From Hanleya hanleyi (taxonomy: Eukaryota; Mollusca; Polyplacophora; Lepidopleurida; Hanleyidae), in assembly GCA_036873755.1 (NCBI GenBank), contig JAVTVY010020608.1:1-64000 (forward strand): a stretch of 64,000 nt of DNA, in the 5' to 3' direction. Both the position numbers and the translations under genes were made by a program. A model generated the notes under the pieces. It saw only the letters and a program-made list of their open reading frames with translations. It did no database searches and had not been told where the DNA came from. This document shows positions 1 through 64,000 of this stretch, piece after piece (position 1 is the stretch's first letter; every line of letters starts with the position of its first letter).

Positions 1-935
1 AGGACTTCAGTGCAACTCACACAATTCTAACCAGGATAAAAAATATTGGGCATTTGAGTGTTACAGTAATTCATGTATGCTGTGTCAAGGATGTTTAATT
101 AGTGCAAGCTGAATTGAGCTAGCTGCTGCAATTGCTCCAGAAGGAACAGGTATAAATCCATAAGACACAGGCTGCAGGTGTCTTCAAGTGCTCGATCATG
201 GTGAGCCAGATCATGGGTAAACAAGAGGAATAGGTTGACTGGTCGTAAACCAATCAGGGCATACTTAGTGGATTCTCTGATGGAGTTGTTAAACAATTCA
301 TCTTGAGCAAATTGACTGAGTAACAAGTGTGGCTAGCTCCTAAAACTGACAAGACTCATTATGACAGTCCTGGAGTTGTATATCAACCTGATGATGTCCA
401 CCAGCACCCAGGATATCCTCTTAGACAAGGAGAAGGTGGAGAGCCATTATCAACCACTATAAGAGCATTAAACTCCTAGACTAATATTGAGGAATACTAG
501 AGAGATGAGTAGAGGTCAGTTTGGTGTCAGCCAGGATCAGTCTGATACTTGGTACAAAAATGAAACCTTCGGAGAACTAAAGCAAGAGCCTTATGAGCTT
601 CAATATATGCATGTGCAGAAACTATAATCATAAACATGAGGCACCAGAGGTGCTACAACTCCTCAGCCCCTTAACAGTCTAGACCAAGATGTTTTTATGA
701 GTGTATAAGTTTGGATGAATAGCAGTGAGTTATGGCATGCGAAATGCAAACCCAAACCACAACTGGGACAGATGTACGGATGGATAAACTGACACACGGA
801 CGGACAATCGGAATCCAGTATACCCCCAACTACTAGGTATCCACATATCTGCAGGGAAATCGACCATAGAGGTCCATGTCCTCCGCTAGCAGCACCAGTT
901 ATAGTGGATTACTGGCACTGCTGCTTAATGATATC
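1..935. other. Gene-free interspersed-repeat sequence
   Basis: I see no convincing coding exon here. The stretch around 740-840 (GGACAGATGTACGGATGG, then ACGGACGGACAATC, then CCAGTATACCCCC) resembles the 3' part of a repeat commonly seen in molluscan DNA; that family assignment is from memory and unconfirmed. The only open frames are short and lack codon-like bias. Confidence 0.4.
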
Positions 936-939
936 TCAT

Positions 940-3400
940 ATCATTGATGAAGAGTATGATTTGAAAATGGAGATATCGCTGATGAGCTTAACATAATCTA
1001 ATATAGCGGATGGCACCCATATTTGATTATGCACATCCATAAAACATAATACTAACTGTCCTCTCATCAATGTCCATGCACTCTCCAAGTTTGAAGTAGA
1101 TTGGTTGAATCGTTCTAGAGTTATTGTCCAGACAAGATATAAATGCTGAAAATCTAAGATGACTGATGGTGGCCATCTTTGATTACACAGGTAACTGAAA
1201 AGCAATGCCAACTGTCCTCTCACCGAAGTCAAGCCAAACTGCAAGTTTGAAGTCGATCAGTTGAATTATTCTAGAGTTGTTGTCCAGACAAGATGCAACT
1301 GCTTAAAATGCAACATATCCAATATCCCTGGTTGATGGCAGCCACATTGGATTATGCTCGTTCATGAAACACAATCCTAACCGGGATCTCACCAAGGTCA
1401 AGGGACTCCCCAAGTTTGGACAAGATCAAACTAAAATCCAATGAAATCCAATATGGCTGATGGTGGCCATATTGGATGAAGCACGTCCTTGAAAAACAAT
1501 CCTAATCCGGCCTCCTCTCAACAATGTCAAGGCACTCCCCAGGTATGAAGTAGATCGGTTGAATCGTTCTCGAGTTATTGTCCGGACAACATCCAACTGC
1601 TTATAATCCAATATGGGTGACGGCGGCCATATTAGATTATGCACATTGCTGAAAAACAATCCCAACAGTCCTCTCACCAATGTCAAGGCACACCCCAAGT
1701 TTGAAGTTGATTGGTTAAATCGCTCACGAGTTATTGTCCAGACAAGAAAATCAAAGATCCAAACTGCTTATAATCCAATATGGCTGACAGCGGCCATATT
1801 GGATTATGCACATCGCTGAAAAACAATCCCATCTGTCCTCTCATCGATGTCAAGGCGCACCCCAAGTTTGAAGTTGATCGGTTGAATCGTTCACGGGTTA
1901 TTGTCCGGACAAGAAAATGTAAGATCGAACTGCTTATAATCCAATATGGCCGACGGCAGCCATATTAGATTACGCACATTGCTGAAAAATAATCCCAACC
2001 GTCCTCTCACCAATGTCAAGGCACACCCCAAGTTTGAAGTTGATTGGTTGAATCATTCACGAGTTATTGTCCGGACAAGAAAATGTAAGATCCAACTGCT
2101 TATAATCCAAAATGGCTGACAGCGGCCATAATGGATTATGCACATTGCTGAAAAACAATCCCAACCGTCCTCTCACCAATGTCAAGCCAAACTGCAAGTT
2201 TAAAGCCGATCAGTTGAATTATTCTATAATTGTTGTCCAGACAAGATGCAACTGCTTAAAATGCAATGTTCCAATATCCCTGGTTGATGGCAGCCAAATT
2301 GGATTATGCTCGTTCATGAAACACAATCCTAACCGGGATCTCACCAAGGTCAAGGGACTCCACAAGTTTGAAGTAGATCAGTTGAATCGTACTCCAGCTA
2401 TTGTCCGGACAAGATCAAACTAAAATCCAATGAAATCCAGTATGGCTGATGGTGGCCATATTGGATTAAGCACGTGACGTCTTTAAAAAACAATCCTAAT
2501 CCTCCTCTCAATAATGTCAAGGCAGTCCCCAGGTATGAAGTAGATCGGTTGAATCGTTCTCGAGTTATTGTCCGGACAAGATCCAACTGCTTATAATCCA
2601 ATAAGGGTGACGGCGGCCATATTAGATTACGCACATTGCTGAAAAACAATCCCAACAGTCCTCTCACCAATGTCAAGGCACACCCCAAGTTTGAAGTTCA
2701 TCGGTTAAATCGTACTCCAGTTATTGTCCGGACAAGATCAAACTGCTTAAAATCCAATGAAATCCAGTATGGCTGATGGTGACCATATTGGATTAAGTAC
2801 GTCCTTGAAAAACAATCTTAATCCTCCTCTCAACAATGTCAAGGCACTCCCCACATATGAAGTAAATCGGTTGAATCGCTCTCGAATTATTGTCCGGAAA
2901 GGATCCAAATGCTTATAATCCAATATGGCTGACGGCGGCCATATTAGATTACGCACATTGCCGAAAAACAATCCCAATCGTCCTCTCAGTCTCACCAATG
3001 TCCAGGCACACCCCAAGTTTGAAGTTGATCGGTTAAATCGTTCAGAAGTTATTGTCTGGACAAGAAAATCTACGATCCAACTGCTTATAACCCAATATGG
3101 CTGATGGCGGCCATATTAGATTACGCACATTGCTGAAAATAATCCCAACCGTCCTCTCACCAATGTCAAGGCACACCCCAAGTTTGAAGTTGATCAGTTA
3201 AATCTTTCACGAGTTATTGTCCGGACAAGAAAATGTAAGATCCAACTGCTTATAATCCAAAATGGCTGACGGCGGCCATAATGGATTATGCACTTTGGCG
3301 AAAAACAATCCCAACCGTCCTCTCGCCAATGTCAAGGCACACCCCCAAGTTTCAAGTTGATCGGTTAAATCGTTCACGAGTTATTGTCCGGACAAGAAAA
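940..3400. repeat. Tandem satellite array, ~165-bp degenerate unit
   Basis: About fifteen diverged copies of one unit lie head to tail. Anchors such as AATCCAATATGGCTGAC, TCCTCTCACCAATGTCAAGG and GTTATTGTCCGGACAAGA recur every ~160-170 bp (for example near 1609, 1772, 1941 and 2107). Units differ by substitutions and short indels, and two sub-types alternate, one with an AAACTGCAAGTTT variant. Many units stay open in several frames on both strands, which explains the short overlapping ORFs. The array stops abruptly near 3400. I see no function. Confidence 0.9.
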
Positions 3401-4484
3401 TCTTACGGAATTTCGGACACCGGTGTTTTCTTATTCTGAAATTCAAAGGAGATAAATTCAGAATGAAAACAAACCTCCAATACCTTACATGTTATTTTCA
3501 TAGTGCCTAGTCACATTGCTACAACATTGCAAGCCCAATTTGTGCTTTGAAAAAAAAAACCCACGTGAGGTATCGGAGATTTTGTTTGATCCTGAACAGA
3601 TTTCCTTAAAATTTCAGAATAAAAATGCACAAATTACATATAGATACTGTGGAGAATTTCACTTCTCTAAGAAAAACTGGCTCCGATAGCCGAAAATCAC
3701 ATCCCATCATAATGCGAGATATAAACTCCCCTGACGAACTCCGTTGGTAATGCATTAGCGTCAGTGCAACAACAACAACAACAACAATGAACTTGCGTTG
3801 ATTTATTGGGTTTGCCATACCTTTCAACAGTACCCGAAGTGCTACCTCCCAGTCAGAGGAACGTAAAGTTTAAATTAATTTAACATTGGCTGAAGAAATA
3901 ACAAATTTATTGAAAAATAAAAATAATCTAAAAAGCAATTTGTTCTAAATTATTTGTCAAACCCAGGGTTGATTGTTAAAACTATACTCGACATTAAAAT
4001 ATATCCATGCAAATCCAGCATTTCAGGCAGATCTGTATTGTATTGTAAGCTTAATTAAGAGATTGTGGTAAAATTTGTTCTTTTCTTGTATTACTTCTGT
4101 ATTACCATGGAGTACCGTATATTTATTGAATGAAATACAAATGTGCTGTTAAAAATGATTACGCTGATTGATTTTTTAGTTTTCTAATATTTGTATTATT
4201 AAAAACATTATTTTTATTTACAATAATGAAAGTGAACTATTTTCATGCATAGTGCTTCATATTTGTGCAATTTACAAAATATTATGTGCTGACCCGATTG
4301 ACTTTTGAGAAACTTGTTTTTTTGTTTTTTGTAAAAAATGAAATGAAAGTAATATTAATAGAATGGGCAATATGCATAGATGTATATAATGTAGTTGAAT
4401 TAATTTATATTTTAATATTAATATCCAACATTAAATGCTTGACAGTTTATATTTTTATCACTTAATTAATTATTTAGTACCATT
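3401..4484. other. AT-rich gene-free spacer
   Basis: AT-rich sequence between the satellite and the next minisatellite. It includes a short (AAC)n run at about 3767-3790. I see no exon with plausible splice sites and no recognisable element. Confidence 0.4.
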
Positions 4485-4815
4485 ATCTTAGTTAAAATTA
4501 AAAGCAGGGGGGGGGTGAATAAAATCTTTTATTTTACTTTACTACTGTTTGTTTGTTCTTCTTTGTCAATGCTTGATAGTTTCTATTTTTATCACACAAT
4601 TCATTATTTAGTACCATTATCGTATTTAAAATTAAGGGGGGGGGAATCTTTTATTCTACTTTACTACTGTTTGTTTGTTCTTCTTTGTCAATGCTTGATA
4701 GTTTCTATTTTTATCACACAATTCATTATTTAGTACCATTATCGTATTTAAAATTAAGGGGGGGGGGAATCTTTTATTCTACTTTACTACTGTTTGTTTG
4801 TTCTTTGTCAAAAAA
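4485..4815. repeat. 124-bp tandem repeat with G-runs, ~2.7 copies
   Basis: Three successive copies share AAATTAAGG, then a homopolymeric G run (7-10 G), then AATCTTTTATTCTACTTTAC and a T-rich tail ending ACCATTATCGTATTT. The spacing is ~124 bp (AATCTTTTATT near 4521, 4645 and 4768). Copies 2 and 3 are nearly identical, which points to recent duplication; copy 1 is more diverged. Confidence 0.85.
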
Positions 4816-6239
4816 TAAATAAATAAAATATATAAAAATATAATGATTTTTTTTTTATAGTGATTTAGGTAGCTTGTATTTGGTAAAATTTAAGGCTGGG
4901 AATAAAATAATTTATATTGTCTTTACTACTTGTTTTCTTGTTTGCAAACATGACCTGAGAAAGCAGTGAAATAGCTTTAATATTTTCTGATTGTAAATTG
5001 TTCTGAAAATACCCCCCGAAGATTAGAAGAGAAAACTTTAGTAATTCATGGCCTGAGTTGAGCAATGGTTGAATAGGTAGATCGTCTGTTCCAGTCCACA
5101 GAACAGCTTGTGGTGGCCTCAGCTAAGCACTAGACAATGTTCCCAATGTCGTTCCACTTCAGTGAGCAGAGCACTGTCTGCCTGGCTGTGTTAGCCTATG
5201 CTATAACATACTGTCCTGAGAACGGCTTTTTCCTGAGAACGGGAGGTAGCACTACGGCCCCTAATCATATTCCCACCAAAGGAAGGATCAACAAGCTTAC
5301 ATTTATGATAACCCTGACAACCTCAGGTCGAAAATATACCAGTTATGATCAGTAGACAAACTCGCTCCATGTTATAAACATAGGTGCAGATCATAAAGAT
5401 TGTGGAATACACGCTTTGCCCGTCGTCTAAAAATAGCAAAAACCGCCATGTTTCCTTCCCACAGTGCAATGCGAACCACGAGTAAACTTTTGCCTGTAAG
5501 CATAGGCACGGACTGAAAACTGCTGAAACGGTTATTTCAAAGGAGTTTTTACATAATTTCTTCAGACTACTGTCTATAAACAAACTTATGACCGTGATTT
5601 TTTCCCAAGACCCACGTTGAAGGCATTGCTGTATCCGCATCTTGCTCCTGAAAAGGGGGCAATAAGTCTTCTTTCCCCCCCCACTTTTGGACGCCCGGCA
5701 AGTCGTGTATTGCACTGAGATGGATGCGGTTTTAGGATGGTTGCGGTTGAACCTTCCACTGGCTAATATTATAGCAGAGATTGTACCGAACTAGACTGTA
5801 CCATATTAACCATTTCTTCGTGTTCCCTCCTGCTGAAAGAAGGGAATGACTAGGAGCTAAATTCGAAGATTGAAGCAAATTATATGGGAACAGAAACGAC
5901 TCACCAGTCAGTAGCGGTAAAACCAAGCGCGCGTCTAACACTTTCTCTAGGTGCGATTTATTCAAATTGCAGATTTAATCGGGGTTGTGTTCAAGCGGAT
6001 GCGGACTTTGATCGATGAAAACCAAGCAATTATTAGACAAGACCATTTAGCGCATAATGAGAGCACCTTCAGAAACAGATTCATTCTTACAGATTATATA
6101 CCAGAACTGATAGAACCTAATAGGTGTATATTCTGACGCAGATCTGGAAGCAGTTATTCTTGAAGGTTTATATACCAGACCTTCTAAAATAGATCCAGTG
6201 GCACCTAATGGGTGCATCTTCTGATTTTGACCCATAATT
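4816..6239. other. Gene-free stretch
   Basis: No exon, repeat array or element end could be identified. The longest open frames (130 aa minus at 5323-5715 and 77 aa minus at 5732-5965) have no recognisable motif and run through homopolymer tracts, so I do not call them genes. Confidence 0.35.
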
Positions 6240-6600
6240 GAGAATGGAGGACAGTCACACCTTCTGGTGCTATCTAGCAGTTCCAGTAATCATATTCTTA
6301 AATCCTTCGGTTCCGATGAGGAGAAGCGGGATATACCTGGAGCTAATATTTTCGCATTAATTCTATTCCTATCATGATTCGGACTTATTCGTGATTCAAA
6401 TATGATGTATATACAAATTTGCGTTTATTCAATAAAGTTGTATGGTTATTTTAAGCTGTTTTATCTCTTTGTCTCTTTTGTCCTATAGTCACTCTGTTAC
6501 TAGTAGCCTGTTATATTTTCGTATCGTATTCCAGTTCGAAGAGCTTGAGTACACTCGGCGGTTAAACTTAATCACGAACACGTTGCATTGGTGGCAGCTG
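6240..6600 (+). repeat. Possible 5' LTR / leader of a truncated LTR retroelement
   Basis: The segment contains AATAAA near 6431 and ends with TTGCATTGGTGGCAGCTGTG just before an ORF with a coiled-coil-like profile. A TTGGTGGCAGC sequence after an LTR resembles a primer-binding site of Ty3/gypsy-type elements. No second LTR, protease or RT domain follows, and I could not fix the left LTR edge, so this is a weak call. Confidence 0.25.
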
Positions 6601-6659
6601 TGCAGGATATTTAAAACACAGTGACTTGGAACTTGGAGACATTGATAAATAGTTTGAAG

Positions 6660-7073
6660 ATGGAGATGGACGATTCTAATGTTGTCACCTTCAAGCCAGG
6701 TAGTCTGAGAGAAAGAGATAGCAGTATAGTCTCTGCTTCACATTTACAAGATGTAACTGTAACTCCAAATAGTGGAGCTAAACCTAAAGAAAGAAATGTC
6801 CTTGGTGATATAAGTCAGCAGATGTTTGAAATGCAAAATGTGCCGAGAGAGCAGAATAATCAGATGAAAACTTTACTTCAAACAATGCATGGTATGCAGA
6901 ATTACATGACAGGTTTGAAAACTGATATTTTTGCGAACATGGATACCTTGAAACAGAAAATAAGAAGTCAAAACAAGAATATTCAAAACAAGGATATCCG
7001 AGATTTCCGACAGACTGACGGACAGAGACGAATGACTGAATTCGTCAGGCAACTACTAGCATTACAAAATTAA
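6660..7073 (+). CDS. Uncharacterised 137-aa coiled-coil-like protein (possible gag fragment)
   Basis: The frame is open upstream of 6660, but the first real ATG is at 6660, so I start there. The product is hydrophilic. A Ser/Thr- and charge-rich N-terminal third is followed by a stretch (about residues 55-110) dense in Q, N, M, L and K with heptad-like spacing, suggesting a coiled coil, then a basic tail (RQTDGQRRMTEFVRQLL). It has no zinc knuckle. A primer-binding-site-like motif just upstream makes a truncated gag from an LTR retroelement one option; an exon of a host gene is another. I do not recognise the family. Confidence 0.3.
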   Translation: MEMDDSNVVTFKPGSLRERDSSIVSASHLQDVTVTPNSGAKPKERNVLGDISQQMFEMQNVPREQNNQMKTLLQTMHGMQNYMTGLKTDIFANMDTLKQKIRSQNKNIQNKDIRDFRQTDGQRRMTEFVRQLLALQN

Positions 7074-8640
7074 ACTTGGTCTATAAAATACGATTCTGAA
7101 AAAAACGGCCAAAAATGAAACAAACAGGTCAAATATATAGGCGTATAAGTCTTTTATGTACTGTGTTAGTTTTTCGGGTTACTGAGTGCAAATATTTGTT
7201 GTATACAATACTTATATACACAATTATTTAGCCATCATTTTGCCGGTGTCCCAGTACCGATATCATTATAAACTAAAAAAAAAATAATTGGAAAACGAGA
7301 GGCAAAGTGTGGAAGTGTTGACCAGAAACACACCTACAGCCTCCTGAAGTTTGTCGGACTCCGATATTTGAATAGTATAACTGGAACATTGTAGTGGCGA
7401 AAAATGTGATTTCATATTATGTGGTTTAAGTAATTCTGCATTCAGTATTTCGAAACTCTTCATATCGTTGTGATATCCACCGGTTCTCATCACGGGATAC
7501 GGTTTAATATAGTAGTAGAGCACATAGATATTTACAGGATACTTTAACTGAGTATCAGAATTTGAACTCGAGTGTACCGATTCCGGTGACAGAATTAAAG
7601 TCTGAACCAACTTTCAGGTGGACATGCACCGTACAGGTGTCTAATCCGATATATTAGAGTTAACTGCTCATCGTTTTATTTATTTATAGTATTGGGTCTT
7701 GAAGCCATAAGCGTGTGTGTGGCAGCTGCTTGTAACAGTGTTGCCACATACAGATTCCAGATTGTCCTATGATCAAGCAGATTCAACGGCACGTGATTTA
7801 TTACAAAATTTCACATCGCTTGGTCCATGACCACAAAGACAGCTAAATAAGGCAGGGATTCATTCACGTCGGTTCTACGTACCGAATTTCGGTTCGTAGA
7901 TTGAGTTTAAAAACTCAATTTTTCAGTTCAAAACTCAATTTATTTGAGTAAAAAATCTATATTTTTCACCAAAATATTTATACTCAATTTGTGTGTTGGA
8001 AACTGAATGTTCAAGCTCCGGAAACTGAATTTTCAAGCTTCATAAATTCGAAATTTCAATACACGATTGTCGGGAAATCATCTGGTAAAACTCAAATGAG
8101 CACCATGGTCGCGGTAGCAAATGTGAATCTGTCGGCAGCAACAACAACGTCAAATGTAAACTTCGTCAGCTGCTCTGGATTTACCTCGGACGACTTAGTC
8201 TGTTAACGAGATATATTCATCCGAGACTGGTTCACCCGAGGTAGCTTTAGTTACATCGTATATTTCCGTGGAAGAACCCCGAATACTTACGAACCGTATT
8301 TTCACTGTACGATCGAATCGCCATTTTTCTTTGGTTTCCATTTCGTTTCTTCGAACGGAGGAAGATACAAACGATAATAAACACACGTTGTCTTCGTCGA
8401 GTGCCAATCGTAAGTGTTTCTTTGTGTATTCTGTGTAATTCGTCTTGAGAAAATAGTAATACTGTATCATTTTCACTTTTGTCTGCTCAAACGAAAGTTG
8501 ACACGAACGTACAGCGTGCGTTTTGAGCACATGGCAAGGGAGTGAACTCTTCCTGCGGCGACATAGCCGGTCGCTTGCAAGCGTTTTTGAAGTGCTTTGT
8601 TGTTTGTCCCCCCCCCCCCCCTCTTTTTTTGTTAACAATA
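7074..8640. other. Gene-free stretch with AACTCAATTT clusters
   Basis: No gene recognised. Around 7895-7990 the motif AACTCAATTT and its complement recur several times within ~100 bp and could form small hairpins. The 158-aa minus-strand frame at 8195-8671 spans a C-run and a dispersed repeat and looks spurious. Confidence 0.35.
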
Positions 8641-8648
8641 TTGTATCA

Positions 8649-8690
8649 CATGGTAGTGTGACTAACGTCACAGGACCAACAAAGTAGTGT
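8649..8690 (-). repeat. Dispersed ~45-bp repeat R1, copy 1
   Basis: GTGTGACTAACGTCACAGGACC matches (in <20-base blocks: GTGTGACTAACGTCACAGG) three other sites in the window near 23160, 32940 and 35020. In the other three copies the core continues into CCTACGAAG. The short shared core embedded in unrelated flanks suggests the terminus or conserved domain of a dispersed transposable element. Confidence 0.6.
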
Positions 8691-8769
8691 GGGCATTAGG
8701 AATGATGCGAACTGAACTCTTGGGAATCCCCCCCACCCCAAGTTGAAATCCTGCCTATATTAAGATGGG

Positions 8770-8950
8770 CACTGCCCAAGTCAGAATCACCATCAAAAAT
8801 CACCAGAAATTTTCACCAAAAGTAGGTCAGCTCAGAACTTGCTGGTAACAGTCCCCTAATGCACCTTCATGCCAAAATTCAAGGTTTTAATATCAACGGT
8901 TCTCCGTATTTTGCCAATGAAAGGATTCGGATGGACTCACTCTCTCATTA
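8770..8950 (-). repeat. Dispersed repeat R2, copy 1
   Basis: On the minus strand this matches 31005-31180 and 34388-34560. Shared blocks include the CCATCCGAATCC, CGGCAAAATA, GGAGAACCGTTGA, CCTTGA, TGCATTAGG and GAGCTGACCTACTTTTG segments. The three copies are diverged. The body resembles a SINE or short DNA-element fragment; I do not recognise the family. Confidence 0.6.
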
Positions 8951-9339
8951 CTTCGTAGGAAAACAATATCATCATCAAGACTCCTATTATTTGTGGAATC
9001 CAATACAATCTTCGTGTAACTATTTTATAAACTAGTATGATTTTGTTTTTCATCGTTACTTTCTGACAACATAATGGAAGTGAGTAAACGCAATCAATAA
9101 CACAAAATGATTTTAATTACGCAAAAGGTTAAAAAATACATCAATTGGTAACAGTAGACAAGGTTCATAGAAGATATCATTTACCCTGGTTTGTGAAAAA
9201 AAGTATATACTCAACTTCGGGTGGAAAAAATGACCCTGGTTTGTAAAAAAAATTATATACTCACCTTTAGGGGGAAAAAATGCCGATAAATTTTATTTTA
9301 ACTCAATTTGATAGAAGACTATCATCCTAATAAAACTGG

Positions 9340-9400
9340 TATTTTTGTTTACTGTGACGATATTGATATCGTCACAGTGACGATATCAAAATTGATATCT
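9340..9400. repeat. Short palindromic hairpin (TGACGATATTGATATCGTCA)
   Basis: CTGTGACGATAT and its reverse complement ATCGTCACAG flank a 6-base TGATAT centre, and a third CAGTGACGATATC follows immediately. This gives a strong local hairpin with an alternative pairing. It may be the end of a MITE whose partner I could not find. Confidence 0.5.
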
Positions 9401-9518
9401 TCCCTGTACCAAAATGACTGGAAATACTTTTCTAGGTGAGAATTACCTTCCCTTGCTGAAATCTTGTTCCCACGGTAACCCACTTTCCCACGGCAACAAA
9501 CTGTCCCAAAATGCTGTT

Positions 9519-9580
9519 GTGATACCCTGTGGCACAATATTGTTGTGCGCAGTGTTATGTAACAAGGTTATGATGAGTTT
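9519..9580 (+). repeat. Direct repeat D1, left copy
   Basis: TGTGATACCCTGTGGCAC, then ATATTGTTGTGCGCAGTG and TTATGTAACAAGG, is repeated almost exactly at 9892-9953, 373 bp downstream. The TGTGATACC start is LTR-like, so the pair could be LTR fragments, but no internal retroelement domain lies between them. Confidence 0.55.
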
Positions 9581-9891
9581 TTTTTTCTTCCCAAGGGGGG
9601 AGGGAAGTATAGTTTTGCCATATTTCTATGAATCTATTTTGGTTGTTTGTACTACGGCTATATTCTTGAAACCACATCTGTCGGACATGAACGTTTGTGT
9701 GGGTGTTGAATTTTTAGTGTGTGTTGGTTGATGATATAAATACCTGTAATTTGATTTGTGATGGTTTTAATTGTCCATAAGGTTGTATTTTGATTCCTAT
9801 TACCGAGTTGTAAGGTATTTGGTAAGAAATGTACTGCTTTGATATTTGTACATGGAATGTCGGGACACATTCTTTAGAAAGAGGGGACGAA

Positions 9892-9953
9892 TGTGATACC
9901 CTGTGGCACTATATTGTTGTGCGCAGTGTTATGTAACAAGGTTGTGATGAGTC
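9892..9953 (+). repeat. Direct repeat D1, right copy
   Basis: Second copy of the ~60-bp repeat at 9519-9580, with about three substitutions. Here it runs on into CTGTGGTGCACTGAGTCAGT, whereas the left copy is cut by a T-run, so the left copy may be the truncated one. Confidence 0.55.
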
Positions 9954-10268
9954 TGTGGTGCACTGAGTCAGTCCGCCGGTCAGACACCTAGGAGTCGGAC
10001 GTGTATCGCATGTGTATGAGATATCATATGTACCTTGTGGACTGGAAGCTAGAATACAACAGGCTTTATTATACAACAAGCAGACTTCATCTCCATTTTA
10101 TTCCTTCTCCATTCTGTATGAACCTGTTATCGGCTGTCACAGCTGTTAAGCATTCAGATAGCTCATTGGCATACAGTGCACTTGCTGATAGTCACTATGA
10201 ATGTGGTGCACGTATTGGTGTCTGCTTCAATCAATTTTATGATATCAGCAAAAAAAACAAAAAACATA

Positions 10269-10562
10269 ATGGAAGACTTTTTGGCCAGTGTAGAAAATTT
10301 GACTGATGATGATGAAGACCTGGAAGATATGGATTTTGAGATTTTACAGCCAGTCAAGCCTCATGCCAGTCGAAAATTTGATTTAGTCACCGCCGATGAA
10401 GTTCTTAGAAATTCTATATCATTGGAATCTTTAGCAAATCTGGTCACTGTGTCGACAACCCCTTCTTTCCTACCGCACCCCCCAAAAGAAACAGTTATTA
10501 AGGTCATATGTGTCGTTATGCTCGCTATGCTGATATCGTCTGCGCGAAATACTGGTCCCTAA
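10269..10562 (+). CDS. Uncharacterised 97-aa acidic ORF with hydrophobic tail
   Basis: The ATG at 10269 follows an A-rich leader. Residues ~8-25 are strongly acidic (LTDDDEDLEDMDFEI), the middle is polar, and the C-terminus has a hydrophobic stretch (VIKVICVVMLAMLI) that could span a membrane. It lies 3' of the D1 direct repeat, so it may belong to a decayed retroelement. I do not recognise a family, and the evidence for coding is only composition and openness. Confidence 0.25.
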   Translation: MEDFLASVENLTDDDEDLEDMDFEILQPVKPHASRKFDLVTADEVLRNSISLESLANLVTVSTTPSFLPHPPKETVIKVICVVMLAMLISSARNTGP

Positions 10563-11765
10563 ACCACATATTCGTATGGTTATAATTAAATATATTTGTA
10601 AGGTAAAATTTATTTGTAGCTCGTAAAGACTTGAAGCACTTCTGAACTATCTAAGAGAACAATATACATCTCAAGTGAATATATCTGCAACGACTGAATG
10701 GAGACCTTTCGCTGGAGACTCTTGGAGATCTCACATCGGCTTGAAATTTATGTGATTGTCGTTATGTCCAGTAATATTGATTTATGCTACAGCTTTACAT
10801 ACTTCAGACGGTCATCTCTTTTGTCGTAGAAAGCAATCTATTATCGTTATATATGTCCAAAACTCCCTTCAGATTGTCTGTCCCTTTAGATCCCATGAAA
10901 GCAGAAACATTTCCTTCGCAGCTTCGCGATATAGGGTAATAATGCAATGCTATTGATTTAATTCGCGTGATCTCCTAGACGTGACCATGATGAAGCATGA
11001 AAGCCATTATAGTGCATGATACTTGACATAACTGGACCTCTAAATCCGTTGAAGCGATTGAAAATATACCTAAACGGAACAGACTGAATCTACTGAAGTT
11101 TGTAAAATAAAGCTAGTAGCCGTTGAATTTTCCACCAAATAGATCGCTTTTTAATCGGAGTAGACTGGCCATTAATTCCAATCTGAGAAGATTCAATAAA
11201 GTGGATTGTCAATCGAATTAATGGAGATAATATGATAGAATTGGACGCTTTAATATTAGTCATTAATGTAACTGCATGTGTCTAGAGAGTATGAGCTGGA
11301 GGTAGGGGATGGAATCTTCGCTACCAAAAACCTGCAAAATATTTTTTCTCTACTTTTGTCATCATTAATATTCGGATATTATGACACATTACGACTTATA
11401 TGGAATGGAAATATGGAAATACTGAGACGAGTTACATAAGCATAGATGTGACCTGAAATCTACCATCCGGCAAGATTGCAGTGCATAGTTTTATTTCTCA
11501 GTGTAAAATGTAGCAGAGTTCATAACATAAATCACCACAGCAAAATATCCCCAGCCTCCAAAGAATTGCCAATCAAAATTATTCCTTCTGAATAGGGCAA
11601 TATATATACATGAGAACTCGATAACATCATATTTTAGAGGCAACCTGTTTTCTAATTAACATCCGATCTGTGTCCCTTTTCTCAAGAAAACCCCGACTTG
11701 TTGAATGATCACCATTCCAAAGTGCGTCATTCGTAACATTTTTAACATTTGAGCAGTTTTCTATC
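10563..11765. other. Gene-free stretch
   Basis: AT-rich DNA with no recognisable exon, repeat array or element terminus. Small open frames on both strands lack any motif. Confidence 0.35.
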
Positions 11766-13047
11766 CCTATCTGGACAGTAATATACCAGAGGAACCTGCA
11801 TATGGCGTATACATATCTCGCCTGGTAGCATTTGCTAGATCCTGTGTTAAATGTGACGATTTTAATCAACGTCACAAAACATCATTGCAGAAACTTGTAA
11901 AACAGGGCTATATTATCAAGCCCCTTGTCATGGTATTGTAGTCTATTATTAGACAGGATGGTTCTAGAATATGTGACGCAAGCTTGTTTACGTGGGTTAA
12001 TCACTTCGATCTTTCTAGAAGATTATTATAAATTGCATTTAGGCCAGATGATGATGTAATGCATATTCGAGAGGCTTCTTGATTTGGTAGAATGTACTGG
12101 AATGCCGCATAAAGTATAAATAGCGTAACACTCAGAGAGGGAATTCAAACTGACTTTATGTGGGGGCGTTATACTGTGCTACCTTTGCTGCGGACTGCTG
12201 GATTGTATATTCTTGTGAATTGACTTTTGATTGAACTGTCGGAAATTGGACATTTACTGGGACTCTAAACAACCGAGCAGTGTTGGACTACCAAAATACA
12301 GAAAAGTGATTTGTGCACGTCGACACGGACTGTGAAGAGATTTGTGGATGTCAACACGGATTGTGAAGTATACAGCGGTATAGCATTGAAAAGTAAGACT
12401 ATATTTCACATTTATTTGTTGTGTTGACCTTACTTAATTTGCATATGATTTTAGTATTGTAAATAAATATTTGATTGTTAATCCTTGACTTCACAAAAAC
12501 CTTTTCTGTTACGTTTTTCTGTTATCGTAAATTTGACGTGACACCCTCCACTCGAAGTTTCTCAAATTTTACGATACATATCGCATGCTGATAGCAAAAT
12601 ACGAGCGTAGCATGCAAGATATATGTCGGTAGGTTTCATAACGTGTGTCTAAATACGCTTAACGCGGGCCTAGGGGCCGTATGAACCTATGTATTTCAAG
12701 ATCCTCATAGTGTTCATATAGACAAACACAATCAAAGCGTGACTGAGCTACATCATACTCTATATGACGGCTTTACAACGTACATGTATTTCATATGGAT
12801 TAAGAATACTGATCAGCGATACGGATTTGCTATTTTTGGAACATCGTGATGTCTTGCTGCCATCATTGAAAACTGTTGACCGCTTCTCTCTTGCAGGAAA
12901 TTAGCCTAGTTTTATGTATACTATAATTTATCCTTTCAATTTGGTGCTAATGTTATTATATGAATTAGGTCGTTGGACGCGGAAATTCTTCAATGAACGA
13001 CGGCTGAATATTGAATGCGGACTAGACGCTTGTATTTTGGACAACTC
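11766..13047 (+). mobile_element. Penelope-type retroelement remnant, copy a (split by a solo LTR)
   Basis: 11766-11925 matches the part of the RT ORF at 58521-60176 (minus) that encodes the PAYGVYISRLVAFARSC region; 12544-13047 continues with the stretch encoding KFGDTYRMLIAKY and the 3' UTR down to GACTAGACGCTTGTA, the common 3' end of all copies here. Only the 3' third remains, as expected of a 5'-truncated insertion, and the frame is lost. A solo LTR sits between the two pieces, so the retroelement landed first. Confidence 0.75.
11926..12543 (+). mobile_element. Solo LTR, 618 bp, with 4-bp target duplication
   Basis: It starts TGTCATGG and ends GTGACA, giving TG...CA ends with a short inverted repeat (TGTCA/TGACA). 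CCCT flanks both sides (11922-11925 and 12544-12547), and removing the insert restores the contiguous retroelement sequence around it. Inside are a TATA-like GTATAAATAG near 12114 and AATAAA near 12463, consistent with promoter and polyadenylation signals. A 4-bp duplication fits Ty3/gypsy-type integration. No second LTR or coding region is present, so it is a solo LTR left by recombination. Confidence 0.8.
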
Positions 13048-13264
13048 TACCTCTGGAACATCATGCAAGATGTAAGATTTCAAGGAAATTTCTTATTGCC
13101 CAGATGATATTCAAGCATATGTATTCATCAAAATTTGAGGTGTTTACCAGCGAGCACTATTGAAAGATACGTTGGAATCCGATGATTCTCGCTTCGGTTA
13201 ACCTTGCGCGTATTTTCGTGAGCGTAATCTTACGGAAATATGCACAATATCATCAAGCATTTGC

Positions 13265-14215
13265 TATTGTGTCTAATTCAGCTTAACCTGGGGCTGTATG
13301 AACACATGCACTTTAAGATCCGGATCTTGGTCAAATTGTAAATATGGCTTTCTTACCATGATAGCTTTAGACAATTTCTGTGATAATTTACTCCTGATTT
13401 TGGTTTTCCACGGTGGGCTCGATTATTATCTGTTCATTTATATTGCAGCATGCATGTTGATTACAGGCTGCTAGATTCACATAAGGGTATTGTTTTTGGA
13501 TGCTGCTTGATTAATACAAACATCCTATACAGTGACGTATGTCAAGCGTTGTCAGATACCTTCTCTGGTAAAATTGCACTTACATATATTTCCAGTAGGC
13601 GTCAGGTCCGATCTTCATTATTCATCTAGGCTGTTTTAAATGTATGATGGTATTGCATTAATCGTTGCTTGATGGGTGTGTTGTAAATAGTTAACTAATT
13701 CCTTTGTCACAACTGTACTAAGGGTTTGATGTACCGAGAATGAAAATACATTCCCATGGAACAGTATATATACTATAGTAGGCGGTAATAGCAAATTCGA
13801 AGTGCATGTGGTGAAAACTATATCTTCATAATTTCGACTTGAAATGTTCTCCATTCTAAGTCCAGAGAAAACAACTAGCCGAGCCGAAATCTTCTGAGAG
13901 TGTTTATGTTACTTCTCAAGTGAATGTTGTCGCCATATACAAGTTCCACGAACCATCGGCACCTGCCAAATTCCAATATGAACAGTCAAAATGAAAGCGT
14001 AACTGAGATATATCATCCTCTAGGTAATGACTTCACAAAGAAACAACGAGATTTATATTTTTGGAACAATATTGAAAATTGTTGAACGCTTCACTCTTGC
14101 AGAAGACTAGCCTATGTATTTGTGTCCTATGACTGTTGTTTGTTTTGTTTTGTTTTTTCAATTTTGTTCATTTGGTGCTAATGGTGTTATATGAAATAGG
14201 TCTTATAGACGCGAT
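13265..14215 (+). mobile_element. Penelope-type 3' fragment, copy b (interrupted)
   Basis: 13265-13325 (GTGTCTAATTCAGCTTAACC, then TGTATGAAC) and 13960-14215 (CAAAATGAAAGCGTAACTGAG through GGTGCTAATGG and TAGACGCGAT) match the 3' untranslated part of the element at 58141-58560. About 630 unrelated bp separate the two pieces. There is no coding sequence. Confidence 0.55.
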
Positions 14216-15639
14216 TTAATACCATATATTTCCGATTCTATTAAGGCCAGGGTTTAATATAGAGGGCGTGATAGACATGATTTGGATGATCTTCTAATCC
14301 CCCCCAACTTTAAAGATCATGTCAACATGTCACTCTTGAGTGTGATGTACAATATATCAATCGATTAACCAAAGTTAAAAGATTCCTTACAATAACTGGC
14401 TGAAGTATCTCAATGCCCCGGACAGATGTACAGCCGCATGACTGGTGTGATCTCTCATGCCATCATACAACAATGCGATGATAAACTATGTCGAACCAAC
14501 GAGATCAATGTTTGGAGATGTCCCAACAGCGGTTATCGTCTGACATCTCGGACATCCTTTCGGAGCAACGCCGCTTATTATTCTGATCGTGTTATTTCGA
14601 CAAGCATAGTGTACCGGAAATAGCAAACATGTTAGGCCCTAGAACTTCCCATTGCTGGAGCGACCCTCACAGTATAATTTCATATGCTGGTTCCTTCTTG
14701 CAGTGGTCTTCAGCACATATCTCATTTTTTTAATGTCACTCATCCACTAGTAGATTTGTGATACTTTTATGTTAATTTTTAGCCTTTCAGGTGTTAGCAT
14801 TTATTGTGCCCTTATGTTTATGAGTTAAATATATTAAATTTCAAGTTTTGTGAATGTAGACCTGGTATCTTCACGGATACAAATATCTTTAGCTCAAACA
14901 GAAGCATCAGATCTGACATCCAGTAGATATCAGAGACATCCAAAGGTAGGAGGAGGGGGGGGGGGGCGAAGTATGTGTTTACCCCTCCCCACCCCACGAT
15001 ATAAGTCGAGCTTATGTTATGCCTGAGCGTCAGAAGTGTGCCTACTTTTCCGTTTTCATTTATAGTACGACCAAAATTCACATTCTTTCCAAAATCCGAT
15101 TTTAAGTTGTGAAACTGAAATAGTGGACACGCAACTTGAAATGAGTTTGAATTTAGGGTTCCGTCACCGAATAGCGTTTCTTTTAAACGCTATACATGCA
15201 GAAAACATCGGAAAACAGGTTTCAACGAGTGTAATTTGCCATTTCGTTTGCGAGAAATCATTCAAAACGCGACTCCCGCGATCTAGGACCCCAGACCTTC
15301 CAGACCGTGCCCTTGACAGTCAATGTTCACTCTTCCTTGACCCTACTCAGAAACATCCTGCGATTCTCTTCAGTAGCCAACCATCATCAATAAAGAATTC
15401 CGCGTCCATAATCGACATATATATATCATTCGTTCAAAGCCTCTCAGCCCCCCACCGCCCAGTCCTGGTAGAGTTACAAGGGTTATGTGTAACCCGGCAG
15501 CTCGTCGTTTTGGGTTTTGTCAATAACATCACATCACTGGCAATGACAATACATATTGTTATGAAAATTTGACTTCTTTGTCAATGATGTTGAAGTTGGA
15601 TTGAAAAAAACTTGAGATAAATATTACCTTTTTTCAAGC
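14216..15639. other. Gene-free stretch
   Basis: Includes a G-run near 14957 and C-rich blocks. The 149-aa frame at 15123-15572 has no recognised motif and no splice or promoter context, so I leave it uncalled. Confidence 0.35.
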
Positions 15640-15835
15640 AGTAAATTATTCTAAGTCCAGCCTAAACAGAAAACATTAACCCAGAAAACTTTCAGAGTCC
15701 AAAAGAAGTCAAAATTATTCTAAGTCCAGCCTAAGCAAAAAAACATTAACCTATAAAACTTTCAGAGTCCAAAAGAAGTCAAAATTATTCTAAGTCCAGC
15801 CTAAGCAAAAAACATTAACCTTCCAGCTTGAGTCT
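15640..15835. repeat. ~68-bp tandem repeat, 3 copies
   Basis: AAATTATTCTAAGTCCAGCC, then AACATTAACC, ACTTTCAGAGTCC and AAAAGAAGTCA repeats three times (near 15645, 15711 and 15780), with the last copy truncated. Copies 2 and 3 are nearly identical. Confidence 0.85.
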
Positions 15836-15985
15836 AACGTTATAATAATAATAAATAAATAATAATAATAAAACATTAACGTTGTGCTAAACATAAAAAC
15901 TTAACCGGACACCGACACCGACACCGCCACCGACACCGACACCAACACCGCCACTTTCCCACTCTCTCTCCCCCTCTCTCTCCCA
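15836..15985. repeat. Microsatellites: (TAA)n, (CACCGA)n, (CT)n
   Basis: An (AATAAT)-rich run near 15840-15872 is followed by (CACCGA)n near 15907-15950 and CT-rich repeats near 15960-15985. This is simple-sequence DNA with no sign of coding. Confidence 0.8.
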
Positions 15986-17475
15986 ATACCTCTCCTACTT
16001 TGTATACGGCGAGCTAAAAATGTCATCAAATATGGAACAGAAGGCCTATTCACAGAGGTGCAGTATCCTAACATACTGTGAATAATTTCTTTAACTATTA
16101 TATGACTAGGAATCCCTACCCTTATCTTACTGATATTGTTACAATAACAACGATGTGATTCCGTGTTGATTTGTTACATTTCCTGGAGTCATTTAGCGAT
16201 GCTGACCATGTATCATTGGCGGCGGAAACAAGGTGCAGTGGTTTCATTATCGACAATTTGTTCGAAAGAGAGATTATATATTTATTCAAGGAACAGAGGA
16301 TATACCTACACAGATGATAGAGTAAACGTCTAATATAATCCGTGACTTTGAAATGATTTTTAGAGAGAAAGAATAAAGCGCTCGTCGTTGGATCTCCGAT
16401 TATGTTATTGAATTCCACGTTGAATTTGCTACAAAACCAACAGACTGGCGTTCGACATTCCTGCAACCTGTTGCACGTCACAGCGCCCCACACAAAATGG
16501 TCAAGTGAGTTACAAAGACATGGTGCATGCCTGACGTCCGTCTCAAGTGACGTAATTGATGGTGTTAAAACTCACCGAGCCAGAGTGAGGACAGGCTGTG
16601 TGTCAGAATCATATATCAATATTGTTTATACTTAATAGTGACTTATGATATTTTTTTTTCTACATAAAATAGTCATGACTGAGGAGATATTTCACAAGTA
16701 TATATTAGAACATGATTATAGCAAGCACAGAGTGGCTTGTTGGTCAGCATGTCCGTTTGTCTCCAGTCAGACCTAGGTAACAGGTGATGACAGGGCCATG
16801 GGGCACTGATAATGTCTTTACAAGTAAGTATTTAAGTAAGACAGTGACATGAACCGTACTCAGAAATATCAATACCAGATATTAATCACCCCCTCTCTTT
16901 TCCATCCACTTCCATCGAAAAGTCCTATCTACCCAATTAACAAAGATCAATGGACGCCGACGTAAAATGTGAGCATTTGGACAAGCGCGTAAATATTTTA
17001 AATATTTGATCGTACATATCGTATCACAAATATCGGCTAGTGGAAAAGACTAAGGAGGACACACTGTTCTTCGCAAATGAACGATGAACATTGAAGGTTG
17101 GAAAAATGATATTCCATTATTTTGCTTTCTGTGAATCGCCGAGTGAAATGGGAACTCGTTTATTGTCGCAACGGGAGTTTATTCAGGGTAAAACAACACG
17201 AATTTACGGAAAATACAGTGGTTAGTGAGTTTGTCTTCGCTTAGAAAACAAGGCATGTTAACTCGATTCTAATTGCACGCGAGTCTCGATCGTACAAGAG
17301 AACATTTAGCGACACATAGCAGCGGGACACGCCCACTCTACTTGTGATCGCTTCACAAGCCACAAATTTACACTGGGATCCAGGCGTCAATATAACTGTG
17401 TTTTTGACACGGTAGATGTTTTGTCTAAGAATTCAAGTGGAAAAGGGGGATTGCCATTTATGTATTGATGACAAG
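15986..17475. other. Gene-free stretch downstream of the FReD gene
   Basis: No exon or repeat array recognised. It would hold the 3' UTR and downstream flank of the minus-strand fibrinogen-related gene; I did not identify a clear polyadenylation site. Confidence 0.3.
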
Positions 17476-17741
17476 CTATTTGCTGCAAGCACGCCCCGGT
17501 CGCGATGGCCGTATTTTCATTTCGGTAGTCTTGAGTGAGTAGTAATCGCCCTTCCATTTGTCCCATTCAATTCCATCGGCATAGCTGGTATGTACCCCGC
17601 CCAGGTAAAGTCCGTTCAGATTGGCATCATGACACTCGCCATACCACCAACCTCCCTTGAATGTGCTGGCACAGTTGTTGGTAGAAATGTCGTGATCTTT
17701 AGTTACAAATTTGCGACCGTTGTGATAGGCCATAGAATCAC
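17476..17741 (-). CDS. Fibrinogen-related protein, last FReD exon (exon 5)
   Basis: Minus-strand exon, 266 bp, with acceptor TTTCAG just above 17741 and TAG stop at 17476-17478. It encodes the C-terminal half of a fibrinogen-like domain: [14 protein letters not shown] (calcium-site region with Asp residues), [19 protein letters not shown] (the hallmark WWY...CH segment with the two disulfide cysteines), then NLNGLYLGG and KTTEMKIRP, followed by a short tail. Phase is 2, which fits the donor of the exon at 20230-20406. FReD proteins are secreted lectins that bind acetylated sugars and are expanded in mollusc immunity; that role is family knowledge. Confidence 0.9.
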
Positions 17742-17920
17742 CTGAAACAAAGAAAGTCCATATTACCTGAATGCATGTACTCTGAATCAGTATACTTCTA
17801 TTTGTGTACATAAAAGAGCTCGTGAACACTGCACACTGTAGAACAGGAGACCTTCCCGACTAGATGAGAAAATATGCAGCATACTCTCGTAGTCATATCG
17901 ATATTAAAGTAGATAACATT

Positions 17921-18570
17921 GTGAAGATTTGACTAGGGAGACCTCGTGAAGATTTGACTAGGGAGACCTCGTGAAGATTTGACTAGGGAGACCTCGTGAA
18001 GATTTGACTAGGGAGACCTCGTGAAGATTTGACTAGGGAGACCTCGTGAAGATTTGACTAGCTATAGGGAGGCCTCGTGAAGATTTGACTAGCTATAGGG
18101 AGACCTCGTGAAGATTTGACTAGGGAGACCTCGTGAAGATTTGACTAGCTATAGGAGACCTCGTGAAGACTTCCTCGTGAGCTAGATAGGGAGACCTCGT
18201 GAAGATTTGACTAGCTATAGGGAGGCCTCGTGAAGATTTGACTAGCTATAGGGAGACCTCGTGAAGATTTGACTAGCTATAGGGAGACCTCGTGAAGATT
18301 TGACTAGCTATAGGGAGACCTCGTGAAGATTTGACTAGCTATAGGGAGACCTCGTGAAGATTTGACTAGCTATAGGGAGACCTCGTGGAGATTTGACTAG
18401 CTATAGGGAGACCTCGTGAAGATTTGACTAGCTATAGGGAGACCTCGTGAAGATTTGACTAGCTATAGGGAGACCTCGTGAAGATTTGACTAGCTATAGG
18501 GAGACCTCGTGAAGATTTGACTAGCTATAGGGAGACCTCGTGAAGATTTGACTAGCTATAGGGAGACCTC
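17921..18570. repeat. 25/31-bp minisatellite in the FReD intron, >20 copies
   Basis: Two interleaved unit types occur: GAAGATTTGACTAGGGAGACC+TCGT (25 bp) and the same with a 6-bp CTATAG insertion after ACTAG (31 bp). The short units are concentrated on the left and the long ones on the right, where copies are almost identical. It lies in the intron between the last two exons of the minus-strand FReD gene. Confidence 0.95.
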
Positions 18571-18945
18571 GTTTTTCGGAGAATTATTGGCGGAATGTTT
18601 CCCTTCGATTCCACTTTGATCCCTGTGTGGATTTTCCCTCTGGATAGTTGATCTGAATGTTCTGCATTATTGAGGCGTGCTATATTTGTTTGCGGCGACT
18701 GGATGACGAGTGTTGGACATGACACCATTATCTCTGTTTTATTCGCTTTCTCAAAAGCTATTTACAGCTACAGTTATCCAAGTTCAGCTGGCTCTCACAC
18801 ACGCGGAATCATTGGACCTTTCCAATAGCATAATCCCCGATCAGATGATATTGGATAAATTCAAAATGCTGGCATATGGGCGTAACGATACAATGTGGTC
18901 AGTTTATTTATGCTCTATCAAAATGTTTAACCCTATCTAGCCTGG
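18571..18945. other. Intronic sequence, no feature seen
   Basis: Within the FReD intron. A 76-aa plus-strand frame at 18710-18940 has no motif support. Confidence 0.35.
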
Positions 18946-19080
18946 GCTCGTTGGAGCTTGTCCAGGCCTGAGGGGAGGCATTTTCAATATTGTCTTACCC
19001 CGTGAGATAGGGGAGTGAAACTTACCACACTATACCCTTGGGTCAAGCCCTATAGTCATACTGGTTCCCCAAGGTCAGAT
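18946..19080 (+). repeat. Dispersed repeat R3, copy 1
   Basis: CCCTATCTAGCCTGGGC, then CTTGGGTCAAGCCC, resembles 20735-20885 (CCCTATCTGGCCTGGGC through CTTTGGGTCAAGCTCC). Both copies mention the same ordered blocks (GTGAAACTT, ACACTATA) with heavy divergence. Family unknown. Confidence 0.5.
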
Positions 19081-19242
19081 ACACGCTTAAAACTAAAGTG
19101 GTGAAACTTACTCGTAAAGTGTGAAATAACCCTTTAAGTGTGTCCACAGGGACAACACTTAAAGAGCAGTCCCTGTGGACACACTTAAAGGGTTATTTCA
19201 ACACTTTACGAGTAAGTTTCAAAACATTAGTTTTAAGCGTGT
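19081..19242. mobile_element. Small fold-back MITE, ~73-bp arms
   Basis: 19081-19153 (ACACGCTTAAAACTAAAG... through AAGTGTGTCCACAGGGAC) is the reverse complement of 19169-19242 with few mismatches, leaving a ~15-bp loop. Arms run to the tips and no coding is possible. Target duplications are not evident. Confidence 0.8.
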
Positions 19243-19554
19243 AGGTTAAGGGGAGAGAACCAGCTCCATCCCCTACCGTACACACTATGTCGAGGCAAGA
19301 TGGGTTAAAAGAATCGGAAATCAATACCACTGCTCGTAAGAGCATTGTCATATCAACCTCCCCACAGCGCATGCTCCATTTCGCAGGCTCCATTGTTTAT
19401 TAGACGGTTGTTGTCATATACGTGAAGTTGGATAGGCGTCAGATCTGGTATTCAATATTTTCAATAATGGAAATGCCTTTATTTGTAGGACAGCGTCCAT
19501 TCCAAATACGCGTAGAAATGAAAAAAAAAGTTTTCTTCAAGAGAGAATCGGTTA

Positions 19555-20185
19555 GCAGTTTTCATTGATGACGACAGGACATCACTACGCTCATTACATA
19601 AGATCTTCATCACTGACCATTATTCTTTATCCAAATGAATTTCCAAGTCGTACGATGTATATCTGTTGAGCTTTGATTGCGTCCGTTCATTTGAAACAGA
19701 TGATGCTCAATAGATACTTAGCCCCGGGTTAAGCGGGAATTAGACTAGTTACGAAACATAGGGCTAAAGATCTTAGACATTATTATCTTTTCTGCTCATC
19801 ATTGCACGATATTTATAGCAGATTTTGCAAAAACTTTCAACTCAGACGTTTGGTGATTTAGCCTTGTTTGACAAGTTTCTGCAAATGATGTCCTGTGGTC
19901 TTTATTACAATCGTCACATTTTGCACAGGTTCTAAAAATACCAGACGAGATATGCATGCTCCGTATCACAGGCCCGCAAAACAAGAGTTTTGGGGGGTGT
20001 GGGCGGTGGTATTACGGTGAAGTGTCGAAATATCGGGTCTCTATATATAACCCCATGCTTTATATAAATCCACAAAGCATGGGGTTATATATAGAGACCC
20101 CATATTTCGACACTTCACCCTAATACCACCGCCCACACTCCCCAAAACTATTGTTTTGCGGGCCTGTGCTCCGTATGCAGGTCCT
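19555..20185 (-). mobile_element. Penelope-type remnant, copy c (split by a hAT-like MITE)
   Basis: 19555-19966 and 20169-20185 match, on the minus strand, the 3' UTR and C-terminal coding part of the RT element at 58318-58770 (shared blocks include CCCCGGGTTAAGCGG, GACAAGTTTCTGCAAATGATG-like sequence, and GAGATATGCAT...GCAGGTCC). It is heavily mutated, with the frame lost. It lies in the FReD intron, just 3' of the exon at 20230-20406. Confidence 0.7.
19967..20168. mobile_element. hAT-like fold-back MITE, copy 1 (8-bp target duplication)
   Basis: Termini are CACAGGCCCGC and GCGGGCCTGTG. The whole 202-bp element is one near-perfect inverted repeat around AAATCCACAAAGC. Flanks are CTCCGTAT on both sides (19959-19966 and 20169-20176), an exact 8-bp duplication as made by hAT-type transposases. 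It interrupts an older Penelope-type remnant. It is non-coding and would have moved in trans. Confidence 0.9.
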
Positions 20186-20229
20186 CGTGCACAAATGACA
20201 CAATTTGCACTAGGACGTTGATCACCTAC

Positions 20230-20406
20230 CGACAGCGGGCGATGTAGAATCATGAAACCCTGTCACATTCAACCTGTACTCGTCGAGCGTCCCAGATATG
20301 CCAAAATGATCGTATTTGGCAAATCCCTAATTGGATTCAAAATCCTCCAGGTCAATCCTTAGTTCGTAGTCACATTGAGACGTCAGTAAGTAAAGCTTGT
20401 AGTTAC
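20230..20406 (-). pseudogene. Fibrinogen-related protein, exon 4, with in-frame stop
   Basis: 177-bp minus-strand exon, acceptor TTGCAG above 20406 and donor GTAGGTGAT below 20230. It encodes NYKLYLLTSQCDYELRIDLE, then a segment with YDHFGISG and LDEYRLNVTGFHD, the middle of a FReD. Phases (2 in, 1 out) fit both neighbours. A TAG at 20327-20329 falls in frame after DFESN, inside the conserved segment, with intact homology on both sides. So either this allele is a pseudogene, the base is a sequencing error, or the stop is recent. The splice sites themselves look intact. Confidence 0.85.
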
Positions 20407-20734
20407 CTGCAATATAATAATGAAACGAAGGAAATATATCAGGGTGTATGGTTTTCTGGGCAGATATAACCGTGGGACGCAACTGAGGGTTTAAAGGTAT
20501 ATACAACACGTCGAATGCTACAGCGGAGTAAAGAACTATCTCAGGTGGTGGTCATTTTGTTGGTGCTGCTGAAAATATTCCTCGCCCCCAAAGATTAGTC
20601 TCATACATGGGTATGATCTAACGGGTTAATAAATAACGTTGAATATGAGGGCTGCATTCCCGGTTAAGTAGGCCACCACTACCTATACGGAATAGTCGAA
20701 ATCAGATGGCCTAATACTGTTCACATCAACGCTA

Positions 20735-20900
20735 TAACCCTATCTGGCCTGGGCGACTTGGGTTGTACCGCAGCCTGGAGATGGCAAAATGTGCCCCTCT
20801 CCCAACTGATACATATTTTCGCTATCCCTAAGGCCAGAGTGCTGAAACTTGGCACACTATATCTTTGGGTCAAGCTCCACTAGAAAACTAAAAAAAAAAT
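20735..20900 (+). repeat. Dispersed repeat R3, copy 2
   Basis: Second diverged copy of the repeat at 18946-19080, followed by an A-run and the segment CAGGATGGACGCCATGATTACG. It lies in the FReD intron between exons 3 and 4. Confidence 0.5.
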
Positions 20901-21589
20901 CCAGGATGGACGCCATGATTACGCCACAGTGACGTCATTTTCAAACCGGCATTTTTTGGACGATTTTTCTGTCAGACTTTTCTATTTACGTGTTTTCTTC
21001 CCAAAAACTGCAGGATAAAATAGTGAATAATAATTTGATGTGAAATTAAATAGCTTGCGTCAAATTTTCATTGCAGAAATCATGAATTTTAAACAAAAAA
21101 AATGACCTTTTCTGGTGCCCCACCTGGTCGCCATTTTGAATTTCCCATGATGCTTTGCTTCAAAATGACCCCAAGATGATAAACTATAAAGTCACGGAGT
21201 GTCAACTCTAATTTTTTTTTTTCGTTCCGGAGAAAGGAGCAAAAAAAAAAAAAAAAAAAAAACTGGAGGAAGAGTGGGGCGAAAAGTGCATCCCCCAGGC
21301 CAGGTGGGGAAAAGCAAGCATGAAATGAAAGTTTGAACGACAAACATATCAGTGTTGATACTCATGAGTCTCAAAGACGAGATAGAACGTTCATCTTATT
21401 GATTCCCGGGCCTTGTTACCTATTTACGTTCTTATATATTACAAGAACATCTTGTGTGGGGAACGAGAAGGGGCTTATATAATTCCCGAAATAGCATGTT
21501 ACCGATATGAAGAAAGAGGTAATTTATAACTTGTATTAAAAAAAGCTGACAAAAAGCATATATCAGTGATGAGTGTATCTATAACAGGA
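20901..21589. other. Intronic sequence with a 20+ bp poly-A tract
   Basis: No exon seen. A long A homopolymer at about 21240-21261 and a nearby T run (21212-21222) bracket sequence that may be a retroposed fragment, but I cannot define its ends. Confidence 0.4.
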
Positions 21590-21730
21590 AGGCTGCCCAT
21601 TGGTGTTGTTTAACCGCCTCATCACACTCTCATCTCTCAACTTGGCCGGTTGGTTCGTCGCGAGATGACCGAAATATTGTTGAAAGCGATGTTAAATCCT
21701 ATTCACCCACGCACTCCCTCTCAATTGTGA
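21590..21730 (+). repeat. Mollusc-type SINE 3' part
   Basis: It ends GAAATATTGTTGAAAGCGAT, GTTAAATCC and CACGCACTCCCTC, matching the tail seen at 35310-35370 (TTGAAAACGACTTTAAATCC then ACTCACTCACTC). This tail type is common in molluscan SINEs from my recollection. Only the 3' portion is recognisable. Confidence 0.55.
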
Positions 21731-22169
21731 GCCTGTTCATTGCCACGGTTATACACGGCCAAGGGGAGACAATTCCCAAAACAACAACACAACTCTTCAA
21801 GGAACAGAGTGATACAGCTGTCAACTTGAGAAGAGCAAATTCCAATGGACATGCACCAGGCATTGAAATAAGCGTTATATCACAGTTAGTTACAGTATTT
21901 GAGATCTTAATCTATCCTGGCCGCCTTTTTCACATCATCAAAGTCCAATGCAATTGTTGTTAAAAAGTATGGTTCGATTGATGCAGGTGGCCTGGAGTGT
22001 CGAAAGTTTCAACTGGTACTACAAATAGCGATAGAAGGTTATATAAAGTGAAATTAGTTGTAATAGAACCTGACTAACAGGCTAACATGAACTATTTTTG
22101 TTAAAAGCTTAACACCAAAAGAGTATATTATCGGTATTCGCGTGTCTACATTACACTAAGTACACTGAC

Positions 22170-22266
22170 CAAGCCAAAACTCTCCGCTCAGGCGGCCAAA
22201 CCCTCTCTCATATCTGTCCCAGTCTCTAAAAAAATTCACTGATCCGTCCGATCGTCGTTGGAACAC
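22170..22266 (-). CDS. Fibrinogen-related protein, exon 3
   Basis: 97-bp minus-strand exon, acceptor TTACAG above 22266 and donor GTCAGTG below 22170. It encodes [20 protein letters not shown] and [12 protein letters not shown], the most conserved N-terminal block of fibrinogen-like domains. Phase is 0 in and 1 out, fitting the exon at 22542-22684 upstream and 20230-20406 downstream. No defects are visible. Confidence 0.92.
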
Positions 22267-22541
22267 CTGTAAAATATAATGATGAGAAGAAAACGTAAAT
22301 AAACGGCTTGCAAATACTAGCCGATACAACATCATATCATGATTTGATGGACAATAGGGTTAATGCGCTAAACCATTTCAGACAAGATCGCGGTAATATA
22401 TTTCAAGTATTCGCCAGATTTGTTAATTTTCATAATATTTCATTCCGGTCCTAAGTTAATACATATGCTTCGATGTTTCGGCTAGCTTTCAGAATTAGGG
22501 AAATTCTTAGAATACATATAAATATATAACAAATAACCTAC

Positions 22542-22684
22542 CAGCCATCCTCCACCTTCAGTTGTCATGTCACAGTACACAGGGAAGCCCATCCCTTGAG
22601 AGAGGGGGTCGGATGGATATACAACAAATTCACCGCTTTCTTTATGACCTCCCTCGAAAAGATCCAAGCAATCTCGTGGAGGAA
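22542..22684 (-). CDS. Fibrinogen-related protein, exon 2 (start of FReD)
   Basis: 143-bp minus-strand exon, acceptor TGTGCAG above 22684 and donor GTAGGTTA below 22542. It encodes RDCLDLFEGGHKESGEF, then VYPSDPLSQGMGFPVYCDMT and TEGGGWL, the classic opening of a fibrinogen-related domain, with the first cysteine and the CDM-T-GGGW motif. It needs one base from the preceding exon (phase 1), exactly what the signal-peptide exon at 35542-35614 supplies. A spurious Met-started frame covers part of it, but the exon begins before that Met. Confidence 0.92.
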
Positions 22685-22799
22685 CTGCACATGATTTACC
22701 TAGATTGGAAAGAACGTGTTATACATATCATTACCAAGCCACTCTCATGTAATGTGTATGTCTACATTGTCAGAAGCATTTGGTATAAACGTGACGTAC

Positions 22800-22885
22800 C
22801 AAAAATAGTTGGGTCAAAATGACCCAAAATATTTGAGTCAAAATAGAATTTGACCTAAAATGTTTGGGTCCGTCACGTCTGTACC
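22800..22885. repeat. Clustered GGGTCAAAATGACCC hairpins
   Basis: TTGGGTCAAAATGACCCAAA is a perfect palindrome, followed by related TTGAGTCAAAATAGAATT, TTGACC and TTTGGGTCCG pieces within ~80 bp. It may be the tip of a fold-back element. It sits in FReD intron 1. Confidence 0.6.
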
Positions 22886-23155
22886 CCAAAATATCTGGGC
22901 AATTTGAGCCAATCCTTCTGATAGTGTACAACACAGAGATATTCTGCCTCTACCATCAAGTCATTCTGTGCGCATAATTCTATTGCGATATTGCATCCCA
23001 CCCCAATGTTAGATTCGATGTCTATATCGATGGTGAATAACTCTTTTCTTGAGTGCGATTTTAGCATTCGAAATCCTATTTTGTTTGGCAATAGGTTCGC
23101 CTGATTCGGCCTAGAAAAGTCTGAGCAGACCAGTCAGTAGTGAGTAAAGTGAAAT

Positions 23156-23205
23156 ATGGCAGTGTGACTAACGTCACAGGACCTACGAAGAAGGGTTTGA
23201 TATGA
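23156..23205 (-). repeat. Dispersed repeat R1, copy 2
   Basis: GCAGTGTGACTAACGTCAC, AGGACCTACGAAG and GGGTTTGATAT; matches the copies near 8649, 32932 and 35003. It lies only ~30 bp outside the left target duplication of the palindromic Polinton-family element. Confidence 0.7.
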
Positions 23206-23234
23206 TTTAAGTGTGTACTCGAGAGATGACTTGG

Positions 23235-23240
23235 GGGCTC
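23235..23240 (+). repeat. 6-bp target-site duplication, left (GGGCTC)
   Basis: GGGCTC directly precedes the AGTAGTAGTATAAGCG terminus. An identical GGGCTC follows the inverted terminus at 30522-30527. Six-bp duplications are the mark of Polinton-type integrases. Confidence 0.92.
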
Positions 23241-23500
23241 AGTAGTAGTATAAGCGTATTTGACCGCACATTTCACCCGGATGTAATGAAGTCACTGGAG
23301 CGGATTTGAGGCGGAACTTGATCACGTGATCAAGGCATGTACTGACATGTTCTGGATTGCATCAGCATTGGCTGTGTGCCAAGTGTTGACCACTATAATT
23401 CCGGCAACCTTTGACCTTTGTATTCCTCCGCGGTGATGAGGTCATGTCTGGCGGTGATGCGGTCGCCTCCGCGGAAAAAAAGTAGTCCCCAGAGTTCAAA
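23241..23500. repeat. Left unique terminal inverted repeat
   Basis: Matches 30265-30521 in reverse complement with only scattered differences. It includes a TTGATCACGTGATCAA palindrome near 23319-23334 and CTCCGCGGTGATGAGG and GCGGTGATGCGGTC blocks, which recur in the terminus of the larger element at 36737 and 38412. Confidence 0.88.
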
Positions 23501-24150
23501 TACGCTGCATGGTCCGATGGGGTCGAGTGAGGTATCAAAGTGAAGCATTCGTGAAGGGGCATCTGATGGGCTGGGCGCGGGGTTGAAATATCGTCATCTT
23601 GCACATGCGCGGTGGACCAAGGGTATGGAAATAGACGTTTTGGGGTCTAGGGGAGCCACTAATGGTCCAATTGGGTCATATGAGGTATCCATGTGAAGCA
23701 TTCGTAAAGGGGCATCTGATGGGCTGGATGCGGGGTTGAAATATCGGCATTCTGCGCATGCGCGGTGGACCAAGGGTATGGAAATAGACGTTTTCGGGTC
23801 TTTGTCACCAGTCTGGGCATGCGCAGACAGGGAATTGTGGGAAAAGGGTATGAAAATAGACGTTTTGGGATCTAGGAGAGCCCCTAATGGGCCGACGGAG
23901 TCGTATGGGGTATCAATGTGAAGCACACATCAGGGGGCATCTGACTGGCCTTGTGGCTCGGGCGTTGGCACCAGTCTGCGCATGCGCAGACAGGGAATTG
24001 TGGGAAGATGGTATGGAAATAGACGTTTTGGGATCTGGGTGGGCCCCTAATGGGTCGATGGAGTTGTATGAGGTATCAATGTGAAGCACACATGAGGGGG
24101 GCACCGGCCTGGACTAGTGTCTCGGCCGTTGTCACCAGTCTGCGCATACG
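23501..24150 (-). repeat. Left ~155-bp tandem array with NRF1-like sites
   Basis: About four units, each with a TGCGCATGCGCA-like palindrome, GGGAATTGTGGGA, ATAGACGTTTTGGG, GATCTAGG-GAGCCCCTAATGG and GAGGTATCAATGTGAAGC. The same unit builds the ends of the larger element at 36.8-39.9 kb and 50.3-51.5 kb. Confidence 0.88.
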
Positions 24151-24164
24151 CAAACAGGGAATTG

Positions 24165-24320
24165 TGAGCAACGCCCGCCAACGCCAAGCTCAACGCTTCA
24201 ACGCCCTGGTGAATTAGCCCAAAAGCTCTGATTTTTCTAGACATTAATTCATTGGAAATGCAGTGACGCCCGTCAACGTCCGCCTTAACGCCCTAGCATA
24301 ACGCCTTGACGTCATGATAT
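24165..24320. repeat. GCGTT/AACGC motif array, outer left
   Basis: AACGCC, CAACGC, TAACGC or their near variants occur at ~9-12 bp spacing (ACGCCCGCCAACGCCAAGC, TCAACGCTTCAACGCCC, and CGCCTTAACGCCC). The mirror copy is at 29305-29455. The ~10-bp phasing resembles protein-binding iterons. Confidence 0.65.
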
Positions 24321-24413
24321 AGACAGATGAGAGAAGAACAACAACAACAAGGATGAGAGAACAACAACAACAACAACAAGTTTTTTTCATATAGTTTATT
24401 TTCCCCTCCATCA

Positions 24414-24452
24414 TAACATACCCACGCTGGGGGAGCCGCGTTGGGTATGTTT
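24414..24452 (-). terminator. Conserved 3' hairpin with GGCTCCCCCA loop, left arm
   Basis: Reading the minus strand, AACATACCCAACGC and GCGTGGGTATGTT form a ~13-bp stem around a GGCTCCCCCA loop, ~160 bp beyond the zinc-finger gene stop. AATAAA lies downstream on the same strand. A related hairpin with the same loop follows the ATPase gene of the larger element at 44860, so it is probably a 3'-end or packaging signal. Confidence 0.6.
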
Positions 24453-24608
24453 ACAATTCAAGAATACTCTTGTCCAATCAGAGACCGCCATTTGGTCCTG
24501 CCATATTCGTTCTTGCCCGTTAAGTGTATTCTCGGCTGCACTTGTCCAATCAGAAGCCGTCCTTAAAAAAGCCCCATCTTCGGCTCTGTTTGCTCTCAGC
24601 CGTTTGTT

Positions 24609-25181
24609 CTAATCGTCGTCGGTCAGGCCTGGATATTCGTCGAGCAGCATGTCGTGAAACAGTTGTTTGCGCATTCTAATCGCATTTACCAGGGCCTCGG
24701 TGGGTGGTAAACCCATATCCTCTTCCAAGTGACGATTGGTCTTCATGATGGACCTGTGCGTGGGGTCGCCTTTCATTTCAAGCGGTAGTAAGGTATACTG
24801 TTCATAGATCGCCATGGCTGTTTTCCTGATGCGGGGCCGCATTTCGGTGTACGCCTGTTGTAAGTTATCCTGTTCCGCGTCCTCGATCGCTTCAGCGTGA
24901 ATATTGATAGCTGCTGTCACAATACGATCCCAGAAGGTAGGTTCTGCCTCACTTTCCTGGAATGTAGGCTGACTATCTGAGGTCAAGCTCTCCATATCAC
25001 TAGATAGACTGTCAGCAATCTTGGATTCAGTATCAGTCGATACACTCTCATCGATCTCTGTATCAGCATCCGATTCAACGGAATCCTCGGCGTCTTCAAT
25101 CCCATGTATATTTTTCTGGTGTCGCATCATATCGTAATGTCTGGTGAACGTGCCTTCACACTCGGAACAAGTATAAGCCAT
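24609..25181 (-). CDS. C2H2 zinc-finger protein with acidic linker and helical domain (left arm)
   Basis: 190 aa starting at MAYTCSEC, the first Met after the long divergent upstream frame. One C2H2 finger (Cys4 and Cys7, then two His separated by four residues) is followed by an acidic Ser/Thr-rich linker (many D, E, S, T; ~residues 30-75) and a helical C-terminal domain. That domain contains DPTHRSIMKT and AIRMRKQLFHDML, which align with DPVHMEIEKT and AIAQKQHLFERII in the C-terminus of the neighbouring ATPase protein, so the two genes look like relatives or share a module. Probably a DNA-binding protein; function unknown. The right-arm twin is at 28438-29010. Confidence 0.75.
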   Translation of the reverse strand: MAYTCSECEGTFTRHYDMMRHQKNIHGIEDAEDSVESDADTEIDESVSTDTESKIADSLSSDMESLTSDSQPTFQESEAEPTFWDRIVTAAINIHAEAIEDAEQDNLQQAYTEMRPRIRKTAMAIYEQYTLLPLEMKGDPTHRSIMKTNRHLEEDMGLPPTEALVNAIRMRKQLFHDMLLDEYPGLTDDD

Positions 25182-25234
25182 GTTGACGGTTGAACGTCGA
25201 CTGTGCGTGTTTTGGGAATACACTCGCTTTCATA

Positions 25235-25345
25235 GAGAGTAACACCCGCCAACGCCCACTGTTACGCCTTAACGCCCAATATGTACGCCTTGACGCTCGT
25301 CTCAACGCTTTAACACACTTTCTTAACGCTTTAACGTCGTTTAAT
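25235..25345. repeat. GCGTT/AACGC motif array, inner left
   Basis: AACACCCGCCAACGCCC, TTACGCCTTAACGCCC, TCAACGCTTTAAC and TTAACGCTTTAACGTCG follow each other in the ~110 bp between the zinc-finger gene start and the ATPase gene end. Mirror copy at 28265-28385. It overlaps the 3' end of the ATPase frame at 25331. Confidence 0.65.
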
Positions 25346-26567
25346 GATGCGTTCAAACAAATGCTGCTTTTGTGCTATTGCTCTGACATACGCCGCTTTC
25401 CAGTTCATGCCCCAGGTTTTCAACATCGACGCTGTTTTTTCGATTTCCATATGGACTGGGTCCTTGTCCAACAATTTCATATGGGTCACGAGGTCGACAT
25501 ACTGCTGACGTAAAGCCCGTCGTAGTCTGGGTGCCAAGCTGTTATGGGCTAAAATTGCGGCTTCTTTTTTCGAATATCCTTTGTGCTGAAACTTGTTTTC
25601 TGTGGCCCTCAACGTCTCGCCCATCTCGGCGTTCATACTTTCTTTGAACAAATCCTTCCATAGCCTCGAGTTCACATTATGTTCATTCCCTTGTACGGGT
25701 ACGGGTTGGGCCTTCACGGTTGGGTGATATTCCGGGACTGATGGTATGAAGCGGACCCGCTGTATGGGGGTGGGTTGCTGCTGCTTCTGCTCTGCCAGGA
25801 GTGGACTCGGCGGATGGTGGAGGGGTATATGACGTTGCGGTGATTCCTCGCCGGGTAACAGGTGGGTCGTCAGCCGACGATCTTCGGGGGTATGGGCTTT
25901 TAAATCTACGAACAGGTAGCCGTACGGACGACTTGTCGCCCCTTGAAACGCCTGCATGAAATGGTCGATGTTCTGAGGATAAATTCGACTACCAAACACG
26001 GATTTGTGCTCTGTCAATGGGATTGGAGAACAACACAAAGTATTGGCAGTTCAAGGCAATATCTCTGGACGCCTTTCCTTGAGGAAAGAGATTCTGGGTC
26101 AAATAGATGACGGACAGATTCCGATGATGGGATCCTTTAGTAAACAAGTCGGAGACGTGTGAATTGTCCTTGGCCGCACTCATCAGATCATCTAGCACTA
26201 CCACGTTGGTCTGCTCGGGTTCAAAGTAATACGGTTCGTTTATGTCGTGGGGAATCTCTGGGACGAAGCTCACATTCTGTAACCTTGTAGTTTCGTAGGC
26301 GGGCTGCCATTGGCTATTACACCAAACAACACGTGTCGGAGCTGGGGTTGCCACACCTCCCTCTAAGAACTTCATCACCCAGGACGTCTTTCCACATGCC
26401 GTAGGGCCGCTCACCGTCATCGTATAGGGATGGTATACTGCTCCTGTTGGACCTATAGCGTGACTCGGCTGTGTCTCTTGGTTGTGTTTGCGTTGAATGT
26501 GCCTGAGCATACTATCGCGAGGAGAGAAGGTTCTCTGACAGAAAGTACACGTAGACGACATGTTCAT
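25331..26567 (-). pseudogene. Zinc finger-A32 ATPase, left arm, broken by a 2-bp deletion
   Basis: The ATG at 26567-26565 opens a protein with one C2H2 finger (CTFCQRTFS...H-x4-H), Walker A GPTACGKT, Walker B VVVLDD and IYLTQN, the layout of A32/FtsK-like genome-packaging ATPases of Polintons and related dsDNA viruses. Near 25998-26003 the left arm has GTGTTT where the right arm has GTGTGTTT, a 2-bp loss that shifts the frame and ends the first part. The second part (from about 26013 down to 25331) keeps GYLFVDLKAHTPEDR, a Pro/Gln-rich linker, and the helical C-terminal domain that the right arm has lost. Confidence 0.85.
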
Positions 26568-26569
26568 CA

Positions 26570-27195
26570 GTCGACCAATACATATGGACTGATGATGGAC
26601 ACATGTTCATTCCTATATTTACAGACTCTACCACCACCACATACACCACCACCAACTCCACCAACACCACCGCCACACACCACCAACACCACCACCAACG
26701 CCACCAACGCCACCACCAACACCACCAACGCCACCAACGCCATCAACCCCCGGTGGTGGTGGTAGCCCCCGTGTGGCAGAGCTCTTGGGTCGGAGCTCTT
26801 GGAGCGCGTGCGCGTGTACCTGTGCTGCACCCTGTACCCTATAGCCCGTGGGGAATAGGGTACACCAGGGTGTGGGTGCAGCACAGGTACACGCGCATGC
26901 CTGCGATGACGTCATTTCCGAGCTCTGAGCTCCGCAAGCTTTGAGCTCCGAGAGCTCCAATCCAAGAGCTCTGCCACACGGGGGCTACCACCACCACCGG
27001 GGGTTGACGGCGTTGGTGGCCTTGGTGGTGGCGTTGGTGGTGGCGTTGGTGGCGTTGGTGGTGGTGGCGTTGGTGGTAGTGTTGGTGGTGTGTGGCGGTG
27101 GTGTTGGTGGAGTTGGTGGTGGTGTGTGTGGTGGTGGTAGAGTCTAAATATAGGAATGAACATGTGTCCATCATCAGTCCATATGTATTGGTCGA
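26570..27195. repeat. Palindrome centre: (ACC)n/(GGT)n tracts and inner hairpin
   Basis: CCACCA-type runs at 26628-26762 mirror GGTGGT-type runs at 26986-27140. Between them are AGAGCTCTTGG/CCAAGAGCTCT blocks and an inner inverted repeat (GCGCGTGTACCTGTGCTGCA pairing with its complement near 26877-26897) around GGGTACA. This explains the low-complexity ORFs on both strands, none of which I call. A TCTAAATATAGG sequence near 27143 could serve as a TATA box for the right-arm gene. Confidence 0.85.
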
Positions 27196-27198
27196 CTG

Positions 27199-28266
27199 AT
27201 GAACATGTCGTGTACGTGTACGTTCTGTCAGAGAACCTTCTCTCGTCGCGATAGTATGCTCAGGCACATTCAACGCAAACACAACCAAGAGACACAGCCG
27301 AGTCCCGCTATAGGTCCAACAAGAGCAGTATACCATCCCTATACGATGACGATGAGCGGCCGTACGGCATGTGGAAAGACGTCCTGGGTGATGAAGTTCT
27401 TAGAGGGAGGTGTGGCAACCCCAGCTCCGACACGTGTTGTTTGGTGTTATAGCCAATGGCAGCCCGCCTACGAAACTACAAGGTTACAGAATGTGAGCTT
27501 CGTCCCAGGGATTCCCCACGACATAAACGAACCGTATTACTTTGACCCCGAGCAGACCAACGTTGTAGTGCTAGATGATCTGATGAGTGCGGCCAAGGAC
27601 AATTCACACGTCGCCGACTTGTTTACTAAAGGATCCCATCATCGGAATCTGTCCGTCATCTATTTGCCCCAGAATCTCTTTCCTCAAGGGAAGGCGTCCA
27701 GAGATATTGCCTTGAACTTCCAATACTTTGTGTTGTTCTCCAATCCCATTGACAGAGCACAAATTCGTGTGTTTGGTAGTCGAAATTATCCTCAGAACAT
27801 CGACCATTTCATGCAGGCGTTTCAAGGGGCGACAAGTCGTCCGTACGGCTACCTGTTCGTAGATTTAAAAGCCCATACCCCCGAAGATCGTCGGCTGACG
27901 ACCCACCTGTTACCCGGCGAGGAATCACCGCAACGTCATATACCCCAACACCATCCGCAGAGTCCACTCCTGGCAGAGCAGCAGCAGCAACCCACCCCCA
28001 TACAGCGGGTCCGCTTCATACCATCAGTCCCGGAATATCACCCAACCGTGAAGGCCCAACCCGTACCCGTACAAGGGAATGAACATAATGTGAACTCGAG
28101 GCTATGGAAGGATTTGTTCAAAGAAAGCATGGACGCCGAGATGGGCGAGACGTTGAGGGCCACAGAAAACAAGTTTCAGCACAAAGGGTATTCGAAAAAA
28201 GAAGCCGCAATTTTAGCAATTTTTGGCGTATGTCAGAGCAATAGCACAAAAGCAGCATTTGTTTGA
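27199..28266 (+). CDS. Zinc finger-A32 packaging ATPase fusion (right arm, C-terminus lost)
   Basis: 355 aa. One C2H2 finger (Cys7, Cys10, His23, His28) is followed by an ATPase domain with Walker A GRTACGKT (54-61), Walker B VVVLDD (122-127) and an LFTKGSHHRNLSVIYLPQN region (~141-159) that matches the ATPase of the larger element. Family knowledge: such ATPases pump viral DNA into capsids. Then follow GYLFVDLKAHTPEDR, a Gln/Pro-rich linker and the start of a helical domain. After AAILA (~28217) the sequence jumps over about 180 bp present in the left arm, so the C-terminal module is deleted and the end is out of frame. A zinc finger fused to the packaging motor suggests sequence-specific DNA choice (inference). 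Confidence 0.85.
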   Translation: MNMSCTCTFCQRTFSRRDSMLRHIQRKHNQETQPSPAIGPTRAVYHPYTMTMSGRTACGKTSWVMKFLEGGVATPAPTRVVWCYSQWQPAYETTRLQNVSFVPGIPHDINEPYYFDPEQTNVVVLDDLMSAAKDNSHVADLFTKGSHHRNLSVIYLPQNLFPQGKASRDIALNFQYFVLFSNPIDRAQIRVFGSRNYPQNIDHFMQAFQGATSRPYGYLFVDLKAHTPEDRRLTTHLLPGEESPQRHIPQHHPQSPLLAEQQQQPTPIQRVRFIPSVPEYHPTVKAQPVPVQGNEHNVNSRLWKDLFKESMDAEMGETLRATENKFQHKGYSKKEAAILAIFGVCQSNSTKAAFV

Positions 28267-28385
28267 ACGCATCATTAAACGACGTTAAAGCGTTAAGAAA
28301 GTGTGTTAAAGCGTTGAGACGAGCGTCAAGGTGTACATATTGGGCGTTAAGGCGTAACAGTGGGCGTTGGCGGGTGTTACTGTCT
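28265..28385. repeat. GCGTT motif array, inner right
   Basis: GACGTTAAAGCGTTAAG, GTGTTAAAGCGTTGAG, GAGCGTC, GGGCGTTAAGGCGTAAC and GGGCGTTGGCGGGTGTT are spaced by roughly one helical turn. Mirror of 25235-25345, upstream of the right-arm zinc-finger gene, where it could act as operator or origin iterons. Confidence 0.65.
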
Positions 28386-28437
28386 ATGAAAGCGAGTGTA
28401 TTCCCAAAACACGCACAGTCGACGTTCAACCGTCAAC

Positions 28438-29010
28438 ATGGCTTATACTTGTTCCGAGTGTGAACGGACGTTCACCAGACATTACGATATGATGCGACAC
28501 CAGAAAAATATACATGGGATTGAAGACGCCGAGGATTCCGTTGAATCGGATGCTGATACAGAGATCGATGAGAGTGTATCGACTGATACCGAATCCAAGA
28601 TTGCTGACAGTCTATCTACTGATATGGAGAGCTTGACCTCAGCTAGTCAGCCTACATCCCAGGAAAGTGAGGTAGAACCTACCTTCTGGGATCGTATTGT
28701 GACAGCAGCTATCAATACTCACGCTGAAGCGATCGAGGACGCGGAACAGGATAACTTACAACAGGCGTACACCGAAATGCGGCCCCGCATCAGGAAAACA
28801 GCCATGGCGATCTATGAACAGTATACCTTACTACCGCTTGAAACGAAAGGCGACCCCACGCACAGGTCCATCATGAAGACCAAGCGTCACTTGGAAGAGG
28901 ATATGGGTTTACCACCCACCGAGGCCCTGGAAAATGCGATTAGAATGCGCAAACAACTGTTTCACGACATGCTGCCCGACGAATATCCAGGCCTGACCGA
29001 CGACGATTAG
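28438..29010 (+). CDS. C2H2 zinc-finger protein with acidic linker and helical domain (right arm)
   Basis: 190 aa, the twin of 24609-25181, with a handful of substitutions (for example ECERTF for ECEGTF). Same layout: N-terminal C2H2 finger, acidic Ser/Thr linker, helical module with DPTHRSIMKT. The open frame extends upstream to 28396, but MAYTC is preferred because the finger starts right after it. Preserved reading frames in both arms, despite damage to the ATPase genes, suggest either recent origin or continued selection. Confidence 0.75.
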   Translation: MAYTCSECERTFTRHYDMMRHQKNIHGIEDAEDSVESDADTEIDESVSTDTESKIADSLSTDMESLTSASQPTSQESEVEPTFWDRIVTAAINTHAEAIEDAEQDNLQQAYTEMRPRIRKTAMAIYEQYTLLPLETKGDPTHRSIMKTKRHLEEDMGLPPTEALENAIRMRKQLFHDMLPDEYPGLTDDD

Positions 29011-29166
29011 AACAAACGGCTGAGAGCGAACAGAGCCGAAGATGGGGCTTTTTTAAGGACGGCTTCTGATTGGACAAGTGCAGCCGAGAATACACTTAAC
29101 GGGCAAGAACGAATATGGCAGGACCAAATGGCGGTCTCTGATTGGACAAGAGTATTTTTGAATTGT

Positions 29167-29207
29167 AAACATACCCAACGCGGCTCCCCCAGCGTGGGTA
29201 TGTTATG
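29167..29207 (+). terminator. Conserved 3' hairpin with GGCTCCCCCA loop, right arm
   Basis: AACATACCCAACGC - GGCTCCCCCA - GCGTGGGTATGTT, followed by GGAAAATAAAC (AATAAA near 29218). Mirror of the left-arm hairpin and related to the hairpin after the ATPase gene at 44860. Confidence 0.6.
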
Positions 29208-29304
29208 ATGGAAGGGAAAATAAACTATATAAAAAAAACTTGTTGTTGTTGTTGTTGTTCTCTCATCCTTGTTGTTGTTGTTCTTCTCTCATCTGTCTAT
29301 ATCA

Positions 29305-29455
29305 TGGCGTCAAGGCGTTATGCTAGGGCGTTAAGGCGGACGTTGACGGGCGTCACTGCATTTCCCATGAATTAGTGTCTAGAAAAATCAGAGCTTTTGG
29401 GCTAATTCACCAGGGCGTTGAAGCGTTGAGCTTGGCGTTGGCGGGCGTTGCTCAC
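29305..29455. repeat. GCGTT motif array, outer right
   Basis: GGCGTCAAGGCGTTATG, GGGCGTTAAGGCGGACGTTG, GGGCGTTGAAGCGTTGAG and TTGGCGTTGGCGGGCGTTG. Mirror copy of 24165-24320. Confidence 0.65.
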
Positions 29456-30264
29456 AATTCCCTGTTTGCGTATGCGCAGACTGGTGAAAACGGCCGAGAC
29501 ACTGGTCCAGGCGGGTGCCCCCACATGTGTGCTTCACATTGATACCTCATACAACTCCATCGACCCATTACCCCTAATGGGTCGATGGAGTTGTATGAGG
29601 TATCACCCAGATCCCAAAACGTCTATTTCCAAAACGTCTATAACCACGCAGACTGGTGCCAACGCCCGAGCCACTAGTTCAGTCAGATGCCCCCTCATGT
29701 GTGCTTCACATGGATACCCCATACGACTCCATCGGCCCATTAGGGGCTCTCCTAGATCCCAAAACGTCTATTTTCATACCCTTTTCCTACAATTCCCTGT
29801 CTGCGCATGCGCAGGCTGGTGACAACGGCCGAGACACTAGTCCAGACGGATGCCCCCTCATGTGTGCTTCACATTGATACCTCATACGACTCCATCGGCC
29901 CATTAGGGGCTCTCCTAGATCCCAAAACGTCTATTTGCATACCCATTTCCTACAATTCCCTGTCTGCGCATGCGCAGACTGGTGACAACGGCCGAGACAC
30001 TAGTCCAGACGGATGCCCCCTCATGTGTGCTTCACATTGATACCTCATACGACTCCATCGGCTCAGTAGGGGCTCCCCTAGATCCCAAAACGTCTATTTT
30101 CATACTCTTGGTCTACTGCGCATGCGCAAAATGACGTCAGTTCCACGTGTCACCCACCCCGTCGGATGCGCCTTCACGAATGCTTCACATGGATTCCTCA
30201 TACGACTCCATCGGCCCATTAGGGGCTCTCCTAGATCCCATGATCCCTAGACCATGCAGCGTAT
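29456..30264 (+). repeat. Right ~155-bp tandem array with NRF1-like sites
   Basis: About five units in the opposite orientation to 23501-24150, each with CTGCGCATGCGCAGACTGGT-like cores. Near 29565-29605 a small inverted duplication of the GGGTCGATGGAGTTGTAT block breaks the register. Frames that run through several units only reflect the repeat period. Confidence 0.88.
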
Positions 30265-30521
30265 TTGAATTCTGGGGACTTTTTTCTCCGCGGAGGCGAC
30301 CGCATCACCGCCAGACATGACCTCATCACCGCGGAGGAATACAAAGGTCAAAGGTTGCCGGAACTATAGTGGTCAACACTTGGCACACAGCCAATGCTGA
30401 TGCAATCCAGAACATGTCAGTACATGCCTTGATCACGTGATCAAGTTCCGCCTCAAATCCGCCCCAGTGACGTCATTACATCCGGGTGAAATGTGCGGTC
30501 AAATACGCTTATACTACTACT
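30265..30521. repeat. Right unique terminal inverted repeat
   Basis: Reverse complement of 23241-23500, ending ATACTACTACT at 30521, with TTGATCACGTGATCAA at about 30429-30444. Confidence 0.88.
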
Positions 30522-30527
30522 GGGCTC
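30522..30527 (+). repeat. 6-bp target-site duplication, right (GGGCTC)
   Basis: Identical to 23235-23240; together they fix the exact ends of the palindromic element. Confidence 0.92.
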
Positions 30528-30564
30528 TATGTGCTACCTTGAGAGAATTTATATAGCAGTCTCT

Positions 30565-30760
30565 AATTGACAGTGGGTACTATTAACTTTCCCAGATTTC
30601 ACCGCTGGTGAGTCATCAGCGTAGCAACTGTTATCGCGCTCAGTTTCTATTACCCTGGACACTTATCAGCCCAGCAGTACAGCACGAGGTCACCCATCCA
30701 AGTCTTGACCGTCGCTTTCAACACTATTTCAGTCATATCACGGCGTTTAGTTCCTATTCC
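30565..30760 (-). repeat. 5S-rRNA-derived SINE, diverged
   Basis: On the minus strand it contains ACTTGGATGGGTGACC, CGTGCTGTACTG and upstream GATATGACTGAAATAGTG, the 3' half of a 5S-derived SINE head and a tail fragment. ACTTGGATGGGTGACC is the conserved internal segment of 5S rRNA. Confidence 0.6.
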
Positions 30761-30935
30761 TTTTCTCACCCGGAAACCCCACGAGTAGGGTATTCCTTTT
30801 CACACCCAGGAATTCCACGGGTGCCCCAGTTAGTCGCCTCTGACGACAAGCTCTCTGAGGGGCTGAGGCCTATTCTTATCATGACCTGGAATGTACCACA
30901 CAATATGGCGATTAGTTGAAGAAACTAACGATGTT
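30761..30935 (+). repeat. Mollusc-type interspersed repeat fragment
   Basis: GGGTGCCCCAGTTAGTCGCC and TCTGACGACAAGC resemble a repeat core I recall from gastropod SINEs. A short direct repeat (CCTTTTCTCACCCGGAA / CCTTTTCACACCCAGGAA) lies at its left. Family assignment is from memory. Confidence 0.45.
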
Positions 30936-31004
30936 CCCGTTTTCCAGAGGAAGATCTGGTTGCTGAGATATTCCTATGAAGTAGGCTCTCATTTGCAAAT
31001 TGCC

Positions 31005-31180
31005 CGGCAATGAGTCAGTGAGTCAGTCAGTCTATCCAAATCCTTTCTCCGGCAAAATAAGGAGTAGGCCTACCGTTGACATTAGAACCTTGATTTTTGG
31101 CATGAACTTGCATTAGGAGACTGTTACCAGCAAGTTCTGAGCTGAGCTGCTTTTGATGAAAATTTAGGGACTAATCCATT
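31005..31180 (+). repeat. Dispersed repeat R2, copy 2
   Basis: Starts near GAGTCAGTGAGTCAGTCAGT and contains CTCCGGCAAAATAAGGAG, TTGCATTAGGAGACTG and GAGCTGAGCTGCTTTTGATG. Same repeat as 8770-8950 (minus) and 34388-34560. Confidence 0.65.
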
Positions 31181-31750
31181 TACTAAAATGGCGGCCCTCA
31201 TGGACTTCAAGAAGCAGGATGCGAGTTTGAAAATTTAGTCTCTCCACCTGCTGTACATAGGAAATATTCAATTATTTCTTCAATAAATAATAAAAGTAAG
31301 TCCATTAGATTGATTTTAAGTAGTTTTGGTTTAGATTTTATCCGACATTCAAATTGGTTTGTCAATATTTGGGCGCGTGAGTTTGGGCGCAAATACGGGT
31401 ATATCGGTATACCGGTATCAAAACCCGTCTGGATTACTCCCGCCTACTAAGGCGACATATAAACCTCGAAATTGGTAAAAACATCAATCTAGGTAAACCA
31501 AGATGGTAAATCAGGGGAATACCATCTAGACGTAACGCTATGAAAATTTCGTGCGAAATGTTCGCCGACATTCTACGAGATCCCATATTAAGCCAATCAC
31601 GACCATTTCTACTTTTTCTCGCTGAGAAAGATTGACGCTTTCTTCGCGGAGATTAACATCTTCGCACGGCACAATCTTTTGATATTTTCTACCCCTGATA
31701 AAGTCAGACTTTTCGACGGGAGTAAACTCTTTGTTCTCTACGGTTTTCCA

Positions 31751-31961
31751 CACAGGCCCGCAAAACAAGAGTTTGGGTGGGGTGGGGGGTGGTATTACGG
31801 TGAAGTGTCGAAATATGGGGTCTCTATATATAACTATGCTTTATATCAATCCACATGGATTGATATAAAGCATGGGGTTATATATAGAGACCCCATATTT
31901 CGACACTTCATCGTAATACCACCGTCCACACCCCCCAAAACTCTGGTTTTGCGGGCCTGTG
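31751..31961. mobile_element. hAT-like fold-back MITE, copy 2 (8-bp target duplication)
   Basis: Same family as 19967-20168: ends CACAGGCCCG and CGGGCCTGTG, near-perfect inverted repeat around a TATCAATCCACATGGATTG centre. Exact flanks GTTTTCCA at 31743-31750 and 31962-31969. Two independent insertions with clean 8-bp duplications firmly define the element ends. Confidence 0.92.
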
Positions 31962-32229
31962 GTTTTCCACGAACCCTGTCTGGAAATGATGCCATGCATG
32001 TGTTTGGATACTGTTTCAGGATAATGTGTATATATTAGACCACGAGCTACCGTATGTAATTACTGTGGGCGTGATTTTGAAATTGTTTCAAAAAGCTATC
32101 CGCCTGATTGACTAACAATAATAGTTTCAAATTCGCACGGCATTTATATTGGGTTGAATTCAGATAATATAATATTCCGTGATATTATATCTGAGTTTAC
32201 TGAGATAGCAAAAACATGTCCTAATGCCT

Positions 32230-32940
32230 CCTAAAAGTCTGTCCATTTTAATTAGTCATCTACTTTGGAGCTTATCAAAAATCAACAGCTGAATCTGCAT
32301 AAATTTTCTTTTTTTTTGCAGCGTGTAGAACATACAGAACTCTACAAAATGTCTGCCATTTCTTCGCGATCTCGACAATATATCACGCTTGAAATAACTT
32401 TGTAATTCTCTCCATATAAAACTCCAGTACGGTTGTTTCGTGTACCCGGTCTCAATTACATAGGGAGACGTCATAATGTATTCCTGATCACTGGCACAAA
32501 GGTCATTGATGCCGTATAAGGTAATAACAGGCGGTCCGTTGGAGTGTCGCTTATATCCCATGCCTAGTGAAATTGCCGAATGATAAACCGCACACACCTC
32601 TATGACCGTACACTCTACAAGTCATAGTAGAGTTGACCTTTGTGCTAGTAAACACGAATATATTATGGCGAGTTTAGTGAAATTCCGTGCGTATATTTTG
32701 ACGTCTCCCTATGTAATTGAGGTCTGGTACATGAAACAACCGTACTGGAGTTATATATGGAGAGAAAAGTTATTTCAAGCATGATATATTATCGATATCA
32801 AGGAATACTGGTGGTCATTTTGTAGAGTTCAGTTTGTTCTACACGATACAGAAAATTTTTTTTTGCTGAGTTAACTACTGATTTTTGACAAGCTCCAAAG
32901 AAGACGACTAATTATAATGGACAGACTATAAGACCTACTT
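32230..32940. mobile_element. Degenerate fold-back element, ~300-bp arms
   Basis: 32230-32520 is a diverged reverse complement of 32628-32935. Paired blocks include GTCTGTCCATTTTAATTAGTC with GACTAATTATAATGGACAGA, ATAACTTTGTAATTCTCTCC-type blocks with GGAGAGAAAAGTTAT, and GGGAGACGTCA with TGACGTCTCCC. The central ~100 bp is unpaired. No coding capacity; the short ORFs on each strand are mirror images. Confidence 0.75.
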
Positions 32941-32975
32941 CGTAGGTCCTGTCACGTTAGTCACACTGACATGTC
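32932..32975 (+). repeat. Dispersed repeat R1, copy 3
   Basis: CTACTTCGTAGGTCCTGTCA and CGTTAGTCACACTGACATG, immediately next to the fold-back element, so R1 may be part of that element's edge here. Confidence 0.65.
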
Positions 32976-34387
32976 TTAATTCGCCGCCGCAATAAAAGGT
33001 TCCGTTATTTCGCGTGTCTCCCTAGAAAACTTTTCTCCAAAATATCCCTCAATCTCAGTGTCAGACCGATCGAGTTATATATGTACAACATTCATATGTA
33101 AATTACCATCGAGCGATACCGTCTTGGTGAATATCTTATTTTACCTCACAATACTCTGTATTTACTTTAATAGGAAAGTTTCACTTTTTTTCACTAGTTC
33201 TCTGGTTCCGAGTATTTTAGTGCAAAAGCAAATATATCTCTCTAGCATTCCAGCCTCTGTGATTGGAGATGGCTTCTTCGGTAGTAATTTGAATAGGTAT
33301 TGACATGACTGTATTCATCTTCAGAGAAGCGACGAAAACATCCGGTGTATTGTTACTCGTAGAATATTAAATGTACTCATGGGCGTCACAGAATTTTGAG
33401 GAGAAAAAGTTTGAATAATAAATATTGATATCGCTTTTGATCGCAGATCTACGTCGTATATACTATTTTTTGTAAACACCTTTTATCCAGGTTTCATAAA
33501 CAAATCTGTCAATAGTTTTTCTTGTGGTAATACTGATTAGTATATATGTCAATGCCGTTAAATGGTTCACTGGGTGAGACTAGACTAACACCAATACATA
33601 ACAGCGACATTCACGACCTTTAAAAGGTCTGTTTTGGGATCACCTTGGAGATATGTCAATGGAAATATAAAGCTAGGAGATAAACAGATTGAAATGTTAC
33701 AAAAAATTGTGCCATATCCATTACATTATATGGAAATTAATGTGACAATGATGGGGACATCATGCATCTTCTACTGATTTCTTACTCGGTTAAGGCTCTA
33801 TGGAGACATCCAGGGAAAGGATCGGTATGCTTGGGTCTACTGGGAAAATATCAATTGACAAAAAGACTAAAACTGCAACTCCAACAATTTCGAAGTAAAC
33901 AACTATCCGAATATTACTGAAAGTTGGTTTGACATATTTATAGGGAATGTTTTCTATCTGATAGATTGAAATAGGGGAGAAATAGCACGGCTGTGTTTGT
34001 TTCCTGAAACACGAGGCATATTTATTCCAAAATCTAGATACATGTATTCGTAATCGCTCTGTCAATTATCATATTCAAAAGTCGGTTTTTCCGCTTAGGT
34101 CTAATAATTTCAAACAGTTACCAATCCAACATTGCGGCCAAAGTGTTCAACCATTCAGAAAGTTTATCCAATAGGGCTTGTAAAGACAAAGCATCAACGA
34201 TGTTAATATATCAGCTATTTAGAGACCATACGAACTGAAATCGTCGTCGTACCATTATTGGACTTTTCAAGACTTTGGATTCGTGTATTCTTCATTTGTG
34301 TCAACTCATATACATAGAGCCCCAATCATTTAATTCGGAACTGACGCAATTTTGCGATAAATGGTGGTTATATTCCTACGAAAATTG
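32976..34387. other. Gene-free stretch in FReD intron 1
   Basis: No exon with good splice sites, no array. Two frames (81 aa plus, 91 aa minus) have hydrophobic stretches but no motif support. Confidence 0.35.
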
Positions 34388-34975
34388 TACAGTAATGAGT
34401 GACTGAGTCAGTGAGTCCATCCGAATCCGTTCTCCGGCAAAATAAGGAGAACCGTTGACAATAAAACCTTGACTTTTGGCAAGAACGTGCATTAGGAGAT
34501 TGTTACCCGCAAATTCTGAGCTGACCTACTTTTGATGAAAACTTGACCTACTTAGGTGACCTATAAACCTCTAAATTGGCAAAAACCTGTCATAATGCCT
34601 CCTAACACCATGGAAATGCGCTTAATTAGGTCAATGTCAGTGTGACCTAACCTAATTGGATTAAGGTCAATGTGACCTAATTTCTAACCCAATTTATGAC
34701 CTAATTAGGTGACATAGAAACCTCTTTTGATGAAAATTTGACCTACTTAGGTGACCTATAAACCTCGAAATTGGCAAAACATGCCCTAATGCCTCCTAAG
34801 ACCATGGAAATGCGCTTAATTATTTCAATGTCAGTGTGACCTGCCCTAATTGGGTCAAGGGCAATGTGACCTACTTTCTGACCCAATTTCTGACCTAATT
34901 AGGTGACCTAGAAACCTCGAAATTGGCAAACACGTGTCTCAATGCCTCCTAAGAGCATGGAGATGGTCAGTCTTA
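34388..34975 (+). repeat. Dispersed repeat R2, copy 3, with internal ~180-bp tandem expansion
   Basis: 34388-34560 matches the R2 copies. It then continues into three units built on ACCTACTTAGGTGACCTAT, AAACCTCGAAATTGGCAAAA, TGCCCTAATGCCTCCTAAGA and CCATGGAAATGCGCTTAATT. Remnants of the same blocks appear after R2 copy 2 (31440-31490) and near 32205, so R2 and this segment belong to one longer element. Confidence 0.7.
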
Positions 34976-35002
34976 GGTCAAGGTACATGTACACACAGAA
35001 GT

Positions 35003-35053
35003 TATATCAAACCCTACTTCGTAGGTCCTGTAACGTTAGTCACACTGCCATGT
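35003..35053 (+). repeat. Dispersed repeat R1, copy 4
   Basis: ATATCAAACCCTACTTCG, TAGGTCCTGTAACGTTAG and TCACACTGCCATG. It directly follows the R2-type tandem segment, as R1 does near 32932, which suggests R1 is the 3' end of the R2 element. Confidence 0.65.
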
Positions 35054-35154
35054 TGTCTGAAGTGTGAAATTCGTATTTTCTCCAGGAGTAATTAATCCTG
35101 GAGTTACGTATGCATATTGATCTTCTTATAATTATTTTAAAAAACGGCGTATCA

Positions 35155-35375
35155 CGTTGGACACACCAGTTCTCATCAGATCATCGTAGCAACGTTGAGC
35201 TAGGCCAATACTTGGATGGGCGATCGGGTGCTGTACTGGCTGAGCTTATCATTGTCCAAGATACCAGGGAACTGTGAACACTCTCGTGTTCTGGCACATG
35301 TCGGCACCGTCGTGACATGATTGAAAAAATGTTGAAAACGACTTTAAATCCTACTCACTCACTCACTCAAAATAC
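35155..35375 (+). repeat. 5S-rRNA-derived SINE
   Basis: CTCATCAGATCATCGTAGC, AACGTTGAGCTAGGCC and ACTTGGATGGGCGATC, then GGGTGCTGTACTG match the 5S rRNA 3' region in order. The body follows, and the tail ends TTGAAAACGACTTTAAATCC plus ACTCACTCACTCACTC. It is upstream of exon 1's donor, in FReD intron 1. Confidence 0.75.
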
Positions 35376-35541
35376 TGTGTGGTGATGCGAACATATTTCC
35401 GACTGATCGCATCTGGTAGAACAGGTAGGTAAAAGAGTTATACATGTATGTATGAGCAAACTACATAATAACATATATCTAATATACTCATTTTGAAGGC
35501 ATGACCCATTGTAAGATACAGAAATAGCTAAGTTGACTCAC

Positions 35542-35614
35542 CTAAAAATCCCTCCTCGCAAAAACCACACCAAACCGATTCAACGAGCACACAAAATAGC
35601 AAGAACGGTCGCAT
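35542..35614 (-). CDS. Signal-peptide exon, probably exon 1 of the fibrinogen-related gene
   Basis: Minus-strand ATG at 35614-35612 opens 24 codons: MRPFLLFCVLVESVW, then CGFCEEGFL, a short basic N-terminus and hydrophobic core as in a cleavable signal peptide. The exon ends in a consensus donor GTGAGT with one base over (phase 1). The FReD exon at 22542-22684 needs exactly one base, so they can be joined directly, giving a ~250-codon secreted FReD. A TATA box sits 60 bp upstream. The 12.9-kb intron contains the palindromic Polinton-family element. The link between this exon and the FReD exons is inferred from strand, phase and product type. Confidence 0.65.
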
Positions 35615-35672
35615 CGTGAGGATATTTATGACGAGAAGTCTCCAAGCACTGACAACAGTTGCAGAAGTACAC

Positions 35673-35680
35673 TATATATA
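35673..35680 (-). promoter_or_regulatory. TATA box of the signal-peptide exon
   Basis: TATATATA on the minus strand, about 60 bp before the ATG at 35614, which would place transcription start near 35645. The spacing suits a short 5' UTR. Confidence 0.55.
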
Positions 35681-36025
35681 CGGAAAATGTATGCCTACGC
35701 GTAAATCAAAATAAGCATTACGTTTGTTAAGTCTTCCTTTATGAGCCACGAGTGCTATACTATTGGTCAATCGTTTTCAACGCCAGAGGGAGCATCTCTG
35801 TTCATTGGTGATGGGTTGTGGCCAATCAAAGAGATATCCGTATTGACAAAATATTGTTTTCTTCTCGTCTTGAACAGGATACATATTCTGTCATACACCG
35901 ACGTCCTTATTGATGACAGATTGCACATACATGTACATTTAACACAACACAATACGCTACTGACATGACAGCAGAATAAACAATGATAAAATATATAACC
36001 CCAAGTCCGTACTATATAACCTCGA

Positions 36026-36460
36026 ATGGTTATAACACACGAAATAGGTCAATGTGACAACAAGCACACATATATAGTATCGGTATATGTTCATAAACAT
36101 CAGTCAAGGTGTAGCACTTGCCATTTCAGCTTTTCATTCCAAAATATTGTATGTAGACAGATGGAAAGCTCTACATTGCTCCCGTATTTCAGCTTTCCGT
36201 CTCGCAAAGTTGAAAGCAGAAAGATGGAATCCTCTACATCGCTAACATATTCGAGCTTTCCATCTAGCAAAATTGAAAGCAGAAAGATGGAAAGCTCTAC
36301 ATCACTCCCGTATTCGAGCTTTCCAGTTTGCAAAATTGAATGTATAAAGATGGAAAACTCTACATCACTCTCGTTTTCCAGCTCTACATCTCGTAAAATT
36401 GAAAATAGAAAGATGGAAATCTCGATAGCGCTCCCGTATTCGAGCTTTCCAAAATGAGAC
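36026..36460 (+). repeat. ~60-bp tandem repeat forming a repetitive ORF
   Basis: Five to six units of AGAAAGATGGAAAGCTCTAC, ATCACTCCCGTATTCGAGC and TTTCCATCTCGCAAAATTG, each close to 60 bp, keep a 143-aa plus-strand frame open with a ~20-residue repeat (RKMESSTSLPYSSFPS). The minus strand is also open. The multiple-of-three period alone explains the frame, so I call it repeat DNA rather than a gene. The last unit is mirrored at 36618-36672. Confidence 0.75.
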
Positions 36461-36617
36461 TATGACATAGGAATACGAGAGCGAGAGTTTCTCGAAATCT
36501 GCGCGATATGCACGTCCCATTCTTCAGTTTTACCGTACCAGACACAAAATTAATCCGTACATCAAAATATGCAAACGCTGATATTGGGAGAATTGGGACA
36601 AATTTTAACAAAGTAGG

Positions 36618-36672
36618 AGTCCGGTGTTCCTATGTCCTCAATGCTTTTGGAAAACTGGAATACGGGAGCGAT
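36618..36672 (+). repeat. Flank of the large element, copy 1
   Basis: GTCCGGTGTTCCTATGTCC through GGAATACGGGAGCGAT is repeated almost exactly at 38272-38327. It is also the reverse complement of the end of the 60-bp array (36424-36476). It is the sequence just outside the AG-type terminus in both cases. Confidence 0.7.
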
Positions 36673-36676
36673 ATTA

Positions 36677-37270
36677 GTATGTAGCAACCCGATTCGCTCA
36701 ACTTGACCTTTGACCTCAGAAATTTGCAAATCTTCCGCGGTGATGCGGTCTGGTGGTGATGCGGCCGCGGGAGAAAGCTTCCGCGGACAGAAAGTAGTCC
36801 CTAGACTTCAAATACGCTGCATGGTCCGATTGGGTCGAGTGAGGTATCAAAGTGAAGCATTCGTGAATGGGCATCTGATGGGCTGGGTGTGGGGTTGAAA
36901 AATCGGCATTCTGCGCATGCGCGGTGGCCAAAGGGTATGTAAATAGACGTTTTCGAGTTAGGGGAGCCACTAATGGTCCAATGGGGTCATATGAGGTATC
37001 AATGTGAAGCATTCGTGAAGGGGCATCTGATGGGCTAGATGCGGGGTTGAAATATGTCATTCTACGCATGCGCGGTGGACAAAGGGTATGGAAATAGACG
37101 TTTTGGGATCTAGGGGAGCCACTATTGGTCCGATTGAGTCGAGTGAGGTATTATTGTGAAACCTATGTGAGGGGGCATCTGATGGACTGGGTGTGACGTG
37201 GAACTGATGTCGTTCTGCGCATGCGCAGTAGACAAAGGATATCGAAATATACATTTTGGGATCTAGGGGA
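36677..37270 (+). repeat. Left terminal array, short copy (L1)
   Basis: Same terminus sequence as 38328 onwards, then ~3 units of the 155-bp NRF1-site repeat before jumping to the subterminal region at 37286. It lacks the AGATGACCTCGAATTC segment and most units found in L2 (38328-39900). Confidence 0.8.
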
Positions 37271-37319
37271 GCCCCTAATGGGGTCTAGACTTGTCTGTGT
37301 CTGTCATGTACTGGGGTTT

Positions 37320-37555
37320 TTCCCCAACAATGGCGTTCACCTTCGGGTCTTTCCGGTCAACGTATTCGCCATTGTGGGAAAATGGACGATAATGGCGGAT
37401 ACACCGCCATTGTGGGAAAATGGCGGATAGTGGCGGATACGTTGACCGGAAAGACCCGAAGGTGACCGCCATTGTGGGAAAATGGCGGATAATGGCGGAT
37501 ACGTTGACCGGAAAGACCCGAAGGTGACCGCCATTGTGGGGAAAACCCCACAGAC
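37320..37555. repeat. Subterminal hairpin-forming repeats, copy 1
   Basis: CACCTTCGGGTCTTTCCGG, TCAACGTATTCGCCATTG is followed by two inverted units (AATGGCGGATACGTTGACC, GGAAAGACCCGAAGGTGACC), so several alternative ~55-bp stem pairings exist. ATGGCGGATA tracts fill the centre. The second copy is at 39950-40175. Placement between the terminus and first gene makes it a candidate replication origin or promoter element (inference). Confidence 0.75.
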
Positions 37556-37696
37556 AGGTCAGTACATGCATTCCTATGATGTTCACAGGTTACGCCGATT
37601 CACGACGGGCCGTCACAGGGCGTAGTAGAAAAAAGCGCATTTCTAACCTTATTGACCTTATGGCGCAAGCGAGTATAACAAGTGCCACGCACGGTG

Positions 37697-37703
37697 TATA
37701 AAA
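37697..37703 (+). promoter_or_regulatory. TATA box of the first PC4-like gene (duplicate copy)
   Basis: TATAAAA, 68 bp upstream of the ATG at 37765. Matching TATA boxes precede most genes of this element. Confidence 0.6.
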
Positions 37704-37764
37704 CCCTACCCAACAGGTACACTATAAAGCCACCTCTCCAACCGTTCGCTTTTCATTCCCCACC

Positions 37765-38271
37765 ATGGCAGTGAGCGGAACAGAGCTTCCGTTATTCCAA
37801 CTGACGTCCGACGTCTACCTCATCGTCAATGACGATCACCTGGAGCTGGTCCAAGACGCACCGCAGAAGGTGAAGATTCTGTTATCGCTATCAGGCTGGA
37901 CTCTATTGACACGATTGTTACAGGGAAAGGACCGCGAAAGGGATTTCATGCACGTGGGAGTCGGCGTGCACATACGCACTGCTGGAGAGGGTTCCCTTTT
38001 TCCCCGGTTGGAACAGAGTGGAGGTACCTATATCACACTCTGTCCACCCTTATGGATGGCACTGAAAGATGTACTCCCCGAGGTGGATGACTTACTACAC
38101 CCCGAGGTGAAAGAAGGGACTGTGGCTACCCGGAGGCTTACACCTGGCTGCACCCTATTTTTTTATACCCCAAACGAGTGAACCTCATCGATAGCGGACT
38201 TAGGTGTTGGTGTACGCCTGAACCCAAAGCGCACGTCTCTTTGTCACCGGAAGGATGGACAACCTTGAAAC
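37765..38271 (+). pseudogene. PC4-like protein, truncated duplicate (L1 copy)
   Basis: The first 138 codons (to TGA at 38179-38181) match the gene at 40381 with ~95% identity by eye. It has two repeats of the PC4-like pattern: a beta-rich segment ending in a helix such as ILLSLSGWTLL and ITLCPPLWMALKDVLPEVDD. A T-run with one extra base relative to the other copy causes the stop. Homology continues past it but is cut at 38271, where the flank of the element restarts. It is therefore a fragment made by the left-end duplication. Confidence 0.75.
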
Positions 38272-38327
38272 GGGTCCGGTGTTCCTATGTCCTCAATGCT
38301 TTTGGAAAACTGGAATACGGGAGCGAT
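38272..38327 (+). repeat. Flank of the large element, copy 2
   Basis: Second copy of the sequence at 36618-36672, ending GAGCGAT just before AGTAGTAGG. Host-like flank inside the element shows that the duplication unit includes outside DNA, as expected of a tandem duplication or of two haplotypes placed in series by an assembler. Confidence 0.7.
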
Positions 38328-39905
38328 AGTAGTAGGTAGCAACCCGATTCGCTCAACTTGACCTTTGACCTCAGAAATTTGCATATCACGTGAAAGATGA
38401 CCTCGAATTCTTCCGCGGTGATGCGGTCTGGTGGTCATGCGGCCGCGGGAGAAAGCTTCCGCGGACAAAAAGTAGCCCTAGACTTCAAATACGCTGCATG
38501 GTCCGATTGGGTCGAGTGATGTATCAAAGTGAAGCATTCGTGAATGGGCATCTGATGGGCTGGGTTTCGGGTTGATATATCGGCATTCTGCGCATTCGCC
38601 GTGGCCAAAGGTTATGAAAATAGACGTTTTGGAGCTAGGGGAGCCACTAATGGTCCAATGGGGTCATATGAGGTACAAAAGTGAAGCATTCGTGAATGGG
38701 AATCTGATGGGCTGGGTGTGGGGTTGAAATATCGGCATTCTGCGCATGCGCGGTGGCCAAAGGTTATGAAAATAGACGTTTTGGGATCTAGGGGAGCGAC
38801 TATTGGTCCGATTGAGTCGAGTGAGGTATTATTGTGAAACCTATGTGAGGGGGCATCTGATGGACTGGGTGTGACGTGGAACTGACGTCATTCTGCGCCT
38901 GCGCAGTAGACAAAGGGTATCGAAATATACATTTTGGGATCTAGGGGAGCCCCTAATGGGCCGATGGAGTTGTATGAAGTATCCATGTGAAGCCTATGTG
39001 AGGGGGCATCCGACTGCACTAGCGGCTCGGGTGTTGTCACCATTCTGCGCATGCACAGACAGGGAATTGTGGGAAAAGGGTTTGGAAATACACGTTTTGG
39101 CATCTAGGGGAGCCCCTAATGGGCCGATGGAGTCGTATGAGGTATCCATGTGAAGCCTAGGTGAGGGGGCATCTGACTGGACTAGTGGCTCGGCTGTTGT
39201 CACCATTCTACGCAGGCGCAGACAGGGAATTGTGGGAAAAGGGTATGGAAATAGACGTTTTGGGGTCGAGGGGAGCCCCTAATGGGCCGATGGAGTCGTA
39301 TGAGGTATCAATGCGAAACCTAGGTCAAGGGGCATCCGCCTGGACTAGTGTCTCGGCCGTTTCAACATTCTGCGCATGCGCAGGCAGGGAATTGTGGGAA
39401 AAGGGTATGGAAATAGACGTTTTGAAGTCTGGATGGGCCACTAGTGGTCCTATGGAGTCGTATAAGGTATCAATGTGAAGGATACGTGAGGGGGCATCCG
39501 CCTGGACTAGTGTGTCGTTTGTGTTCAACATTCTGCGCATGCGCAGACAGGGAATTGTGGGAAAAATGCATTGGAAGGATCGTTTTGGGGTCTAGGGGAG
39601 TCCCTAGTGGGCCGATTGGATCGAGTGAGGTATCCCTGTGAAGCCTATGTGAGGGTGCATCTGATGGGGCGAGTGCGGGGTTGAAATATCGTCACTCTGC
39701 GCATGCGCAGTGGACAAAGGGGTATGGAAATAGACGTTTTGGGGACTAGGTGGGCCACTAGTGGGTCGCTGGGATCGAGTGAGGTATCCATGTGAAGCCT
39801 AGGTGAGGGGGCTAGACTAGGGTGTCGTTTCCATTCTGCTGCGCAGGTCACGTGGGTTGTGACGTCACTTCCGGTTTGGGTGAATGGGGCGTGACCTTTG
39901 GACAT
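38328..39905 (+). repeat. Left terminal array, long copy (L2)
   Basis: Starts AGTAGTAGGTAGCAACC, runs through TTCCGCGGTGATGCGGTC (shared with the palindromic element's terminus) and then ~8 units of ~155-165 bp, each with TGCGCATGCGCAG, GGGAATTGTGGGAAAAGG, ATAGACGTTTTGGG and GGGCCGATGGAGTCGTATG. GTGACGTCAC lies near 39860. Inverted copy at 50330-51513. Confidence 0.85.
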
Positions 39906-39949
39906 GTCTAGACTTGTCTGTGTCTGTCATGTACTGGGGTTTTTCCCCA

Positions 39950-40175
39950 CAATGGCGTTCACCTTCGGGTCTTTCCGGTCAACGTATTCGCCATTGTGGG
40001 GAAATGGCGGATAATGGCGGATACACCGCCATTGTGGGAAAATGGCGGATAATGGCGGATACGTTGACCGGAAAGACCCGAAGGTGACCGCCATTGTGGG
40101 AAAATGGCGGATAATGGCGGATACGTTGACCGGAAAGACCCGAAGGTGACCGCCATTGTGGGAAAACCCCACAGA
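39950..40175. repeat. Subterminal hairpin-forming repeats, copy 2
   Basis: Near-identical to 37320-37555 (TTCACCTTCGGGTCTTTCC with two inverted partners). The right side of the element has only a diverged single copy (50225-50280), so this structure is polar. Confidence 0.75.
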
Positions 40176-40312
40176 CCCTACATGCATTCCTATGATGTTC
40201 ACAGGTTACGCCCATTCACGAAGGGCCGTCACAGGGCGTAGTAGAAAAAAGCGCATTTCTAACCTTATTGACCTTATGGCGCAAGCGAGTATAACAAGTG
40301 CCACGCACGGTG

Positions 40313-40319
40313 TATAAAA
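40313..40319 (+). promoter_or_regulatory. TATA box of the PC4-like gene
   Basis: TATAAAA, 68 bp upstream of the ATG at 40381, same distance as in the duplicate copy. Confidence 0.6.
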
Positions 40320-40380
40320 CCCTACCCAACAGGTACACTATAAAGCCACCTCTCTAACCGTTCGCTTTTCATTCCCCACC

Positions 40381-41062
40381 ATGGCAGCGAGCGGAACAGA
40401 GCTTCCGTTATTCCAACTGACGCCCGAAGTCTACCTCATCGTCAATGACGATCACCTGGAGCTGGCCCAAGACGCACTGCAGAAGGTGAAGATTCTGTTA
40501 TCGCTATCAGGCTGGACTCTATTGTCACGATTGTTACAGGAAAAAGACCGCGAAAGGGATTTCATGCACGTGGAAGTCGGCGTGCACATACGCACCGCTG
40601 GAGAGGGTTCCCTTTTTCCCCGGTTGGAACAGAGTGGAGGTACCTATATCACACTCTGTCCATCCTTATGGATGGCACTGAAAGATGTACTCCCCGAGGT
40701 GGATGACTTACTACACCCTGAAAGAAGGGACTGTGGCTACCCGGAGGCTTACTCCTGGCTGCACCCTATTGTTGTACCCCAAACGAGTGGACCTCATCGA
40801 TAGCGGACTTAGGTGTTGGTGTACGCCTGAACCCAAAGCGCACGTCTCTTTGTCACCGGAAGGATGGACTACCTTGAAACGGGTGTTGTTTGGTGACCGG
40901 CACGGTGATAGCATTCACCTGTGTGACGACGTCTACATTTTCTGCGGTCCCTTTTTCGCTCGACTCCTCTGTCTGAACGACGGTGGTTTTACCCTGGACC
41001 CCGATCTATGGACGGCTTTGGAACAAGTAGTCCCCATTGTCGATAAGGCACTATCTCTATAG
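40381..41062 (+). pseudogene. PC4-like tandem-domain protein, frameshifted
   Basis: Two overlapping frames (40381-40803 and up to 41062) together contain four PC4-like modules: each has a short beta-rich stretch and a helix with the pattern S/T-L-x-P-x-x-W-x-x-L/F-x-x-V, the last ending VVPIVDKAL, which resembles the C-terminal helix of the ssDNA-binding transcription cofactor PC4. Relative to the duplicate at 37765, five bases are missing near 40720, which breaks the frame; the duplicate has a different break. So the ancestor was probably one ~225-codon gene. Likely role: ssDNA or promoter binding in replication or transcription. The PC4 assignment is by pattern only. Confidence 0.6.
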
Positions 41063-41137
41063 GAGCCACATAACCAATCAGAATAGTACGTATCACGGAC
41101 TACACCCGACGTCTAAGCGCGCATGTGTGACCTGGTC

Positions 41138-41144
41138 TATAAAA
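41138..41144 (+). promoter_or_regulatory. TATA box of a 59-aa gene
   Basis: TATAAAA in GGTCTATAAAACACG, 53 bp before the ATG at 41191. Confidence 0.5.
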
Positions 41145-41190
41145 CACGTTTCTCTGGATCCTACACCTTCATTTCTACGGTTGCAGAGCC

Positions 41191-41370
41191 ATGACGGAGA
41201 TCCAGCCCTATGCGACTCGCATTTTACAGTATGCCACCGTGGTTAATTCACTCACGGGTTACCGAGCAGTGGTCCGGTCTATGTTTGCAGATGGCGACGA
41301 CAACGAGGGGCGACGCCAGATCCTGAACGAGTTCACAGAAGCGGTCCTCGACAGAGTGCACTCGATGTAG
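41191..41370 (+). CDS. Small 59-aa protein of unknown function
   Basis: ATG at 41191 opens MTEIQPYATRILQYATVVNS and ends RVHSM before TAG at 41368-41370. It is mostly helical by composition, with an acidic loop (DGDDNEGRR). Support comes from its own TATA box at the usual distance and from fitting tightly between neighbouring genes. No family recognised. Confidence 0.45.
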   Translation: MTEIQPYATRILQYATVVNSLTGYRAVVRSMFADGDDNEGRRQILNEFTEAVLDRVHSM

Positions 41371-41400
41371 AGGTGTGCCATCACTCACCACTACTGGACT

Positions 41401-41517
41401 ATGACAGCCATCTTTGATGCTCGGGCTATGGACCACGAGCGCTCACGCCGGAACCAGCGACGGCTGGTTGGCCTAGTCATGGTCTGTGCCCTATTGACCC
41501 TGGCGCTGTGGCATTGA
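41401..41517 (+). CDS. Small 38-aa single-pass membrane protein
   Basis: ATG at 41401, stop TGA at 41515-41517. A charged N-terminal half (HERSRRNQRR) is followed by a hydrophobic segment (LVGLVMVCALLTLALW) that should span a membrane, with positive residues just before it. It is packed 30 bp after the previous ORF. Tiny membrane proteins occur in adenovirus-like genomes, but I recognise no homologue. Confidence 0.4.
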   Translation: MTAIFDARAMDHERSRRNQRRLVGLVMVCALLTLALWH

Positions 41518-41531
41518 CAGTGGGACCTGAC

Positions 41532-41539
41532 TATAAATA
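41532..41539 (+). promoter_or_regulatory. TATA box (TATAAATA)
   Basis: GACTATAAATACAAGGGTCA, 58 bp before the preferred ATG at 41590. The same CTATAAATAC-AG string precedes the next gene at 42103. Confidence 0.65.
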
Positions 41540-41589
41540 CAAGGGTCAGACAGAGTGTGTGTCATTCAACGATCGTCATTGGATCAAGC

Positions 41590-42069
41590 ATGTCACCAGT
41601 CCTACGAGCCATCCTTCCCCTTACACCCCGGGTGGGGTTACACGTCTATGATGATAAAGTCACCCTCGTGGAAGACCGTGGAGATGTTTGCTGGTCGCCC
41701 GCTGAGACCGTATCGAATACGGTTATGCTACACCGTGACGGCTGGACCAAATTTAAACGGGTGTTGAGCGGCGAGCTCGACGGACACCTCATCCACATAG
41801 ACAATGCCATCTACGTACACCGTGGACCCTTCTTCCCACGCCTGGGCCGCTACCAGGACCTTACGCGAGGCTTCACCCTAGACCCCGATCTGTGGACAGC
41901 CTTCGAGAAAGTGGTGCCTATCGTGGACCAGCTGTTTACACCGGACGAGCAGTCATCAGACGAGTTGGAGTGGGCTCGTGCCCTGAGAGAAGCGGCGGCA
42001 GAACCCAATGAACAAATGTCTAGCCATGAACCAGACGACGATGCCATTGATTACCCGGCTAGACATTGA
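41590..42069 (+). CDS. PC4-like protein, paralogue 2
   Basis: I prefer the ATG at 41590 (MSPVLRAIL) because it starts at the same place as the paralogues relative to the domain and lies a normal distance from the TATA box; an ATG at 41557 is also in frame. About 159 aa. Module 1 has LHVYDDKVTLVED and VMLHRDGWTKFKRVLSG; module 2 has IYVHRGPFFPRLG and FTLDPDLWTAFEKVVPIVDQ. An acidic, disordered tail follows (EQSSDELEW onward), as in some ssDNA-binding proteins. No break seen. Confidence 0.65.
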   Translation: MSPVLRAILPLTPRVGLHVYDDKVTLVEDRGDVCWSPAETVSNTVMLHRDGWTKFKRVLSGELDGHLIHIDNAIYVHRGPFFPRLGRYQDLTRGFTLDPDLWTAFEKVVPIVDQLFTPDEQSSDELEWARALREAAAEPNEQMSSHEPDDDAIDYPARH

Positions 42070-42102
42070 CCACCCGATCCTTTGATCTCACGAGGTTCTC
42101 CC

Positions 42103-42110
42103 TATAAATA
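42103..42110 (+). promoter_or_regulatory. TATA box (TATAAATA)
   Basis: CCTATAAATACGAGAGACAG, 47 bp before the ATG at 42150. Confidence 0.65.
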
Positions 42111-42149
42111 CGAGAGACAGTCAAATCTTGTACCACTCACGTACTGACC

Positions 42150-42617
42150 ATGACGGAGGCAGTACGGGCGTATCTCAGCTTGACCCCCGAGGTCTTCCTG
42201 CACGTGTATGCGGATACGGTCGATATCATGGAGGAGGTGGGAGACATCTGTGATGCGGACCCTACACAACCGTGCCCGGCTCACATTCGTCTCTCCCGGG
42301 AGAACTGGACCAAATTCAAACGCGTGTTGTCTGGTGAACTGGACGGCGACCTCATCCACTTGTGTCACGATGTGTACATCCGACGCGGCCCTTTCTTTGC
42401 TCAATTGGCTCGGCTAGATGGAGGTACAGTGCATTTTATCCTTCACCCTGATCTATGGTCTGCATTGGAAGATGCCGTGGTAGATGTGGATCAAGTGCTT
42501 GTCAAGCGGTCATCAGACGAGTTGGACTGGTCATTTACCGTGGACACTGTGGAAGCCAACGAAGAAAATCAGAAAGAAACTCCGGCCCAAGATATAACCG
42601 TTATAAATAAACGATAG
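42150..42617 (+). CDS. PC4-like protein, paralogue 3
   Basis: 155 aa. Module 1: FLHVYADTVDIMEEVGDI and IRLSRENWTKFKRVLSG; module 2: DVYIRRGPFFAQLARL and FILHPDLWSALEDAVVDVDQ. The order beta-segment, helix, beta-segment, helix matches two PC4-like half domains. An acidic tail contains SSDELDW, the same motif as in paralogue 2, so these arose by tandem duplication. Overlaps the TATA box of the integrase gene at its 3' end. Confidence 0.65.
   Translation: MTEAVRAYLSLTPEVFLHVYADTVDIMEEVGDICDADPTQPCPAHIRLSRENWTKFKRVLSGELDGDLIHLCHDVYIRRGPFFAQLARLDGGTVHFILHPDLWSALEDAVVDVDQVLVKRSSDELDWSFTVDTVEANEENQKETPAQDITVINKR
42602..42609 (+). promoter_or_regulatory. TATA box of the integrase gene
   Basis: TATAAATA inside the last codons of the preceding gene, 43 bp before the ATG at 42645. 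Confidence 0.6.
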
Positions 42618-42644
42618 AGCCAGGGTCCGTCATCATTTGTCACC

Positions 42645-43718
42645 ATGAAGCGCTGGGAAAAGGTGTTGGATAACTTATACTACAGTCCCGACAGTCCGGC
42701 GGCCTATAGTGCATTGTCGGCTCTCTATCGAGCGGCCAAACCCCAGGGGATACAACGTGCCCAAGTCCGAGATTGGTTAAGAAAACAAGACACCTCTACC
42801 TTACATCGATCTGTCCGTCGCCATTTTCTACGGAACCGGTTCATCGTGGGAGGAATAGATGCCCAGTGGCAAGCGGATTTGGTCGATATGAGCGCCTTTG
42901 CCAAACACAACGATGGGAATCGGTATATCTTGACGTGCATCGATATCCTATCGAAGTATGCGTGGGTGGTACCCATTCGGACGAAAACGGGGGCGAATCT
43001 CATAGCGGCGTTCAAAGACATCTTCAAGACCGGGCGCAAACCTTTGTATTTGCAAACCGACGAAGGCACGGAATTCCTCAACAGACCGTTCCAACAGTTT
43101 CTGAAAGCCCAGAAGTTGTTTTTCTTCCATACGTACAACGAAACCAAGGCTTCCGTGGTGGAAATGTTCAACAGGACATTCAAAGCCCGCATGTATAAAT
43201 ATTTCACCTATAAGAATACAAGGCGGTACATCGATGTTCTCCCGAAACTTGTGAGTGGTTACAATCGAGCCTATCGCCGGAGTATAGAGAGAGCCCCCAT
43301 TACCGTGACCCAACGCAATGAAGCCCAAGTCCGGCGTGTCTTGTACCCCAGGCCATCGCAACGAACGACGAAGGCGGTGTTCAAGGTCGGGGACCCTGTA
43401 CGGATTAGTAAAGTCAAAGGTCGATTTGAGAAAAGTTACTTGCCCAACTGGAGCGATGAGCACTTCCTGATTAAACGGCGCCTACCCCGACAGCAGCGAA
43501 TCTATGAACTGGAAGATCTCCAAGGGGAACCGTTGCGAGGGACATTTTACGAGACGGAATTAAAGCCTGTCGTAAAAACACAGCAAGACTACTACACGGT
43601 GGAGCAGATTTTGAAAACGGAACGTCGACGTGGCAAACTGTTTCACTTCGTCAAATGGCAAGGCTGGCCCAGTTCCTTCAATTCCTGTGTCGCTGCCAAC
43701 CAGGTGAAACGACTATAA
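42645..43718 (+). CDS. Polinton-type integrase with C-terminal chromodomain
   Basis: 357 aa. The catalytic core shows the DDE triad: Asp78 in WQADLVDM, Asp139 in LQTDEGTEF and Glu173 in VVEMFNR. An N-terminal helical region (1-70) with RDWLRKQ precedes it. A C-terminal chromodomain (~315-355) has YTVEQILKTE and FHFVKWQGWP; a Cys stands in FNSCV where related proteins usually have Trp. Family knowledge: these retroviral-type integrases insert Polintons with 6-bp duplications, as seen for the palindromic element at 23241-30521. The ORF is intact, so it could have been active recently. Confidence 0.92.
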   Translation: MKRWEKVLDNLYYSPDSPAAYSALSALYRAAKPQGIQRAQVRDWLRKQDTSTLHRSVRRHFLRNRFIVGGIDAQWQADLVDMSAFAKHNDGNRYILTCIDILSKYAWVVPIRTKTGANLIAAFKDIFKTGRKPLYLQTDEGTEFLNRPFQQFLKAQKLFFFHTYNETKASVVEMFNRTFKARMYKYFTYKNTRRYIDVLPKLVSGYNRAYRRSIERAPITVTQRNEAQVRRVLYPRPSQRTTKAVFKVGDPVRISKVKGRFEKSYLPNWSDEHFLIKRRLPRQQRIYELEDLQGEPLRGTFYETELKPVVKTQQDYYTVEQILKTERRRGKLFHFVKWQGWPSSFNSCVAANQVKRL

Positions 43719-43720
43719 AG
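43714..43720 (+). promoter_or_regulatory. TATA-like box (TATAAAG)
   Basis: Overlaps the integrase stop codon region, 55 bp before the ATG at 43769. Confidence 0.5.
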
Positions 43721-43768
43721 CCAGACACCACTACCGTCATCGTTCATTCCAAGTCCGACCACAGTGCT

Positions 43769-44353
43769 ATGGACAAACAGCATCTGCCTCTGAACACAGC
43801 GTCTCCCAAAACGCGCAAAGCGCAAGTGGGCTTTGGGGTGATAGTGCTAACCCTGCTGAGTGTGTTGTACGGAGGTGTGTTTTACGACGTAGCCTATGTC
43901 AGCACGTTACTTAACCAACTGAGAACACCAGCCACCAGTGAAACCGGTCTACAGATAGCACCAGTCAACCCCGTATCGAGCCCAGTCACCACCACACCCC
44001 GTGTACAAGTAACGTCGAGCTCCACACCAAGCTCCACATCTACACCAAGTACACCCCCTACGTCTGAAGACCCAGCGGATTTCATCCCTCAGAGTAAACA
44101 GACAACGACGACCGACGTTTTACCCACCACCATCATCACTCGCAGTGAACAGACAACGACGACCGACGTTGTACCCACCACCACTCCATTTCACTCGTAC
44201 GAAATTTACAAGAGCGGGTTACCGCGACAACGGATACACCTCGAACCATGGACCCTCGCATGCAGCATCCCTTCACTTGCGTCATCGCAGGACCGACGGG
44301 TTCCGGCAAAACGCACTTCGTCCGGAAGCTCCTTCAACACGCCGACAGCATGA
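43769..44353 (+). CDS. Type II membrane protein with Thr/Pro-rich stalk
   Basis: I start at 43769 (MDKQHLPLNT); the frame is open further upstream but that part overlaps the integrase. About 194 aa: a short cytosolic-like N-terminus with KTRKAQ, one hydrophobic segment (VGFGVIVLTLLSVLYGGVF, ~20-40), then a long Ser/Thr/Pro-rich region with a repeated EQTTTTDV/KQTTTTDV motif, expected to be O-glycosylated. The last ~35 codons overlap the ATPase gene in another frame, and may or may not be used. It could be a surface or attachment protein (inference). Confidence 0.55.
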   Translation: MDKQHLPLNTASPKTRKAQVGFGVIVLTLLSVLYGGVFYDVAYVSTLLNQLRTPATSETGLQIAPVNPVSSPVTTTPRVQVTSSSTPSSTSTPSTPPTSEDPADFIPQSKQTTTTDVLPTTIITRSEQTTTTDVVPTTTPFHSYEIYKSGLPRQRIHLEPWTLACSIPSLASSQDRRVPAKRTSSGSSFNTPTA

Positions 44354-44856
44354 TCACCCCACCCATTGCCCGAGTCGTGTGGTGTTATGGAGAATGGCAG
44401 GCAGCGTATGCAGCAATGCCCCACATCACGTTCGTGGAAGGCCTACCTAACCTGGCCGATTTGGAACCCGACACCTTGGTGGTTCTGGATGATCTCATGG
44501 CGGAGACGGATGCGCGGGTCACCCAACTCTTTACCAAAGGCAGCCACCATCGACGGCTCAGCATCATCTACATTGTGCAGAATCTGTTCAGTAAAAACAA
44601 AGAACATAGGAACATCAGCTTAAATGCCCACTACCTGGTGGTCTTCAAAAACCCGAGAGATACCACTCAACTGCTGCACCTGGCGAGACAGATGTATCCC
44701 GGCCGCACACCGTTTGCGTTGGAAGCCTTCAAAGATGCCACAACCCCTCAGCACGGGTATATGCTCTTCGACCTCAAGCAAGCCACCCCCGACCACCTTC
44801 GACTACGGACCGGCATCTTTCCCGGAGAGGCCCACCACGTGTACATTCAAAAATAA
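44248..44856 (+). CDS. A32-type genome-packaging ATPase
   Basis: 202 aa. Walker A GPTGSGKT (15-22), Walker B TLVVLDD (76-82), then LFTKGSHHRRLSIIYIVQN (~94-112), the conserved core of FtsK/HerA-superfamily packaging ATPases of Polintons and nucleocytoplasmic viruses. Motif-by-motif it matches the ATPases of the palindromic element but lacks their zinc finger and C-terminal helical domain. It starts inside the preceding gene. The frame is intact. A hairpin follows 4 bp after the stop. Confidence 0.92.
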   Translation: MDPRMQHPFTCVIAGPTGSGKTHFVRKLLQHADSMITPPIARVVWCYGEWQAAYAAMPHITFVEGLPNLADLEPDTLVVLDDLMAETDARVTQLFTKGSHHRRLSIIYIVQNLFSKNKEHRNISLNAHYLVVFKNPRDTTQLLHLARQMYPGRTPFALEAFKDATTPQHGYMLFDLKQATPDHLRLRTGIFPGEAHHVYIQK

Positions 44857-44859
44857 TGT

Positions 44860-44902
44860 AAACACACCCACAGTGGCTCCCCCAGCTGGGGTCTGTGTGT
44901 TT
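44860..44902 (+). terminator. Conserved 3' hairpin with GGCTCCCCCA loop
   Basis: AAACACACCCACAGT - GGCTCCCCCA - GCTGGGGTCTGTGTGTTT pairs with one bulge, and CCCCAGCTGGGG inside is itself palindromic. It immediately follows the ATPase stop. The same loop occurs in the hairpins of the palindromic element (24414 and 29167), despite different stems, which argues for a conserved RNA or DNA signal. Confidence 0.65.
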
Positions 44903-44970
44903 GATGATGGGGATAATGAAAAGAATGAATACCACAGCATGGTTGACTTTGTCTCTGTTCTCTGAGGTGG

Positions 44971-44977
44971 ATAAAAA
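44971..44977 (+). promoter_or_regulatory. TATA-like box before the structural gene block
   Basis: GGATAAAAAGGG, 40 bp before the ATG at 45011. It is the last TATA-like box before a run of six tightly packed structural genes. Confidence 0.5.
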
Positions 44978-45010
44978 GGGCAGAGTTGTGGGTTCTGGCA
45001 TTAGTTGTAC

Positions 45011-45355
45011 ATGATGTCTGCGCGAGTACGGAAGCACGCTCCCACGCTCCGTGTATTGAAGACGGCCCCACCCGAGTTGGTCCGAACCATTGTACGCGGT
45101 GCGGATCCTGACCTTGTACGCTGTCTGTGCGAGATCGGGTACAACCTGTTAAAAGGCAACGTTCCACTGACTCCGGCTCAGAAGACCAAGTTGGCCAAGC
45201 ATAAGACAGGTCTCCGAATCCTAGTCCAGAAGCGGGTCCCTCAAACACAAAAGAAAAAGGTGTTACAGAAAGGCGGCTTTCTCAGGGCCATCTTAGCACC
45301 GTTGGCCGCTTCCGTGTTGGGTCCAGTATTGGGTGGACTCTTCGGCCGACAATGA
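45011..45355 (+). CDS. pX/core-like basic virion protein
   Basis: About 114 aa from the ATG at 45011. A Lys/Arg-rich body (KLAKHKTGLRILVQKR, TQKKKV) with LLKGNVPLTPAQKTKL is followed by a hydrophobic Gly-rich C-terminus (GGFLRAILAPLAASVLG). This profile is frequent in invertebrate Polinton-like elements and resembles adenovirus core protein pX/mu by composition and gene position. It probably binds DNA in the virion. The stop overlaps the next ATG (ATGA). Confidence 0.7.
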   Translation: MMSARVRKHAPTLRVLKTAPPELVRTIVRGADPDLVRCLCEIGYNLLKGNVPLTPAQKTKLAKHKTGLRILVQKRVPQTQKKKVLQKGGFLRAILAPLAASVLGPVLGGLFGRQ

Positions 45356-46197
45356 ACCACACGAAAAAAATGGTCCTCGTCGAACCACGATTCCTTCAAA
45401 ACCTCCAATCGCCCTACCCTGTCCCATCTACGGTGAAGACCATAAACACCCTCGATGGAGAGATGCAACAGATCTTACAGAGACCGGGGTTAAGCGACAG
45501 TGAGAAAGTACAACGGTACAATGAGACGCTTCAACGGTACATGACGTTCATGGACCAATACAAAACCCTCTCCACCCCACCACCACCACCACCACCACGT
45601 GACACACCGCCGACCTCAGCACCGCTCCAACAGCCGCCATTACCAGGGGTACCACCCACAGCCCCACAGTGGGTGGAAGACGAAGTGCTGAAGAGTGTGC
45701 CTGCATCGTTCAAGAAACAAGCTGGCCTGGTATTACAACGGATGAAACAGAATCCTAACATGACTTGGAATGATAAAGGCGAACTACTGGTACCGAAGCA
45801 GGTGGTACCCGGGATCCACATGACGGATTTAGTGAATGATCTGATGCGTAAACGCAGGTCGCACACGGATCCTCGAGGATGGGAGGTCTTCGCTCCATGC
45901 TTGAAAAACATGCATGTACCACAGGAATTGGTGGGGAACCCCCACCGCTGGGCCTTTATGCAGCGTGACTCCCCGAGTCGTGCACCACGACAGACTCCAC
46001 TACTTTCTTGGGAATCCGAATGGGAACCGGAGTCACCCCCCAAAACTCCACCACCACAAGGGGCACCTTCTTTTCAGACCTTTAAAAAACCACCCTCGAT
46101 CAGGACACCGCACATCTCCAGAGCCGTTACACGTAGCAAGTCACCGCCACGAACACGACGTCGGACACAACCGCCCAAGGCCTGGAACACCTATTAA
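45352..46197 (+). CDS. Polinton-associated 281-aa protein of unknown function
   Basis: Starts with a 4-bp overlap with the core gene. N-terminal helical region (~20-65), a proline run (nine prolines, ~77-85), then a compact domain (~100-170) with VPASFKKQAGLVLQRMKQ, WNDKGELLVP and GIHMTDLVNDLMR. I recall this W-x-D-G-E and DLI-type domain as recurrent in invertebrate Polinton-like ORFs without a known role. The C-terminus is Pro/Arg-rich and basic. The frame is intact. Position between core and penton genes suggests a structural or scaffold function. Confidence 0.65.
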   Translation: MNHTKKMVLVEPRFLQNLQSPYPVPSTVKTINTLDGEMQQILQRPGLSDSEKVQRYNETLQRYMTFMDQYKTLSTPPPPPPPRDTPPTSAPLQQPPLPGVPPTAPQWVEDEVLKSVPASFKKQAGLVLQRMKQNPNMTWNDKGELLVPKQVVPGIHMTDLVNDLMRKRRSHTDPRGWEVFAPCLKNMHVPQELVGNPHRWAFMQRDSPSRAPRQTPLLSWESEWEPESPPKTPPPQGAPSFQTFKKPPSIRTPHISRAVTRSKSPPRTRRRTQPPKAWNTY

Positions 46198-46230
46198 AAC
46201 CAACAGCAGCAGCAGGACAGCTCAGTCGCC

Positions 46231-46998
46231 ATGTTTTACCTCACCCTACCCAGTAACAGTTCGCTGGATGTGTTTCCTGACAACACCGTGGCCAAGTACG
46301 TCACCCAGTTACCGCAACCGTTGCATTTACCTGGACGATGGGAATGTGGCCTCGTGGATATCCAATACCCTTACTCGTGATACAACGTGCGAGCCAATGA
46401 AGTGTGGTACGAGGTGACCTACGAAGGCAAAAACACCCGACTCACCCTCCCCGAAGGCCAATACGATACCCCCAAGGAGTTCATGGGTGGGTTGTCAAGA
46501 CTGTTGCATTATAAGGCTCTACGGGAGGTCACGAATACTTCAAAACCCATCAAATCCTTTCCCTTCAAGAATCACGTGGACTTCCATTACAGCGCACACA
46601 ACGACAAGGCACAGCTTATCGTCACCGCCAACGCGAGTGTCGTTCTGAGTCCTATCCTACAGCAAATGCTGGGATTCGATCTACAGACGTTCGCTGGTCC
46701 CACCGCCCACCAAGGCGAGATCCCGATGGATATGAAGTCGGGCATGTACGGACTCTACGTCTACTCGGACGTAGTCGACAACCACATCGTGGGCGATATC
46801 AACACACCTCTGTTACGGGTGGTCCCCATTAAAAAGACGTATGGAGATCAAGTCACCCACAGTTTCACCCACATGCTCTACCAGCCCGTACGACAAACCA
46901 ATATAAGAGATGACACGGGACGAGCGGTGGCATTCGAACGAGGAAAAGTGGTGCTGAAACTTCATTTTCGACAAGAACGTGCTCCCCACTTTGCATAA
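46231..46998 (+). pseudogene. Penton-like minor capsid protein, in-frame stop
   Basis: ATG at 46231 (MFYLTLPSNSSLDVFPDN) opens a ~255-codon frame that is broken by TGA at 46378-46380, 49 codons in, right after IQYPYS; homology-like sequence resumes at once in the same frame (YNVRANEVWYEV). The rest includes VVLSPILQQMLGFD and SGMYGLYVYSDVVD, as in the single jelly-roll penton proteins of Polintons. Only one base change would be needed to create the stop. Translation from a downstream ATG (46387) would lack the first strands. TAA at 46996-46998 overlaps the next ATG. Confidence 0.8.
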
Positions 46999-47402
46999 TG
47001 AAAGTACCTTACGAGTGCGATGCACGCAGCTATATGGACTATTATGCCCAACAGGCCGGGGGTGGCTTTCCGGTCTTTAGCGGTGCACGCATGCAACGAG
47101 GACATGGACTGGGGAACATACTCAGCAGCATCGTCAAAACGTTTCTGCCCTTGGTGACGCGTGGGGTGAAAGCAATCGGCAAACAAGCGGTACGCAGTGG
47201 ACTGCAAGTGGCCGGTGATGTCTTGGGGGGTACGGCACCCAAAGAAGCCTTGAAACGGCGGGCCAAAGAAGCAGGTGGCGTCTTGGTGGCCAAAGCACAA
47301 CACACCGTAGGGAATAAAAGACCTGCACCACCGAGACCACGCACCAGTCGACGACCGACCCAGCGACGACGCACATCGAAGACCCAGGATATCTTTTCTT
47401 AA
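46998..47402 (+). CDS. pVI-like minor virion protein
   Basis: 134 aa, start overlapping the penton stop (TAATG). A GGGFPVFSGARMQRGHGLGN segment followed by an amphipathic helix region (ILSSIVKTFLPLVTRGVKAI) resembles the N-terminal part of adenovirus/Polinton pVI, which lyses membranes and links hexons. A basic Arg/Pro-rich tail (RPRTSRRPTQRRR) would bind DNA or be cut by the protease. Gene order next to the capsid gene supports the call. The frame is intact. Confidence 0.75.
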   Translation: MKVPYECDARSYMDYYAQQAGGGFPVFSGARMQRGHGLGNILSSIVKTFLPLVTRGVKAIGKQAVRSGLQVAGDVLGGTAPKEALKRRAKEAGGVLVAKAQHTVGNKRPAPPRPRTSRRPTQRRRTSKTQDIFS

Positions 47403-47405
47403 AAC

Positions 47406-48701
47406 ATGTCCTTGATCCACGCCGAGTCCTGCCCCTCCACCAACTGTGAATTTGATTTGTGATCCGTGCCGCCCACACAGACCAGTGCCAAACAAGGATT
47501 ATGGGTGGAGCATCTCCCGCTCTCCAGCATCAACGAAACAGGGCCCATCGAGTTCACCATCAGTAATGCGGGATTTAGCCCATGCATACTTGTATGTGAA
47601 AGCCAAGGTGGTCAATGGGGCTGGCACCAGAATCATCCAAGCTGCAACGGTGGACCCGACGAATCTCTGGCTGTACTCGATGTTTCAACAGGTGGATATT
47701 TTTCTCAGCGACAAACTCATCAGTGACTCGATCAACACGTACCCCTATCGAGCCTACATCGAGACACTGTTGTCGTATGGCCGAGAGGCTAAAAAATCTC
47801 AGCTGACAGCCGCTTTATTCTACCAGGACACACCCGAGCACATGGACACGGTGGACAATGTGGGATATAACAAACGGAAGGCTTTCACTGCGAACAGTGC
47901 CTCGGTGGATCTCATGGGTCGACTGCACGCAGACATGTTCATGCAAGACCGGTACATCTTGAACAAGATCCCCATTAAAATCCGACTGATAGGGGCGCCT
48001 CCGACCTTTGCCTTGATGGCCACTGACGTAGAGGGGCATGCAGCTGACTATAAGATTGTCATCCAAGACGCAGTCCTGTATGTCCGAAAAGTGAAACCGA
48101 ATCCAGCCGTTCAATTGGGACACATGAAAGCCTTGGAAACAAACCAGCCCAGTACCCTATCCGACGTGTACAAACCAAAGTGTTCTCTGTGCCTGCTGGA
48201 AATATGGGCGCCAACAAAGAAAACCTGTTCCTGGGGGAACTACCCAACCGATTGATCCTGGCCTGTGTGGAAAATACCAGTTTCAGCGGAGCCTACCCAG
48301 AGAATCCGTTTGACTTTAAACATTTCGGCATCAATTTTGTGGCCCTGCATGTGGATGGACCACAGGTTCCAGCCACGCCCTTAACACCGAACTTTGGGCG
48401 CAGGAATTTCATTCGAGCCTATCAGAGCCTGTTTACAGCCACCGGTCAAATCAACCAGGACGAAGGGAATTTCATCAGTCGGGAGGACTACGCGAACGGA
48501 TACACGTTGTTCTGTTTCGATCTGGCCCCCACCTTAGAGAACGACCATCAGCTGGCCCTGGCCAAGCAAGGCAACTTACGGTTGGAAATCCACTTTGCAC
48601 GAGCCCTAGCGACCACCGTCAATGTGATCTGCTACGCCGAGTTTGACAACATCATTCAAGTGGACAAGGCGCGCAACGTCCTGTGTGACTTCTCCACCTA
48701 A
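47406..48701 (+). pseudogene. Major capsid protein (double jelly-roll), stop plus two frameshifts
   Basis: ATG at 47406. A TGA at 47460-47462 falls 18 codons in. The frame then shifts near 47570 and back near 48165, so the homologous sequence runs in three pieces: SVPPTQTS...ISNAG, AYLYVKAKVVNG...VRKVK, and NLFLGELPNRLILACVE...LCDFST. Blocks such as NPFDFKHFGINFVALHVDG and the terminal AEFDNIIQVD segment are typical of the Polinton double jelly-roll capsid protein. Total length (~430 codons) fits the family. The gene cannot make a full capsid protein in this copy. Confidence 0.88.
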
Positions 48702-48702
48702 C

Positions 48703-49059
48703 ATGGATACAGACCAGATAACCACCGTGCCCGGTGAACATTGGGTGGCCGTGTACTTGACAGAACAGTAGGGGGAATACTTTGACCCGTACGGCCTGCC
48801 ACCCCTTCATCCCGATTTAACAGACTTCATGGATCAAGGCACAGAGACGTGGTGTTGGAATAGTCAAACGTTGCAAAGCCTGACCAGTAGCGTGTGCGGA
48901 CAATATTGCTTGTTTTACCTGTACCATCGATGCCAGGGAAGACCCTTATCTACCATCGTACAGATGTTTGACGAGTACCCCAAGGCCGAGGACCGCGATG
49001 TACTCGTATATGACTGGGCCGCCCATCATTTCAATGTACAAGCCCCGTTCTGGGCTTAA
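48703..49059 (+). pseudogene. Adenain-like cysteine protease, N-truncated with stop
   Basis: Starts 1 bp after the capsid stop. GEHWVAVYL carries the catalytic His, EYFDPYG the acidic residue and SVCGQYCLFYL the catalytic Cys, the order of the adenovirus-type (C5) maturation protease used by Polintons. TAG at 48769-48771 lies between the His and Asp motifs, and the usual ~45 residues before the His motif are missing. So the protease is inactive in this copy. Confidence 0.85.
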
Positions 49060-49165
49060 ATTCTTTCAATGTACACACGCCCGCTGTTCTGGGCTTAAGT
49101 TTACAAGCCCCCTGTTCTGGGCTTCAGTTCTTTCAATGTACAAGTCCCCTGTTCTGGGCTTCAGT
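49040..49165 (+). repeat. Four tandem AGCCC-GGGCT hairpins after the protease gene
   Basis: AAGCCCCGTTCTGGGCTTAA, AGCCCCCTGTTCTGGGCTT and related pieces recur about every 30-50 bp, each a small stem (AGCCC/GGGCT), separated by TTTCAATGTACA. The first overlaps the end of the protease frame. AATAAA lies at 49201. Together they may form a 3'-end signal for the structural block. Confidence 0.7.
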
Positions 49166-49199
49166 TTTCACGTGGTTGTTCTCACGTTGTTGTTGTTAC

Positions 49200-50224
49200 T
49201 GAATAAAAAAGCAAAATGAGATCTCACCAAAAAACCCTGTCTTGTGTGTTTTATTCATAATGCATAAATGCCCAATGTGGAGATTCAGTCAAACTGAAAT
49301 CAGTGGTGTAAGATGGGGCCAAAATGTAACCCATCAATGTTAGAATGCAAGAGCACTATAGTAAAATAGAGAGCCAATGAAATCAGCCCACAGACCAAGT
49401 ACGTGTTTTGGTCTAGGTTTGGAGCGGGCATTTCATTGAGGTGCGTGTAAAGGAAGACGGTGTGTGAAGACTCGTCCAACACGTATAGATTAAGTGTATT
49501 ACTATAATTACAACACATATAGGGGAAGTGGGAAGAGGTGCCGACATACTGACTGCGTCACATGACTTCACAGAATAGTCTTCTGGTTAACCTATTCTAA
49601 AGCACATACCAAGAATCTAACGATTTGTGATATGTGTTGTATCTCAGGTACGCTTTTATTGTACCTGTTCATGTGGCAACTTGGATTATATGACCACACG
49701 GCCCCTAGCACCGGCATAAGCGGTATTAGATACAAATCTAAGAGCTATGGAAATGCTCTGACAACTCGTATACTGGTAATTGGTGAGCTGTTTCGCTGTG
49801 ACAACTCGTACATTGGAGATTGGTGAGCTGTATCGTCGTCAGATGTAAATGACGGCATTTAACACAAAAGACTAGTCTGTAATGCCCGATGTCGACCCAG
49901 CATCAACTTCCCACAATGCATAATGCATGAAACTGGCTTTGAACACCGTATTAGCCAATCAGTGGCCTAGAATGGAGCCAAAGGTAACCCATCCATGTCC
50001 AGAAAACATTACCCGGGTGTACAAGAACCCGGATGTAGGCGCGGACGTAGGCGACACTCTTCGGTCAGGTCCGTGGGAGCGGATCTGTGGGGTTAAGAAT
50101 GGCGTTCACCTCCGTGTCTTTTCGGTGAAGGCGTACCGAGAGATGTAATGGCGGACTAGACCCGGAGAATACCGAAGAGGCCTGGCCGGTTTGAAGACCG
50201 TGAAGATGTAATGACGGTGACATG
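49200..50224. other. Non-coding right segment of the provirus
   Basis: AATAAAA at 49201 could polyadenylate the structural transcript. No gene is recognised in the next kilobase. A short direct repeat (ACAACTCGTA-TGG) occurs at 49760-49825. This is where a polymerase gene would have to have been if it was lost by deletion, but no remnant is visible. Confidence 0.5.
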
Positions 50225-51513
50225 GAGGTGACTACCGGAGTTGACCGGAAAGCTCCGAAGGTGAACGCCATTGTGGGGAAAAACCCCAGTACATGACAGA
50301 CACAGACAAGTCTAGACATGTCCAAAGGTCACGTCCCATTCACCCAAACCGGAAGTGACGTCACAACCCACGTGACCTACGCAGCAGAATGGAAACGACA
50401 CCCTAGTCTAGCCCCCTCACCTAGGCTTCACATGGATACCTCACTCGATCCCAGCGGCCCACTAGTGGCCCACCTAGACCCCAAAACGTCTATTTCCATA
50501 CCCCTTTGTCCACTGCGCATGCGCAGAGTGACGATATTTCAACCCCGCACTCACCCCATCAGATGCCCCCTCACATAGGCTTCACATGGATACCTCACTC
50601 GATCCAATCGGCCCACTAGGGACTCCCTAGACCCCAAAACGTTCCTTTCAATGCACTTTTCCCACAATTCCCTGTCTGCGCATGCGCAGAATGTTGAACA
50701 CGAACGACACACTAGTCCAGGCGGATGCCCCCTCACGTATCCTTCACATTGATACCTCATACGACTCCATAGGACCACTAGTGGCCCATCCAGGTTTCAA
50801 AACGTCTATTTCCATACCCTGTTCCCACAATTTCCTGCCTGCGCATGCGCAGAATGGCCGAGACACTAGTCCAGACGAATGCCCCCTCACCTAGGCTTCG
50901 CATTGATACCTCATACGACTCCATCGGCCCATTAGGGGCTCCCCTCGATCCCAAAACGTCTATTTCCATACCCTTTTCCCACAATTCCCTGTCTGCGCAT
51001 GCGTAGAATGGTGACAACACCCGAGCCACTAGTCCAGTCAGATGCCCCCTTACCTAGACTTCACATGGATGCCTCATGCGACTCCATCGGCCCATTAGGG
51101 GCTCCCCTAGATGCCAAAACGTGTATTTCCATACCCTTTTCCCACAATTCCCTGTCTGCGCATGCGCAGAATGGTGACAACACCCGAGGCGCTAGAGCAG
51201 TCGGATGCCCCCTCACATAGGCTTCACATGGATGCTGCATACAACTCCATCGGCCCATTAGGGGCTCCCCTAGATCCCAAAATGTCTATTTCGATACCCT
51301 TTGTCTACTGCGCATGCGCAGAATGACGTCAGTTCCACGCCACACCCAGTCCATCAGATGCCCCCTCACATAGGTTTCACAATAATACCTCACTCGACTC
51401 AATCGGACCAATAGTGGCTCCCCTAGATCCCAAAACGTCTATTTCCATATACTTTGTCCACCGCGCAAGCGCAGAATGACGATATTTCAACCCCACACCC
51501 AGCCCATCAGATT
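50225..51513 (-). repeat. Right terminal array, truncated
   Basis: Reverse-complement copy of the left array: CCCCAGTACATGACAGACAC, GTCTAGACATGTCCAAAGG, then seven ~160-bp units with CTGCGCATGCGCAGA cores. The final unit breaks at CCCATCAGAT (51513), where unrelated sequence TTCAATTTTGC begins. The unique terminus seen at 38328 is missing, so the right end was deleted or recombined. Confidence 0.85.
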
Positions 51514-51544
51514 TCAATTTTGCAAGGCTTCGTGTCTACATAGT

Positions 51545-51621
51545 AACAACTATGTGTATATATTTGTGTTACTGTCTCCATTCATGTAGACTACTAATTT
51601 TTACAAATTTCCTGAATTTCC
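51545..51621 (+). repeat. Duplicated repeat R4, left piece of copy 1
   Basis: GTAACAACTATGTGTATATA through TTTACAAATTTCCTGAATTTCC is identical to 61822-61898. The copy is interrupted by a Penelope-type insertion and continues at 52702. Confidence 0.85.
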
Positions 51622-52701
51622 TGATGTTTCTTTGTTTATAGAGTTGCTTGAATTTCTCATTAAAAATATCTATGTGAAATTTGGCAACACAATATATCAG
51701 CAGCATATAGGTATTCCAATGGGTACTAATTGTGCACCCCTGTTGGCTGACCTGTATCTGTTCTCTTATGAATATGACTATATGCTGGCGCTTTCAAAAA
51801 CCGATCCACTCAAAGCCCGTTCCTTCTCATTCACCAAACGCTATATAGACGATCTTCTCGCTGTGGATAATCGCTATATAAATGACGCAGTGAAGGATAT
51901 ATATCCACCTTCACTGGATTTGAAGGAAACTACAGATAGCCCCTACAGGCACATCTTATTTAGATCTCTATCTCTATAAAAATGAAGCGGGCATTCTCTC
52001 TCGTCGACTTTATGACAAAAGAGATGATTACAATTTCGACATCGTAAACTATCCCTTTCTGGATAGTAATATTCCAGTGGGACCTGCATATGGCGTATAC
52101 ATATCTCGCTTAGTAGCATTTGCTAGATCCTGTGTTAAATGTGATGATTTTAATCAACGTCACAAAACATTGTTGCAGAAACTTATAAAACAGGGCTATT
52201 CCATCAAGCGCCTCCACTCAAAGTTTCTCAAATTTGGCGATACATATCGCATGCTGATAGCAAAATACGAACGTAGCGTGCAAGATCTATGGCGCTACGT
52301 TTCGTAACTGTGTCTAATTCCGCTTAACCCGGGGCTAGGGGCCGTATGAGCCCATGTACTTCAAGATCCTCATGGTACTCATATGAACAGTCACAATCAA
52401 AGCGTGACTGAGGTACATCATTTTTAGATGACGACTCTATAACGAATATTATGGATTAAGAATACTGATCAGCGATACGGATTTGATATTTTGGAACATC
52501 ATGATGTCTTGCCGGCATCATTGAAAACTGTTGACCGCTTCTCTCTTGCAGGAAACAAGCCTATGTTTATGTATACTTTTGTCTTTTTGAATTTGGTGCT
52601 AATACTGTTATATGGAAATGGAATAGGTCTTTGGATTATGGACGCGGATATTCTCTAATGGACGACGGCTGGATTATGAATGACGGACTAGACGCTTGTA
52701 A
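51622..52701 (+). mobile_element. Penelope-type element, copy d, 5'-truncated, with frameshift
   Basis: Matches the minus-strand element at 58141-59222 from GATGTTTCTTTG to GACTAGACGCTTGTAAT. The RT part begins inside the thumb-proximal core: GIPMGTNCAPLLADLYL and RYIDDLL are present. One extra C in a GCCCC run near 51940 shifts the frame. Comparing with the empty site at 61899 shows that the insertion replaced four bases (AGTC), with no clear target duplication. Confidence 0.85.
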
Positions 52702-53645
52702 TTTACGTACTCGTCTTTTAATAAACTGTTCTGTCTTGGATGGCTTTACCGATATTTTGCCCCCCTCTCTTTAGAGGGGCATATATAGAGAACGATTTTT
52801 CTGACTGTCTGTCCGTGGGTCAGGAATTTAGTCTGGCCCAGATCTCTGTTGATTTTTGTTGTAGAATTCAGAAACTTACATACTGTAATGTAAGACCTGA
52901 AGTTATGCAGTGTATTATTATTTTGCACGTTTTCCAATCTTCCCCAGAGTTATCCACCCTTACCCATATTGGATTTGGAATTTTGTCCGGCCTACATGTC
53001 ATTGCTTTTTGCAGTGAAATTACGAAACGCAGATCTATGGTTTATGCATGGTGTCCCCAGGTTGTGCACCGTCTTAGTATTTTGTGTGTTGTTCAGGGAT
53101 TTTGTCCGGCCTAGATATCAGTTGCTTTTTGTAGTAGAATTCTGAATCTCACATATTGAGTCGCTCAAATCCAACATTTCATTTTACAAGTTTTATTAAT
53201 CCGGCCTGACCTGCTCTGTGGGTCAGGAATTTTGTCGGGCCTAGATCTTGGTTGTTTTTTCTGTAGTAGAATAACGAAACTTGCATGGCTTATGCATGGT
53301 GTCGCGAAGAAGGGGCACGGTTTCCCGAGTTTTCACAGGATTTTATGCCCTTACCCATCCCGTGGATCAGTACTTTTTGTATTAGTACTCTGAAACTCAC
53401 AATCCCACTCACTGAAATCTAGAATTTTATTTTGCATGTTTTCCGAATTTTACCAAAGTTATCTGCCCTTAGCCATGGATTATGCCTGGTGTCCCCGAAG
53501 TTGTCCACTATAATAGTATTTTGCGCGTTTCCGAGTTTTCACAAAGGGTTGGGGCATACACTCTTGCCTGCACTAGTTTTATTACTCAATGCTAGTTATA
53601 ATAATGTTCTCGACTGATAGTTTACCATTATTTTGCAGGAACCAA
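52702..53645 (+). repeat. Duplicated repeat R4, right piece of copy 1
   Basis: TTACGTACTCGTCTTTTAAT through ATTATTTTGCAGGAACCAAC, nearly identical to 61903-62893 except for a ~40-bp deletion near 53090. Internally it has imperfect ~195-bp units with TATCC-CCCTTACCCAT, TTTTGTCCGGCC and TTATGCATGGTGTC blocks. Short ORFs within are by-products. Confidence 0.85.
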
Positions 53646-53794
53646 CGCGTGCTAAGTTAAACTTATAATTACTCATATTATAGAAAAATGATTTATTACC
53701 AACACCCTGGGTATTTAACTAAATATGGATAAAAAACTTGACAAGAGGTGGAAGATTCATGTTTTTTAATAACAACCGGTTATCTCCCTTGTTA

Positions 53795-54440
53795 ACATTT
53801 CTCTCCAATTTGCCTGCAAGCCGATTTGCCGACACCCCAAAGGGCGATGCCAACACAACAGGGTGACATCAGTGACATTACATATACGCCGAGCAGACGA
53901 AATCGTATACACTGGCTACCTCCCCTTGTTTCCAATACTTCGATAGCAGCGTCTAGAACCTTATTTATATTTCTTCCAAACATTGCCAACACCCCGACTT
54001 GCCGATACTCTACAGGGCGACGTCGACATGGTATGTATCAGGCACCTCACACATACATCCGTATTTACAAACAAACCCGAAAAAGATGAAATCGTATACA
54101 CTGCCTACCTCCCTTTGTTTCCTATACTTCGATAACAGGGGCACTAACTCAGTCTAGAATAACCACCGGTTACATCTCCTAATTATATTTCTTCTAATTC
54201 TGCCAACAAGCCGACTTGCCGACACTCTGTACGACGACAGGATCGGTATCAGACACCTCACATATACATCTTTTTTTACAAACAACCCCGAAATCGTATA
54301 CACTGGCTACCTCCCCTTGCTTGCAATAATTCGATAGCAGGGGCAGTAACCCAGAAGAGAATAACAAGCCCTTATTTATATTTCTTCCATCACGCCGACT
54401 TGCCAACATTGCACATGGTGTCGTCGACGGGGTCGGTGTC
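53795..54440. repeat. Imperfect ~170-200-bp tandem repeat, ~4 copies
   Basis: GCCGACTTGCCGACAC, TCAGGCACCTCACATATACATC, AAATCGTATACACTGGCTACCT-like blocks (split to CGTATACACTGGCTACCTCC), and TTATTTATATTTCTTCC recur with indels. No coding. Confidence 0.75.
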
Positions 54441-55124
54441 AGTCACCTCACATGCACATCCTCATTTACCATCTCTTTTATCTGTATTTTCCAGGCCATT
54501 CGCCCCTCCCCATCTTTGCAATATCACGTGATTCCCGCCATCCATCTGACGTCAACACAAATATATACATAAATTATTCTGGCACTGCTTTACAGGAAAA
54601 TGAAAACATCACGGTGAAAGGGGATGTATGCAGGCTAGCATAACCACCCTTACAGAAATTTAAGGTTGCAGCAAGCTCACATTGTGTGTCTGTTGTTAGC
54701 TAACATGGTTAGCTGGCCACCAGCTTGCCTTGAGCTTGCCACTAGCTCACATTTGAAACATTGCAAGCTTGCAATTGGTGATTCTGCAACCTAGTGCAAA
54801 TTTGCCGCTACCTTGCGCAACTTAGCTGCAAGCTAGCAGACGCTTACCTAACCTAATCAAACCTGCGAGCTAGCGCAAGCTTGCGGCTAGCATGTATAAC
54901 TTTGCAGCCAGCTTGCGCTAGCTCGCAGCCAGCTTGCGCAAGCTCGCCAAAACAATGCATTTCCAGGCCTGCGAGCTCGCATGTTGGCCTGGAGTTGAAA
55001 TGTAGGCCTACATGTACCATGATTCTTAACATTAAAGTACAGAACAGCATTTTTAAAATAATATTTATATAAAAATGTTTAATTTTTATCCTACAGATCA
55101 CAAAAGTTTATCTTTACTATAATA

Positions 55125-56195
55125 ATTAAAGTGAACGTAAAGGCTGAGGCAACATACACTCTGTGGGAAAGAACTACAATGAAAGTATCAAACAGCAGCA
55201 ACAAATATTTTGGGGGATTTTTTTGCACCGAGTAGGAACGAAATTATCTCTGTTATATTATTGTTCCCCGGCCGCAGCCATGTTGGGTATCTCACATCAG
55301 AGCAGTGACGTCGTATCACCTTGGAGCTCTCTACTTCGTGGAGTTAGAAAGCGCAGTAAGCATGTAAACATGCTATCGAAGACCCAGATTTCGACACTTC
55401 ATATAATATGCCTATGTCTCAGTGTCTCTGTCCTGCCAAACGGTATAACATTATTTTTACCTCACTTAACAGTTTCACACTCTGACGTTTCTGAATCGAT
55501 GTTGTTGACCTCTGCGTCTTTGATCTAAGATGCGACAATTCTGTTGGGATTGCATCTTCTTTAATTTCCCTCGCCTCCAAGCTCTCCTGCTGAGCGTCAG
55601 CATCAGCCTTCCGTGGAGGTCAGGTTAGAAACATTCGGCTCCTAAACAGACTGAACACAGCACAGATTTCTCGGTTAGAGTACAGTCTAGTCTGCCGATG
55701 TTGTGCAGCCACTGTTTAAGTCCCGGCTTCCCTAACGGGAATCTGTGTAATGATAACTTCTCCGACTCTAGCAGAGGAGAACCCGAGACGGATGTATTTT
55801 GCTTGCCATCACTGCATGCGCCCTGACAAGTTTCAGATCGGTAAACACTTGCTGGAGACACGCAACACAGTCAAAACACGCTTGAAACAACCGAACTCTC
55901 CACCTCCGCCATTACAATTCGTATTACAACAATGCCACAACAAAGTGATACTACGTCAAAGGAAAATATCACGTGCTACGAACAAGCGTTTTCATTGGCG
56001 CAAGGTTACTCAATAGACGAACATGGCCGACTCCAGTCGATTGTTGCACCAGTCAATTATTCCTGTGTTTGGCAAAAATTTTCCGGAAGAGAAAAAATCA
56101 CAAAAAATATTTGTTGCTGCCAACTGATACTTTTAATATAGTTCTTCCACATAGCGTGTGTGTTGTCACAGCCTTTACGTTCACTTTAAAGATTC
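55125..56195. mobile_element. Nested fold-back element
   Basis: 55125-55230 (AAAGTGAACGTAAAGGCTGA, then AAAGTATCA and GCAGCAACAAATATTTT) is the diverged reverse complement of 56085-56195. The inner ~850 bp includes 88-aa and 121-aa frames without known motifs. It is inserted within the larger inverted-repeat element. Confidence 0.65.
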
Positions 56196-57110
56196 TGATC
56201 AAAAAAAGGCATACCTTTAGAAATTTGGCAATGGTCTGAGTTTAATTTAATTTTCTCTGGCATTTTGATCTCATTCTATATCCCTGGTTGTATCATGCAG
56301 GTATAATCTGTTGACTGGAATTTCATCCCAGGATGTAAATTCTAGCTATGAAAAGAGATAAATTCAAATAAAAAAAAAGTTTTCAACAGATTTTCAAGGC
56401 AGATTTTTTGTCTGGGCCCATTTGTATTATATGGACATCAGTAGCATTAGTATAGTACCGTACATGTGTGCATTTTTTGCAAATGTGTTCTTGCTGCATT
56501 AATGAATTAATGAATAATCTGACATAGGTCTACAGGCTGAATAAGTTACTTGTGAACAATATATCAGTCTGCACATACTTGATCCTGGATCCATACTGTT
56601 TTAAATATAAACTGTATTCAGTCCCCAAACTAAACTATAAATACATTAACATGTACATTAATTGATGATTTAAGGCAGTATTCTCCCACCTTGAGCTTGG
56701 CAGCAAGCTAAACATTTTTGTCCTTTCCAACATGTCCAACTTCTTGACGTGCAGTACTTGCGAGTGTATACTGAGGTCAATCTATAAAACTTGGCTTTTC
56801 CTACACTGAAAGTAACTTATGTCTCCATGGTTCTGTCAGCTTGAATGTTGGTTTCCTAACCTAATTGTAACTGATTTAAGCATGGTACTTAGAACTATCC
56901 ACCATGTGCATTGGAAACTACACTAGTTTCCGTGGAGAGAAGAAAACCAAACAGGCAAATTTAAAAGTGTCTTGACCTGTTGAAGACCAGTTGAACTCTG
57001 AATTTGAATGCTGGTCATCTGATATTACACCCTTGTTGGAGAGGGCTGGTTCCCATGGATACCAGTGGTCCCATGCTGGGCATTAAATGAAAACCATCTG
57101 CTATAAGTGT
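56196..57110. other. Gene-free interior of the inverted-repeat element
   Basis: AT-rich, with no motif-bearing frame or array. Confidence 0.35.
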
Positions 57111-57362
57111 GTACTTTCTGCCCTTGGTGCGAGCTTGTGCAAGCTCGCCAATTAGTTCAGTATATACTGTTGGTTGCCTTGGCAGACCTATATTGTTGGC
57201 TTGCACAAGCTTGCTGCAGTCGTGTGTCAGCTTGCTGCGAGCTGGCACAGGCTTGCTGCAATCTTGCGCTAGCTAGCCGCAAGGTGGCGCAAGCTTGCTG
57301 GAGGCATGTTAGCTTAAGGTAAGCTTGTGTTAGCTAGTTGCAACCTTAAATTTCTGCAAGGG

Positions 57363-58140
57363 CATGGAAACTAATTCACGCTAGTGCTCTCGAGACATGC
57401 CGACTTGCTGAGACGCCGCAGACATGTCGACGAATAGTCCACCCCTCACGCTCAGGGTATACATCCGTTGATACCCATCCATTTGCCACGAATATTACGA
57501 CAATAACAGTTCTCAACATCAAAATTATGGTCACACGCTCTTTCCACAACAATTCCATGCACACATTTCTCGCTCAACCATTGGAGCACTGGCACTGGGG
57601 TACTCGTCTATACCCTATCTCAAGAGTGACAGTCAACAGCTGTCCAATGATCAGAATACGTCACAACCTTTTGTAATGTAAATATGTGAAAAAGCTGGTA
57701 TCATGATATTCCTACTACCATAACATTACCGGACCTTTGTTTAGGGCAGCAAGGTTGACTTGGGCCCTTAAGGGTCAATTGTTACTGTGGTAGTACAATG
57801 TTGTTGTTGAAACATCACTTAGAAATGTAAATATTTTGAAAATGTTTTTTCATAACAGACTAAAAGTGTAAATATTTTCTGAGCATGTTGATGATGCATT
57901 TATTCAAGTATAAAATTATATGCCTTTCAACTTTGTAGATTTTGTGGACACGACAAAAAAAAATCTTACATATTGATTGACAACAAATCATTCCTACCTT
58001 CGTATACATATGATTTATAATATATTATATTGTTACATGTGTCAAAATGTATCAACAATGCATAGTCATGTTGATTGTTCATGGATATGTGTATTGCGGG
58101 GGGGAGTTATAGTATTGGATGATGCATTTGCTAAATTGCA
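57363..58140. other. Gene-free spacer
   Basis: No feature recognised apart from a G-run near 58098-58105 next to the 3' end of the Penelope-type element. Confidence 0.35.
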
Positions 58141-60180
58141 ATTACAAGCGTCTAGTCCGTCATTCATAATCCAGCCGTCGTCCATTAGAGAATATCCGCG
58201 TCCATAATCCGAAGACCTATTCCATTTTCCATATAACAGTATTAGCACCAAATTCAAAAAGACAATCATAGTATACATAAACATAGGCTTGTTTCCTGCA
58301 AGAGAGAAGCGGTCAACAGTTTTCAATGATGCCGGCAAGACATCATGATGTTCCAAAGATATCAAATCCGTATCGCTGATCAGTATTCTTAATCCGTAAT
58401 ATTCGTTTTAGAGTCGTTATCCAAAAAAGATGTATCTCAGTCACGCTTTGATTGTGACTGTTCATATGAGCACCATGAGGATATTGAAGTACATGTGTTC
58501 ACACGGCCACTAGCCCCGGGTTAAGCGGAATTAGACACAAGTTGCGAAACGTAGCGCCATAGATCTTGCACGCTACGTTCGTACTTTGCTATCAGCATGC
58601 GATATGTATCGCCAAATTTGAGAAACTTTGAGTGGAGGCGCTTGGTGGAATAGCCCTGTTTTATAAGTTTCTGCAACAATGTTTTGTGACGTTGATTAAA
58701 ATCATCACATTTAACACAGGATCTAGCAAATGCTACTAAGCGAGATATGTATACGCCATATGCAGGTCCCACTGGAATATTACTATCCAGATAGGGATAG
58801 TTTACGATGTCGAAATTGTAATCATCTCTTTTGTCATAAAGTCGACGAGAGAGAATGCGCGCTTCATTTTTATAGAGATAGAGATCTAAATAAGATGTGC
58901 CTGTAGGGCTATCTGTAGTTTCCTTCAAATCCAGTGAAGGTGGATATATATCCTTCACTGCTTCATTTATATAGCGATTATCCACAGCGAGAAGATCGTC
59001 TATATAGCGTTTGGTGAATGAGAAGGAACGGGCTTTGAATGGATCGGTTTTTGAAAGCGCCTGCATATAGTCATATTCATAAGAGAACAGATACAAGTCA
59101 GCCAACAGGGGTGCACAATTAGTACCCATTGGAATACCTATATGCTGCTGATATATTGTGTTGCCAAATTTCACATAGATATTTTTAATGAGAAATTCAA
59201 GCAACTCTATAAACAAAGAAACATCCCCTGAATGATATCTCTTGTATGTAGTCGAGCTAAAGAATGCTTTATGGCTTCCGACATTAATATATCTACGATC
59301 AGTTTTCTTGAACACAGATACTATTAATGAACTTATACGGTCAATAAGGTCCTGATGAGGGATTGTAGTATAGAGAGTCGAGAAATCCCATGTGGATACA
59401 TGTCTGTACGGTATGGGGCCTTTAGCATCAAGTTCTTCCGTGAGACATTTTGAGTTTTTCAATATCCACATACATTCAACGCCAGAGTTCTTAGAAATAG
59501 TGGCGCAATACCTTTCCCAAAATGCTTTTACCTCCTGAATGGCCCTCGTCAATAGGGTTGAAAGAAGCTTGGTGGTGCAGCTTCTAGAACCAGCTATGAA
59601 TCTGGCTTTGTATGGTGATTTATGCATTTTGGGAGTCCAGTATATCTTTGGTATGTCGTTATGATTGGTTGGAAGACAAATACCTCTTTCCCTGAGAAAC
59701 TTTTTGTGATTGTTAAATAAATCTTCCAGAGTAAATGCAGTTTGGGAGTAAGTAGACGTGTTTGATGAAGATATGTCTACACTCAATTCTTTAACCAGCA
59801 CCTGGTAATAGTAATATTTACATATGAATATTATATTATTCGGAGCTTTGTCTGCTGGTACTATGACGAATTTACTCTGGAGATTTGCTAGAACTTCTTG
59901 CGAATTGAGGTTTCTCAGTACTTGTTTTGCTTGGGGAAGAGTATTTCTGTCAATATGGCGGATTGTTTCAAGGACCTTGTTCTTGGTGACCTTGTTCTTG
60001 GTTGGTATGAATTGGTTGCTGGTGCGTGGGGCCCTCGGTGGCCAAGTGATAGCCCAGCACGAGTTCGATCCCCCCACGCCAGCTTCATGCGTGGGAGTTG
60101 GCCAATTTACAAGCCGAGAGTCGGTCATACATAGTTCTTTACCGAGTTCCTCAGCCCACTGATAATTGACGGTCACCGTA
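58141..60180 (-). mobile_element. Penelope-type retroelement, copy e (longest)
   Basis: Contains the longest RT frame of the five copies, and a ~380-bp 3' UTR ending GACTAGACGCTTGTAAT at 58141. The 5' side is joined to SINE-like sequence near 60000-60230, so the true 5' end is missing or merged. No LTR and no poly-A tail are seen. Confidence 0.75.
58521..60176 (-). CDS. Reverse transcriptase of a Penelope-type element
   Basis: 551-codon frame. RT motifs are in order: KFVIVPADKAPNN (~100), YWTPKMHKSPYKARFIAGS (~190), TWDFSTLYTTIPHQDL (first catalytic Asp, ~275), GIPMGTNCAPLLADLYL (~355) and RYIDDLL (catalytic DD pair, ~395). The C-terminal part has SYLDLYLYKNE and PAYGVYISRLVAFARS. The LYTTIP and YIDD context fits Penelope-like RTs; assignment is by pattern. 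No GIY-YIG endonuclease is visible. The first ~50 residues are read from antisense SINE-like sequence and are probably not native. Confidence 0.75.
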   Translation of the reverse strand: MTVNYQWAEELGKELCMTDSRLVNWPTPTHEAGVGGSNSCWAITWPPRAPRTSNQFIPTKNKVTKNKVLETIRHIDRNTLPQAKQVLRNLNSQEVLANLQSKFVIVPADKAPNNIIFICKYYYYQVLVKELSVDISSSNTSTYSQTAFTLEDLFNNHKKFLRERGICLPTNHNDIPKIYWTPKMHKSPYKARFIAGSRSCTTKLLSTLLTRAIQEVKAFWERYCATISKNSGVECMWILKNSKCLTEELDAKGPIPYRHVSTWDFSTLYTTIPHQDLIDRISSLIVSVFKKTDRRYINVGSHKAFFSSTTYKRYHSGDVSLFIELLEFLIKNIYVKFGNTIYQQHIGIPMGTNCAPLLADLYLFSYEYDYMQALSKTDPFKARSFSFTKRYIDDLLAVDNRYINEAVKDIYPPSLDLKETTDSPTGTSYLDLYLYKNEARILSRRLYDKRDDYNFDIVNYPYLDSNIPVGPAYGVYISRLVAFARSCVKCDDFNQRHKTLLQKLIKQGYSTKRLHSKFLKFGDTYRMLIAKYERSVQDLWRYVSQLVSNSA

Positions 60181-60235
60181 TGAATGAAATATTATTGAAT
60201 ACAACTTTAAGCCCTACTCCGCCCTCCCTGTTGAT
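60010..60235 (+). repeat. tRNA-derived SINE fragment
   Basis: CTCGGTGGCCAAGTGATAG resembles a pol III A box and GAGTTCGATCCCCCC a B box at suitable spacing, in plus orientation. The tail GAAATATTATTGAATACAAC, TTTAAGCCCTACTCC matches the SINE tails at 21690 and 35340. It overlaps the 5' end of the minus-strand RT frame. Confidence 0.6.
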
Positions 60236-60457
60236 GCCTGGCTAAAGTAGTGATATAATTTATATTTTTAATTTTTGTTCATTTCTGTTAAAAAAAGAAA
60301 TATGTGATGAGGCACTGTTTTGGGCATACAGGAGGTGCCTGAGAAACTGATCTTTTGCAAGCCTAATAACCCCATATGTTTAAACATACAGTGCTTTTTA
60401 GGTGCATGTTAAGTTGTTTTTTCTTTTGATATGTTGACTGGATTTCTTTCTCTTTTT
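60236..60457. other. Short gene-free stretch
   Basis: T-rich sequence leading to a possible splice acceptor; nothing else seen. Confidence 0.3.
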
Positions 60458-60468
60458 TTAGTTGTATA

Positions 60469-60615
60469 GAGTGTTGCAGCTGTCTTTGAAGATGCAGAAA
60501 GCATTAAAGTATAGATTTCCATTGTAAACGATGAATCAAAGAAAATCAGACCCGGAATGAACATCGTAGATAAACAGCTAAAGAGGGTTGAAGACATATT
60601 CCAAAAATTCCAGAT
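60469..60615 (+). pseudogene. Exon-like fragment with in-frame stop (doubtful)
   Basis: In one plus frame the sequence reads SVAAVFEDAESIKV, TAG, then ISIVNDESKKIRPGMNIVDK and QLKRVEDIFQKFQI, with AG before and GTAGGT after. The composition is protein-like, but there is one stop and no recognised family. Could be a decayed host exon. Confidence 0.25.
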
Positions 60616-61695
60616 TTGTAGGTATCATATTTAGCTCATTGTTATAATGTAAGGTGAATTATTATGAACTTGCGGAGAGATAGGCGGAATATGTGTGATT
60701 AAACATTTTTTTTACCCCATGGCCAATTTTGTCTGACTGGTACTGTCGATGTGATGTACATCCATATGTCCGTTACTTCAATAACTCAAAAAACATTGCA
60801 GCTACGGCTATAAAATCTTGGTAACTTCCTTACTTGACCCCAAATCAGAAGCCTATCAAAAATGAGATGCCTCCATATGTAATTAACAGAGTTATGCCCC
60901 GTTTTGAGTTCATGGGGTCAATCATGTCAACAGCTCAGACTATTGGAGCGTTTACGTCATATTTGGCAAAAATAACCTACAACCCAAGGGATTATCCCTA
61001 GGGGACTAAACTATTTGCTGGTATGAAAATTAAGTTTTTGCCTTGTTTTATCTTGATCACGTTTCGAAGGCGGAAGTGACTACATATGTGTTTTAACTTT
61101 TGTTGAACTGACGATGACACTTCCTCAGAACCGAGGGGTCAGGTATGCAAGTCAAGTTTTTACAGACCAATCAAGTGTTATTTTAACAATTTCGGAGGCG
61201 GAAAATCAATGAATTGATCATTTTTCAGCGAGGGGTATTTTCGTATACACATGGTATTTTTAAAAGTATTTTGGTAGCACTCAATATTTTAAAAAGTTGA
61301 GTGTGACGTAGATGTGCGTTTTGGGGGACGGTGTCATATACTAGTCTAGATATCAGTAATACTCTACTTTGAAAACACCAGTAAGGCAAAGTAGAATTCA
61401 TTAAATGTTTTTCTCTTTTGAAACAATAGGTGGACATCTAATCCTACAGTATTTAGTGTTTTGAAATTTAGACACTTATGCCAGCATCTGAAGATGTGCA
61501 TGTGACAATTTGTTCGCAAGCTAATTATCCTTTTTATGTGTCTGAAAGCTTTTGTAAATTTGTCACTGAGGGCTATTTAAGTAAAACAGTGTGGTTCAAT
61601 TGCTTCGAATTCACCATATTAACCATATAAATGTGTCATATCCCCTGTCAAACATATTATTGCAATACAACTAAATTCTGGATTGTGTTATTTTC
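60616..61695. other. Gene-free stretch
   Basis: No repeat array or coding motif recognised in about 1 kb. Confidence 0.3.
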
Positions 61696-61698
61696 CAG

Positions 61699-61776
61699 GA
61701 CAAGTTAAATGCTACATTGGGAAGGCTGCCAACTCTCCTTGGGGACAAGTTGGACAGTGTATTGGTGATTGACAAG
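61699..61776 (+). CDS. Possible small exon (doubtful)
   Basis: TTTTCCAG acceptor and GTGAGT donor bracket a 78-base stretch that reads DKLNATLGRLPTLLGDKLDS then VLVID in one frame. The next acceptor-like site (TTTTGCAG before 62886) does not continue in the matching phase, so the gene model is not closed. Family unknown. Confidence 0.25.
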
Positions 61777-61821
61777 TGAGTACTGCTAAAAGATTAACTT
61801 CAATATAACTGTTATCTTCTG

Positions 61822-62893
61822 TAACAACTATGTGTATATATTTGTGTTACTGTCTCCATTCATGTAGACTACTAATTTTTACAAATTTCCTGAATTTCCA
61901 GTCTTTACGTACTCGTCTTTTAATAAACTGTTCTGTCTTGGATGGCTTTACTGATATTTTGCCCCCCTCTCTTTAGAGGGGCATATATAGAGAACGATTT
62001 TTCTGACTGTCTGTCCGTGGGTCAGGAATTTAGTCTGGCCCAGATCTCTGTTGATTTTTGTAGTAGAATTCAGAAACTTACATACTGTAATGTAAGACCT
62101 GAAGTTGTGCAGTGTATTATTATTTTGCACGTTTTCCAATCTTCCCCAGAGTTATCCACCCTTACCCATATTGGATTTGGAATTTTGTCCGGCCTACATG
62201 TCATTGTTTTTTGCAGTGAAATTACGAAACGCAGATCTATGGTTTATGCATGGTGTCCCCAGGTTGTGCACCGTCTTAGTATTTTGTGTGTTTTCCGAGT
62301 TTCCACAGAGTTATCCGCCCTTACCCACTCTGTTGTTCAGGGATTTTGTCCGGCCTAGATATCAGTTGCTTTTTGTAGTAGAATTCTGAATCTCACATAC
62401 TGAGTCGCTCAAATCCAACATTTCATTTTACAAGTTTTATTAATCCGGCCTGACCTGCTCTGTGGGCCAGGAATTTTGTCGGGCCTAGATCTTGGTTGTT
62501 TTTTCTGTAGTAGAATAACGAAACTTGCATGGCTTATGCATGGTGTCGCGAAGAAGGGGCACGGTTTCCCGAGTTTTCACAGGATTTTATGCCCTTACCC
62601 ATTCCGTGGATCAGTACTTTTTGTATTAGTACTCTGAAACTCACAGCCCCACTCACTGAAATCTAGAATTTTATTTTGCATGTTTTCCGAATTTTCACAG
62701 AGTTATCTGCCCTTAGCCATGGATTATGCCTGGTGTCCCCGAAGTTGTCCACTATAATAGTATTTTGCGCGTTTCCGAGTTTTCACAAAGGGTTGGGGCA
62801 TACACTCTTGCCTGCACTAGTTTTATTACTCAATGCTAGTTATAATAATGTTCTCGACTGATAGTTTACCATTATTTTGCAGGAACCAACACT
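61822..62893 (+). repeat. Duplicated repeat R4, copy 2 (empty site)
   Basis: Uninterrupted copy of the repeat at 51545-53645 without the Penelope-type insertion; includes the ~40-bp piece (TTTTCCGAGTTTCCACAGAG) lost from copy 1. High identity over ~1 kb points to a recent dispersal or segmental copy. Confidence 0.88.
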
Positions 62894-63439
62894 GCCATTT
62901 CCAGTAGGGATGTTGGGGAAGAACCCATTGGTGCGACAAAACGTTGACATCATGTTGGATGCCTCTCCTGCAATACGGTGTTCAAACTATGTGAACATCA
63001 TACATGTCGTATTATAGGTGTTTACTACCAAGACAACATTGAATTCTCAAAGGAGTGCCGAAACACCTTAAACTTTGTCTGCAAATAACTGTTGAAAACT
63101 CTCTGACTGAAAAGCCAACTGTAACGCTCATAGGTACACCAGATGCTGACTGTGTAACTCACTCTCTATAAAAGACTCATTCGCTCACACATATATATTG
63201 ATTGTACTCCCTAAGGAAAGCCTGAAGCAATCACTCTGTCTATCTGTTGAAAGGATATCTTTTCCAGATGATATTTCCGTGCACTTTAGTGCCTTACTTT
63301 TGAATTTCTGTGCGATGCATAATGCTGTGAAAGAAAATTATGTTAATCATGGAGTTCTCTATCCCTCCTCAACAAGCCCATGTACATTCTCATCCCCACT
63401 AGTAAGTTTTATGTTGTTGCCCCCTTCACTCCCCTTCCA

Positions 63440-63985
63440 ACCCCACGCCCCGTTATTACGTTTTATAATAGGTGATACTATGTCAGTCATCACGTTGATG
63501 AGTGAAAGCAGGCACACGTATTCAAGATGCGTGAAACCAGCCACACTTATAATCTGACTGTGTCAAACCTTCCCTCTCCCCCCCCCAAACTCTTTATTAC
63601 ATTTGATCGTAGATGATCATCAGTCAGTCATCACTTTGATGAGTGAAAGCAGACACACGTATATTCTGACTGTCTGAGCTCCCCCTCCCCCTTATTACGT
63701 GTTATCGCAGGTGATAGCATGTCAGTCATTAGGTTGGTGAGTGAAAGTAGACACACGTATTCAATATGCGTGAAACCAGCTACACTTATATTCTGACTGT
63801 TGGATCTAACTCCCCCCTCTCCCCCACCTTTATTGCATTTTACAGTGGGTGATAGCATGTCAGTCATCAGGTTGGTGAGTGAAAGCAGGCACAGGTATTC
63901 AATATGCGTGAAAGCAGCCACAATTATATTTTGACTGTCTGACCAGCCCCTTTATTACGTATTTTCGGTATTCGAATTTGGTTAA
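63440..63985. repeat. ~125-bp minisatellite, 4+ copies, at the window edge
   Basis: Units share TTATTACG, GTGATAGCATGTCAGTCAT, TGGTGAGTGAAAGCAGGCAC, TATTCAATATGCGTGAAA and a C-run. Copies near 63450, 63590, 63690 and 63830 are alternately complete and short; the array probably continues beyond 64000. Confidence 0.8.
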
Positions 63986-64000
63986 AGAAATGACATCTGT

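What the first reader, a model, noticed from the sequence alone, without database searches (positions are those of the whole stretch)
23235..30527. A complete palindromic Polinton-family element carrying only zinc fingers and packaging ATPases
Exact 6-bp GGGCTC duplications and AG-starting inverted termini define a 7,281-bp insertion made by a Polinton-type integrase, yet it encodes no integrase, polymerase or capsid. Both arms carry a C2H2 finger fused to an A32 packaging ATPase plus a second zinc-finger protein. This is what a satellite would carry if it steered a helper virus's packaging machinery to its own DNA, comparable in logic to phage satellites. The structure is seen; the satellite role is inference.
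Basis: partly seen in the sequence, partly recalled or inferred. Interest (0 to 1): 0.92.

Follow-up and report, generated by a model that had tools for sequence, protein, structure and literature searches.

The report
Polinton satellite carrying zinc-finger packaging motors
A short mobile DNA element in a large, probably animal, genome carries only two zinc-finger genes, one fused to a virus-type DNA-packaging motor, and belongs to a family that shares its ends with virus-like elements, so it may travel by borrowing their integrase and virus shells; the borrowing itself is not yet shown.

Summary
In detail: 23241-30521 is a 7,281-bp near-palindrome (arms 95.5% identical) with exact AGTAGTAGT termini and GGGCTC target duplications. 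Each arm encodes a C2H2 finger-ATPase-helical protein and a second finger protein with a related C-terminus. Both ATPase copies here are damaged; both second genes are open.

It belongs to a family. Of 26 other distinct insertions with its terminal repeat, 8 carry the same gene pair, 4 another zinc-finger gene (one also an integrase), 14 none. Ten insertions, this one included, show different perfect 6-bp duplications (two less secure). Full-length open ATPase frames occur elsewhere, and between-element dN/dS in the deepest comparisons is about 0.3, against about 1 between this copy's arms. No ZF-ATPase element examined had an integrase, capsid-candidate or polymerase hit. A non-palindromic two-gene element exists, so the palindrome is probably derived.

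A Polinton-like element 6 kb away, with integrase, bare ATPase and probable capsid genes but no polymerase found, shares the 163-bp end arrays; so does one capsid-type element elsewhere.

Best reading: a helper-dependent Polinton satellite whose ZF-ATPase steers packaging to shared end arrays. Ends, family, gene content and selection are shown; helper dependence and packaging are inferred.

The parts
23235..23240 (.). left target-site duplication GGGCTC
30522..30527 (.). right target-site duplication GGGCTC
23241..23481 (+). left terminal inverted repeat, starts AGTAGTAGT
   Evidence: inner part (positions 80-241) matches at 91-99% in the other listed copies
30281..30521 (-). right terminal inverted repeat
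23509..24166 (+). left subterminal array of 153/163-bp repeats, also found at the ends of the neighbouring Polinton-like element
29453..30240 (-). right subterminal array
24609..25223 (-). left ZF204: one C2H2 finger plus C-terminal domain, frame open
28396..29010 (+). right ZF204, frame open
25331..26567 (-). left ZF-ATPase gene, split by a frameshift into frames 25989-26567 and 25331-26038
27199..28266 (+). right ZF-ATPase gene, 355 aa, C-terminus lost where about 146 bp are missing
26620..27147 (.). centre of the palindrome, CCA/TGG-rich; inferred shared 5' control region of the diverging genes
   Evidence: promoter role inferred
36612..51519 (+). neighbouring Polinton-like element (candidate helper class), right end truncated, left end rearranged; start AGTAGGAG at 36612 chosen by inspection
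42645..43718 (+). rve integrase with C-terminal chromodomain
   Evidence: rve 1.3e-10; Chromo 2.7e-4, under Pfam's cut-off
44248..44856 (+). bare A32/FtsK-type packaging ATPase, no zinc finger
45005..48701 (+). probable virion genes, including candidate major capsid protein 47446-48701 (two frames)
   Evidence: for frames; capsid label recalled from likeness and gene order: no Pfam or PDB hit, single-sequence model unusable

Best explanation
A helper-dependent Polinton/Maverick satellite. SHOWN: a family of about 2.5-11.5 kb elements with common (AGT)n termini, 6-bp target duplications and 153/163-bp subterminal arrays; one class encodes only a C2H2-ATPase-CTD fusion and a ZF-CTD protein, both with signs of purifying selection between elements. 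SHOWN: the integrase/ATPase/probable-capsid element next door, and one capsid-type locus elsewhere, have the same kind of arrays, and the latter the same (AGT)3 terminus. INFERRED: the helper's integrase inserts the satellite, and a PolB encoded elsewhere in the genome copies it. The ZF-ATPase binds the end arrays through its finger and either replaces or docks onto the helper's bare ATPase, so that satellite DNA is taken into helper capsids; the ATPase-less ZF-CTD protein helps recognise the arrays. This is the logic of adenovirus IVa2 with its partner on the A-repeats. Palindromes like this one form by inverted duplication during linear replication, which puts array and packaging site at both ends, and decay after insertion.
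Against: No expression, particle or DNA-binding data. ZF-ATPases form a wide family (934 hits) whose context elsewhere could not be seen; some relatives could sit in full Polintons. The bare and ZF ATPases are only 43% identical, so fit with helper capsids is unproven. L043, another capsid-type locus, has an AGTAGTAT terminus but no array hit. The window copy's outermost 79 bp differ from those of the other copies seen. Close pairs of copies give noisy pN/pS, 0.13-1.30, and the window's ATPase arms give 0.62 there. Co-location counts have low power (full report).
Confidence: 0.5

Rival explanations
1. Deletion (defective-interfering-like) derivative of a still unseen autonomous Polinton that carries a ZF-ATPase near one end; the genes are leftovers and only the ends matter for spread.
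For: 14 of 26 other distinct insertions have no cargo gene, L017, L034 and L037 only a short ZFp325 remnant hit; the eight empty interiors tested match non-coding parts of gene-bearing elements. Palindromes of one end are what defective replication of a linear genome would give.
Against: Purifying selection between elements; the same two genes in a non-palindromic complete element with TSD (L011); 0 of 9 ZF-ATPase elements with integrase, PolB or capsid-candidate hits and no M-started ORF above 408 aa in the fetched loci.
Confidence: 0.2
2. One segment of a distributed (multipartite) element: integrase+ATPase+capsid, PolB, and ZF-ATPase modules sit on separate DNAs with common ends and complement each other.
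For: The neighbour has no ORF above 357 aa and no hit to L001 PolB. PolB copies with open frames of 1,345 aa and more lie on other contigs, none within 12 kb of a listed integrase, bare ATPase or capsid-candidate copy. L025 has integrase without ATPase or capsid hits.
Against: Zero overlap has little power, because only top-scoring copies are listed. The neighbour is truncated and rearranged; L025 is rearranged with no matching TSD.
Confidence: 0.17
3. The ZF proteins are regulators (of helper genes or of replication), not packaging factors; the ATPase is a DNA translocase in replication or partition.
For: An N-terminal C2H2 finger is equally consistent with transcriptional control; the arrays carry the palindrome TGCGCATGCGCA (0 in 41.8 kb of window outside the two elements, 4 and 9 inside).
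Against: The ATPase fold is nearest to virion packaging motors; a shared fold does not prove the function.
Confidence: 0.1

Closest known systems
Polinton/Maverick elements and adintoviruses
   Same: (AGT)n termini, inverted repeats, 6-bp TSD; rve-chromodomain integrase and A32-type ATPase in the sibling element
   Different: No PolB, integrase or capsid-candidate gene here; the ATPase is fused to a finger and a helical domain and is 43% identical to the sibling's
Adenovirus IVa2/L4-22K packaging system
   Same: Packaging-type ATPase plus a second protein, and repeated sites next to the genome end (PMC5033970 passages)
   Different: C2H2 finger instead of IVa2's DNA-binding helices; binding not tested here
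Phage satellites (PICI, P4-like) and virophages/transpovirons
   Same: Small integrated element with a few genes and a related larger element in the same host
   Different: Polinton ends; brings its own ATPase rather than capsid-size or terminase redirectors; helper use not shown (comparison from general knowledge)
Non-autonomous Polintons and foldback elements
   Same: Shared ends, palindromic structure, many gene-free copies
   Different: Keeps two genes with signs of purifying selection (existence of non-autonomous Polintons in Repbase is recalled, not from a call)

Membership tests
Polinton/Maverick | AG/AGT-starting inverted termini with 6-bp target duplication | tested here: met
   ten perfect TSDs (two less secure); motif per PMC8097293 passages
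Polinton/Maverick | rve-type integrase in the element | tested here: not met
   none in 23241-30521; present in neighbour and L025
Polinton/Maverick | protein-primed PolB | tested here: not met
   longest M-started frame in the element 355 aa, no hit to L001 PolB; PolB exists elsewhere in the genome
Polinton/Maverick | A32/FtsK-type packaging ATPase | tested here: met
   both copies here damaged
Polinton/Maverick | capsid proteins | tested here: not met
   (no hit to the neighbour's capsid candidates, whose label is recalled)
Viral satellite | lacks genes for independent spread but carries selected genes of its own | tested here: met
Viral satellite | packaged or mobilised by a helper | not testable with these tools
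   needs particles or a transposition assay; only shared ends seen
Multipartite element | essential modules on separate DNAs with common ends | tested here: inconclusive
   low power, PolB ends not seen

The most novel reading that the evidence does not exclude
A dsDNA virus/transposon with a distributed genome: capsid+integrase, polymerase, and zinc-finger packaging modules amplified as separate linear elements with common ends, with zinc-finger ATPases as segment-specific packaging selectors.
Probability: 0.15. Interest if true: 0.93.

Novelty: new variant of a known kind. Interest (0 to 1): 0.78.

Why it matters
If true, animal genomes host a class of Polinton satellites with their own packaging-specificity motor, a counterpart of phage satellites and virophages. 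It would explain why zinc-finger A32-type ATPases are so frequent (934 database hits; the few named ones listed come from corals, sea anemones and one bacterial MAG label). It would also make an open question testable, whether Polintons still form particles: satellite DNA inside capsids would be direct proof. No description of such elements appeared in the searches (listings read; PMC11071296, PMC6431247 and PMC8097293 searched by passage).

Tried and rejected
IMG/VR scans with the ZF-ATPase, bare ATPase and capsid candidate confirmed no relative; since even the bare ATPase gave none, this says nothing about context. The one GTDB hit, L001, is an adintovirus-like contig in a bacterial MAG with PolB and a bare ATPase. 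ZF204 found no homologue in the protein database. ZFp325 against L001 PolB: no meaningful match, so my hunch that its C-terminal domain is a PolB N-terminus is not supported. A single-sequence model of the capsid candidate was unusable and the PDB sequence search found nothing; the capsid label is recalled. A 49-row ATPase tree puts 13 rows (9 with a finger, 4 unclassed) on one side and 36 on the other (support only 92/50), but two finger fusions (P0150, P0220) lie among the bare ones and the sample is the top 120 of two searches, so a single origin of the fusion is not claimed. Adenovirus symmetric recombinants were recalled as an analogue; the listing showed none.

Full report
Observation. 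The element spans 23241-30521 (7,281 bp) between exact GGGCTC copies; the 16-base terminus is exact at both ends. Arms align over 3,411 ungapped columns at 95.5%, lower in the arrays. GC is 0.48-0.53 in the 1-kb windows over it, against 0.36-0.45 nearby outside the second element. The genes run from the centre towards the ends.

State of this copy. The left ATPase frame is broken near 26.0 kb and the right one loses its C-terminus where about 146 bp are missing. Between arms, pN/pS by gene part is 1.32, 1.10 and 0.67 (sums 25.5 nonsynonymous changes over 1,192 sites, 6.5 synonymous over 326), close to neutral. In another alignment the ATPase arms give 0.62 on few changes.

Family. In the window's own assembly (2.48 Gb, 52,793 contigs) the TIR search scored 40 of 2,633 first-look candidates, on 31 contigs. 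Besides the window's own two ends these make 30 loci; I examined 29 (C47844 not fetched; several are cut by contig ends or by the fetched stretch). Flank comparison shows that three of the 29 are second copies of the same insertion (L028 of L013, L036 of L015, L029 of L021), probably allelic contigs, so there are 26 distinct insertions. With ZF-ATPase: L011, L014, L018, L032, L035, L038, L040, L041 (8 loci, 8 insertions). With ZFp325/ZF175, a class with several fingers: L012/13, L015/16, L023, L025, L028, L036 (6 loci, 4 insertions), of which L025 also has an integrase 83% like the neighbour's and PC4-like frames. No cargo gene: 15 loci, 14 insertions, three with a short ZFp325 remnant hit. 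At E 1e-3 none of the loci except L025 hit the neighbour's integrase, virion or PC4-like frames or L001 PolB, and no fetched locus L010-L041 has an M-started ORF above 408 aa. The capsid probes are candidates and L001 PolB is a distant probe. The list is biased to TIRs like the window's.

Mobility. Perfect 6-bp TSDs, all different: window GGGCTC, C11952 CACGAC, C36683 ATCGTG, C20649 ATCATG, C48524 GTGGGT (one extra AGT on the left), C327 AACGTC, C43315 GACGGA, C5109 GCTGAC, C48441 ATCGAC, C37467 TACCCA (read by eye from printed ends). At C43315 and C48524 the two flanks resemble each other (96% and 86%), so those two are less secure. C11997 matches in 5 of 6; C17599, C1186 and L025 (C23919) have degenerate ends or no match. 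Vertebrate Mavericks are reported with (AG)3 or (AGT)2 end motifs and 6-bp TSDs (PMC8097293, passages).

Form. L011 holds one ZF-ATPase and one ZF204 in a non-palindromic 6.5-kb element; L014 and L035 hold one ATPase and two inverted ZF204 genes (one partial or broken); the window, L018, L041 and, with an insertion, L032 hold two inverted pairs. In the genome list 12 of 102 contigs have two ZF-ATPase copies 1.5-1.9 kb apart, in opposite orientation. The palindrome therefore looks derived and recurrent.

Selection. One search used 11 ZF-ATPase and 14 ZF204 copies from 8 loci (L041 and the second L038 ATPase copy were not in it). L038 is the most diverged ATPase copy: pN/pS with the ten others is 0.29-0.34 in nine and 0.55 in one (partial copy, L040); its thirteen ZF204 comparisons run 0.23-0.35. 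These share one branch. Close pairs are noisier, 0.13 to 1.3 over all comparisons of more than 6 codons. Genome list: 114 scored of 40,436 first-look candidates, 88 without a stop inside the match by my count; allelic contigs may be counted twice in this and the next lists.

Candidate helper. The element at about 36.6-51.5 kb has an rve-chromodomain integrase, a bare ATPase and further frames; no ORF exceeds 357 aa, and L001 PolB gives no hit in it. Its arrays match those of the palindrome (best 87% over 388 columns; other stretches about 68-86%). Both arrays repeat TGCGCATGCGCA: 4 exact copies in the palindrome, 9 in the neighbour, 0 in the other 41.8 kb; it resembles an NRF-1 site by recall. 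L042, beside another capsid-type copy, has an (AGT)3 terminus, TIR likeness 84% over about 57 bases and arrays up to 88%; L043 has AGTAGTAT but no array hit. Scored copies without a stop: integrase 111 of 114, bare ATPase 148 of 150. Capsid candidate: 143 scored. PolB: 84 of 1,723 candidates scored, on 79 contigs among the rows listed.

Co-location. Outside the window contig, within 12 kb: bare ATPase-integrase 4 pairs, bare ATPase-capsid candidate 4, integrase-capsid candidate 2; ZF-ATPase with integrase, capsid candidate, bare ATPase or PolB 0; PolB with any 0. ZFp325 shares two contigs with integrase (C38054, C16222, starts about 3-4 kb apart) and none with ZF-ATPase. Genes that do share elements gave only 4 pairs from 114 and 150 rows, because the lists hold only the best-scoring copies. 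The zeros are therefore weak evidence; the element contents above carry the argument.

Mechanism. Shown: common ends and arrays, the two-gene class, signs of selection, packaging-type fold. Inferred: helper integration and copying, finger recognition of arrays, loading into helper capsids. The nearest precedent is adenovirus IVa2 and L4-22K on A-repeats beside the genome end (PMC5033970, passages).

Literature. Six searches listed no description of a zinc-finger ATPase satellite of Polintons; the library lacks most subscription papers. PMC11071296 (passages) mentions zinc-finger 'Ziftr' genes in some adintoviruses and a clam adomavirus, a possible link not tested. PMC6431247 (passages) gave general background only.

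Noticed in passing
window 37765-42617: The neighbouring element has several related 125-170 aa frames that look like PC4-type ssDNA-binding domains (label by eye; no Pfam hit for the two tested); homologues flank the integrase in L025.
   Followed up: partly
window 36619-40884: The left end of the neighbouring element is a partial head-to-tail duplication of its terminal region (36619-38275 and 38274-40884).
   Followed up: no
L013:1441-2415, L016:238-762: A second satellite class carries multi-finger proteins (ZFp325, ZF175); ZFp325 relatives also lie 3-4 kb from integrase on C38054 and C16222, and many listed copies have exactly two in-frame TGA codons, reason unknown.
   Followed up: partly
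window 51623-52703 and 58140-59225: Inverted 97% copies of a reverse-transcriptase-like repeat, one starting about 100 bases beyond the truncated right end of the neighbouring element (RT label by eye).
   Followed up: no
L001: A 7-kb contig in a bacterial MAG is an adintovirus-like sequence with PolB and bare ATPase, a likely contaminant.
   Followed up: partly
window 993-3403: Large tandem array with a period of about 165 bp; no match to the element arrays was listed.
   Followed up: no
L021 (C43315): The two flanks of this empty element are 96% alike over 166 bases, as if it sat in a tandem repeat.
   Followed up: no
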